This document shows, in pieces, positions 1-40,272 of a DNA stretch of 40,272 bases. Below the pieces are notes generated by a model. It was not told the origin of the DNA. It searched no databases and was given only the letters and a program-made list of their open reading frames with translations. The DNA lies in the IMG/VR virus record IMGVR_UViG_3300033143_004486, positions 1 through 40,272 of that record; one strand, given 5' to 3'. Source of the DNA: a virus. Each line of letters opens with the position of its first letter. The stretch's first letter is position 1. Position numbers and translations under genes: made by a program.

Positions 1-114
1 AGAAATTTCAAGGCCAATAGAAGAAACAGCGGTCGAAGGCGTACCTGCGCAGTTGGCATATGGTGCTGTTCAAGCAGCTCCGATACTTGCGGGAGCGGCC
101 AGCCCGTTTATGGC
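1..114. repeat. Terminal direct repeat, left copy (circular contig overlap)
   Basis: Bases 1-114 are identical to 40159-40272. The reading frame of the flanking gene continues across the join without interruption, so this is the overlap of a circular or circularly permuted assembly rather than two biological repeats. A true short terminal repeat cannot be excluded from sequence alone. Confidence 0.95.
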
Positions 115-1753
115 TGGTGCTAAAGGATTGTTAGGGGCGGCATCAAAAATACCTATTGCCGGCAAACTGGCCTCATTACCTGTATTGAGGTCGGCATTAG
201 GATTTGGGGCGTATGAAGGCACAAAAGCATTAGCAACAGGGCAACCCGATCCCTTAGAAAAGGCAAAAGAGGGGGTAATAAGCGGTGCCACTTTTCACGC
301 TGGAGGCCGCCTTGGAGCTTCTGTTGGTGCAAAGGCTCTTGGTCCCCTGACTAAACATGGAGCGCGCATAGGTTCATCTATAGGTGCTGGCGGTGTATCT
401 GCGGCAATGGCTCCAGAAGGCGAAAAAGTATCCAGCGCTCTTATTGGCTCCGCATTTGGCGCAAGACATCCAAGCGAACCGTTTAAGCACAAAACCCCTA
501 AAGCCCTCATGAATGAAGCAACTTCGATTTATCGAAATGTTTTAAGGCCAACGCAAGGAGAAGTCAAAAAAGTTGAAATTGTTAAAGGAAAAAACATAAA
601 TGATTATTATCAGCTTGCAGCAAAAGAGAGATTGCCAATAAAACAAACATCTGACAAGAAATTAGATACTGCTTCCGCCCGTGAAATTATTAAAGAAAAA
701 ACAAAGGAAAGCAACGCAAGGTTGAGCGATGTTTTAAAATATGACAAAGACGCAAGGTTTGATTTGGTGGAAATAGGAAGATCTGCGGTTAAAGATGCTC
801 GGTCAAAAGTAAAAAATGCGAAAGAATTGCAATCGGCTGAAAAGGAAATAGCTGATTATATCGGCGCAGAAATGGAAAGGCATGGAAGTCGATTCATAAA
901 TGCTGAAACGCTTAACAATGTTAAACAAGGAATGTGGTCTATAGGGTATGATCAACTGCGTCCCACCGCGAGAAAGAATGCCAGGCGTATAGGGTTCCAG
1001 ATTAAAGATAAGATTGAAAAAACTTATATTGATAAAAATATCCGTGAAATTAACCGTACGACAGGGGATTATTTAACGTTAGACAGATTGCTCGAAAACG
1101 CGCACGGACGTGTTGTTAAGGGCGGTCGGCTGGGCGGATATTTCGGGCGAACTACGGGTGCGCTTATTGGTGGATTTGCAGGCCAGGCCATACCCGTTCC
1201 TGGCGTTGGTCCGGCTATTGGAGCTATGGCGGGGCAGCAGATAGGGGCAAAAGCCGTTGACATATTTTCTTCTCCCAAGTATATGACCAGGAAGGCTGGG
1301 AAAAAAATAAGCAAAGCTGAATCCATGTCAAAGAGAAAATATCCATTAGACAGATTCATGCAAAATCTTATTTCGAGATTATCCCCAAAATTGAGTCAAG
1401 AGGTTATAACGCCAGAAGTTTTACCGCCAGAGCCACAAAAACGCCTCACTGACTTAAGGACAGGACAAAAGGCCTTACCCGCCCCCCGCGACGTCCCCTA
1501 TTCTCCAAGCATGCATAAAGTTGTAGGGGGAGGCATACGTGTGCCACCAACGCACGGTAAAGGCGTTATTGCAGGTCAACCGCCGCCTACGCCGTACACA
1601 GGCACAACTCTCCCCGTTCCCGTAAGAACTCCACGCCCGAAGATTACACCCGCAGAAATACGAGAGATAATGAAACAGAAAACAAAAGGAAGAATACTGA
1701 GGTCTACGGGGCAAGAAAAAGTTTTTCCGAAATCAATAAAGGAAATACGATGA
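2..1753 (+). CDS. Large virion injection (ejection) protein, C-terminal part; gene starts at 39920
   Basis: The frame is open from the left edge and continues the gene that starts at 39920. The joined protein is about 663 residues. The TTG at 53 is only an internal codon. Ala/Gly-rich stretches occur near the start. A clear glycine zipper is encoded at about 1129-1275 (GGYFGRTTGALIGGFAGQ and following GxxxG-type spacing), which could insert in a membrane. Between them lies a charged, helical middle section, and the C-terminus is Pro/Arg-rich. Its position between other injection-type genes and the fibres, its size and its composition fit a podoviral internal protein that is ejected with the DNA and helps cross the envelope. 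I recognise no named family. The stop overlaps the ATG of the next gene (ATGA). Confidence 0.6.
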   Translation, partial: EISRPIEETAVEGVPAQLAYGAVQAAPILAGAASPFMAGAKGLLGAASKIPIAGKLASLPVLRSALGFGAYEGTKALATGQPDPLEKAKEGVISGATFHAGGRLGASVGAKALGPLTKHGARIGSSIGAGGVSAAMAPEGEKVSSALIGSAFGARHPSEPFKHKTPKALMNEATSIYRNVLRPTQGEVKKVEIVKGKNINDYYQLAAKERLPIKQTSDKKLDTASAREIIKEKTKESNARLSDVLKYDKDARFDLVEIGRSAVKDARSKVKNAKELQSAEKEIADYIGAEMERHGSRFINAETLNNVKQGMWSIGYDQLRPTARKNARRIGFQIKDKIEKTYIDKNIREINRTTGDYLTLDRLLENAHGRVVKGGRLGGYFGRTTGALIGGFAGQAIPVPGVGPAIGAMAGQQIGAKAVDIFSSPKYMTRKAGKKISKAESMSKRKYPLDRFMQNLISRLSPKLSQEVITPEVLPPEPQKRLTDLRTGQKALPAPRDVPYSPSMHKVVGGGIRVPPTHGKGVIAGQPPPTPYTGTTLPVPVRTPRPKITPAEIREIMKQKTKGRILRSTGQEKVFPKSIKEIR

Positions 1754-3819
1754 AAAAACTCTTACCTTTCTTACTATTATTTTTAATTCTATCAATCCCA
1801 GGATTTGCTCAAAATACAGTTGCCCCGCCTTTCTGTTATGAGGAAGTTGACGGCGATCCCGCAACGTGTTTTTCTACGCCTTTAAAATTCCCGAATGGGA
1901 CATTGACAGAGAATGCCGACGGTTCAATGACGTATACAGCTGGCAGCGGTTCAGGCACGGTCGACACCACCGCTCTCTGGCTTGAGTCAAACAATATCAT
2001 AGATACTGCTTACGGCGAAGACGACATTGCTATTGCCACGGAGGTGTTTTATGTAGACGTTAGCGCGGCGAATGTTGGGGTTGGCACAAGTACGCCAGCG
2101 TTCAAATTTCAAACAATCGGTGACTTGGCTGTAGGGACAAATATTCTGTTTGTTGATTACAGCGCATACAATGTTGGTATCGGAACAAACGAGCCTCTGG
2201 CTCGATTGGATGTAAGAGACGGAGATGTTGCGATATCTACCAACGTGCTGTTTGTGAACGCTTCAACGGGCTACGTTGGGATTGGGACAAGTAACCCGCA
2301 GAAATCGCTTGATGTAACAGGACAGACGAACCTTGAGGGCGTAGTTACGCTTGGCGTAGCGGCATCTGATTTTTCAATCCCAGTGTCAAGGGTTGGGGCT
2401 GGTTTAGGCTACCTTTGGGCTTATAATAACGCTGGAGCGATGATCTGGACTGACCCGACATCATTGGCGGGGGTAGGTCAATGGACAGATACAGGCTCAT
2501 TGATTCACCCCTCAGAGGTAGGCGACCATGTGTCGATAGGCACATCTACGCCCGATCCTTTGGTGTTTACTGATATTCGGGGTGGCGATTTAGCTGTTGC
2601 GACTAATTTATTGTATGTAGAAACCAACTGGAACAACGTGGGAATAGGCAGGGTAGGGGTAGGCACAAACACCCCGTCAGCGATGCTTGAGGTCAAAGGG
2701 TACGCGTATATTAATGGTAGGCTGGGAGTCGGCACAAGCGGTGCTTCCGAGTTTCTCCATGTTAACGGGGATTCAGCGTTTCAAGGCGGGGATTTATCGG
2801 TTGATACCACTTTATTGTTTGTTGACGTAAGCGCTGGTAACGTTGGCATTGGCACCTCAACCCCGTCTTACAAACTCGATGTAAATGGAGCGGGCAAGTT
2901 TGACGGGATCGGAGATTCATATTTTGATACTAACGTAGGGATTGGTACAAGTACACCAGCGTCGAGATTAGACGTACAGGGCGGGGATCTTGCTATAAAC
3001 ACGTTGATGTTATTTGTGGATCAGAGTGCAGAGAAAGTCGGCATCGGCACAAGCACGCCAGTGCATAAGGTAGATATTATAGGTGATTTGGCAATATCCA
3101 CAGCTTTGTTTATTCCTTACAGTGCAACGCCAACAGTTGACGCAGTCGGCAGTTTGGCATTAGATACGAGTTTAACTGATCCCGAGAATATGGGGTTACC
3201 TGTTATTTATGACGGTACCCGACAACTTTATATTGTCGCAACAACAGATACGCCAGCAGATAATGAGATACCTACTTATGATGACGCAACAGGATTAATT
3301 ACTTTTGAGGAAGCAGCTGCTGCGCCAGCTGGCGGTAATGATTTCTATTGGACACTTCAACCGCAACAAGTGCATTTATCTGAGACTACTATTCCAGAGA
3401 TTGACGGGGGTGATGATGCGTGGAAACTATTGTTTGACGATACCACCATTGAGACAGGCATATGGGAAACGTCATTACGACCTTATGGTCTTGGCAATTT
3501 GACAGGCGAAATTGTATGGGAGGCAGAATCTTCGAACGATGCAGGTGAGACCGTTGATTGGCAGATAGCTGTAGATTGCTGGACACCGAATACAGATAGC
3601 CTGAGTATAGATACAAGATCTTGGGGGGCAACGGACACTTTGACAGATTCGGTTATAAGCTCTGATCAACGTAGACCTTACACTATATCGGATGAGGTAC
3701 TTGAAGGCGACGGTTGTATCGAGGGTGATATTATTTATGTGAAAATCTGGACAGATACGGGAAGTGATACAGTTGTTGGAGACAGAGGGTTACTTAAAGC
3801 AATAATCTACGAACCGTAG
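1750..3819 (+). CDS. Exported fibre-like protein with VGIGTSTP repeats (cassette 1)
   Basis: 689 residues. Residues 1-20 form a textbook Sec signal peptide (MKKLLPFLLL..., cleavage after GFA). The body is built of about nine units of roughly 40 residues carrying variants of LFVD-S-A-NVGIGTSTP-KLDV-G, a beta-repeat common in phage fibres and large adhesins. The C-terminal ~160 residues (DFYWTLQP... to the end) form a separate domain sharing the DCWTPNTDSLSI motif with the second fibre at 5164. Gene position is that of a podoviral tail fibre, but the signal peptide is odd for a protein expected to assemble in the cytoplasm. It could be a secreted adhesin or decoy instead. The start overlaps the previous stop and has AAAGGA as ribosome site. 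Confidence 0.7.
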   Translation: MKKLLPFLLLFLILSIPGFAQNTVAPPFCYEEVDGDPATCFSTPLKFPNGTLTENADGSMTYTAGSGSGTVDTTALWLESNNIIDTAYGEDDIAIATEVFYVDVSAANVGVGTSTPAFKFQTIGDLAVGTNILFVDYSAYNVGIGTNEPLARLDVRDGDVAISTNVLFVNASTGYVGIGTSNPQKSLDVTGQTNLEGVVTLGVAASDFSIPVSRVGAGLGYLWAYNNAGAMIWTDPTSLAGVGQWTDTGSLIHPSEVGDHVSIGTSTPDPLVFTDIRGGDLAVATNLLYVETNWNNVGIGRVGVGTNTPSAMLEVKGYAYINGRLGVGTSGASEFLHVNGDSAFQGGDLSVDTTLLFVDVSAGNVGIGTSTPSYKLDVNGAGKFDGIGDSYFDTNVGIGTSTPASRLDVQGGDLAINTLMLFVDQSAEKVGIGTSTPVHKVDIIGDLAISTALFIPYSATPTVDAVGSLALDTSLTDPENMGLPVIYDGTRQLYIVATTDTPADNEIPTYDDATGLITFEEAAAAPAGGNDFYWTLQPQQVHLSETTIPEIDGGDDAWKLLFDDTTIETGIWETSLRPYGLGNLTGEIVWEAESSNDAGETVDWQIAVDCWTPNTDSLSIDTRSWGATDTLTDSVISSDQRRPYTISDEVLEGDGCIEGDIIYVKIWTDTGSDTVVGDRGLLKAIIYEP

Positions 3820-3827
3820 GGGGATAT

Positions 3828-4226
3828 ATGAGAACGTTAATAATCTGGTTGATGTTATGCGGTGTGGCTTTGGCAGGAGATTACTGTTGTTTCGATAAAG
3901 ACGGCATAATCACCGAGAAACACTGGTCAGTTGACGGCGCAGACCTTCGGGCAAGGGATGACTGTTTGCAGCTGACTCATGAAGAAATGCAGGAAGTCAC
4001 CGAGTGGCATAAGATTGTTAAAGGCGCATTAGCGAAGATGACGCAGGAAGAAATTGACGCTATCGTAGCAGCAAGGGCGGCAGCGGCAAAGCAGACAGCG
4101 ATTGACGCAGTAGACGCTTACCAGATAGACAGCGAGTGGCTGGCGAAAGCTCTGGTTGACCAGAACCTTATATCCGAAGCTGATTTACTTACAGCGATAA
4201 AAACGTTGAAAGGGTTGACTCCGTGA
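3828..4226 (+). CDS. Small exported protein, paralogue of 7911-8321 (cassette 1)
   Basis: 132 residues with a signal peptide (residues 1-16, cleavage before GDYC). The mature start GDYCCFDKDGIITEKHWSV is closely matched by GDFVCYDEEGIITSKHYSV in the second cassette. It then has a helical middle (KMTQEEIDAIVAARAAAAK) and an amphipathic end. Three cysteines lie in the mature protein (two adjacent near its start, CC, and DDC further on). The family is unknown to me; it may be a chaperone, fibre partner or periplasmic factor. It has a strong ribosome site (TAGGGGGATATATG) and overlaps the next gene by GTGA, so it is co-translated with the LamG gene. Confidence 0.75.
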   Translation: MRTLIIWLMLCGVALAGDYCCFDKDGIITEKHWSVDGADLRARDDCLQLTHEEMQEVTEWHKIVKGALAKMTQEEIDAIVAARAAAAKQTAIDAVDAYQIDSEWLAKALVDQNLISEADLLTAIKTLKGLTP

Positions 4227-4957
4227 AGATATTAACTGGATTGTTAATTATGATGTTGGTGTGTTGCTCGGCGTGGGCGGGGGTGGAGTTTGATGGGACT
4301 GATGATTATGTTGATTGCGGGAGTGATGCGAGTTTAGAAGTAGCAGATAACTTTACAATTTCGTTTTGGATGAAGGCAGATACAACAGGTGGTTGGAGAG
4401 GTATGGTTCAAAAGGGGAGAGATGATGTAAACGATTATTTTGGGGTTTGGTTAAGTGGTACTACATTATATTTTGGGACTAATAAGACTGACGAATCGGC
4501 AAATCTGTTAAGTGGCGGCAGTATATCAACAAATATATGGTATTACATTACAGCGGTTTATGATGGAATTAACAAACGAGTTTATACCAATGGTATATTA
4601 GCTGGTGGACCGACAGCGGCAGGAGTGGGGAATAGTTCAAAAAATTTAAGTATTGGTCGTGCGCTTGGAGTATCTGAATATCATGACGGCCAAATCACCG
4701 AAGTCGCCATCTGGAACACCGTTTTATCCGCTCAACAAATAAAAAATCTTGCCAATTCCAGAGTCAAGGGGTTACCTTTACAGTTTGAACGGGACAATTT
4801 AATGGGCTACTGGCCGTTAGATGATGAGAAGTCAGGGACAAGCGGGGACGGTGACACCTTCCGAGATTTAAGCGGCAACGCTAACCACGGGACAGGTGTT
4901 GACGGTGCAAACAATACAGGGTTGACGTGCAGGGGGGAGAGGTTGACTTATCCATGA
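4223..4957 (+). CDS. Exported LamG/concanavalin A-like lectin-fold protein (cassette 1)
   Basis: 244 residues with a GTG start overlapping the previous stop. A signal peptide (residues 1-19, ...CCSAWA) is followed by a single LamG-like jelly roll (Laminin_G_3-type): VEFDGTDDYVDCG, FTISFWMKAD, WYYITAVYDG, RVYTNG, LSIGRALG, ITEVAIWNTVLS. The end contains MGYWPLDDEKSG. Such domains usually bind carbohydrate or protein on surfaces. The adjacent fibre suggests an adhesin role, on the virion or on the host surface. Its paralogue is 8314-9084. Confidence 0.85.
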   Translation: MKILTGLLIMMLVCCSAWAGVEFDGTDDYVDCGSDASLEVADNFTISFWMKADTTGGWRGMVQKGRDDVNDYFGVWLSGTTLYFGTNKTDESANLLSGGSISTNIWYYITAVYDGINKRVYTNGILAGGPTAAGVGNSSKNLSIGRALGVSEYHDGQITEVAIWNTVLSAQQIKNLANSRVKGLPLQFERDNLMGYWPLDDEKSGTSGDGDTFRDLSGNANHGTGVDGANNTGLTCRGERLTYP

Positions 4958-5154
4958 GAATACTATTTTTCGTACTTGCATCTTTGTTTCTTTGCATAAG
5001 CGTAGCTTATTCCAGCACGCTTATCCGTAACGCCAAGCTGCAAGAAGCGTCTATATATAAGGGCGGTGCGGCACCAGAAGCGGATTCGTATTTGTTGCTG
5101 GAAACTGGTGATTATTTCCTTCTTGAAACAGGTGATAAAATAATTTTAGAATAG
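4954..5154 (+). CDS. Small exported protein with LLETGD repeats
   Basis: 66 residues. I prefer the ATG at 4954 (ATGA overlap with the LamG stop) to an upstream start, since it puts a signal peptide (MRILFFVLASLFLCISVAYS) at the N-terminus. The C-terminus has the repeated turn YLLLETGDYFLLETGDKIIL, a short beta-repeat. No counterpart follows the second cassette. Function unknown; perhaps a capping or linker peptide for the exported fibres. Confidence 0.65.
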   Translation: MRILFFVLASLFLCISVAYSSTLIRNAKLQEASIYKGGAAPEADSYLLLETGDYFLLETGDKIILE

Positions 5155-5163
5155 GGAGAGAAC

Positions 5164-7920
5164 ATGCGAAATATTGTATTATTTTTACTGATTTTGATTA
5201 TCCCGTCAATGTCATATGCGGCTGATTCAAAAATATCTGCGTTAGATGCTATAACTGCCCCTACGACAAGCGATTATCTTCCTATTGTTAATGACGATGA
5301 TACCTCGAATAAAAAAATTACCACAGGAAACCTTCTGGGCGTTGCCAATGATTTAGATAGTAGCGGTGACGTTGCGAACGATTCTCATGACCATACATCG
5401 ACAACAGTATCCGGATTAGATATTTCCGCAGATACCAACTTAACAGCTGGTGACCACATAACTCTGACAAATGACGACCTTGATGTTGATGATGATTTCC
5501 TTCTTAATACCGGGGATACGGGAACAGGGGCTTATATTTTCCAGGATGGAGATTTCTCGATTGATACGACGTTATTGTTTGTAGATGTTTCAACAGCGCG
5601 GGTAGGAATTGGCACATCAACACCAAGTACTAATTTAGAAATTTACAGTACAAGTGACCCTACCCTTACTTTCGGAAATGATGGTGATGACGGGGTTATT
5701 CATTGGGAAACCAGTGGTGATTATTTTTCATTGGAAGGCGCTGATTTGGGATGGATAGTTATCGACCCTTCTGATACAGATAACTGGGTCGGTACTTTTT
5801 ATGACAATACAAATAACCGAGGGATAGTACAAGCATGGGATTCAAACAGGTCCGGTGCAGAGGATTTAATGTTAGGAAATCATACAGTCAATCAATTATT
5901 TCTTGATTCTGGAGGGAATGTCGGCATTGGCACGACTGCCCCAACCGCAACACTTGACGTAGTGGGTAACGTCGAAATTAATGGCAGCACGGTTATTGCA
6001 GGTGATTTATCTATCGGCACAGGGTACGACTTCGTCATAGGCGCGAATGATGTCACAGATGCAAACGATTACATCGACGGGGATTATGTTTCTTTGGATA
6101 GCCTTACAGTATCAACTTACACAACGTTTCAAGAATTTATTAATACGACGCATTCGGCTGGCTGGATAAGTGGGGGAGAGTTTTCAGACAATGGGGATGG
6201 CAGTTTATCCGTTGCCGTAGGAAACGGCTTGTTTAAGACAACTGATTCCGTGTGGGGTACAACAGTGTTCGGCAATTGGAGCGCGGACACGAATGTTAGT
6301 CTTACTGATAATGATACAAATACGATTTACGTTGATTACAACAGCGGGACTCCTTCAATAAATGCAACGGTTACACCAGGAGCAACTATAGATCACACGA
6401 CGCAACATACCCTGGGTGTAGTATATCGTGACGGAACTACACTGCACATGCTTCGTGGCGGTGCTATTATTAATAATATCCCTCGTAGAGTACACCGTCA
6501 TTTCAAAGAAGATGAAGGTAACCACAGAACATCGGGCATGGTTACGGCGGAAGCTGGAACGCGGGAAATTACTATCACTGAAGGGGTGGCATACGCTGGA
6601 CTCAATCGTTTTACAACTGATGCGTTTGATAGTCAAACAACGGATTTTACTTATTACTATAATGACGGGGCATGGCAGACATCCGCTACAGGGACAATAG
6701 ATAACACGCAGTATAACGATTATGGGACAGGGCTGGCAACTTTAACCGCTCAAAGGTACGGCGTGCATTGGGTATTCATGCACTTTGATAGTGATGTCTA
6801 TGTTGTGTACGGTGTTGGGAATTATACTATTTCTCAGGCGGAAGATGTGAATCTTCCTGCTAATTTACCAGATATAATTAATGATTTCTCAATACCGATT
6901 GCTAAAATCATTATTCAAAAGAGTGGAGCATCTTTTACGGCGATTGAAACACCATTCGAGGAGTCTTTTTCTAAATCTATCGTTGACGATCATAACGATT
7001 TGGGTAATCTCGATGGCGGGGAAGCTACTTTTTACGGGCACAACACCATCGCGGTTAATGCCTGGATGACAGCGAATACTTTGGGGAGCGACGGTTCCCT
7101 TGCCATTGGTACCGAGGTTTTGTTTGCTGATGCTACGAACGAAAGGGTCGGCATCGGCACAAGCACGCCAGCACATAAGGTAGATATTATAGGTGATTTG
7201 GCAATATCCACAGCTTTGTTTATTCCTTACAGCGCAACGCCTACAGTAGATGCGGAAGGTTCTTTGGCTCTTGATATGAGTTTGACTGATCCCGAGAATA
7301 TGGGATTACCTGTTATTTATGACGGTACACAGCAGCTCTATATTATAGCAACTACTGATACACCTGGGGACAATGAGATACCAAAATATGATGATGCTAC
7401 GGGATTAATTACGTTTGAGGCTGATGCTGGTGCGGGTGGTTCTGCTGGTTTCTCTTGGAGTCCAAAGATTTTATCTGCTAAATTGTCTTCAGATGATCCG
7501 CCTGCTATTGATGCTGGTACCAGGGCATGGAAAGTGCTTTATGATGGCTCCTCCATTGAGACTGCTACTTGGCAGACAGTATTAAGACCGTATGACGGCG
7601 GTACGCTTCAAGGTGAGATTATTTATTCCATGGCTTCTGCAAGTGATGTAGGGGCGACGGTTGAATGGGACATAGGTATAGACTGCTGGACACCAAATAC
7701 AGATAGTTTGAGCATAGAGACAGCTTCTTGGGGTACTCTTGATGAGTTAACGGATACTGTTTTATCTGGACAGCATAGACCGCATTCAATAGCAGATTCG
7801 AGTCTCAATGAGGATAGTTGCGCAGAAGGTGATTGGGTTAATCTACAAATATTTCCTGATGTAGATAATAATGCTACAGCTGGAGACCTTGAATTGTTGG
7901 GGGTGACAATATGGGAATAA
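5164..7920 (+). CDS. Exported large fibre-like protein (cassette 2)
   Basis: 918 residues with a signal peptide (residues 1-19, ...SMSYA) and ribosome site GGGAGAG. The mature N-terminus KISALDAITAPTTSDYLPI resembles N-terminal modules of phage tail fibres. Three VGIGTSTP-type units (about residues 140, 255, 660) bracket a long unique central region (about 300-640) that is a candidate receptor-binding or head domain. The C-terminal ~250 residues are homologous to the end of the 1750 fibre, with a 95-bp nearly identical DNA stretch (7147-7241). The gene overlaps the next small exported gene by 10 bp. Confidence 0.7.
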   Translation: MRNIVLFLLILIIPSMSYAADSKISALDAITAPTTSDYLPIVNDDDTSNKKITTGNLLGVANDLDSSGDVANDSHDHTSTTVSGLDISADTNLTAGDHITLTNDDLDVDDDFLLNTGDTGTGAYIFQDGDFSIDTTLLFVDVSTARVGIGTSTPSTNLEIYSTSDPTLTFGNDGDDGVIHWETSGDYFSLEGADLGWIVIDPSDTDNWVGTFYDNTNNRGIVQAWDSNRSGAEDLMLGNHTVNQLFLDSGGNVGIGTTAPTATLDVVGNVEINGSTVIAGDLSIGTGYDFVIGANDVTDANDYIDGDYVSLDSLTVSTYTTFQEFINTTHSAGWISGGEFSDNGDGSLSVAVGNGLFKTTDSVWGTTVFGNWSADTNVSLTDNDTNTIYVDYNSGTPSINATVTPGATIDHTTQHTLGVVYRDGTTLHMLRGGAIINNIPRRVHRHFKEDEGNHRTSGMVTAEAGTREITITEGVAYAGLNRFTTDAFDSQTTDFTYYYNDGAWQTSATGTIDNTQYNDYGTGLATLTAQRYGVHWVFMHFDSDVYVVYGVGNYTISQAEDVNLPANLPDIINDFSIPIAKIIIQKSGASFTAIETPFEESFSKSIVDDHNDLGNLDGGEATFYGHNTIAVNAWMTANTLGSDGSLAIGTEVLFADATNERVGIGTSTPAHKVDIIGDLAISTALFIPYSATPTVDAEGSLALDMSLTDPENMGLPVIYDGTQQLYIIATTDTPGDNEIPKYDDATGLITFEADAGAGGSAGFSWSPKILSAKLSSDDPPAIDAGTRAWKVLYDGSSIETATWQTVLRPYDGGTLQGEIIYSMASASDVGATVEWDIGIDCWTPNTDSLSIETASWGTLDELTDTVLSGQHRPHSIADSSLNEDSCAEGDWVNLQIFPDVDNNATAGDLELLGVTIWE

Positions 7921-8321
7921 AGAGAAAGGTTTTAGTTTTAATCGTTTTGCTGATGTCAGCAAAATGTTATGCGGGTGATTTTGTTTGTTATGATGAGGAA
8001 GGAATAATCACAAGCAAGCATTATAGCGTCAATGGTGATAAACAGCGTAAGCAGGGATGTTTGCGGGTTGAGAGGAAGATGTTTAAAGTCCTTACACGTT
8101 GGTATAAGATAATTAATAATAAAGTTATAAAAATGACACAAGAAGAAAAGGACGCTATCCTTGCAGCAGAAGCGGCGGCAGTTAAACAAGCCGCGATAAT
8201 TGCGGTTAACAACCTCGAAATAACAGTCATTGATTTAGGCAAGGCATTGGTGCAATTAGATGTTGTGGGTGGTGCCGACTTAAAAGCAAAAATCAAAGAA
8301 ATTAAGGGGCTTGATGAATAA
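7911..8321 (+). CDS. Small exported protein, paralogue of 3828-4226 (cassette 2)
   Basis: 136 residues with a signal peptide (residues 1-21, ...AKCYA). The mature protein matches the cassette-1 protein along its length: DGIITEKH/EGIITSKH, a conserved second cysteine, KMTQEE-DAI and an alanine-rich helix. It is more basic than its paralogue. It sits in the same place between fibre and LamG genes, so fibre, small protein and lectin probably work together. Confidence 0.75.
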   Translation: MGIKRKVLVLIVLLMSAKCYAGDFVCYDEEGIITSKHYSVNGDKQRKQGCLRVERKMFKVLTRWYKIINNKVIKMTQEEKDAILAAEAAAVKQAAIIAVNNLEITVIDLGKALVQLDVVGGADLKAKIKEIKGLDE

Positions 8322-9084
8322 GATTTTTATGATATTGGTGGTCTTGATGTTATGCGTTTCGCCGTGTTGGGCGGGATTAAACTTTGATGGCGTGGACGAT
8401 TTCTCAAGCGCGGGTGATAAAGACATCCTGGCTGGCGCAACAGCATTCACTATCAGTGCTTGGGTAAAATTTAATTCTATAAGTTCAGATTATGACGGAA
8501 TTATTTCTGAATGGGCGTCAAATAAGTATCAATTTTTCTTCGGAAAATCTGACGGTGACGAGCTTTTCGCTGGTCATGGAAATGGTGGGTCTGGAAATAC
8601 TGGGTCTTTTTCAAACAACGTTGATTTTGTGGCAGGTACTTGGTATCACGTTTTAATTCGTTGCACGGGTGGAGGAGATAGTTCTAATTATGATTTTTTT
8701 GTCGATGGGTCACAAACAGCCGAGACAGGACAATACGGTAGTGCTTATACGATTGGTGATGGTTCGGGAAATTTAAAAATTGGAAATGATGATTTATCAA
8801 ATGATTTAAATGGAGTTGCCTCTGAAGTTGCTGTTTGGAATGTTAGTTTAGATACCAATGAGATTTCTTTGTTAGCTAATTCAGGGGTGAAGAGGATGCC
8901 TTTACAAGTGCAATATTCCAATTTGGTTGGTTACTGGGCGTTGGATGACGAGCCAGACGGATCAAGTGGTGACGGTGATACTTTTCTTGATTTAAGTTCA
9001 AACAGAAATGATAGTACTGGGGACAACGGCGGGAATAATACAGGATGTACAAGTGTCGCTGAATCAGTTTTGAGTTATCCATAA
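8314..9084 (+). CDS. Exported LamG/concanavalin A-like lectin-fold protein (cassette 2)
   Basis: 256 residues. ATG at 8314 is preferred to the TTG just upstream because AAGGGG precedes it; it overlaps the previous gene by 8 bp. It has a signal peptide (residues 1-20, ...SPCWA) and then a LamG jelly roll: LNFDGVDDFSSAG, FTISAWVKFN, WYHVLIRCTGG, DFFVDGSQT, LKIGNDD, VASEVAVWN. The end (VGYWALDDEPDGSSGDGDTF) is like its paralogue at 4223. Probably a carbohydrate- or surface-binding protein. Confidence 0.85.
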   Translation: MNKIFMILVVLMLCVSPCWAGLNFDGVDDFSSAGDKDILAGATAFTISAWVKFNSISSDYDGIISEWASNKYQFFFGKSDGDELFAGHGNGGSGNTGSFSNNVDFVAGTWYHVLIRCTGGGDSSNYDFFVDGSQTAETGQYGSAYTIGDGSGNLKIGNDDLSNDLNGVASEVAVWNVSLDTNEISLLANSGVKRMPLQVQYSNLVGYWALDDEPDGSSGDGDTFLDLSSNRNDSTGDNGGNNTGCTSVAESVLSYP

Positions 9085-9085
9085 C

Positions 9086-9202
9086 ATGCTAAAAGACTTC
9101 CTAAAAGCGTTGTTAATATCTTTCATCATCCTTGTGGTGGGGTTCGTTTGGTTGGTGGTGAGCGACATGGGGCTGGCGGGGGTGTGGGAGGTTTTGTTTT
9201 AA
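9086..9202 (+). CDS. 38-residue single-span membrane protein
   Basis: A short reading frame beginning MLKDFLKALLISF with a hydrophobic span at about residues 8-25 (LLISFIILVVGFVWLVV). It begins one base after the LamG stop and its TAA overlaps the next ATG (TAATG). Position and size are compatible with a small holin-like or regulatory membrane peptide; the function is unproven. Confidence 0.5.
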   Translation: MLKDFLKALLISFIILVVGFVWLVVSDMGLAGVWEVLF

Positions 9203-9399
9203 TGTCAAACTGGCGCAGAAAATCCGATAAGAAGGAGTTCAAGGCTTACAGGCTTTGTCAAGACAAGCCCATTGACGTTGCGGGTGGCATGACTGTCAGG
9301 GGGTATATGGGGGACTGGATTATTGACACCGACGAGGGAAGGGTCAAGTATGATTCGACGATATTTTATAAGGAGTTTGAGAAAGTAGAGGATGAGTAG
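9202..9399 (+). CDS. Small PGDYG-like phage protein
   Basis: 65 residues from the ATG overlapping the previous stop. The sequence MTVRGYMGDWIIDTDEGRVK and the following F-K-F pattern resemble the short PGDYG/GDWI proteins common in phages and in host accessory regions. Their role is unknown to me. Confidence 0.55.
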   Translation: MSNWRRKSDKKEFKAYRLCQDKPIDVAGGMTVRGYMGDWIIDTDEGRVKYDSTIFYKEFEKVEDE

Positions 9400-9476
9400 G
9401 CTAAATGCTGAAAATTAAACCTGCGAGGCTGATTGCTTGCTCCTCACAAGAACAGCCTCAATCGATTGGGGGGTGG

Positions 9477-9683
9477 ATGAGAGTATTCTTACTGATTAGT
9501 ATATTGTCAATGAGTGTATGCGGGTGTGCAGGAATTTATGATTCAAGGAATCAGAATTACTTGAATATTAATAAGCCTGAGTACAGTGGGGCGGCGGCGA
9601 AAGATGCGAAGCTTAAGACAGGCAGATTGATTGCCTGGTCATTATTAATGAAAGTTCCGAGTGTGGGGGAAATAGGGAAATGA
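9477..9683 (+). CDS. Small membrane-targeted, probable lipoprotein
   Basis: 68 residues. The ATG at 9477 follows a strong purine run (GGGGGGTGG), whereas the longer upstream frame has none. The N-terminus MRVFLLISILSMSVCGCAG is a signal sequence ending in a lipobox-like cysteine (VCGC). The rest is short and polar with a C-terminal amphipathic segment. It could be an outer-membrane spanin-type lipoprotein. It overlaps the next gene by ATGA. Confidence 0.5.
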   Translation: MRVFLLISILSMSVCGCAGIYDSRNQNYLNINKPEYSGAAAKDAKLKTGRLIAWSLLMKVPSVGEIGK

Positions 9684-9946
9684 ACATAATTCTTGCTTTG
9701 ATAATTTTGGCGTTAAGCGGGTGCAGTTCCGTTATGCAGGAAGCACATTATGAGTATCATCCTTATTACCAAAAAAAATATCTTTGGTTTGGTGAATATG
9801 TTGAGAGGCACAGAAAAGAACGTTTCATTGATAAAGAATATACTGCCAGTGGTACAGGAGGTAAGGCAGATTTTGGAGCAAGGAAGGTTGAAGGCGGAAC
9901 TTATGATCCGATACCGAAAAACATTGGGTTAGGAAAGGCGAACTAA
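9680..9946 (+). CDS. Small lipoprotein
   Basis: 88 residues with a clear lipoprotein signal (MNIILALIILALSGCSS; lipobox LSGC). The mature part is basic, Tyr- and Lys-rich, and ends in a Gly-rich tail. Together with the previous lipoprotein and the next membrane coiled-coil protein it could be part of a spanin-like lysis set, but no family is recognised. Confidence 0.6.
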   Translation: MNIILALIILALSGCSSVMQEAHYEYHPYYQKKYLWFGEYVERHRKERFIDKEYTASGTGGKADFGARKVEGGTYDPIPKNIGLGKAN

Positions 9947-10212
9947 TGGATATCGCAATTCCAATCGCACTGCTTTTATTTTTTCTTGCCGCTATCTACG
10001 GGATAGGGAAAGAAATGGTAAAACGTCCGACATATGATTATGTGGAGAAAAAGTACATGGAAGCCAAGATGTGCGACGTTTTAAATACTCAAGTCAACAA
10101 AACCCTCGAGAAGCAGGGTATGGCTATCGACGAGATAAAAGAAGAGGTCAAGGGGTTTATGGAGGTTCGGCGGGATATTAAACAGATTTTGGACAATCAA
10201 CGGAAGACGTAA
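9946..10212 (+). CDS. Membrane-anchored coiled-coil protein, possible inner spanin or holin-like
   Basis: 88 residues with TAATG coupling to the lipoprotein gene. One N-terminal span (IPIALLLFFLAAIYGI) is followed by a charged helical region (VNKTLEKQGMAIDEIKEEVKG...) that is likely a coiled coil. The membrane-plus-coil arrangement next to lipoprotein genes fits an inner-membrane spanin subunit or XhlA-type protein. It is the last plus-strand gene before the convergent early operon. Confidence 0.45.
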   Translation: MDIAIPIALLLFFLAAIYGIGKEMVKRPTYDYVEKKYMEAKMCDVLNTQVNKTLEKQGMAIDEIKEEVKGFMEVRRDIKQILDNQRKT

Positions 10213-10235
10213 TTTCTAAACCCCTCCCCGCGGTG

Positions 10236-10421
10236 TCAAGTTAATTGCTTATCCCCCTTTGGGGTATCGAGTTGATTTCTTTTTAAATACTCTTCGAGCC
10301 ACCTCTCATCACTTACCTCCATTAATTGCTCAACCACTTCCCGCACTTCTTTATCTGTAACTTTTGGCAGCCACTTTTTCATTGCGCGATAATAAATGTT
10401 CCAAAGTTCTGTTGGTGTCAT
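10236..10421 (-). CDS. Hypothetical 61-residue helical protein
   Basis: The last gene of the minus-strand operon. Acidic, helical, no recognised domain (MTPTELWNIYYRAMKKWLPK). The start overlaps the upstream stop by ATGA. A small CCCC/GGGG hairpin (10253-10264) near its end may help termination between the convergent operons. Confidence 0.55.
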   Translation of the reverse strand: MTPTELWNIYYRAMKKWLPKVTDKEVREVVEQLMEVSDERWLEEYLKRNQLDTPKGDKQLT

Positions 10422-10618
10422 ACCACCTCATCCTCATAATCCCCGAAGATAACCCGTCGGTGATGCCACTCGGTTTCTTTTGTTCCCTCACGATATCTCT
10501 TTCCACCTTCGGTGCAACTTTTTACTCTTCGTCTTTTCCCACAAGCAACACAAAAGCGATGCCTATTATTTACAGCTATAATTGTCTTCCCGCAATCTTC
10601 GCAGGGCTTAGGTTGCAT
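10418..10618 (-). CDS. Small zinc-ribbon protein
   Basis: 66 residues from the ATG at 10618, chosen because AAGGGGG lies five bases upstream. Two CxxC knuckles (PCEDCGK and FCVACGK) form a probable zinc ribbon, followed by a basic tail. A nucleic-acid-binding role is plausible. A damaged copy of this gene lies at 10961-11019. Confidence 0.6.
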   Translation of the reverse strand: MQPKPCEDCGKTIIAVNNRHRFCVACGKRRRVKSCTEGGKRYREGTKETEWHHRRVIFGDYEDEVV

Positions 10619-10796
10619 TTTTTGCCCCCTTGTCATCGAATATAATTTCACAAGGGAACACATCTCCCCTTAACTCTCCCCTATCAAACAAATCCTCACA
10701 ATTCATAATTAAATAAAAACTTCTTTTGAGTTTATGTATTGTTGCCAGCTTTCCGTCCAGAATTACCGCCCATGCTTTTACTTTTTTCTTAGTCAT
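10608..10796 (-). CDS. Hypothetical 62-residue protein
   Basis: Small soluble protein (MTKKKVKAWAVILDGKLATI...) with a beta-alpha pattern and a ribosome site AAGGTGG. It overlaps the zinc-ribbon gene by 11 bp, ending NAT-stop. No family recognised. Confidence 0.55.
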   Translation of the reverse strand: MTKKKVKAWAVILDGKLATIHKLKRSFYLIMNCEDLFDRGELRGDVFPCEIIFDDKGAKNAT

Positions 10797-10945
10797 TTTG
10801 CCACCTTTTCTTTTTTATATGCCAACGGACAGACTTCAATATATTTACAACAATCTTGTCTCAACGAACAAACTACCTCTCCAGTTATTACATTCTTCCA
10901 AGATTTTTCACATCCTTTAAGTTCGTAGAACAATTCTGGATCCAT
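10793..10945 (-). CDS. Cysteine-rich 50-residue protein
   Basis: Short frame starting MDPELFYELKGCEKSW with five cysteines including DCCKYIEVCP, probably a small metal-binding protein. Good ribosome site (AAAGGAGAGG) and ATGA overlap with the next gene, so it is translated as part of the operon. Confidence 0.55.
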   Translation of the reverse strand: MDPELFYELKGCEKSWKNVITGEVVCSLRQDCCKYIEVCPLAYKKEKVAK

Positions 10946-10960
10946 TGTATTCCTCTCCTT

Positions 10961-11019
10961 TCATACCGCCTCATCCTCCTTATCCCCGAAGATAACCCGC
11001 CGCAGGGCTTAGGTTGCAT
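10961..11019 (-). pseudogene. Internally deleted remnant of the zinc-ribbon gene
   Basis: The first ~20 bases (ATGCAACCTAAGCCCTGC) and last ~39 bases of the zinc-ribbon gene at 10418-10618 are repeated here with about 142 bp missing between them. The deletion breaks the frame. As in the intact copy, the upstream gene ends ...NAT-stop over this start. Confidence 0.7.
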
Positions 11020-11194
11020 TTGGCACCTCATCGTGGACTGTATAATCATATGTGTGGGTATCCCCATACGTATACGTTATAACACACAATTCTTTTCTGT
11101 CTCGGTGCATTGCACGATGTCGCATTATTCCAAGATGGTGAAACGACTTTTTACAAGTATGACAATATGTATTCTTAACGAATGCTATTTTCAT
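11009..11194 (-). CDS. Small C2H2 zinc-finger-like protein
   Basis: 61 residues. YCHTCKKSFHHLGIMRHRAMH fits a CxxC...HxxxH finger with one residue less than the classic spacing between the pairs. Ribosome site GGGGGAAGAA. The C-terminus runs into the zinc-ribbon remnant. A DNA- or RNA-binding role in the early phase is possible. Confidence 0.55.
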   Translation of the reverse strand: MKIAFVKNTYCHTCKKSFHHLGIMRHRAMHRDRKELCVITYTYGDTHTYDYTVHDEVPNAT

Positions 11195-11343
11195 TTCTTC
11201 CCCCTATTCGCCTTGTACCCCTCGACAAAGCCCTTTAAAACAGCATAAATACATGCGACGAGACATATAAAAGAAGCACCCGACAAAATAAACATAAGAA
11301 GAAAAATCCAAAGTTTAACAACACCCACAAATATATCATTCAT
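11191..11343 (-). CDS. 50-residue single-span membrane protein
   Basis: Starts MNDIFVGVVKLWIFLLMFIL with a long hydrophobic span and ends in a basic tail (EGYKANRGKK). Coupled on both sides (TAATG upstream, ATGA downstream). Possibly a small holin-like or host-takeover membrane peptide. Confidence 0.55.
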   Translation of the reverse strand: MNDIFVGVVKLWIFLLMFILSGASFICLVACIYAVLKGFVEGYKANRGKK

Positions 11344-11597
11344 TATTTCCCGATCCTTTCCGCGATGGCGTCAACTAAAGAGTGATTCTGTTTCTCTTTT
11401 AAAGCTCTAATAACCGAAAATTTAATATCTCTTCTATACCAGTCCATTATAATTTTTCGTATTTCTTCCCTGTCTGGTAATTTATTTCTTTTCTCGAGAC
11501 AACTAATAGCCTCTTTCAATGCTTCTGTTTGAGAATAACCCCCGCCTCTTTTTTCATATTCCTCTATCATCCACTGTAATATTTCCGTTGTATTCAT
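11343..11597 (-). CDS. Hypothetical 84-residue helical protein, VDAIAERIGK tail
   Basis: Acidic helical protein (MNTTEILQWMIEEYEKRGGG...). Its last ten residues VDAIAERIGK are shared with the next gene upstream, and the DNA under them is repeated (11346-11375 and 11597-11626, 26 of 30 bases equal). Function unknown. Confidence 0.6.
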   Translation of the reverse strand: MNTTEILQWMIEEYEKRGGGYSQTEALKEAISCLEKRNKLPDREEIRKIIMDWYRRDIKFSVIRALKEKQNHSLVDAIAERIGK

Positions 11598-11875
11598 TTC
11601 CCAATCCTTTCTGCGATGGCATCTACGATTTTACTACAAAATCTACCTATAAGCAGAGAATCCGTTAATTGTTCTCCGGGCCTGGCTTCTATTATTTCTT
11701 CACGCAACCCGTCTATCTCGTCTATTTTCACGAGAGTTATTTCCATTAATTCTGCCATGCTCGGCAAAAAGGCGTCGTATTCATCAATGACTTGATTGCG
11801 CCCAATGATACACCCACCATTGAAAGAATACCCAAGCATATAACATCCTTCAGTTTTCTCTGGTTTCTTTTTCAT
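11594..11875 (-). CDS. Hypothetical 93-residue protein, VDAIAERIGK tail
   Basis: Starts MKKKPEKTEGCYMLGYSF. Otherwise unlike its neighbour except for the identical C-terminal decapeptide, which suggests module exchange through this short repeat. ATGA-type overlap with both neighbours. Confidence 0.55.
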   Translation of the reverse strand: MKKKPEKTEGCYMLGYSFNGGCIIGRNQVIDEYDAFLPSMAELMEITLVKIDEIDGLREEIIEARPGEQLTDSLLIGRFCSKIVDAIAERIGK

Positions 11876-12249
11876 TTCTCCACCCTCTCCGAGCTGATAC
11901 GCACAACAGCATTCGGTATAAATTTTATTAAATCAGTAAATATGTCTAATGACAACAACACCTCTTTGTTCAAATTTGACATAGAATTCGCTTTAAAAAA
12001 TTCAAACCTCTTACTTATCTCTTTCATTTGGTCGGGATGTTCGTCTTTATTTAGTTCAAGAATCACGTCAACTTTTTTCACCATTTCAAGTACTTGCTCT
12101 CTGTCGTCCCTTAAATACGCCTTCCTTAATTTAATAATGATATCGTTGAGGCTCTCCCCGCCCGCCATATTAAATGTTATACCCGCAAAAGCAGGATGAC
12201 AGGCAGGTGTACAAAAAGCTAAAAACAGAATCAGTGTAATCGTTTTCAT
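11872..12249 (-). CDS. Exported helical protein
   Basis: 125 residues with an N-terminal signal peptide (residues 1-22, ...ACHPAFA). The mature part is helical and charged. It is an exported product of the early operon, so it may act in the periplasm or outer membrane, for example in superinfection exclusion. No family recognised. Ribosome site AAAGGAAACC. Confidence 0.6.
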   Translation of the reverse strand: MKTITLILFLAFCTPACHPAFAGITFNMAGGESLNDIIIKLRKAYLRDDREQVLEMVKKVDVILELNKDEHPDQMKEISKRFEFFKANSMSNLNKEVLLSLDIFTDLIKFIPNAVVRISSERVEK

Positions 12250-12308
12250 GGTTTCCTTTCATTATTTAAAATGGTAGAGGAGCGTTTATCGGAGTCAGGT
12301 ACCCGCCT

Positions 12309-12380
12309 TTATCTGCTGATTATTTTTTGAGACGCTATCTCTATCTTTAACAGCTTAATCCGAACCTCATTTTGTTTCAT
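12309..12380 (-). CDS. Possible 23-residue peptide
   Basis: A very short frame (MKQNEVRIKLLKIEIASQ...) whose ATG overlaps the stop of the preceding membrane gene (ATGA). Only the coupling supports it. Confidence 0.25.
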   Translation of the reverse strand: MKQNEVRIKLLKIEIASQKIISR

Positions 12381-12517
12381 TTCATGCGCATGACAACGTA
12401 TTGCATTAACGCTGACAACAACTGAAAACACCCGTACCACCAGTTACCATAATAGAAGCAGACAATAGATGCCAATGTAAACAGGATTATAATTAGTATT
12501 GGGAAAAATATTATCAT
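12377..12517 (-). CDS. 46-residue membrane peptide
   Basis: MIIFFPILIIILFTLASIV is a strong hydrophobic span, followed by an aromatic segment (FYYGNWWYG) and a second weak hydrophobic part. Ribosome site GGAGAGG. Possibly a holin-like or other small membrane protein. Confidence 0.5.
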   Translation of the reverse strand: MIIFFPILIIILFTLASIVCFYYGNWWYGCFQLLSALMQYVVMRMK

Positions 12518-12530
12518 TTCAGCCTCTCCA

Positions 12531-12626
12531 TTATTGCGGTAACAATTTAATTAGCGAGTAGCCCGTCGGCTTAAATACCGCCTCGTCCGATTCCATACCA
12601 CCGGCGTACTCTATGCCCGTCGGCAT
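12531..12626 (-). CDS. Doubtful 31-residue frame
   Basis: MPTGIEYAGGMESDEAVF... is the plausible end of a longer open frame that lacks a good start. An AAAAGGAG lies about 20 bases upstream of this ATG, too far for a good ribosome site. It may be a remnant. Confidence 0.2.
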   Translation of the reverse strand: MPTGIEYAGGMESDEAVFKPTGYSLIKLLPQ

Positions 12627-12700
12627 ATTTCGATGGAGAAAGTGGTGTACGACTCCTTTTTCAACCGTGTTTCTGAGCGGTAACCTCGCTGATTTATTTC

Positions 12701-12895
12701 TTATAAAACATGCACATCCCAATCACGAGTAAAATACTGCATTTTTCCATCTTCATCAAAACAAACTGCCGTTTTTACTTTCCCACGTCCAGGCATTCCC
12801 TTTTTTATGAAATGGCTAAAGGTATGTATTTTATCACTGAATATAAATTTATTCCCTTCTTGAAGTTCATATATTGTTACTGCACCTGTTGACAT
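12701..12895 (-). CDS. Hypothetical 64-residue protein
   Basis: MSTGAVTIYELQEGNKFIFS... is beta-rich. The second ATG is chosen since AAAGGA is eight bases away; the first ATG is only two bases from it. No family recognised. Confidence 0.5.
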   Translation of the reverse strand: MSTGAVTIYELQEGNKFIFSDKIHTFSHFIKKGMPGRGKVKTAVCFDEDGKMQYFTRDWDVHVL

Positions 12896-12914
12896 AATCA
12901 TTTCCTTTCATCAA

Positions 12915-12986
12915 TGGGAGCACAAAGACTCGAACTCTGAACTGCAGGTCTACAGCCTGGCGTGATTCCAGTTTCACCATACTCCC
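12915..12986 (-). tRNA. tRNA with anticodon GTA (Tyr), short variable arm
   Basis: A complete cloverleaf can be folded by eye. The 7-bp acceptor GGGAGTA/TGCTCCC has one G-T pair. The D stem is GTGA/TCAC with a GG-containing loop, and the anticodon loop is CTGTAGA. The T arm is CAGAG-TTCGAGT-CTTTG. The discriminator is A and no CCA is encoded. The anticodon stem has a C-C mismatch at the 27-43 position. The variable loop has only four bases, whereas bacterial tRNA-Tyr normally has a long variable arm. It lies in the early operon between the exonuclease and small genes. Confidence 0.85.
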
Positions 12987-13086
12987 TAAATTTAAAGCCC
13001 TGGCAGGCTGACTGTAAGCCGTCATTTAACCATTACGCAACTTCTGGCACCTGCCACGTCCGCAAATAGAAAAATAAACCTCTGGT
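12987..13086 (-). other. Structured spacer with tRNA-like traits
   Basis: On the minus strand a 7-bp inverted pair TGGCAGG/CCTGCCA encloses 42 bases that contain a D-arm-like string (GCGTAATGGTTAA) and a GGCT/AGCC stem with a 7-base loop. It does not fold as a normal tRNA (no T arm, wrong base before the anticodon). Perhaps a decayed tRNA or a processing element. Confidence 0.3.
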
Positions 13087-13905
13087 TTATTGGTTGGCGG
13101 ACTGGATTAAATCTGAGTGATGCACCGGCACGCTCAACTTCTTTGTGGCGTGGCAGTAATCACACAAAAAACATCGTTCTGGGTCGGCTTTACCCGCCTT
13201 AAGGTCAAGTATCCGCTCGACGTTCATCTCGACTTCACGCATCGCGGTGTCAAGCTCGTCTTGCTCAAATGCGATGATTTCGATTTCGGGATACTTTTCT
13301 TTTGAGGCGGCGGCAATATAAAACGGGAGTTTCTTGCCAGTGTTAATCTCCGTGAGCCGTTGGTATATTGCGCCCTGGACGTCATACCCATATGCGACGC
13401 AGAAGTCTACCCGCCCTAATTCTCGCGACCATACATGATCGCGAAGGGATTTCATGACCTTTAAATCCACAATACATACGTGGCGAATCAACGAATCTAT
13501 TTTGCCTTTCCATTTTGCCCCGAATATCTCACCTGTAAAGATTACCTGTTTCTCACCTGCAAGATATTTCATCATATACGGATCACGCTCGATGCGGGCT
13601 ATGATGTCATCCATATACATATACTCCGACCTAATCCTAGACGGGTTATTTTTCGTGCCTTTGGTATATGCTTCTGGATGCTGACCTAAAAATACATCGA
13701 GCGTACCTTCAAAATGAGCATCGACGTAACTGCTAGCAAGCATGGCGGTTGTCGAATCCTTTGTCCAAAAACCGTTCATTTCGGCCAAGGTGCGCTCCTC
13801 GCACCCTCGTTTTATCGGCGTACCAACAAAAGATTTATACTGGCTAACGGAGAGATATTCTTTCGCCGATTCTTTTGAAAAGTAATTCTCGTTTGTAAGG
13901 AACAT
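13087..13905 (-). CDS. PD-(D/E)XK exonuclease (DUF3799/RecE/Cas4-like)
   Basis: 272 residues. The nuclease core is visible as GKIDSL followed by CIVDLKV (the D...DxK signature), then YGYDVQGAIYQRL (the conserved tyrosine/glutamine motif of lambda-exo and Cas4-like folds). The C-terminal CFLCDYC may bind metal. Directly downstream of RecT with TAATG overlap, so it most likely makes the single-strand tails that RecT anneals. Length matches the DUF3799-type phage nucleases. Confidence 0.85.
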   Translation of the reverse strand: MFLTNENYFSKESAKEYLSVSQYKSFVGTPIKRGCEERTLAEMNGFWTKDSTTAMLASSYVDAHFEGTLDVFLGQHPEAYTKGTKNNPSRIRSEYMYMDDIIARIERDPYMMKYLAGEKQVIFTGEIFGAKWKGKIDSLIRHVCIVDLKVMKSLRDHVWSRELGRVDFCVAYGYDVQGAIYQRLTEINTGKKLPFYIAAASKEKYPEIEIIAFEQDELDTAMREVEMNVERILDLKAGKADPERCFLCDYCHATKKLSVPVHHSDLIQSANQ

Positions 13906-14777
13906 TATTTCTTCTCCCCCTTCTCCGCTGCCTTGTCTTCCTCAGCCCACGCCGACTTTTCATAATCTGGTTTTTCGGGCGGTGGTTCTGGATGCCATGA
14001 GTGCAAAGGCGGTTCCTCGGCGGGTTTTTCTTCTTTCGGAGCCTCAACTTTTGGCTTGGGGTTAAACGGGTCGGTTGCTTCTTTTTTTGCGACTTTTCCT
14101 TCTACGTCAATTACTGTCCCGCTTCCCTCTCGCCAAGCCTGATCCTGCACGCTCTGGTCAAAGTCAAGCTGTATCATCTTACATAGCCTGCGGAGTACCG
14201 TCTTTTTGTACATCTCCCCAGGGGTGTCTTTCCAGGCTTTACCGTCAGGTTGCTTCGAAAATTTGCGGCGGGTATTCTCCATGTCGGCAAGGCTCATACT
14301 GTCATACATCATACTTCCGTCGGCGTAATAAACCACAGCGAAAGCCCCCATAATCTTGGCATCGTTGAGCATGAGCGGCTTAAAATCAACGTGTTGTTGA
14401 CCATCCCTGACGTATTCCTCGAAGATATCCCCTTCCCTTACAAGTTTGGCGTAGATGTCCCTGACCTTGTTAATGCTGTACTTTTTGGCAAGTTTAATCT
14501 CGCCTTTGTAGTCAGTTTGAAACTGCAACTGATTGCCGTAAGGGATTGCGTAACATTCCCTATTGAAGAAATCCAGCCCGAGGAATGCGCCTTTAAGCAT
14601 AGTCCTGGCAACGCTTCGGGGTTCCAAGCTTTCAATTCCTTTTGTTTCAGCTAATACCGTTAGGCAGTTTTGTAGGAAACGCGTCTGGTTAAAATTCTCA
14701 GGCAACGCTTCCATTTTATCCTGCATTAACGTCTTAAGATTGTCTGATACGGTTTTTAATGCTAATCCTTTTTCCAT
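13905..14777 (-). CDS. recT: RecT-family single-strand annealing protein
   Basis: 290 residues. The family core is recognisable: LPENFNQTRFLQNCLTVL, MLKGAFLGLDFFNRECYAIPYGN, QTDYKGEIKLAKKY and AFAVVYYADGS. A Pro/Glu/Lys-rich tail of about 55 residues follows (after about residue 235). It pairs with the downstream exonuclease for phage recombination. Ribosome site AAGGAG. Confidence 0.92.
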   Translation of the reverse strand: MEKGLALKTVSDNLKTLMQDKMEALPENFNQTRFLQNCLTVLAETKGIESLEPRSVARTMLKGAFLGLDFFNRECYAIPYGNQLQFQTDYKGEIKLAKKYSINKVRDIYAKLVREGDIFEEYVRDGQQHVDFKPLMLNDAKIMGAFAVVYYADGSMMYDSMSLADMENTRRKFSKQPDGKAWKDTPGEMYKKTVLRRLCKMIQLDFDQSVQDQAWREGSGTVIDVEGKVAKKEATDPFNPKPKVEAPKEEKPAEEPPLHSWHPEPPPEKPDYEKSAWAEEDKAAEKGEKK

Positions 14778-14803
14778 GATGTTTCTCCTTTTTGCACGGT
14801 TAA

Positions 14804-15001
14804 TTAATAAATAGGCTTCCTGATAAATATTACTCTTTTCGATAAAGCATTGTAAATGTTCTCGGCTTCACCGAAATTTCCTGAATGATGTCCTGACATC
14901 GTGAGGATAAAATCGTCTTTCCCAAAAACAATTACTTCTTTTTCTCCAACATCATGCGCCGAGTAACAACCGCTTAACGATATAATGTCTTTTATTTTCA
15001 T
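14804..15001 (-). CDS. Hypothetical 65-residue protein
   Basis: MKIKDIISLSGCYSAHDVGEK... is a small beta-rich protein between the ATPase and RecT genes. Its ribosome site (GGAGAG) lies within the end of the ATPase gene. No family recognised. Confidence 0.55.
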   Translation of the reverse strand: MKIKDIISLSGCYSAHDVGEKEVIVFGKDDFILTMSGHHSGNFGEAENIYNALSKRVIFIRKPIY

Positions 15002-15002
15002 T

Positions 15003-16640
15003 TTAGTTACTCTCCACCTTCAGCTTCCCCTTCGTGACGATGCTCGTAAAATATTGACACTCCACATCATCTTCAACCTGCCTGTAAAACTCCGCCCGCA
15101 CATCCTCGTCTAAATGCTCAACCTTATCAACGCAGATGAGCTTGAGCGGGCTGTCCTTAACAAGCGCCCGGGCAATCTGTAGGCACACGGTGACTTGCTT
15201 CGACGTACTCATGTTAGACAGCGGAAGCCCGTTGACGGTGACATTTCCCCCTTCGTCAATGCCTAACCCCCTGGTCTTGTTATCTCCACACTCAATCTTT
15301 TTATATTTTTTTCCGTTTTCCTCGTGATAGTAGCTGATATGCATATCAATAGGGAGTTCCGTGGCTTGCAAAAGCTCCTGTGGCTTCCGCCGTGCTGTTT
15401 CAAGGCAATCGCTTAATGTATCAGCCTCAGCCCCTTCACTCTCCAACCGTTTCTTTAACATCTTCGCTCCTTTAGCCAGTGGGATATACCCTTTCATTTC
15501 CTCGGCGTATTCGCATTTCTGGCGCATTTCTTCGGTATCAACAAAAGTCCTGGGTGCCAATAGTCCGGCTTCTTTTATCTTGGCTGCCTGGTTCTGGAGT
15601 TCTTCCTTCCTGCGTTCCTCAATGGTTCTAATATGCGCAGCGTTTTCTCTATCAATAGCCTTTTCTTTTTCAACGAGGCTTACCAAGTCGAGGTTCTTAA
15701 TTTTTGTCTCAACTCTGGCTTTTTCTAATTCCAGTTCTTTGATTTGAGCTTCAACGCCTTGAAGTATTTCGCGCAAAGCATCTTTTTCCATACCGATATC
15801 CAGTTTCATTTCATCAAGGTTAAGCCGCTTTTCGTCATCAAGTTTTTTGACTTCCATGTCGTACCTATTGTTAATATCCCCAACAGTCGTTTCGTTTGTG
15901 TTGATACAATACTTAGCTTTTTCGATGTCCCTGTTCGCTTGATCCGCGTTTCTAAGCGCGTCATACTCCGCCTTCAGGCTGACCTTCTCCCACTTCTCCG
16001 TATTGAAGTTATCAGGCAGGCGTTTAAACAAGGCGTTGACCTCGTCGGTAGTATTACTAACCTTCTGATTGGCATCATGCCGCAACTGATAAAACCATGC
16101 TTCGATGTCCTTAAGCACCTTAAGCCCATGCTGAGCGTAGTTGACTTGCGGCGCCCGATCAAACCAATTAACGGCGTCCTCGTCTGATACCGTGATAGGC
16201 ATCAAATTTAAAAGGATATCTGTTTGTTCCGCGGAAGATTTCTGCATAAAATTGACAGGATTAAAGGAGAACATCGAAGCTCTTTTTGTCGCATCGGGCT
16301 GCAGGAGGTTTTTCAGGAAAGTCTCTGGCGATTTCTTGACAGGCTCGCCCTCCTGAAACACCTTGACATTTCCCCTGTCAATGCCCGCCTCGTCTTCCTT
16401 GACTGTCCTGGCAATCTTCAACCCGTCATCTGTCTCAAGCTCGATATAAGCCTTCTCCGCCCCGACACGGACAAACTTTGTCCTGCGTTTAATGTTGTAC
16501 AAGCCTTTCTCTATGATTTCCAGAATAGCCGTTTTGTTCTTCTCGTTGCCCCCTGAGATTATATTGGTCTGTCCGAGATTTAAGGACAGTTCCTCTATCC
16601 CGAGACAATCCTTGATTACTAAGCGTTTGATTTTTGACAT
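15003..16640 (-). CDS. SMC/RecN-like AAA ATPase with variant Walker A
   Basis: 545 residues. The N-terminal RLVIKDCLGIEEL and IISGGNEKNKT (residues 27-37) form an SMC-type P-loop in which the usual glycine before Lys-Thr is Asn35. A long coiled-coil middle lies at about residues 240-420. A C-terminal ABC-like signature region (LSNMSTSKQVTVCLQIA) and Walker B-like LKLICVDKVEHLDED follow. Similar ATPases accompany recT/exonuclease pairs in phages and may support end processing or resist host nucleases. Ribosome site AAAGGA. Confidence 0.75.
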   Translation of the reverse strand: MSKIKRLVIKDCLGIEELSLNLGQTNIISGGNEKNKTAILEIIEKGLYNIKRRTKFVRVGAEKAYIELETDDGLKIARTVKEDEAGIDRGNVKVFQEGEPVKKSPETFLKNLLQPDATKRASMFSFNPVNFMQKSSAEQTDILLNLMPITVSDEDAVNWFDRAPQVNYAQHGLKVLKDIEAWFYQLRHDANQKVSNTTDEVNALFKRLPDNFNTEKWEKVSLKAEYDALRNADQANRDIEKAKYCINTNETTVGDINNRYDMEVKKLDDEKRLNLDEMKLDIGMEKDALREILQGVEAQIKELELEKARVETKIKNLDLVSLVEKEKAIDRENAAHIRTIEERRKEELQNQAAKIKEAGLLAPRTFVDTEEMRQKCEYAEEMKGYIPLAKGAKMLKKRLESEGAEADTLSDCLETARRKPQELLQATELPIDMHISYYHEENGKKYKKIECGDNKTRGLGIDEGGNVTVNGLPLSNMSTSKQVTVCLQIARALVKDSPLKLICVDKVEHLDEDVRAEFYRQVEDDVECQYFTSIVTKGKLKVESN

Positions 16641-16655
16641 GCCGATTTCCTTTCT

Positions 16656-17129
16656 TTATTTCCACCCGCGATTGATAAAACGTTGCATCTTCTCTACATC
16701 TATGCCTTGTCCTGGGCAATGCTGATGATGCCTTTCAATGCGTACGATCTTAAGGCGTCGGAGGAGTTCTTTGAGATTACTAATTTGGCGAGGAGTAAAC
16801 TCATCATTACCAGTGAGGGCAATCCCGATGAGGTGGTTACGGCCTTTAGCATGTGCCCCTTTCTTATTGATATCTCGACCTTTCTCGATTTTCCCGTTTG
16901 CTCGTATAATGTAATGATATCCGATACCATCCCAGCCCCTTTCTTTGTGCCAGCGGTCGATTTCTGCGGCTGATACATCATGGCTGGCGGTATGATGTAT
17001 TACTGCACGGGTTAGATCCATTTCGCTGGCACGGCACAGCGAGCATATGATCGACACAAACACAAGGGTAAAAAGTAATACCGCTGGCAGAAACCAACAC
17101 GGGTCAGGGAGATATGTATATTTTTGCAT
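16656..17129 (-). CDS. Membrane-anchored N-acetylmuramoyl-L-alanine amidase (endolysin)
   Basis: 157 residues. A hydrophobic segment at about 12-31 (WFLPAVLLFTLVFVSIIC) acts as a signal anchor or signal peptide. The amidase_2 (T7 lysozyme-like) fold follows: AVIHHTASHD (His45/46), GYHYIIRANGKIEKGRD, GAHAKGRN, IGIALTGNDEFT, and RHHQHCPGQGID (His134/135, Cys138) supplying zinc ligands. The distance between the last histidine and cysteine is shorter than in T7 lysozyme. It cleaves the stem peptide from MurNAc at lysis. Unusually, it lies in the minus-strand early operon and not with the late genes. Ribosome site AAAGGAGA. Confidence 0.85.
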   Translation of the reverse strand: MQKYTYLPDPCWFLPAVLLFTLVFVSIICSLCRASEMDLTRAVIHHTASHDVSAAEIDRWHKERGWDGIGYHYIIRANGKIEKGRDINKKGAHAKGRNHLIGIALTGNDEFTPRQISNLKELLRRLKIVRIERHHQHCPGQGIDVEKMQRFINRGWK

Positions 17130-17147
17130 GGTGTTCTCCTTTATTCT

Positions 17148-17441
17148 TTATGGATTTTTTTTTTCTATTCTTACTATTGCTTTGTGTCCTTCTCTTGCTT
17201 CCTTTATTGTTTCGTACCTGCGCGTTACGAGTGCTTTTCCCTCAAAGGAAAACACCATTGTTTCAAAAATTAATGGTGTCCCGCCGCCATAACAGTGATT
17301 TATTCCTAGCCAAACAGTTGATATCATTTTTCCGTTCGTTAAAACATCTTGTTTGATTATTCTATATTTTGAATCTTCTATTTTCCTCCCCCAATTAAAC
17401 AGGTGAATTTTTTTTCCGTCCTTACCGTAAAATTCAGACAT
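17148..17441 (-). CDS. Conserved phage hypothetical protein (STVWLG...GGGTPLIFETMVF)
   Basis: 97 residues from the ATG at 17441, which has AAAGGA seven bases upstream. STVWLGINHCYGGGTPLIFE and TMVF are the hallmark of a widespread small phage/host protein of unknown role. The C-terminus (RRYETIKEAREGHKAIV) is helical. Confidence 0.7.
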   Translation of the reverse strand: MSEFYGKDGKKIHLFNWGRKIEDSKYRIIKQDVLTNGKMISTVWLGINHCYGGGTPLIFETMVFSFEGKALVTRRYETIKEAREGHKAIVRIEKKNP

Positions 17442-17491
17442 TAGATTAATCCTTTCTGGCTTCCAGCAGATCGGCATATTGCTTTTCTGCT

Positions 17492-17635
17492 TTATTTCTT
17501 ATTGTCTGCATTTTTTATCCATTCTTCGATTAAAGATGTAATAACTTTTTTTTGAGTTGTTCCTAACCTCGCACACTTTGCCTTGAACCTGTCTTTAATT
17601 CTGTCGTCGATTATTTCTATGATTAGTTTTTTCAT
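17492..17635 (-). CDS. Ribbon-helix-helix DNA-binding protein (putative early regulator)
   Basis: 47 residues. Beta strand (KLIIEIIDDR) then two helices (IKDRFKAKCARLG and QKKVITSLIEEWIKN) match the Arc/MetJ ribbon-helix-helix layout. It is the first gene after the leftward promoter at 17664-17691, which contains palindromes that such dimers often bind, so autoregulation is likely (inference). Ribosome site AAGAGGCAGGA. Confidence 0.7.
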   Translation of the reverse strand: MKKLIIEIIDDRIKDRFKAKCARLGTTQKKVITSLIEEWIKNADNKK

Positions 17636-17654
17636 GTTCCTGCCTCTTCCTTTC

Positions 17655-17672
17655 TATGGTAAAAGTATACCA
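17655..17672. promoter_or_regulatory. Operator-like inverted repeat over the leftward -10
   Basis: ATGGTA and TACCAT are separated by six bases and cover the -10 box of the leftward promoter. Candidate operator for the ribbon-helix-helix protein. Confidence 0.45.
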
Positions 17673-17691
17673 TGTAACAAATATTTGTCAA
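17664..17691 (-). promoter_or_regulatory. Leftward early promoter
   Basis: On the minus strand TTGACA (17686-17691), a 16-base spacer and TATACT (17664-17669). A near-consensus sigma-70 promoter about 30 bases upstream of the regulator gene and head of the whole minus operon. Confidence 0.8.
17677..17688. promoter_or_regulatory. Palindrome ACAAATATTTGT (copy 1)
   Basis: A perfect 12-base palindrome that overlaps the -35 and spacer of the leftward promoter. A second copy of its 10-base core lies at 17760-17769. Likely repressor or activator sites. Confidence 0.5.
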
Positions 17692-17718
17692 GTGTTTTTA
17701 TTTGGTTTATTTTAGGAG

Positions 17719-17747
17719 TTGATTTTTGTTTGTGGCTTCTCTATATA
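17719..17747 (+). promoter_or_regulatory. Possible rightward promoter 1
   Basis: TTGATT, 17 bases, TATATA. Moderately good; the second CAAATATTTG palindrome lies just downstream at the expected start region, as if to block it. Confidence 0.45.
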
Positions 17748-17759
17748 TAGCATCTCGCA

Positions 17760-17769
17760 CAAATATTTG
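17760..17769. promoter_or_regulatory. Palindrome CAAATATTTG (copy 2)
   Basis: Second copy of the palindromic core, 82 bases from the first, between the two rightward promoter candidates. Confidence 0.45.
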
Positions 17770-17804
17770 CAATACCTTCTTTTGTTTATTTTTTGTTTTA
17801 GGGG

Positions 17805-17833
17805 TTGACAAAACAGGGATTAGGGTATATGCT
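17805..17833 (+). promoter_or_regulatory. Rightward early promoter 2
   Basis: TTGACA, 17-base spacer, TATGCT. Drives the structured leader at 17842-17985 and the replication genes from 18165. Confidence 0.7.
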
Positions 17834-17876
17834 TTTCGTTATGGGCAAACTAAAAAATAATTTAATTGTAAAACAT

Positions 17877-17920
17877 ACCCGTCACGCCTCTCTACGATGC
17901 GCAAATTGGACGGGTTTTTT
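17877..17920 (+). terminator. Attenuator-like terminator 1
   Basis: 7-bp stem ACCCGTC/GACGGGT with a 25-base loop and TTTTTT, downstream of the rightward promoter and upstream of any gene it serves. Confidence 0.55.
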
Positions 17921-17923
17921 ATT

Positions 17924-17985
17924 GCCTCGTCAGGAACAACAGAGATTAGTTTGCCCAAATTACACTCTGCCTGGCGGGGTTTTTG
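17924..17985 (+). terminator. Attenuator-like terminator 2
   Basis: About 11 pairs (with G-U) between GCCTCGTCAGG and CCTGGCGGGGT followed by a T run; a 35-base loop holds one arm of the 12-bp long-range helix. Confidence 0.5.
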
Positions 17986-17994
17986 TTTGAAAGG

Positions 17995-18078
17995 ATGAGC
18001 GGTAATTATGACATGGAGAATTACGCCTCGGAAAGGCTTCCTGATCCTCTTGAGTTGATCGCAAGAGTTACTACGTAA
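17995..18078 (+). CDS. Possible 27-residue leader peptide
   Basis: Short frame MSGNYDMENYASERLPD... just after the leader RNA. GAAAGG abuts the ATG directly, which is poor. The rest of 18079-18164 holds small hairpins but no gene that I can see. Confidence 0.25.
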   Translation: MSGNYDMENYASERLPDPLELIARVTT

Positions 18079-18164
18079 AGTTTGCCAAAGGTGTAGGGGT
18101 TTCCTTTGGGATAGCTACCCAGACCGCATTAAGTATTTCCGCTTAATTACCGCTTTTAATTATT

Positions 18165-18908
18165 ATGGCATTAATACAAGATGGATTTATTTTTATTTGG
18201 AGATGTTTTAAAAGGACGTCTTTCTACAAGAAACCTTTAACAGCTCATCTTGCGTTGCATCTATTATTGGAGGCGTGCCATGAGCCTCAAAAATTTATTT
18301 TTAACAACGAAGAAGTAATTTTATTGCGAGGACAAATTTTAACTGGTCGAAAAAGCCTTTCTGATGCCTCGGGGCTGACACAGCAAAATGTTAGGTCGAG
18401 TCTAAAAATTTTAGAAAATATTGGATTTTTAACCACCAAACCAACCAACAGGTTTAGTGTTATAACTATATGTAATTACAATGATTACCAAAAAGACGGA
18501 GAGTACATCAACCAGCTAACTAACCAACAAGTAACCAACAAGCAACCAACAAGTAACCAACAAGTAACCACATACAAGAATGATAAGAATGATAAGAATG
18601 ATAAGAATGATAAGAACATAAAGAACATATATAGTGCGTTTTTTGAAGGTCTTTGGAAAGAATACCCAGATCAAGATGGCAAAAAAGACGCCTTTAGGCA
18701 TTTTAACGCGAGTGTTAAAACCGAAAAGGATAAAGAGGATATCCAGAAAGCTCTTAAAAATTATCTCAAATGCAAAAAAGTGAAGAATGGATATATTAAA
18801 AAAGGCTCAACTTGGTTCAACAATTGGCGGGATTGGATAGATTATGTCGAACCCCAAACCGAAAAGGAGAAAGAAGATGAATCCCTCAAGCGTATCTTCC
18901 GAGATTGA
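18165..18908 (+). CDS. Replication initiator-like winged-helix protein (DnaD/O-type)
   Basis: 247 residues. Residues 1-110 follow the pattern of phage replication proteins with an N-terminal winged helix: KPLTAHLALHLLLEA, LLRGQILTGRKSLSDASGLT, QNVRSSLKILENIGFLTTK, SVITICNYNDYQ. A low-complexity Asn/Gln/Thr/Lys linker at about 115-150 is encoded by iteron-like DNA repeats. The C-terminus (EGLWKEYPDQDGKKDAF and the following helices to WFNNWRDWIDY) is a conserved helical domain. It probably binds the origin and loads the host helicase. No good ribosome site precedes the ATG, so expression may be weak or controlled by the leader. Confidence 0.75.
   Translation: MALIQDGFIFIWRCFKRTSFYKKPLTAHLALHLLLEACHEPQKFIFNNEEVILLRGQILTGRKSLSDASGLTQQNVRSSLKILENIGFLTTKPTNRFSVITICNYNDYQKDGEYINQLTNQQVTNKQPTSNQQVTTYKNDKNDKNDKNDKNIKNIYSAFFEGLWKEYPDQDGKKDAFRHFNASVKTEKDKEDIQKALKNYLKCKKVKNGYIKKGSTWFNNWRDWIDYVEPQTEKEKEDESLKRIFRD
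18522..18565 (+). repeat. Four tandem 11-bp iteron-like repeats (AACCAACAAGT)
   Basis: Units at 18522, 18533, 18544 and 18555, one with T to C at the last base; a partial fifth follows. The spacing is about one helical turn. They lie within the initiator gene, as origin iterons do in lambda O. Confidence 0.75.
18576..18611 (+). repeat. Four tandem 9-bp A-rich repeats (AAGAATGAT)
   Basis: Exact units at 18576, 18585, 18594 and 18603, encoding repeated Lys-Asn-Asp, then degenerate AAGAACAT copies. An A-rich block next to the iterons would suit a DNA-unwinding element. Confidence 0.7.
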
Positions 18909-19344
18909 TGTTGAATATTTCAAGGAAAAAACCCTAAAGTATTGCCCTGTAATATATGACGAAATAAACAAGATGCAACCGATGCCAGCTCCGCTACGCC
19001 CTGTTGAGCTTATAGAGTTTGATAATTTTCCAAAAACAAAAAAATACGAATCAAAAGAAAAGTTTTTTAAGCAGGATTTTATTAAAGATTATCTCGGAAA
19101 AAAATGGCAGTCTGAACTACACAACCGAGACTGTTTTTTAAGGCTTTATGAAATATACCATACAAATGAATGGTGTTTTGAAACCATAAAAGAAGCCGAA
19201 AAACATGCAGTTTTGCAGAAATTACGGTTGTTTTACGATAAAATCAAGCATCAAGATACTATTTATCCCGCATTACGATTAAATTTTAAAGAATTTAAAT
19301 TTGATAAGTACGAAACCCAGCAACAAGCCACCTGGGAGGAGTGA
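18877..19344 (+). CDS. Hypothetical 155-residue protein next to the initiator
   Basis: The start at 18877 is chosen because AAGGAG lies seven bases upstream; an earlier ATG at 18844 is possible. It overlaps the initiator gene by 32 bp in another frame. Basic and aromatic, helical (DFIKDYLGKKWQSELHNRDC...). Position after the initiator suggests a replication helper such as a helicase loader, but no AAA motifs are seen. Confidence 0.6.
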   Translation: MNPSSVSSEIDVEYFKEKTLKYCPVIYDEINKMQPMPAPLRPVELIEFDNFPKTKKYESKEKFFKQDFIKDYLGKKWQSELHNRDCFLRLYEIYHTNEWCFETIKEAEKHAVLQKLRLFYDKIKHQDTIYPALRLNFKEFKFDKYETQQQATWEE

Positions 19345-19469
19345 TGCCAATTAAAAACGACCACATCCCGCATCTCGGTCTAACCCTCCGCGAACTGGCA
19401 GAGATGTTTGACTGGCAGGAGATTGAAATTGAGGAAAACGGGAGAAAGGAGAATTATGCAAACAGTTAA
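19344..19469 (+). CDS. Small 41-residue protein
   Basis: MPIKNDHIPHLGLTLRELAE... is preceded by GGGAGGAG and overlaps the previous stop (TGATG). Helical, possibly a small DNA-binding or regulatory protein. Confidence 0.5.
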   Translation: MPIKNDHIPHLGLTLRELAEMFDWQEIEIEENGRKENYANS

Positions 19470-19650
19470 GAAACCTAAAGCCTGGGAAGATGCGCCTGAA
19501 ACTATACCAGCGTTGGAGTGTTATATCAGCCTTACCGAAAATTGTCTAAAGGCTAATGAGTCGTTCCGCAGGAAGCTGGAGAAACGAATGGAGTATTGTA
19601 TCGCGAAGATCAAAGAAATGGAGGGGGTGAAGAATGAAATGGATATGTGA
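19456..19650 (+). CDS. Hypothetical 64-residue helical protein
   Basis: Start at 19456 behind AAAGGAG. MQTVKKPKAWEDAPETIPAL followed by a coiled-coil-like C-terminus (ESFRRKLEKRMEYCIAKIKEM). Unknown function. Confidence 0.55.
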   Translation: MQTVKKPKAWEDAPETIPALECYISLTENCLKANESFRRKLEKRMEYCIAKIKEMEGVKNEMDM

Positions 19651-19771
19651 GGTCTGTGGTGTACCGTGTGAAGTGACTGTTGATAGCTCGGAAATAGGCA
19701 ATCCTGCGGGTTGTCTTTTCTGGCATGAGAGAGATGCAGATTGGAGGAGGGTGGAAGATGAAGACGTATAA
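19634..19771 (+). CDS. Small zinc-binding-like protein
   Basis: 45 residues, MKWICEVCGVPCEVTV...GCLFW, with a CxxC knuckle and two more cysteines. Good ribosome site (GGAGGGGG). It overlaps both neighbours. Confidence 0.5.
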   Translation: MKWICEVCGVPCEVTVDSSEIGNPAGCLFWHERDADWRRVEDEDV

Positions 19772-20105
19772 TATTGTACCAGTAGGTAAGCCCAGGATGA
19801 CCCAGGCTGATCGCTGGCAGAGTCGGAAGCGTGTAAATAGGTATTGGGCGTACAAACTCCAGGTGCGCAAGGCTAATATTATTTTATCTGAATCGGGAGA
19901 CAAAGTAATGTTTGTTATGCCTATGCCTAAATCTTGGTCAGTCAGAAAAAAAAATAAATATGCCCATCTACCGCATCAGCAAAAACCTGATTTAGATAAT
20001 CTTATTAAGGGGCTTTGGGATGCAGTGTTTGAAGATGATTCACATGTTTGGCAGGTTATCGCAGAAAAAGTTTGGGGACATGAAGGACAAATAATCGTAG
20101 ATTAG
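19758..20105 (+). CDS. rusA: RusA-type Holliday-junction resolvase
   Basis: 115 residues from the ATG behind GGAGGAGGGTGG. Shows the RusA signature KPDLDNLIKGLWDAVFEDDSHV with its acidic metal ligands, and the N-terminal VPVGKPRMTQADRW. Resolves branched DNA during replication, recombination and packaging. Length is typical. Confidence 0.93.
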   Translation: MKTYNIVPVGKPRMTQADRWQSRKRVNRYWAYKLQVRKANIILSESGDKVMFVMPMPKSWSVRKKNKYAHLPHQQKPDLDNLIKGLWDAVFEDDSHVWQVIAEKVWGHEGQIIVD

Positions 20106-20276
20106 TGGTTTCGTGGCATAGTTCTTAAACGCGCGAGGATGCCCGTGGTTGAGTCTTTAAAAACAGTGTATACTTATTTTGTTTTAACTGTTGGATTCGA
20201 TGCTGGGCGTTTTCGGTAGTTTCAGGGCATCTGTGGCTTGACATGTTTAATAATATTAAAATTCAGGGGGTGCAAC

Positions 20277-20459
20277 ATGCAATTAGTAATCGGGATTTTC
20301 ATTGGCGGTACATTGGGGTTTGTTTTTTGTGGGTTGTTTTCAAAGGGTAGGATTGATGAAATTTACGGGTCAAAAGCGGAAGTTGTTGCACAAAACAAGA
20401 AATTAGTCAAAGAAAACAGGGATTTGAGGGGGCGGATATCTCTGCTGGGGATGAAATGA
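20277..20459 (+). CDS. 60-residue membrane protein
   Basis: MQLVIGIFIGGTLGFVFCGL is a glycine-rich span, then a charged coil (AQNKKLVKENRDLRGRI). Ribosome site GGGGGTGC. First of three small membrane genes; spanin- or holin-like by shape only. Confidence 0.5.
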   Translation: MQLVIGIFIGGTLGFVFCGLFSKGRIDEIYGSKAEVVAQNKKLVKENRDLRGRISLLGMK

Positions 20460-20623
20460 TGTGGATTTTAATCATTTTGTCTAATTTTATCGCCTTTTTG
20501 ATAGGAATCAGGACAGAACAGGAGGAAAGCAAGCAAATCTGGGAGGAAAATCAGCAGTTACGGGAGGAAAATGAGGAGCTAAGGGGGAAATATGAGAATA
20601 AAAAGAATCAGGCAGCTGTTTAA
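20456..20623 (+). CDS. 55-residue membrane coiled-coil protein
   Basis: MMWILIILSNFIAFLIGI is a single span, followed by a glutamate-rich coiled coil (EENQQLREENEELRGKYEN). ATGA overlap with the previous gene. Arrangement like an inner-membrane spanin. Confidence 0.55.
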   Translation: MMWILIILSNFIAFLIGIRTEQEESKQIWEENQQLREENEELRGKYENKKNQAAV

Positions 20624-20888
20624 GGTTGTAATAATTATGCAGTTCATTCTGTTTTGTGTGTTGTGTTTTATTTGCAATGTAATAATGGACGTGCCGTATG
20701 ACTGGGACGTAACGAATGAGATTGAAGCCAGGCTTAACCCGTCACGCAATGAGATGCATTTCTTAAGCAATCAGGTTTTTCTTTTACGCAAGGAATACGA
20801 TTTGCACACAGACACCATACACTATGGACGGGTGAATCTACTGGAAGATTCAGGGAACGGGCGAAGCCCGGACTATGGAGGGCGATAG
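20592..20888 (+). CDS. 98-residue membrane protein
   Basis: Basic N-terminus and span (VVIIMQFILFCVLCFICNVI), then a soluble part. The last residues are encoded by a hairpin-rich segment (20858-20920) and may be of low importance. Overlaps the previous gene in another frame; ribosome site AAGGGGG. Confidence 0.5.
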   Translation: MRIKRIRQLFKVVIIMQFILFCVLCFICNVIMDVPYDWDVTNEIEARLNPSRNEMHFLSNQVFLLRKEYDLHTDTIHYGRVNLLEDSGNGRSPDYGGR

Positions 20889-20920
20889 CCCGACCTGCTT
20901 GCAGGCTGGGTAATCCAGCC
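20858..20920 (+). repeat. Run of four adjacent hairpins
   Basis: CGGGC-GAA-GCCCG (20858-20870), GGGC-GATA-GCCC (20880-20891), CCTG-CTTG-CAGG (20894-20905) and GGCTGG-GTAAT-CCAGCC (20904-20920). No T run follows, so this is not a classic terminator; it may be a transcript stabiliser, a Rho-type end or a binding site. Confidence 0.6.
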
Positions 20921-21001
20921 GTTATAATCATTGCTTATAGATATCTAATATTGACTACCTATCAGGTTATTAATTGAGACAGATAGATGGGCAAAAGTGT
21001 T

Positions 21002-21022
21002 ATTGTTAACTACAATTGTTAA
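21002..21022 (+). promoter_or_regulatory. Direct repeat ATTGTTAA x2 upstream of the promoter
   Basis: Two copies of ATTGTTAA 13 bases apart, ending eight bases before the -35 box of the 21066 promoter. A candidate activator site. Confidence 0.4.
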
Positions 21023-21029
21023 AGAATCC

Positions 21030-21059
21030 TTGACAAAGAAATAATTTACTTGCTATAAT
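21030..21059 (+). promoter_or_regulatory. Consensus promoter of the methyltransferase/packaging operon
   Basis: TTGACA, 18-base spacer, TATAAT. Both boxes match the sigma-70 consensus exactly. The GTG start lies only six bases beyond the -10 box, so the mRNA should start at or next to the start codon. Confidence 0.85.
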
Positions 21060-21065
21060 TTTGAC

Positions 21066-22250
21066 GTGAAACCAACGTCTAAAAAAATAGCGTGGCATAA
21101 CGAAAACCGTAAGATAAGCGATTTAATACCTGCAGCATATAATCCTCGTCAGACAACAGAGAAACAAGCGAAAGATTTAACTACATCCCTCGATAGATTT
21201 AACCTCGCGGATCCTATCATAATCAATTCCAACAATACAATCATCGGCGGCCATCAACGCATTAAGATATTACAACAGCAGGGTGTTACTGATGTTGACG
21301 TTCGCATCCCTGACAGATTGTTAGCTGCCGAGGAAGAGAAAGAGCTTAACCTCCGCCTAAACCGCAATCTCGGGCAGTGGGACATTGAACTGCTGGCAGA
21401 CTTTGACGCTGACATGCTTACTGATGTGGGTTTTGACTCGGCAGAGCTTGATAATATCTTTAAGGCGGAGCCCGATGAGAAGGACGACGAAGTGCCCGAC
21501 GTGCCAGAGGAGGCTGTCTCAAAGCTTGGTGACGTTTACCAGCTTGGGCAGCATCGGGTTATGTGCGGGGATTCGACAAAGGTTGAAGATGTTGAGAAAC
21601 TCATGGATGGTAAGAAATCTCAAATGATACATACCGATCCTCCGTACAATGTAGATTATGGTGTTTCGAAGAACCCCCGTCATAAAATAAGAACGATCGA
21701 GAATGACAAGCAAGATCCAGAGGAATGGGAAGAGTTTTGTAAGTCTTTATATAGCAATTTCTTATCATTCAATACCGGGGATATTTATATGTGGGGAGCG
21801 CCAAGCCCTGAAGGGATGAAAATGCGGTTGTGGCTCGTTGAGGTGGGATGTCATTGGTCTGCTACTATCATTTGGAAAAAACAACAGTTAGTGTTAAGCC
21901 CGGCAAAGTATCAGAGAATGTACGAACCGTGTTTTTATGGATGGTTTGATAAAAGCGGATTCAGTGGAGACAGAAAACAAACAGAGGTATGGGAAATAAA
22001 CAGACCGTTGAATTCAAAGTTACATCCTACGATGAAGCCTGTTGAGTTATGCAATCGAGCAATTCAGAATAGTTCTAAATGGAACGATATCGTCCTTGAC
22101 CTCTTCCTCGGCTCCGGCTCCACCCTCATCGCCTGCGAAAAAACGAACCGCATCTGCTACGGCATGGAGCTTGATCCGCATTATATTGACGTGATAATCA
22201 AGCGCTGGGAAGACTTTACAGGTCAAAAGGTGGTGAAAGTCAATGGGTAG
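21066..22250 (+). CDS. ParB-like nuclease domain / DNA methyltransferase fusion
   Basis: 394 residues. The N-terminus (about 15-110) is a ParB/Srx-type domain: KISDLIPAAYNPRQ, DPIIINSNNTIIGGHQR, NLRLNRNLGQWD. The C-terminal methyltransferase has the catalytic motif TDPPYNVDY (about residue 190) before the cofactor motif DLFLGSGSTLIACE (about residue 347), the order of beta-class N4/N6 enzymes. It probably methylates phage DNA against restriction. GTG start, apparently leaderless. Typically found just before terminase in phages, as here. Confidence 0.92.
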   Translation: MKPTSKKIAWHNENRKISDLIPAAYNPRQTTEKQAKDLTTSLDRFNLADPIIINSNNTIIGGHQRIKILQQQGVTDVDVRIPDRLLAAEEEKELNLRLNRNLGQWDIELLADFDADMLTDVGFDSAELDNIFKAEPDEKDDEVPDVPEEAVSKLGDVYQLGQHRVMCGDSTKVEDVEKLMDGKKSQMIHTDPPYNVDYGVSKNPRHKIRTIENDKQDPEEWEEFCKSLYSNFLSFNTGDIYMWGAPSPEGMKMRLWLVEVGCHWSATIIWKKQQLVLSPAKYQRMYEPCFYGWFDKSGFSGDRKQTEVWEINRPLNSKLHPTMKPVELCNRAIQNSSKWNDIVLDLFLGSGSTLIACEKTNRICYGMELDPHYIDVIIKRWEDFTGQKVVKVNG

Positions 22251-22614
22251 AAAAAAAGGTATAATCGGAAAGCAGTTTACAGACGCGGTCATTGATGAAC
22301 TTGCCGTCAAGCTCATCACATGGATTAAGATACCGAATAACTTCTGGCTTGGTAACTTTGCGGCAGAGAATGAGTTTCATCGTGGGCAGTTATCAGTTTT
22401 TGCCGAGAAGAATAAGAATTTTGCCAGTGCCTATAATCTCGCCTATCAAATCCAAGAAAATAAATTAGTTATGGGCGGGCTGTCAAAGAAGCTTGATGTA
22501 ACTATGGTTATTTTTTCCTTAAAGAACGTTGCAGGCTGGCGTGATAAGCATGAGCATATGCATAAGGGCAATGTAACGTTTGCTAATTTAATCAAACTAT
22601 CTACAGAGAAATGA
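22243..22614 (+). CDS. Putative terminase small subunit
   Basis: 123 residues, helical, basic ends. MGRKKGIIGKQFTDAVIDELA and the LDVTMVIFSLKNVAGWRDKH segment resemble small packaging proteins. Called mainly from its place directly before terL (ATGA overlap) and its size. Would recognise phage DNA for packaging. Confidence 0.7.
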   Translation: MGRKKGIIGKQFTDAVIDELAVKLITWIKIPNNFWLGNFAAENEFHRGQLSVFAEKNKNFASAYNLAYQIQENKLVMGGLSKKLDVTMVIFSLKNVAGWRDKHEHMHKGNVTFANLIKLSTEK

Positions 22615-24128
22615 TATCAAACATTACGAATGACGAGATTAAGGCTGCGAAGGTAATGCGTGAGAACTTTATAGCTCACCCAGAGGATTACTTTGTCAAC
22701 GTCCTCGGTGTCGACCGCCAGAACATCTGGCCTAAGATGCAAGAGATGATTAACGCCGTCCGAGACTATAAGAAAGTTGTGATCAAGGCGGGGCACAGTG
22801 TGTCAAAAACCTATACGATGTCTCGTCTTGCTATGTGGTTCCTGTATTGCTTCTACCCCTCGACGGTAATAACAACAGCTCCGTCACATCCGCAGGTAGA
22901 AGAGATTCTTTGGCGTGAGATTCGCAACGCTCATGCTGGAGCGAAGTTAACGCTTGGTGGCGTCGTCACGAAGACAAAAATCGATCTCCAAAATGAAACT
23001 GGACAAAAATGGTTTGCGTATGGCTTCGCCACTAAACCTGATACGGTGACAAAAGAGGCAACGAGGATGCAAGGGTTCCATAACGATAATGTTCTTGTCA
23101 TCTTTGACGAGGCCGCCGGTGTTGTGCGCGAGATATGGAACGCTGCAATGTCTTTACTGTCGTCGGGGAATGCGAAGTTTGTCGCTGTTGGAAATCCGAC
23201 GTCGCCTGTCGGAGAGTTCATCGAATGTTTTAAAGACCCCGCGTTTCATAAGGTTACGATTTCTGTTAAGGACACACCTAATTTTATTCAAGGGCGGGAA
23301 GTTATCGTCGGGTTATCGGGTCGAGAGTACGAGCAAGATGTCCGTGATAAGTTTGGCGAGAATTCAAACTATTACAAAGCCCGTGTTTCGGGAGAGATAC
23401 CAGATGAAGACCCTGACTCATTAATCCCCATATCCTGGATTGAAGCAGCCGAGGCAAGGGATATCCAGCCGATTAAATCGTATATCAAGCGGTTTATCAC
23501 GGTTGATGTCGGTGACGGTGGGGATGACCACGATGTGAATGTAGGACAGAAAGAGCAAGACCACGACGAGACAGTTATTAAGGCGTGGGAAAACAAGTTA
23601 GAGATTGACGAGCTGATTTTAAAGAATAAAAAGATAGAGGATTGTGAGCCGTATGTTTGGAGGATGTTACGTAAAATTAATGGAAACTGTATTATTGTTG
23701 ACGGGGACGGTATCGGTCGGGTCATGGTTAAGTTGTTGTCGGCGTCTAAAGATGCGAAGACGAAAATAATATCTTTTCAAGGCAGCTCGAAACTTGTGTA
23801 TAATAAAGATGATTTCGAGACACGGTATTCCGAGGGACATTGGCAGATGCGGTTGGATTTTGAGAGCGGGCTGATAGGTATCTCCAAAAACCCCGACCAG
23901 CGTCAAGAGATATCAGCTGTACGGCTGGTCAATCATCCTCGTGGATATATCACGATCGAGAAAAAAAAATATCTCAAGAAGCGGTTGGGACGCAGCCCTG
24001 GCAACAAAGACGCTATTATGATGATGAGTGCTGAGTATGACAACGTGCCGATTATCCGACGTAATCAAGGATGGGCGAGTTATAAGAACAACGACCAGCA
24101 TCAAAACACGTCAGCGATGGCGGCATGA
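22611..24128 (+). CDS. terL: Terminase large subunit
   Basis: 505 residues. ATPase: Walker A-like KAGHSVSKTYT (about residue 58) and Walker B VLVIFDEAAG (about 162). Nuclease: ITVDVGDGGDD (about 296), CIIVDGDGIG (about 360) and NKDAIMMM (about 465) carry the acidic metal ligands. It cuts and pumps DNA into the prohead. ATGA overlap with the small subunit. Confidence 0.93.
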   Translation: MISNITNDEIKAAKVMRENFIAHPEDYFVNVLGVDRQNIWPKMQEMINAVRDYKKVVIKAGHSVSKTYTMSRLAMWFLYCFYPSTVITTAPSHPQVEEILWREIRNAHAGAKLTLGGVVTKTKIDLQNETGQKWFAYGFATKPDTVTKEATRMQGFHNDNVLVIFDEAAGVVREIWNAAMSLLSSGNAKFVAVGNPTSPVGEFIECFKDPAFHKVTISVKDTPNFIQGREVIVGLSGREYEQDVRDKFGENSNYYKARVSGEIPDEDPDSLIPISWIEAAEARDIQPIKSYIKRFITVDVGDGGDDHDVNVGQKEQDHDETVIKAWENKLEIDELILKNKKIEDCEPYVWRMLRKINGNCIIVDGDGIGRVMVKLLSASKDAKTKIISFQGSSKLVYNKDDFETRYSEGHWQMRLDFESGLIGISKNPDQRQEISAVRLVNHPRGYITIEKKKYLKKRLGRSPGNKDAIMMMSAEYDNVPIIRRNQGWASYKNNDQHQNTSAMAA

Positions 24129-24137
24129 GGGGGATAA

Positions 24138-24323
24138 ATGTTAAAGTCTGAGGCAAGAATAACCGATCGTTTCAGGAAGAGAAATAATTTTTATATGCTA
24201 TGTAAAAGAAAACTTAAATTGTTGACAGAGATTGCTAAAGATGCGACAACGGAGCATCCACATACTCAAGAAAAAGCTCGGAGAAGGAAACAAATCGAGA
24301 GAGGTATATTGAAAATTAGTTAG
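24138..24323 (+). CDS. Small basic 61-residue protein
   Basis: Lys/Arg-rich helical protein (MLKSEARITDRFRKRNNFYM...) with ribosome site GAGGGGGA. Unknown; between terminase and portal. Confidence 0.5.
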   Translation: MLKSEARITDRFRKRNNFYMLCKRKLKLLTEIAKDATTEHPHTQEKARRRKQIERGILKIS

Positions 24324-24333
24324 GGGGTGTCAC

Positions 24334-24477
24334 ATGGAAGGTTGGCACGAATATTTTGAAAGGGAGAATGAGGGGGAGGATGAAGCAAAAGAGATTGCGG
24401 CGAAAATAAGCAGAATGGTCAACTTTTTAGACATGAATGTCAGGAGATTAATCGGAAAGGTAAGGCACAATGATTGA
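24334..24477 (+). CDS. Small acidic 47-residue protein
   Basis: MEGWHEYFERENEGEDEAKE... follows a TAGGGGGTGT ribosome site and overlaps the next gene by 8 bp. Acidic, helical. Unknown. Confidence 0.5.
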   Translation: MEGWHEYFERENEGEDEAKEIAAKISRMVNFLDMNVRRLIGKVRHND

Positions 24478-24685
24478 TTGGTTGCGTAGATATCAACGTT
24501 ATCCTAATTTACGTCGGGGAATATTGAGACCTATTTACCAGGACTCCTGTCGGGTGTACGGAGATGAAGTTAATCTTAGAATTAATGGTATTGACCACAT
24601 GATATCGCAGTTTCAGGCGATGTGGCTCAAGGATTACTGGGAAAAAATATTTACGTCGACCACCCTCAAAAGGCTTACTTCATGA
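24470..24685 (+). CDS. Hypothetical 71-residue protein
   Basis: MIDWLRRYQRYPNLRRGILR... is basic and aromatic. Overlaps both neighbours; the stop overlaps the next ATG (ATGA). Confidence 0.5.
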   Translation: MIDWLRRYQRYPNLRRGILRPIYQDSCRVYGDEVNLRINGIDHMISQFQAMWLKDYWEKIFTSTTLKRLTS

Positions 24686-25023
24686 AACGAGACCTAAAAT
24701 TCGACGAGGAACGGCAGTTTGAGAAAGACTCTACGGCTGGCGTAGACCTCCCACATGAAATATTAAAGCTCTACCGCCTGCGTCGATTAATATCAAAGGC
24801 TTGGATACCGCTGGGAATCAGCAGGGAAGAGGGCGCGGATATTTTAATCTGGGCTGTGGGTGAGGACGTGGCACATCTTAATTTTTTACTATGGCCAGAG
24901 CGCATCAAGGAAAACGTGGGGCTGACATTTGATATCAAGCAGGCGAAAATCATCGATGTGTTGCGGTTGGTGGCGGGTGTTTGGCAGAAGAAAAAAGTTA
25001 AACCTTATTATACGGGGGTGTAG
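24682..25023 (+). CDS. Hypothetical 113-residue protein
   Basis: The ATG at 24682, coupled to the previous stop, is preferred to an ATG 60 bases upstream. Helical (EILKLYRLRRLISKAWIPLG...); aromatic and charged. No family recognised. Confidence 0.55.
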   Translation: MKRDLKFDEERQFEKDSTAGVDLPHEILKLYRLRRLISKAWIPLGISREEGADILIWAVGEDVAHLNFLLWPERIKENVGLTFDIKQAKIIDVLRLVAGVWQKKKVKPYYTGV

Positions 25024-25024
25024 G

Positions 25025-25207
25025 ATGGGGGAAGAGTGTAAGCATGAAAAAGTAAGAATGGAAGAATATTCAACAAATGCATGTAATTGTGAAGTTTGTA
25101 AGAAACGTATTCCGCTGAATCAAGTTCTAAATACTTATTTTGAACGAACTGAAAAGCTCATGGATTTCCACAACCGTAAATACGGCGTACCAATGGAGGG
25201 ATTTTAA
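25025..25207 (+). CDS. Small Cys/His protein
   Basis: 60 residues, MGEECKHEKVRMEEYSTNAC then NCEVCKK: a possible zinc site (C-H-C-C-C). The stop overlaps the next ATG (TAATG). Confidence 0.55.
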   Translation: MGEECKHEKVRMEEYSTNACNCEVCKKRIPLNQVLNTYFERTEKLMDFHNRKYGVPMEGF

Positions 25208-25491
25208 TGTCAAAGAGATATCCCAGAATAATTTATGTTGACCTGACGGACAAAGACGAAGAGTACAGCTTCATTCTTCCCGTCGACACAAAGTCCTACA
25301 CGATTAAGACAAGAGGTGGAACGGCACTTAAACTCGCTTATGACCCCGACGGAATCACAAACGGAAACTATATTACTATACCGTCAGGGAACTCTGAGAC
25401 GGAAGATAATCTTTATCCTGAGGTGGCCTTAACGGTTTATGTCCAGTGCGAGAAAGACGCGGAAGTTTTGGAGGTTAAGAGGTGGCGATAG
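25207..25491 (+). CDS. Hypothetical 94-residue beta-rich protein
   Basis: Pattern of short strands (PRIIYVDLTD, SYTIKTRGGTALKLAYD, YITIPSGN, ALTVYVQC). Possibly a small virion protein, by its place before the portal. No family recognised. Confidence 0.55.
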   Translation: MSKRYPRIIYVDLTDKDEEYSFILPVDTKSYTIKTRGGTALKLAYDPDGITNGNYITIPSGNSETEDNLYPEVALTVYVQCEKDAEVLEVKRWR

Positions 25492-26084
25492 TTCGACTAT
25501 TTGACAAAGACGGTAATGAGTATGGTTTATCAGCTGATTTCAAAAAGGTTTATGTCCCTCAGTACGTTTTGACGAAAGAGGAGATCGAGACTACAAAGTT
25601 TATTACCGTCGAGGAAGAGACAACAAAGTTTAAGGTGCGGGAAGTATCAACGACGAGATATGTTGAGCGGACAGAACCGACGATAAAATATATCTTAAAA
25701 GAGGTTGAGGTTGAGAAACCCGTTATCCGTCGGGTTAATCTTGATGTGCCCAATAAGGCATCGATTGAAATAATCAAGGACGCTGTCGATATCATCGTTC
25801 AATGTATTAAGATTATCCCCGACTTAATCAAGAATTTGCATTTGTTATTTGACTGTGCTAAAGATATCCCGAAGATACGGCAGGAATTTATTGCTATGAA
25901 AAGAATGATAGAAGGGTATCAACGCCCAGTGTTTCGGGATGTGGAAGTGGTGAATGCTGTACTGAAAGACAAGATTGTTCCTCGTCCAGTATTTAAGGAT
26001 GTGGAAATTATTAACCCGATCATCAGGGATAAACCCATGACAATCGAAGAGGCTAAGAGAGCCAGTGAGCAGGTGACAGAATGA
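25482..26084 (+). CDS. 200-residue protein with PVFxDVE repeats
   Basis: GTG start behind GGAGG. Beta-repeat-like halves flank a hydrophobic helical middle (about 80-120). RPVFRDVEVVNAVLKDK and RPVFKDVEIINPIIRDK are clear internal repeats, and earlier TTKF/EVEVEKPVIRRV segments are weaker copies. Perhaps a structural or membrane-associated protein. Coupled to the next gene (ATGA). Confidence 0.55.
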   Translation: MAIVRLFDKDGNEYGLSADFKKVYVPQYVLTKEEIETTKFITVEEETTKFKVREVSTTRYVERTEPTIKYILKEVEVEKPVIRRVNLDVPNKASIEIIKDAVDIIVQCIKIIPDLIKNLHLLFDCAKDIPKIRQEFIAMKRMIEGYQRPVFRDVEVVNAVLKDKIVPRPVFKDVEIINPIIRDKPMTIEEAKRASEQVTE

Positions 26085-26380
26085 TAAATTTTCTCGAATA
26101 CAATAATATCGGTGCGGTTGCATCCGAGGCAGCAATAAGCGTTGATGCGACTGCTGTCCCTTACACCGTGACCGCTGGAAAAAAGGGAGTAAGTTTTCAA
26201 AACGTCGGCAGTAAGGTTGCGTGGTACGGAGGTTCTAACGTTGCCCCTGCGTCAAACATTGGTAATAAGCTCTTTCAGAGCCAAGGGCTTGTTTATAAGG
26301 GCACGAGGAATACCTTTAAGGTTTATTTCCGATGTGCGGCAGGTGAATCCACAACGATAGGCGTGATTAACCATGACTGA
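26081..26380 (+). CDS. Small beta-sandwich-like virion protein
   Basis: 99 residues. AVPYTVTAGKKGVSFQNVGSKVAWYGGS suggests a compact beta domain as in small head-decoration or fibre proteins. Directly before the portal. Function inferred. Confidence 0.5.
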   Translation: MINFLEYNNIGAVASEAAISVDATAVPYTVTAGKKGVSFQNVGSKVAWYGGSNVAPASNIGNKLFQSQGLVYKGTRNTFKVYFRCAAGESTTIGVINHD

Positions 26381-28175
26381 CAAACCAAAAGAAAAAGTTA
26401 TCGATAAACTACAGAAATGGTGGACGCTCGCCGAGGGAGCGCATCAGCCGTGGCTCGTTCAAGCCAGACAAGATTTAGATTTTTATATCGGCGGTGATCG
26501 TCAGTGGGATGCGAATGACCTATCAATATTGAGGGCGGAGAAACGTCCAGCGCTGACATATAACATGCTTTTCTCGCTTGTGAATTTAGTGTCTGGATAT
26601 CAACGTCAGAACCGTCAGGATATTACTATTTATAATCGTAAGGGCGGGACAAAAGAAATAGCAAATATTCTTTCGGAACTGATTAAACATATTCACGACG
26701 GATCGTACGGCGATTGGGAAACATCATTAATGTTTTTAATGGGGATCATAACTGGCAAGGGGTGGCTGGGACTTAACGTTGATTATGACGACGAGGTTAC
26801 TACAGGGGAGATTGTGATAGAAAACCTTTCACCGTTTAGGATTTACCCTGATCCTTTTTCGACGAAATATGATATGCGGGATGGACAGTTTATTTTTAAA
26901 ATTGCGTGGTTGCCGAAAGACCGCTTAAATTTAGCTTTTCCTGAGAAGAAAAACGAATTTGAAGGATTAGTTGTAAATGAAAAGGATAAAGAGCCGTTAC
27001 CGTTCACGGAAGGCGACAAGTATAAAGACTGGCCTGTTGAGGGCTCGTCAACGGAAGAAATAGACAAGTTTCGGTACCGTGTAAAAGAATGCTGGTGGAA
27101 AGATTTTGAGGAGCAGAAGTTTCTCGTCGGCATTGAGTCAGGTGTTGTTAAGCAGGTAGATTTTCCGAAAGCAAAGATTGACGCTATTCTTAGGCAATAC
27201 CCGACAATGCGTATAGTAAAACGTGTCCGTCCTGTTCTTAATTTAACGACTTATGTTGGTAACGTAGAAATCCAAAATATCAGAGATCCTCTGAACGGCG
27301 TAACGCAGTTTCCTATTATTCCATTTTTCAGCTATTGGGTGGAAAACCATCACTGGGGGGTTATCACGCAGTTAAAAGACCCACAGCGAGAGATCAATAA
27401 AAGGATATCGCAGGCATTGCATCATCTTAACCAGACGGCTAATTCTGGATATACCGCCGACGAGAACGCGACGGCTGATTGGGACGCGCTTGAAAACAAT
27501 ATCTCCAAGCCAGGATACATTAAGAAATTAAAGCCAGGGGCAAGGTTTGAGCGGGATACGCCTGCGCCGTTATCAGAGGGGCACATAAAACTTGCAGAAA
27601 CTGGGAAAGGTGCTGTGCGTGAGATATCTGGCGTTAATCCTGACTTAGCTGGGTTGCCAGAGGATAAGAACGTGTCCGGTATTCTGATGGCGCAACGCAG
27701 GAGCCAGGGGTTAATTACAATTGAGAGCGTCTTCGATAATATGCGTATGTCAAAGCAGATTTTAGGAACACGTCTTATTGAAATGATCCAGAAGACCGAC
27801 GTTTATACTAAGCAAGAAATATTGACAATGGTAATTGACGGGGATGTTAAAGAATTTCCTGTTAATATGCAGGCAAAACAGAACGCTGTGGGGGAAATTA
27901 AGAATGATCTAACGATAGGAAAATATAAGATTTCTGTCTCTGAGTCGAAGACCTCACCGACCGCAAGGACGCGAGATTTCGCCATGCTTATTGAGGCCGT
28001 CAGGGCAGGGTTGCCGATACCGCCAGAAGTACTTCTTAAGGCAAGTGATCTTCCATACAAGGAAGATATCATGCAGGCGATGGGTGCGGGAGCGCCGGCG
28101 CCAGGAGGGGCTCCAGGTGGAGCGCCGCCGCCGGCACCGAAACCAAGACCTGCGCCAGCTGGGGCGCCCAGATGA
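26373..28175 (+). CDS. Portal protein (P22-like)
   Basis: 600 residues. The core is recognisable: WTLAEGAHQPWLVQARQDL, YIGGDRQWD, KRPALTYNMLFSLVNLVSGY, QRQNRQDITIYNRKGG, and LSPFRIYPDPFS. It ends in a low-complexity Pro/Gly/Ala tail (about 570-600). It forms the ring through which DNA enters and leaves and on which the neck is built. Overlaps the 26081 gene. Confidence 0.93.
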   Translation: MTDKPKEKVIDKLQKWWTLAEGAHQPWLVQARQDLDFYIGGDRQWDANDLSILRAEKRPALTYNMLFSLVNLVSGYQRQNRQDITIYNRKGGTKEIANILSELIKHIHDGSYGDWETSLMFLMGIITGKGWLGLNVDYDDEVTTGEIVIENLSPFRIYPDPFSTKYDMRDGQFIFKIAWLPKDRLNLAFPEKKNEFEGLVVNEKDKEPLPFTEGDKYKDWPVEGSSTEEIDKFRYRVKECWWKDFEEQKFLVGIESGVVKQVDFPKAKIDAILRQYPTMRIVKRVRPVLNLTTYVGNVEIQNIRDPLNGVTQFPIIPFFSYWVENHHWGVITQLKDPQREINKRISQALHHLNQTANSGYTADENATADWDALENNISKPGYIKKLKPGARFERDTPAPLSEGHIKLAETGKGAVREISGVNPDLAGLPEDKNVSGILMAQRRSQGLITIESVFDNMRMSKQILGTRLIEMIQKTDVYTKQEILTMVIDGDVKEFPVNMQAKQNAVGEIKNDLTIGKYKISVSESKTSPTARTRDFAMLIEAVRAGLPIPPEVLLKASDLPYKEDIMQAMGAGAPAPGGAPGGAPPPAPKPRPAPAGAPR

Positions 28176-28327
28176 AAAACTTTGAATGGACAATAAAATT
28201 AATTCAAGAATTAGCCGAGAGCCAATATACAGGCAAGATTGAGATTAATTTTTTTAAGGGCGGGATAACGAATGTTAACCGATTCGAAAGTATTAAGCCA
28301 CCCAAAAGCTTAGAAACGAAAGAGTAA
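28172..28327 (+). CDS. DUF2292-like small protein
   Basis: 51 residues starting in the portal stop (ATGA). YTGKIEINFFKGGITNVNRF and ESIKPP follow the pattern of DUF2292 (a short strand-turn-strand with ...ESIK end). Role unknown. Confidence 0.6.
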   Translation: MKNFEWTIKLIQELAESQYTGKIEINFFKGGITNVNRFESIKPPKSLETKE

Positions 28328-28369
28328 AACCACAATCTGAAAAATAGATAGGGACGCTGAGAAAACCTC

Positions 28370-28433
28370 AAGCCCGACATGTTTTAAAAGTTGAACATTT
28401 TGTTCAATAATTTAGACAGTCGGGCTTTTTTGT
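28370..28433 (+). terminator. Mid-operon terminator with a two-tier stem
   Basis: Outer stem AAGCCCGAC (28370-28378) with GTCGGGCTT (28419-28427), then TTTTTGTTTT. The loop contains its own stem TTGAAC-ATTTT-GTTCAA. Sits between portal and scaffold genes. Confidence 0.8.
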
Positions 28434-28455
28434 TTTAAATCCTCATAACGAGGCC

Positions 28456-28507
28456 ACGCTTACCTTGTGAGCGTTTAATCACCAGGCAGATTACCGCACC
28501 TCTGCGG
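28456..28507 (+). promoter_or_regulatory. Two hairpins upstream of the scaffold gene
   Basis: ACGCTTAC-CTT-GTGAGCGT (28456-28474) and CCGCA-CCTC-TGCGG (28494-28507) precede the scaffold ribosome site AAAAAGGAGG. They may stabilise or regulate the capsid mRNA. Confidence 0.5.
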
Positions 28508-28527
28508 GCAGTTAAAAAGGAGGCAGT

Positions 28528-29316
28528 ATGTTAACACAAGACGAATGGGATGCATTAACACCCGAAGATCAAGCAACGCGTCAAGATGAAAAACCTCAAG
28601 CGGGAGGCGAACCACCGCAAAATCAGACAATCGATGAGTTAACAACGTCTGTCAAAGACTTGAAAACTCAACTCGATTCCTTGCAGAATGAGAAGCAAGG
28701 CATTTACCACGATCTTAAGCAAGAGCGTGAAGTAAGGCAGCAGTTGGAAGCAACTCTCGGGGAGCTACAGGATAGGGGTAGAGGTGACGAATTTGACCTT
28801 GAGTCTATGGCAGACGATGATTACCTTACGGCAGGGCAAGTCAAGAAGTTGATGACTTCGCTTAAGAAAGATGCTAACAGGGACACGGTTGCCGAGGCAC
28901 GTCAAAAGTCAGCGGAAAATTACGCAGAGAATGAAGAGGCGATGGTTGAGAAGACCAAAACCGCAAGCGATGAATTTCCAGTCCCTTACGATGAGGCTAT
29001 TGCCGAATTTCAGGTAATGGCAAAAGCTAAGCCCGCATTCTGGAGAGCCGTGCAGGAAGAATCGTTGCGGACAAACGGAAAACCCGCGGAGACTGCTTAT
29101 AGGATTGCTCTTACTTCAAAAAAGTTTATTGCCAAGATACGTGCGAACACCAGGGAGAGCTTACTTGATAAGCTCGAAAATGAAGGACAACTTAAACCAC
29201 GCAAGTTGCCGTCCGGGGGTCCGGGCAAACCAGTGTTAAATGCGGCAAATTTAACAGAAGAACAGATTATGAATTTATCTGACTCCCAGCTCGACGAGCT
29301 TCTTGCTAATACATAA
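28528..29316 (+). CDS. Capsid scaffolding protein
   Basis: 262 residues, acidic, highly helical. MLTQDEWDALTPEDQATRQD, a coiled-coil centre (LKTQLDSLQNEKQGIYHDLK...), and C-terminal EEQIMNLSDSQLDELL. Composition and position just before the capsid gene identify it as a scaffold. Strong ribosome site (AAGGAGG). Confidence 0.85.
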   Translation: MLTQDEWDALTPEDQATRQDEKPQAGGEPPQNQTIDELTTSVKDLKTQLDSLQNEKQGIYHDLKQEREVRQQLEATLGELQDRGRGDEFDLESMADDDYLTAGQVKKLMTSLKKDANRDTVAEARQKSAENYAENEEAMVEKTKTASDEFPVPYDEAIAEFQVMAKAKPAFWRAVQEESLRTNGKPAETAYRIALTSKKFIAKIRANTRESLLDKLENEGQLKPRKLPSGGPGKPVLNAANLTEEQIMNLSDSQLDELLANT

Positions 29317-29330
29317 GAGGAGTATAAGCA

Positions 29331-30311
29331 ATGGCAGAAACCAGATTTGCATCAGGCGACAACCTTGCTGTAAAACTGTGGGCTGTAAAGCTATTCAAGG
29401 AATCAATCAAAGATATTTTCTTTGATAAATATACGTCCGAGGACGGGAAAACTGTTATTCAGAAGAATACAGAATTCACCAAGAAAAAAGGTGAAATCAT
29501 GACTTTCCCGCTCCGTATGAGACTTACCGGCGACGGCGTCAATACGGACAATGATTACCTTGAAGACAACGAAGAGGAAATGACTTTTTATGACTTCGAT
29601 GTTACGCTTGAGGAACGCGGTAATGCAGTACGGGCAAAGTCGAAACTTGACCTGCAGAGGCCAGCTTTCGATCTTAGGACACAGTTCAAGGAAGGATTAA
29701 AGGACTGGGTGACAGAGTATGTTGACAAAACAATAATCACTGCTTTGTCTGCTTCTCCTACGGCAAATAGAAATATTTTCGGCGGGGACGCAACATCAAC
29801 AGTGGATATTGAGGCGGCAGATACTCTCTCTACATCCTTGATTTCCAGGGCAAAGCGTAAAGCCAGATTAGGTACGCCTAAAGTGCGCGGCTGTATGGTC
29901 GGCGGAGAAGAGAAATATTTGCTTCTTTGCCATGATTACCAGACCAAAGCGTTGAAGGCTGAAACAGCATGGCAGAATGCGCAACGGGAAGGTAATGTCA
30001 GGGGAGAGAAAAACCCACTTTTCAGCGGTGCATTAGGGATTTGGGATGGTGTTGTTGTAAAAGAATACGAACGCGTGAAGACATATAACACCTGGGGCGG
30101 GGCAGCCCTCACAGGTGCAAGGGCTTTATTGTTAGGCCGCCAAGCAGGCGTTGTTGCTTACGGGCAGATGCCAGCATGGTATGAAAAAATGTTTGATTAC
30201 AATCGTATTCCAGGGGTTGCCACAGATATTGTGTGGAAGGCAGCTAAAACAGTCTTCAATGGTGAGGATTTTGGATTAATCGCAGTTGACACTTATATTG
30301 CCGTCGACTAA
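29331..30311 (+). CDS. Major capsid protein (N4-gp56 family)
   Basis: 326 residues. The N-terminus AVKLWAVKLFKESIKDIFFD, EFTKKKGEIMTFPLRMRLTG, and DVTLEERGNAVRAKSKLD are family hallmarks; an HK97-type fold is expected. Ribosome site AGAGGAG. Confidence 0.92.
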   Translation: MAETRFASGDNLAVKLWAVKLFKESIKDIFFDKYTSEDGKTVIQKNTEFTKKKGEIMTFPLRMRLTGDGVNTDNDYLEDNEEEMTFYDFDVTLEERGNAVRAKSKLDLQRPAFDLRTQFKEGLKDWVTEYVDKTIITALSASPTANRNIFGGDATSTVDIEAADTLSTSLISRAKRKARLGTPKVRGCMVGGEEKYLLLCHDYQTKALKAETAWQNAQREGNVRGEKNPLFSGALGIWDGVVVKEYERVKTYNTWGGAALTGARALLLGRQAGVVAYGQMPAWYEKMFDYNRIPGVATDIVWKAAKTVFNGEDFGLIAVDTYIAVD

Positions 30312-30328
30312 AGAGGGAGGATAAAAAA

Positions 30329-31210
30329 ATGAGGAAGTTTATTGCTTTTATTTTTGTCGCCCTCTTATTGATGGTGACAGTACAACCAGCTCATGCGTTG
30401 TATGGGTTGGAGAAGTTTTGGGGCGCGGTATATGATGAAAACGGAAACATTCGGACAGATGTTGATACGGTAACGGTGTGGACAGAAGACACTACTACCG
30501 TGGCGACTGTTTATTCTGATAATGTTGGGACATCATTAACAAACCCCATAACAACCGGCTTAAGTGACGGGATCTTTGAGTTTTATAGTGCTACTTCCGA
30601 ATTTGATGTTTTAATTGAGGCTGGAAGCAGGGCTACGTTGCTTGAGGATTGGTCTACATCGAGCAAACACGACATCGTGATTGACACCCAGGTCGCAACT
30701 GATAGGGTTATGCGTTTCTTGCCCAATGAGTTTATAGGCTATGACTGGGATAGTGGCGATAATCTTGGGAAACAGTCGGCAATAGTTCTCTTGACTTCAA
30801 CTGCTCCTGCTCTTGGCGTAAGAAATGACGCATCTTGTCTTATCTGGTTGGATGCAACAGAAACCTATGCTCAGGTGACTTTCAAAGTACCTGACGATTA
30901 TATTTCGGAAGGCACGTTTAGGGCTTTCACGGATTATAATACAGGTTCCGACCATCCAAACATCCAGTACCGCGTTTTTATTAATTCCGATGGTACCGTG
31001 TGGGACGTCAGCTATACAACCCAAACAAAGGTTGATCCTGCTGGAACCGCGGGAACGCCAGAGTTAACAGCCTTACCTATCACAACCGATTTTGCTTCAT
31101 TGGCGGCAGGTGAGATTGTTACTTTTGCTGTTACCAGGGATAATATCGATACATCTGCGGCTGAACTGGAATTGTATTATGTTGAATTTAGCTACAGCGC
31201 TAAAAATTAA
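30329..31210 (+). CDS. Signal-peptide protein following the capsid gene
   Basis: 293 residues. Residues 1-23 look like a Sec signal peptide (MRKFIAFIFVALLLMVTVQPAHA). Two beta-rich domains follow: about 24-120 (GAVYDENGNIRTDVDTVTVW..., carboxypeptidase/Ig-like) and about 130-293 (jelly-roll-like). A decoration protein would be expected here, but the export signal suggests another destination. Ribosome site GGGAGG. Overlaps the O-antigen-like gene by 32 bases. Confidence 0.65.
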   Translation: MRKFIAFIFVALLLMVTVQPAHALYGLEKFWGAVYDENGNIRTDVDTVTVWTEDTTTVATVYSDNVGTSLTNPITTGLSDGIFEFYSATSEFDVLIEAGSRATLLEDWSTSSKHDIVIDTQVATDRVMRFLPNEFIGYDWDSGDNLGKQSAIVLLTSTAPALGVRNDASCLIWLDATETYAQVTFKVPDDYISEGTFRAFTDYNTGSDHPNIQYRVFINSDGTVWDVSYTTQTKVDPAGTAGTPELTALPITTDFASLAAGEIVTFAVTRDNIDTSAAELELYYVEFSYSAKN

Positions 31211-32387
31211 AGAATGGGGGCGGGTTAACAAATCCGCCCTCGTTTTTCTCCTGGCCATGGCTTTCTGCATCCTTGGCCTTTATCCTGCAAAGCAGTTATT
31301 CTGGATGAAATGCTGGATAGCAGAATGGGCAATAATAGCCTTCATCGGATTGGTTTACATCAAAGAAAAATGGCTTAAGGTTATTCTTTTTTGGTGCTTG
31401 TTTAGGCTTATTTACAATTACAGCTTTGAATCTTTTGTTGTATTTCATTACATTTTTTTATTTCTGCTGGTCTATCAGATAATTCAAAATACCTTGGATG
31501 TCGATTGTAAGTATGTGGTAATAAACGGGTTATGCGTAATTATGTTAATCCAATTAGCATATATGTACTTACAGTATTTTAAATTAGACCCGATATTTCA
31601 GGATATAGGGCAGGCTCGGATAGGAAACGAAACGATAGACGTAACAAAAAATGTTAAAGATTTTGTAGTGGGGACTTGGGGTCATACAAACTTTTCGGGC
31701 GCAAGTTTGGCGATGGTTATCCCTTTATTCTTTCGCAAAAAATGGAATCTATTTTTGTTGCCATTGGGATACATGTTATTTTTAACAAAATCCTTAGGCG
31801 CTATAGGCGCTTTATTTATCGGAATTATGTTCTTTGTCATATTTAACCTGAAATTAAAGAAATGGCTGAAATTCTTTATTATCTCGCTTGTATTGTTAAG
31901 TGGATTTACATATGCCGTAAAGTACGAGAAGCAATATTTGAGCTTCGATAACCCCAGGACGGCATACTTAAGGCCGGTTGTTCAATATGTTAAAATTCGG
32001 CCAGTCATAGGGTGGGGCTTAGGTCAATATAAATTTGCTTACCACGCCATTCGGCGCGCCATAGCGAATGATAATCGGTCGAGAGCTACTAATCCTGGGA
32101 ATCGATCCCATTTACATTTTGAACTTATTGAATGGGTGTTTGAAGCTGGAATCGTAGGGGGAATGTTGATTTTAGGATATTTTACACATTTATTTATACA
32201 ATTTATAAAATTTAAGAGTTATTTCGGGTTGATATTAATGACGGGGATAATAATATCTTTAGCAAATTCATGCTCAACGTTTAGTTTTCACACCCCTATT
32301 GCATGGATATTTTTAATATATTTAGTGTTTCTCAAAAAGGAGGTAATCCAGAATGTTAATCAAATACACGGGACCAAAGCCGTCTAA
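31179..32387 (+). CDS. O-antigen ligase/polymerase-like membrane protein (Wzy_C type)
   Basis: About 402 residues from the ATG at 31179, chosen since the longer frame upstream is only the shadow of the previous gene. About ten hydrophobic spans. Around residues 270-330 lies the large loop with VIGWGLGQYKFAYH and NRSHLHFELIEWVFEAG, the pattern of O-antigen ligase (PF04932) proteins (GxGxGxY ... H-L-E-x-G). Such enzymes join or polymerise surface polysaccharide in the periplasm. In a phage it could change host LPS or capsule to block reinfection. It is embedded in the head-gene operon and overlaps both neighbours. Confidence 0.8.
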   Translation: MLNLATALKIKEWGRVNKSALVFLLAMAFCILGLYPAKQLFWMKCWIAEWAIIAFIGLVYIKEKWLKVILFWCLFRLIYNYSFESFVVFHYIFLFLLVYQIIQNTLDVDCKYVVINGLCVIMLIQLAYMYLQYFKLDPIFQDIGQARIGNETIDVTKNVKDFVVGTWGHTNFSGASLAMVIPLFFRKKWNLFLLPLGYMLFLTKSLGAIGALFIGIMFFVIFNLKLKKWLKFFIISLVLLSGFTYAVKYEKQYLSFDNPRTAYLRPVVQYVKIRPVIGWGLGQYKFAYHAIRRAIANDNRSRATNPGNRSHLHFELIEWVFEAGIVGGMLILGYFTHLFIQFIKFKSYFGLILMTGIIISLANSCSTFSFHTPIAWIFLIYLVFLKKEVIQNVNQIHGTKAV

Positions 32388-32598
32388 AAGGATGGAATTC
32401 AACAATGCTACATATTACTTCACACCCACATGTGAGGTTAAAAACCCTGAACATCTGCGCGCTTTACTGCATACAGACATGAAAGGGTTGTTTGAGGTGG
32501 TTAAGGAAGCTCCAGCTGCTCCTACAGGTAATGTATCAGAGAGCGATACAAAGCCCGAAACCACAAAAAAACGTAGTAAATATTACAAGGATAAATAA
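32353..32598 (+). CDS. Small 81-residue head/neck-associated protein
   Basis: MLIKYTGPKPSKRMEFNNATYYFTP... is a small beta-rich domain with a Thr/Lys-rich tail. Ribosome site AAGGAGG. The pattern is common between capsid and adaptor genes in phages; exact role unknown. Confidence 0.6.
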   Translation: MLIKYTGPKPSKRMEFNNATYYFTPTCEVKNPEHLRALLHTDMKGLFEVVKEAPAAPTGNVSESDTKPETTKKRSKYYKDK

Positions 32599-33215
32599 TG
32601 TCAATTACAGCCGTAGAATTAAGAACAATTGGTAACGAACGTACAGGCAGGGCTGAATCTCAGTCCGATATTGATAAATTCGTAAAATCCTGGGTAGCTG
32701 ATTTAACGTCCCGCGGGATTACTTTAGAGGCGGAGGAAACCGTTAACTTCGTTGATGAACAGCCGAATTACATTGAATCGGCATTCACTAACAATTTTAA
32801 GAAAATTGACGCTATTACTGTGATGCATACCGACAACACGGAAAGCCCGCCATTGCGTGAAATTTCGTGGCAGAGGTATAAAGAACGGGTATCTCAGGAT
32901 ACAGCGCCAGGCAAGCCGAAAGAATACGCCAGATTTAACGAAACTATTTATGTCTGGCCAAATGTAGATGCTGATACATATGACGAGATGAAGATATCAG
33001 GTACAATCTATCACGCCGATTCGACAATAATAAGTTATGCCGACAGATTCAGGGAATGCGGAATTCAGTACATTATTTTTAAGATTTACGAGAAATACGG
33101 TTTAATTAAGTCGAAGGGTGTCGTGCATACAGCGCTTTATAAATCTGAATTTGATAAATTATTCAGCGATCAGAATACAAAGGAAAATCATACTGTCAGG
33201 TATAATGACATTTAG
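32598..33215 (+). CDS. Head-tail adaptor, P22 gp4-like
   Basis: 205 residues. Helical N-terminus (SDIDKFVKSWVADLTSRG) then YIESAFTNNFKKIDAI, EISWQRYKERV, YARFNETIYVWPNVD and a helical C-terminus (FRECGIQYIIFKIYEKYG). This pattern fits neck proteins that sit between portal and nozzle. TAATG overlap with the previous gene. Confidence 0.65.
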   Translation: MSITAVELRTIGNERTGRAESQSDIDKFVKSWVADLTSRGITLEAEETVNFVDEQPNYIESAFTNNFKKIDAITVMHTDNTESPPLREISWQRYKERVSQDTAPGKPKEYARFNETIYVWPNVDADTYDEMKISGTIYHADSTIISYADRFRECGIQYIIFKIYEKYGLIKSKGVVHTALYKSEFDKLFSDQNTKENHTVRYNDI

Positions 33216-33226
33216 GGGGTGGAATT

Positions 33227-33928
33227 ATGGCTTTAACGAATCCGTTTGATACCGCGACTCCAGCGGGCTCCGACAATCCGACCGCTGGGGATGATAGAAT
33301 TCGTGAACTAAAGGACGCTATCGTTGAACGGGAAGGGCAGGATCATTACTGGCCTGATTCGGGCACGGTTTACGATGATGATGATTGCGGATTGCATAGC
33401 AAGGTCAGTCTTTTGGTTCAAGGTGCTGACGCTTCCGCCAAGGCAAATGCAATTGTTCTTTACGGGAAAGATGTTGGTGGAAAATGTGAAGCCCATTTGA
33501 TCGATGAAGACAGTAATGTTGTTCAGTTAACATCCGCAGGGGAAGTGAACGCTGCAAGTGAATTCGTGACAGGCGATTTGCTGTTTTCCTCCGTAACAAC
33601 TGCACACACGGGCTGGACAAACGTCACAGCGACTTATGCGAATAGGCATATCAGGGTTGGCAATACGGAATTGGGTACAGGCGGAAGCGCTACATTGGCT
33701 GGTGCGACATCAGGTCATACCTTGCAAGAATCTGAAATTCCCGCGCATACCCATAGTTATGACGCTCATTCAGGTGGGTCAACAACAGGTAATGGCGGAA
33801 ATAGCAATATTAATCCAGATGGGGATACAACGGGTAGCAAGGGTGGCGGCGGTTCCCACTCCCATGCTTTGACAAGCGTAGCGAATACGCCCTTATATGT
33901 GGATGTTAGAGTTTTCAAGAAGGATTAA
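33227..33928 (+). CDS. Tail-collar / receptor-tip-like protein with HxH motifs
   Basis: 233 residues. The N-terminus NPFDTATPAGSDNPTAGDDRIRELKDAIVER resembles phage fibre base modules. The C-terminus contains EIPAHTHSYDAH...GSHSHALTSV and ends PLYVDVRVFKKD, as in collar and long-fibre tip domains that bind iron through HxH. No signal peptide, unlike the exported fibres. Probably a virion fibre or collar. Confidence 0.8.
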   Translation: MALTNPFDTATPAGSDNPTAGDDRIRELKDAIVEREGQDHYWPDSGTVYDDDDCGLHSKVSLLVQGADASAKANAIVLYGKDVGGKCEAHLIDEDSNVVQLTSAGEVNAASEFVTGDLLFSSVTTAHTGWTNVTATYANRHIRVGNTELGTGGSATLAGATSGHTLQESEIPAHTHSYDAHSGGSTTGNGGNSNINPDGDTTGSKGGGGSHSHALTSVANTPLYVDVRVFKKD

Positions 33929-33945
33929 CAGAAAGGCAGGCATAA

Positions 33946-34308
33946 ATGGGAAATCCATTGGCTTTTTTTAAAAAAAACGGCAAGGCAAAAAAGAATCAAG
34001 CATTAAAAGAACGCGTCCTAAAGAATCGGGAAGGCGTTCTTGATGCTTTCGCGGAGAATATCAAAGGGGCAAGAGCATGCCCTTTTCTTGTGGGACAAAA
34101 ATGTATTGGCGGTCTTTGTGAACTTTTTGGAGAATACCAGAATATTACTCCTGAAGGCAAAAAAATGACTTATCATCGTTGCAATATTAATCAAACAACA
34201 AACCTTTTAATTGAAAACGCCAATTTGACAAGGCAATTAATTCAAGAGCAACGCCAGACACAGAAATTATTAATTGCTATTTACGAAAGCAAGGGTGGTG
34301 GAAAGTGA
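33946..34308 (+). CDS. 120-residue cysteine-containing protein
   Basis: ACPFLVGQKCIGGLCELFGEY and a later HRC give four cysteines, perhaps a metal or Fe-S site. A basic N-terminus and a helical, Gln-rich C-terminus. Unknown role inside the tail cassette. Confidence 0.6.
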   Translation: MGNPLAFFKKNGKAKKNQALKERVLKNREGVLDAFAENIKGARACPFLVGQKCIGGLCELFGEYQNITPEGKKMTYHRCNINQTTNLLIENANLTRQLIQEQRQTQKLLIAIYESKGGGK

Positions 34309-34502
34309 ACCCAGAAACCAAACGTATCCTGAAAAAAAATCTTGAAGATATTAGCAAAGAGAAGAAAAGGCTTGAATTCGATCTAACGGCAGTCACGCGA
34401 AATATTGGCAGCAGTGAAACAAGGAAAAAATATCTTGAAGCAAAAATTCAAAGCCTCAATAAACAAACGCAAGAGATTGTGAATGATATAAATGGCAAAT
34501 AA
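34305..34502 (+). CDS. Small coiled-coil protein
   Basis: 65 residues, GTG start overlapping the previous stop; highly charged helix (LKKNLEDISKEKKRLEFDL...). Overlaps the nozzle gene by 11 bases. Could be a chaperone or assembly factor. Confidence 0.55.
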   Translation: MNPETKRILKKNLEDISKEKKRLEFDLTAVTRNIGSSETRKKYLEAKIQSLNKQTQEIVNDINGK

Positions 34503-36693
34503 ACCTTTTGGAATATTGAGCCCGACATCAGGTATAAAGCAGGATTATCCGTCAATTTTGCTTAAGGATGCCTATATGCCAGATGAGAGTGATGATATCG
34601 ATAACGTCTGGTTTAAGGATGGTGAGATTCACAGCATCCGGAAGAGGGTTAAAGAATTCACGCAGCAATTAGATGATCCGATCCTATATTCTGAGCAATA
34701 CTGGAAAAAAGACGAAACATTTAAATTGATGGCGGCCACGAAGCGGGATATTGTTTATCGTGATGCCGCAAATGATAGGTATGTATTTGTTACGCCTCAA
34801 TATAGTACTGGCGTTCTCAGGGTGGAGAACGGGTCAGCGGAAGTATACGGAGGGCTCAATCTCGATGATTGTGATGATGACGGGGTGGCTTGGGCGGACG
34901 GTTCTGGCGGGGATGTCACTGTTTCACGTGAAACAACCGAGAAAAAAGAGAATACTGCTTCTGTGAAAATGATAGTTGATGCAGCCGCGGGGGTTGAATT
35001 ATTGGCTTACCACGATATTGCGGCTGTCAACTTATCAACTTATGATGCTATTGGCTTTTGGTTTTATTCAAGCGTGGCGTTAGCTGCTGGAGATTTAAAG
35101 TTTTACATGGATGACACGGCTGGTTGTGGATCCCCGATAGAAACTATTGATTTACCTGAAATTGCTGCGACTACATGGACATGGGTTGAAATCGATATGG
35201 ACGATCCTTCATTGTGTACTGCTATTGTATCGCTTGGGATATACCAGGCCGTTGATAAAGGCGCTATGACGCTCTACATCGACCAAATAGTGGCAGGCGA
35301 CTGGGAAGGTCAGCTAAACGCGAACGATTTTATTACAATTGGGACAACTTATTCAACTGACGACACATGGTATGAGGTTTCCGCGGTTACAGATACCCAC
35401 ATTACCTTAACGGCTGTTTACGCTGGCTCTACGGCTTACCAGCAGGCATATTTAGCCCGCCAGACATATACGGGCGGAAATACGGATTTTTGGAAAAGCG
35501 TCACATTTAATGACAATTGGCTGGTCACAAACGGCGTTGACAATATACAAACATATGACGGTTCTGGTCAAGCCGCGGATTTATCAGGAAGCCCTCCTAA
35601 AGCCCGTGAAATTACCGTCTATGAGAACTATGTTATAGTTGGTAATATTCAGCCAGGGGAGCCGTATACATATCAATGGTGTGCCATTGGGGATGAAACA
35701 AACTGGTCAACAGGAGATAGCGGGTCTAACGAAATAGATGACTATTTCTTAATCAAGGGATTCGCTAAAAACAGCGGATTTTTGATTATCTTAACGGAAC
35801 GTACGCTCGAGCGTGTTTGGCTTGTTGGCGGCGATCTTGTTTTTAATAAGAAACGCATAACATCCGATTGCGGGGCATGGGCATCCAGGTCAATAATCGA
35901 GACAAACAGTGCGATATATTTTTACGCGCCTGACAACACTTTCAGGAAATTTACAGGATTAACTTGGGAATCTATTTCACGTCCATTCGATAAATACATC
36001 AAGGATATTCATCCAGCATATGAGAAAAGTATTACGGTAACATACATCGAGGAACATGACGTTATTCTTTGGGCTGTCCCTGATTCAACAAGCACGGGAA
36101 GATTGAACCAGGTGCTTTGTTATGATTTAAAAAAACCTATAGGTGTCGATAGTTGGTCAAAATTCGCAATGGAAGTAATGGCCTTCGGGTTTTATGAGGT
36201 TGAGGATACGGAAACATGGGATACTTGGTCGTTTGCGACATGGGATTCAATCACATGGGATAGGTGGGATACGAGAACAGGCTTCGAGGGAGCCCCGCGG
36301 GAATTATGTACGGATTATAGCGGAGATACTTTTAGGTTGTTTGCTTCTGAAACGGATAACGGGGATTCGTTTACAAGGAAATTTGTATTATCAACATCGC
36401 TCTCTAAAAATAAAAGCAGCCTGCAATATGTTAAGCGATTAATTAAAGCGAGATTAATATTCAGAAACGAAGAGGCGGGTACAGTAAACGTTTACATTAA
36501 ACGTGATTTTGAAGGCTCGTATCAGTCTGCTGGCTCGGTGTCTCTCGACGGAAGTGAAGATTTTTTGTTTCTTGATGTTTACATGAATTATTCAGGAAAA
36601 AACTTTATTTTTAAATTTGAAGCGACAAATAGATTCAGATTTATTGGTATGATTTTTGATGAGGAGTCGTTTAGCATCGAGGGGAATAGATGA
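34492..36693 (+). CDS. Tail nozzle/hub protein (P22 gp10-like) with an inserted jelly-roll domain
   Basis: 733 residues. The N-terminus FGILSPTSGIKQDYPSILLK and the WD/beta-propeller-like second half (VYENYVIVGNIQPGEPYTYQ, GFAKNSGFLIILTERTLERVW, AIYFYAPDNTFRKFTG, VILWAVPDSTS) suit a podoviral nozzle. Residues ~120-270 look like an inserted carbohydrate-binding jelly roll (DDCDDDGVAWADGSGGDVTV..., GFWFYSSVALAAGDLKFYMDD, AMTLYIDQIVAGDWEG). Tryptophan-rich repeats (TWDTWSFATWDSITWDRWDT) occur near residue 575. Confidence 0.75.
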   Translation: MANKPFGILSPTSGIKQDYPSILLKDAYMPDESDDIDNVWFKDGEIHSIRKRVKEFTQQLDDPILYSEQYWKKDETFKLMAATKRDIVYRDAANDRYVFVTPQYSTGVLRVENGSAEVYGGLNLDDCDDDGVAWADGSGGDVTVSRETTEKKENTASVKMIVDAAAGVELLAYHDIAAVNLSTYDAIGFWFYSSVALAAGDLKFYMDDTAGCGSPIETIDLPEIAATTWTWVEIDMDDPSLCTAIVSLGIYQAVDKGAMTLYIDQIVAGDWEGQLNANDFITIGTTYSTDDTWYEVSAVTDTHITLTAVYAGSTAYQQAYLARQTYTGGNTDFWKSVTFNDNWLVTNGVDNIQTYDGSGQAADLSGSPPKAREITVYENYVIVGNIQPGEPYTYQWCAIGDETNWSTGDSGSNEIDDYFLIKGFAKNSGFLIILTERTLERVWLVGGDLVFNKKRITSDCGAWASRSIIETNSAIYFYAPDNTFRKFTGLTWESISRPFDKYIKDIHPAYEKSITVTYIEEHDVILWAVPDSTSTGRLNQVLCYDLKKPIGVDSWSKFAMEVMAFGFYEVEDTETWDTWSFATWDSITWDRWDTRTGFEGAPRELCTDYSGDTFRLFASETDNGDSFTRKFVLSTSLSKNKSSLQYVKRLIKARLIFRNEEAGTVNVYIKRDFEGSYQSAGSVSLDGSEDFLFLDVYMNYSGKNFIFKFEATNRFRFIGMIFDEESFSIEGNR

Positions 36694-37094
36694 AAACGCC
36701 CAAAACAATAATTGCCCCTGACGCATCAAATATAAAAGACGAGGAAGTCCGCAGGGTTTTAGAACAAATTTTTACATTACTTGAGTTAAACCACAAAGAT
36801 TACCGCGACGACTTATCTTTAGATGTGGTTATATTGCCAGTCAATGACACAACCCCGTCGGTGAGAGACAAGAAAACCTTTGTAACAGCAAATACCGCGG
36901 GGACGGCAATCACGGATTTTGATGACGCGCAAGACGGGCAAAGAATAATAATTATTTGTAACGACGTGAATACTTCTATAGCTGATGCTGGAAATTTTAA
37001 GTTGTCAGCGGCTTGGGCGCCGAATGCCGACGACACAATATCATTGGTTCATTACGGAGGCACGTGGTATGAATACGGTCGAGCGACGAATTAA
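36690..37094 (+). CDS. Small virion-type protein
   Basis: 134 residues. A helical start (DEEVRRVLEQIFTLLELNHK) then a beta-rich end with NTAGTAITDFDDAQDGQRI, typical of small phage fibre or spike adaptors. ATGA overlap with the nozzle gene. Confidence 0.6.
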   Translation: MKTPKTIIAPDASNIKDEEVRRVLEQIFTLLELNHKDYRDDLSLDVVILPVNDTTPSVRDKKTFVTANTAGTAITDFDDAQDGQRIIIICNDVNTSIADAGNFKLSAAWAPNADDTISLVHYGGTWYEYGRATN

Positions 37095-37374
37095 AAATAA
37101 AATATTTTATTTCCTTTTAGGTTTTTTAATCTTTTTTTCTTTAGCACCTTATAAATCAAATGCAAAATTGAGGGAAAGTGAAATAGAGGCCTTCGAATGC
37201 GTAGACAGATGTGCGGAAATAGAAAATGCCGAAGATGTTGAGTATATTTATTGTTATGAAAAGGCATGCGGGTGTGAGGTGAAAATTGGATGGTTAGATT
37301 GCAGGGGTAAATCTTATGAAGAATGGCGAGAGCACAAAGAAAAGGATAAGAAAAATGTTGACAGAGACATCTAA
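37069..37374 (+). CDS. Exported cysteine-rich protein within the tail cassette
   Basis: 101 residues from the ATG at 37069, with GGAGG eight bases upstream. Basic N-terminus and hydrophobic span (IFYFLLGFLIFFSLAP), cleavage possible near KSNA. The mature part has six cysteines (FECVDRC, YCYEKACGC, LDC), probably disulphide-bonded, so it should act outside the cytoplasm. Overlaps the previous gene. Unknown family. Confidence 0.6.
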   Translation: MNTVERRIKNKIFYFLLGFLIFFSLAPYKSNAKLRESEIEAFECVDRCAEIENAEDVEYIYCYEKACGCEVKIGWLDCRGKSYEEWREHKEKDKKNVDRDI

Positions 37375-37789
37375 AGTAACAATCTCAACCACCGACGCGG
37401 AACATTTCAAAAAGATTTTTTCGCTAATCCCAAAAATCAAGGATGCTCCGTATACAGAAAAGGAATTCAAGGTTTGGTGGATTAAAAATTATCTCCCTAC
37501 TACTTTTCGTGTTTGGATAGAAACCGACGACGACGGAAAAGAAGTTTACAGCTTTGTAATAGCGCAAATTGTTAAGCCTATGCTTGACGACGAGGTTTTT
37601 ATTTTGCTTGCATCTGGTGATCCTGAGTCGGGATGTGGTCAAGAATTAATGGATCGGGTTGAGGGTTGGGCAAGGATTAAAGGAATAAAAAAAATAAGCG
37701 CGTATATTTATCGCAGTCCAGAAGGATTTTGTAAAAAATACAGTTTTTCAAAAGGATTTACAGAGATATTCAAGTCTCTGAAATATTAA
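37355..37789 (+). CDS. GNAT-like acetyltransferase fold protein
   Basis: 144 residues. TFRVWIETDDDGKEVYSFVI, VFILLASGDPESGCGQELMD and VEGWARIKGIKKISAYIYRS resemble the GNAT core, with the usual acetyl-CoA loop weak. Similar proteins occur beside internal-protein genes of podoviruses. Start behind AAGGA; overlaps the previous gene by 20 bases. Confidence 0.6.
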   Translation: MLTETSKVTISTTDAEHFKKIFSLIPKIKDAPYTEKEFKVWWIKNYLPTTFRVWIETDDDGKEVYSFVIAQIVKPMLDDEVFILLASGDPESGCGQELMDRVEGWARIKGIKKISAYIYRSPEGFCKKYSFSKGFTEIFKSLKY

Positions 37790-37800
37790 GGAGATAGCTA

Positions 37801-38619
37801 ATGGCTGGAAACTATAAGAAAGAGCTTCCTGGTCCAACAGAGTTAACGACACCTGCGCAGAAACAAGGGCGACAGTATCTTGCGGACGAATTAAAAAATA
37901 AAAAAGTTACTCCATATGGGGGTCGGTTGAGTGCGGATAGACCTGAATATGAGGGCAATATTCCTGGATTGGTAGATACTTATGCTGGTCGTGGAGCATC
38001 GCCATTAATTCAATCTGCGCAAGATCAGCTACGAAAAACGATTGAAGGTGAATATGATCCGCGGACATCTCCATATTATGCTTCATATCGCGATGAAGCG
38101 ATGCGGAATTTCGGAGATCTCCAGACAGCAATTAAGCAAAGCGCTCAGATGGGCGGGGGGTTAAAATCCTCAGGTAGAGTTAAACAGGAATTTCGTGCGG
38201 GCAGAGATGTTGGTATGGATTTAAACAGTGTGCTTGGTGGATTATATGAGGCGGAAAGAGGCAGACAATTGGGAGCTATTCCACAAGCTCAGGCATTAAC
38301 GGAATATACCGAGGGTGCGCCGCTCAGGACATTGCAAGCCATTATGGGCGCTGGTGGATATCAATCATCGGTAGAACAAGCGGATCTCGATAGAATGTAT
38401 CAAGAATTTCAGAGGCAGCAGGCTGAGGAAAAAGTCCCTCTTGGCATTGCGGAATTTTTAGCAAGCCCAAGTAATTATGCCTATTACCAAAAAGAGTACG
38501 AACCATACACAACGACAAGACAGAAAGCAGCCCGTTATCTTGACCCGGGGGGCGGATTTATGGGGATGTATGGAGAAAATGAGCAAAAGAAGAATCCACT
38601 AGGCAGTATATTGAGTTGA
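37801..38619 (+). CDS. Internal virion protein candidate 1
   Basis: 272 residues; Gln/Ala-rich and helical (QSAQDQLRKTIEGEYDPRTS, LNSVLGGLYEAERGRQLGAI). Strong ribosome site (AAGGAG). Followed by other injection-type genes; probably packed in the capsid and ejected. Confidence 0.6.
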   Translation: MAGNYKKELPGPTELTTPAQKQGRQYLADELKNKKVTPYGGRLSADRPEYEGNIPGLVDTYAGRGASPLIQSAQDQLRKTIEGEYDPRTSPYYASYRDEAMRNFGDLQTAIKQSAQMGGGLKSSGRVKQEFRAGRDVGMDLNSVLGGLYEAERGRQLGAIPQAQALTEYTEGAPLRTLQAIMGAGGYQSSVEQADLDRMYQEFQRQQAEEKVPLGIAEFLASPSNYAYYQKEYEPYTTTRQKAARYLDPGGGFMGMYGENEQKKNPLGSILS

Positions 38620-38644
38620 AATAATTAAATATGGAGGGATGAAC

Positions 38645-38797
38645 ATGGTAGGAATCTTAGCGGGGGTGATGAAAGCATTAAAAGCGATTCAGATGCTAAA
38701 AGGTCTTAAGTCGTTAAAAGGAAATAAACAGGAAGACGCATCAAAGATCGGTCAGGCAATGGGAACTTCGCAACCAAATATCTACAGGAGACGATAA
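38645..38797 (+). CDS. Cationic amphipathic 50-residue protein
   Basis: MVGILAGVMKALKAIQMLKG followed by LKSLKGNKQ: an amphipathic, lysine-rich helix like membrane-active peptides. Start chosen six bases after GGAGGG. Lies between two internal-protein genes; could be a small ejection or membrane-permeabilising component. Confidence 0.55.
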   Translation: MVGILAGVMKALKAIQMLKGLKSLKGNKQEDASKIGQAMGTSQPNIYRRR

Positions 38798-38798
38798 G

Positions 38799-39920
38799 AT
38801 GCCTTTTTATTATCCATATCAGGGTGACAGAAGCAAATATTCCCCAACAGAAGATTCTTCTCCCAATCCTGGGAATTTAGCACCTATTGTTAAGCGGTTG
38901 GCAAGTCTTTATATGGGTCGACAGAAAGCCGATAGAGATCAGCAGATACTCGATTCTTTAGATGCCGGCGAAGGCATTCCTGCGAGGGAAAAGCCAGGAA
39001 TTATGGGGCTTATTAGTCAATTTATAACTGGAGATACGCAATCTGGTCAGTCATCACTCGAGCGGGCAATGGCTGAAGCGCAGATAAAGAAGGCGACGTT
39101 AAGTCCTACGGATGAATTAATACAGCGTGGGAAGGCCGCTGATGCTGAAATGAAGATATATGAGGCAGGGGGAGCGGCGCCAAGCCTATTCATTGGCGCT
39201 CAGGCGCCCACAGTGCCGCAAATACAAGGACAGGGAGCACAACTACCAGTTCAGCCCAGGCTATTGCAAGGAGCGCCTCCTGCGATAACAGGCAGGGTAG
39301 GACAGCCGGCTCCTGGGGACATCGTTCCTACTGGGTATGACCCATTTCTCAGGCCAAAGGGATATGAGCGAGTTAAGAAAACAGCGGCGCAAGAAAAAAG
39401 AGATGTTGAAATTACGGAGCTTGGCGGGCAAATAAGCAATCTGGTTGGATTATTTAAGAGAGCAAGGAAAGAAGCTGGTACTGTGCCGAACGTTGGCAAG
39501 CCAGGCCTTTCTGGTAGGGTTGCAGGCATAGCAACTGTCCTGAAGGGTAAGACCGGATATTCTCCGGCTGTCAACGTATATCAGGATAAAATAAAGGCAT
39601 TTGCGACAATCGTAGCAAAAGCCGCAGGTGAAGTGAGGCCAACTGACAACGATATTAAACGTTTTGTTAATACTTTGCCAACGTTAGCGAAGAATGACGC
39701 AGAAAACAAAATAATAATTGAGCAATTAAAAGCTGATTTGAGAGCAAGGGGGGCTAAGGTCTTATGGGAAGAAAGAACCCAGGGTGGTGTATCCTCAACC
39801 GCAAAACCAACGGCAAATAAAAAGTTAGATCCGAACACAGCAAGAGAGATACTCAATCAGGCTGGCGGTAATAAAAATAAAGCCCGTAAAATGGCAACTC
39901 AGATGGGGTATTCGTTCTAA
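38799..39920 (+). CDS. Internal virion protein candidate 2
   Basis: 373 residues. Helical start, a Pro/Gln/Gly-rich middle (about 130-190) and a helical C-terminal domain (RDVEITELGGQISNLVGLFK..., KIKAFATIVAKAAGEVRPTD) ending in NTAREILNQAGGNKNKARKM. Stop overlaps the next ATG (TAATG). Likely ejected with DNA; no named family. Confidence 0.6.
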   Translation: MPFYYPYQGDRSKYSPTEDSSPNPGNLAPIVKRLASLYMGRQKADRDQQILDSLDAGEGIPAREKPGIMGLISQFITGDTQSGQSSLERAMAEAQIKKATLSPTDELIQRGKAADAEMKIYEAGGAAPSLFIGAQAPTVPQIQGQGAQLPVQPRLLQGAPPAITGRVGQPAPGDIVPTGYDPFLRPKGYERVKKTAAQEKRDVEITELGGQISNLVGLFKRARKEAGTVPNVGKPGLSGRVAGIATVLKGKTGYSPAVNVYQDKIKAFATIVAKAAGEVRPTDNDIKRFVNTLPTLAKNDAENKIIIEQLKADLRARGAKVLWEERTQGGVSSTAKPTANKKLDPNTAREILNQAGGNKNKARKMATQMGYSF

Positions 39921-40272
39921 TGGACATATTTGACCAAGTCGCATTTACTAAGGATGTTAAGGGGAAGCAGGCTGTAATTCCTACGAAACCGAGAGATATT
40001 TTTGACAAGATATCTGTTGAGCCTAAACGTAGGTCAATCAAATCCCCGCTTTTTGCCGCGGTAAAATCCGCATCTGATATTATCGGCGGACCGTTCGCAA
40101 CTCAATACTGGACACATGGCGGTCCGTTTCGGCATGCGGAAGCTATGCGGGAGGCAGAAGAAATTTCAAGGCCAATAGAAGAAACAGCGGTCGAAGGCGT
40201 ACCTGCGCAGTTGGCATATGGTGCTGTTCAAGCAGCTCCGATACTTGCGGGAGCGGCCAGCCCGTTTATGGC
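39920..40272 (+). CDS. Large virion injection protein, N-terminal part; continues at base 2
   Basis: True start of the gene completed at 2-1753. MDIFDQVAFTKDVKGKQAVI... then GPFATQYWTHGGPFRHAEAM and the terminal overlap sequence. The first 97 codons lie before the internal TTG. The window end cuts the frame artificially. Confidence 0.8.
   Translation, partial: MDIFDQVAFTKDVKGKQAVIPTKPRDIFDKISVEPKRRSIKSPLFAAVKSASDIIGGPFATQYWTHGGPFRHAEAMREAEEISRPIEETAVEGVPAQLAYGAVQAAPILAGAASPFM
40159..40272. repeat. Terminal direct repeat, right copy
   Basis: Exact copy of bases 1-114. Removing one copy gives a circle of about 40,158 bp. The repeat lies inside the coding sequence of the large injection protein. 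Confidence 0.95.

Follow-up and report, generated by a model that had tools for sequence, protein, structure and literature searches.

Sec-type signal peptides on the fibre and lectin genes of an uncultured P22-like podovirus and of related phages

The fibre and lectin genes at the presumed tailspike position of an uncultured P22-like podovirus fit substrates of the Sec pathway and signal peptidase I, as judged by the n-h-c form of their N-termini and the -3/-1 rule, and their products are predicted to be exported. By these sequence criteria the signal set is real, goes beyond chance and is wider than the original prediction had it, taking in ten phages, an eighth gene and a linked glycan gene. 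We suggest, with the balance evenly poised, that outer parts of the virion pass into the periplasm, where they fold and become oxidised, and encounter the particles at lysis.

The window, i.e. the whole stretch of DNA analysed, is IMG/VR record IMGVR_UViG_3300033143_004486, 40,272 bases long with a direct terminal repeat of 114 bases, which is what a complete, circularly assembled virus genome looks like. Portal, capsid and gp10-type families place it, by sequence, among the P22-like podoviruses. Terminase subunits and a RecT with a nuclease are also encoded in the window, together with the following signal-less virion genes:

26373..28175, plus strand: P22-like portal (PF16510, E 2.3e-100), signal peptide absent, core control
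29331..30311, plus strand: major capsid protein (phrog_334, E 2.5e-70), signal peptide absent, core control
33227..33928, plus strand: collar-type fibre candidate (phrog_5795 tail protein, E 5e-4), signal peptide absent
34492..36693, plus strand: gp10-like virion protein (phrog_3287, E 2.2e-28), signal peptide absent in the window

The 33227 product is a possible cytoplasmic receptor-binding protein. A long ORF spans the contig ends and stops at 1753, and the seven genes that drew attention come directly after it; given the P22 gene order, we take this ORF to fill the ejection-protein slot and the genes after it to stand at the tailspike position. They are as follows (arrows mark predicted cleavage):

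1750..3819, plus strand: fibre 1, 689 aa; GFA↓QN; VGIGT-type repeats; jelly-roll-like C-terminal domain with Cys610/Cys656; phrog_9942 tail fiber, E 4e-18
3828..4226, plus strand: small protein 1, 132 aa; signal peptide ALA↓GD; mature Cys20, Cys21 and Cys46
4223..4957, plus strand: LamG lectin 1, 244 aa; GTG start; signal peptide AWA↓GV; Pfam Laminin_G_3, E 1.7e-25
4954..5154, plus strand: short protein, 66 aa; signal peptide AYS↓ST; LLLETGD repeats; ATG start at 4954 (longer mechanical ORF from 4927)
5164..7920, plus strand: fibre 2, 918 aa; signal peptide SYA↓AD; C-terminal domain as in fibre 1, with Cys841/Cys886
7911..8321, plus strand: small protein 2, 136 aa; signal peptide CYA↓GD; paralogue of 3828
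8314..9084, plus strand: LamG lectin 2, 256 aa; CWA↓GL; Pfam Laminin_G_3, E 1.6e-17; paralogue of 4223; ATG start at 8314 (mechanical ORF from 8311)

All seven ORFs of the original prediction were found at their coordinates, and a Sec-type n-h-c signal peptide was called in every one (scores of 31–51 against a threshold of 30). The calls were made by a purpose-written rule-based predictor that weighs n-region charge, an uncharged h-region and the -3/-1 rule; calibrated on E. coli, it gave a call for 21 of the 24 proteins known to be exported and for 3 of the 96 others. The site in 7911 was assigned against the rule's own choice, which was a poorer one. In 93 other phage contigs 27 of 1368 predicted genes (2.0%) were called, one of the 27 being a piece of the window itself, and among 21 fibre-region proteins of conventional environmental phages there was no call. 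At the background rate, seven calls out of seven have a p of about 1e-12 if the genes are independent, an assumption that the paralogues violate. Shuffling residues 2–30 gave a call in 0–9% of shuffles and reached the real score in at most 0.6%. The only other calls in the window were 9477 (short, lipoprotein-like), 11872 (minus strand) and 30329; the upstream part of a frame opening at 31092, discussed below, scored 22.5, under the threshold. The 11872 gene (11872-12249, minus strand) lies in an opposite-strand block and encodes a 125-residue protein with signal peptide AFA↓GI and no family.

The signals could in principle be recent acquisitions or prediction artefacts without a role, produced by chance hydrophobicity or misassigned starts, as might be argued from the use of a predictor other than SignalP and from paralogues that inflate the count. 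We regard this as very improbable: the shuffle control does not reproduce the signals, a Shine-Dalgarno-like sequence precedes most starts of the signal-bearing genes, and the signals of different phages have diverged in sequence with their type kept. Further to that, an internal start with a Shine-Dalgarno sequence just after the signal was searched for and is absent, so nothing points to an additional, cytoplasmic form. No lipobox was called in the seven, and the eight signal-bearing proteins of the window had no Pfam match to an anchor or sorting family (YadA-type, T9SS, sortase or outer-membrane).

The seven are not independent genes. The layout is fibre 1750, small protein 3828 and LamG 4223, then the short gene 4954, then fibre 5164, small protein 7911 and LamG 8314, i.e. 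a tandem-duplicated three-gene cassette with 44–46% identity between the copies. The modules themselves are homologous to signal-less fibre and lectin cassettes of other phages (hhalign 99.9%), and the tail-fibre families phrog_9942 and phrog_863 are matched by homologues. Where the signal is missing, the initiator Met takes the position of the mature start: signal-less LamG proteins open with MPVTFDG, MAIDFTA or MSVNFTT against A↓GVEFDG, and the signal-less small proteins of L102 and L014 with MADYIKYD against A↓GDYCCFD in the window, the same start as that of the mature protein.

Cysteines follow the signals in part. The Cys pair of the small protein occurs only in the two window copies and is absent from the signal-less L102 and L014 copies; the small protein of L115 carries a signal yet lacks these cysteines, so the link between signal and cysteine runs one way. 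In the fibres, the C-terminal domain of about 160 residues seen in fibres 1 and 2 is a tip common to six signal-bearing fibres, and other phages have a homologue of it as a free-standing, signal-less protein within their fibre cassette (hhalign E 1.5e-36); both cysteines of the pair are present in four of the six, and neither is present in the other two or in the signal-less homologues. AlphaFold, given the tip domain with six relatives, returned a beta-sandwich of moderate confidence (pLDDT 68), and this model resembles carbohydrate-binding modules and a Klebsiella K2 tailspike, with a closer resemblance to domains found in uncharacterised viral proteins. The signal-less cassettes L114, L011 and L121 have the homologous tip domain and the LamG protein in the same order as the window, but in them the tip is a separate short protein, the middle gene encodes a different small protein, and both the Sec signal and the tip Cys pair are lacking. 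There is an even chance, in our estimate, that the window cassette is a receptor-binding module, at the tailspike position, onto which Sec signal peptides were added, in a phage of a probably diderm host.

Relatives were found by a LamG profile search followed by walking outwards along the contigs. The profile recovered many phage LamG proteins without a signal as well as a distinct signal-bearing set, and homologous modules with signal-bearing fibre and/or LamG genes were recovered from at least nine other uncultured phages: G001 (L013/L102), G002 (L014), G003 (L016), G004 (L077), G008 (L107), G010 (L115), G011 (L117), G012 (L119) and G013 (L120). The GC content measured in relatives ranges from 36 to 62%, the upper value being that of G008. 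The rule called 39 of 44 signal-bearing genes listed by hand from the ten phages, with Ala at -1 in 30 of the 39; conservation among these signals is slight, the n-h-c form being what is retained. The fibre-small-LamG order of the window recurs in L115, where the small-protein and LamG signals were called by the rule and that of the fibre was read by eye, and in L102 and L014, where the small protein is signal-less. Signals are also present in G003 on a GDSL esterase-like protein and on one with a beta-helix, and in G002 on a polyglycine-tip tail fibre (strong profile match, phrog_863). Also in G002 (L096, 43269-43350 of the contig, minus strand), a homopolymer run lies near the point where the fibre frame is separated from the start that encodes its signal peptide, the cause being either an assembly error or a frameshift.

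Across these phages, core proteins recognised from synteny and profile (terminase, portal, scaffold, capsid, connector and ejection) lack a signal in about 60 hand-counted cases. The exception is a gp10-like protein of G001 (L102:13937-15442; phrog_3287, E 2e-33), of the same family as the window's signal-less 34492; a scan for its relatives recovered only itself, and this single-contig case gives the best indication of export among true virion proteins. On a LamG tree the presence of the signal changed 3 times, a figure no better than that of shuffles. Single-protein and two-sequence scans of viral contigs with the small protein and the fibres gave no match, as did tblastn of the small protein, tip domains and post-capsid protein against isolate phages. 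For a pattern scan, the aligned fibre tips differed too much among themselves.

Two further genes of interest lie outside the interval of the original prediction:

30329..31210, plus strand: eighth signal-peptide protein, 293 aa; AHA↓LY; immediately downstream of the major capsid gene; weak match to the fibre C-terminal domain
31218..32387, plus strand: Wzy_C / O-antigen-ligase-like membrane protein; Pfam PF04932, E 3e-12; adjoins the eighth gene; mechanical ORF from 31092

The post-capsid gene bears a signal in the window and in five related phages (G001, G002, G003, G008 and G012); AlphaFold without relatives gave a pLDDT of 39 for its product. A polytopic Wzy_C protein follows it, between the capsid and tail genes, in the window, G001, G002, G003 and G012. 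A profile of six such proteins matches the WaaL structure 7tpg (E 3e-8), and the His of the H-N motif is kept in four of the six (window, G001, G002 and G003), being replaced by Lys in L119 and missing in G008, which lacks a significant match. Glycosyltransferase genes occupy the Wzy_C slot in G011 (L153 8471-12014) and G004 (L077 645-5318). The Wzy_C gene is present in 5 of 10 signal-bearing phages and in 0 of 40 signal-less LamG phages (Fisher p 1.2e-4), a comparison that sets different phages against each other and draws on many fragmentary records, so that kinship may account for part of the association. The window gene shares the Wzy_C domain and the 7tpg match with WaaL/Wzy O-antigen ligases and polymerases, but sits among the structural genes of a phage, next to a protein predicted to be exported; it encodes a putative ligase, for which the ligation of O-antigen to lipid A-core and the glycosylation of protein are equally possible.

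This linkage bears on the main rival of a virion role. The exported fibres and lectins could be secreted adhesins copied from virion modules, occupying the receptors of the infected cell or of its debris and so stopping superinfection and loss of progeny, with the O-antigen-ligase-like gene changing the receptor glycan to the same end. Lectin and carbohydrate-binding-like folds, the linked Wzy_C gene, the glycosyltransferases at its position in G011 and G004, and a signal-less fibre candidate (33227) left for the virion are all in keeping with this. However, the genes occupy the tailspike position within the structural block, no family of anchors or of outer-membrane export was recognised, and the gp10-like protein and polyglycine-tip tail fibre of the relatives are signal-bearing too, with no obvious decoy role. 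We see secreted adhesins as possible, though on the doubtful side.

Of the two readings originally offered, virion fibres maturing outside the cytoplasm and a secreted or surface-displayed adhesin system, we favour the former; display on the host surface is less likely because no outer-membrane or wall anchor was found. In favour of export and attachment are the tailspike position, the homology of the genes with fibre modules of virions, the cysteine pairs, the fact that no surface anchor was found, and the presence of signals on a gp10-like and a tail-fibre protein. The fibres, lectins and capsid-adjacent protein would be translated late, exported to the periplasm, cleaved and folded, some becoming disulfide-bonded there, while DNA is packaged into the heads in the cytoplasm; lysis would bring the exported parts and the finished particles together, and the outer appendages would attach. 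The O-antigen-ligase-like neighbour may modify the surface glycan or, as a speculation, glycosylate the exported proteins. There is a precedent for outer virion proteins binding to finished particles in Dec of phage L, which binds mature P22 heads in vitro (PMC7602432).

Several points count against this export reading. In P22, gp10 follows gp4 and is added at head closure (PMC5850374), so an exported gp10, seen in the one case of G001, is hard to square with retention of the packaged DNA. Disulfides can form in virions with no known periplasmic passage, as in phage Milano (PMC10811340). The signal-less collar-type fibre candidate 33227 means that the virion may not need the exported set, and two of the six signal-bearing fibre tips are without the Cys pair. 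Taken more broadly, it is our tentative proposal, held at somewhat less than even confidence, that one or more tailed-phage lineages finish their virions outside the cytoplasm, with fibres, lectins, capsid-adjacent proteins and, once, a head-closure protein being Sec-exported, oxidised, perhaps glycosylated by a phage ligase, and attached at lysis.

The cell envelope expected of the host would suit such a scheme. A small lipoprotein-like gene followed by a gene for a small protein with an N-terminal TM segment (9680-10212; the 9680 product is lipoprotein-like by eye) forms a spanin-like pair, which suggests a diderm host, in which an exported protein would remain in the periplasm until lysis. 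An amidase endolysin (16656-17129, minus strand; phrog_822, E 4e-27) has an N-terminal hydrophobic segment and resembles a signal-anchor-release endolysin. A tRNA-Tyr gene (12915-12986, minus strand) could help host assignment. A LamG-profile scan of genome contigs returned LamG proteins of bacterial genomes, and no related prophage was seen among the listed matches.

Compared with P22-like podoviruses and their tailspike gp9 module, the window is alike in its portal, capsid and gp10-like families and in having ejection-position genes followed by a fibre gene at the tailspike position; it differs in that fibre, small protein and lectins all bear signals and in that the module is a duplicated three-gene cassette. 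P22-type tailspikes are not known to carry a signal peptide. The textbook view is that the assembly of tailed phages takes place entirely within the cytoplasm. Among filamentous phages, the coat proteins pIII and pVIII are familiar examples of virion proteins with Sec signal peptides, but inoviruses assemble at the membrane and have neither tails nor lysis, whereas the window and its relatives are tailed dsDNA phages. In lambda, a signal-peptide gene, lom, lies among the tail genes (PMC12309495); unlike the window set, Lom is a host-membrane beta-barrel expressed in lysogens and belongs to no fibre or lectin family. The opinion that no phage system of this form has been described agrees with the open-access literature searched, in which we found no tailed phage with exported virion fibres.

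If outer parts are exported, disulfide-bonded and perhaps glycosylated, phage morphogenesis gains an extracytoplasmic stage, and receptor-binding proteins unable to fold in the cytoplasm become possible; if the products are secreted decoys instead, fibre modules have a new use in phage-phage competition. On either reading the assumption of annotation pipelines that a fibre gene encodes a cytoplasmic virion protein fails here, and signal-peptide prediction on virion genes offers a cheap screen across viral databases.

The N-termini might also stay uncleaved and anchor the assembly of fibres and heads to the membrane, with no release into the periplasm, a notion to which hydrophobic or amphipathic leaders on capsid and scaffold proteins of some relatives (G008, L011 and G003) lend some colour. 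We think it improbable, as most signals have A-x-A-like sites after the h-region, the h-regions are short, and the capsid leaders are of a different kind and absent from the window capsid protein. These leaders, of 15–25 residues and often ending in N-x-R-G, are found on capsid, scaffold, ejection-like or LamG proteins of several relatives (L112/L113 of G008, L011, L157 of G012 and L097/L098 of G003), for example MWWVKFFVSFLRNERG followed by VTLNLATKTSW on the G008 capsid protein and MLNNFLKHLKKTFLNNRG followed by AVDFDG on the L011 LamG protein.
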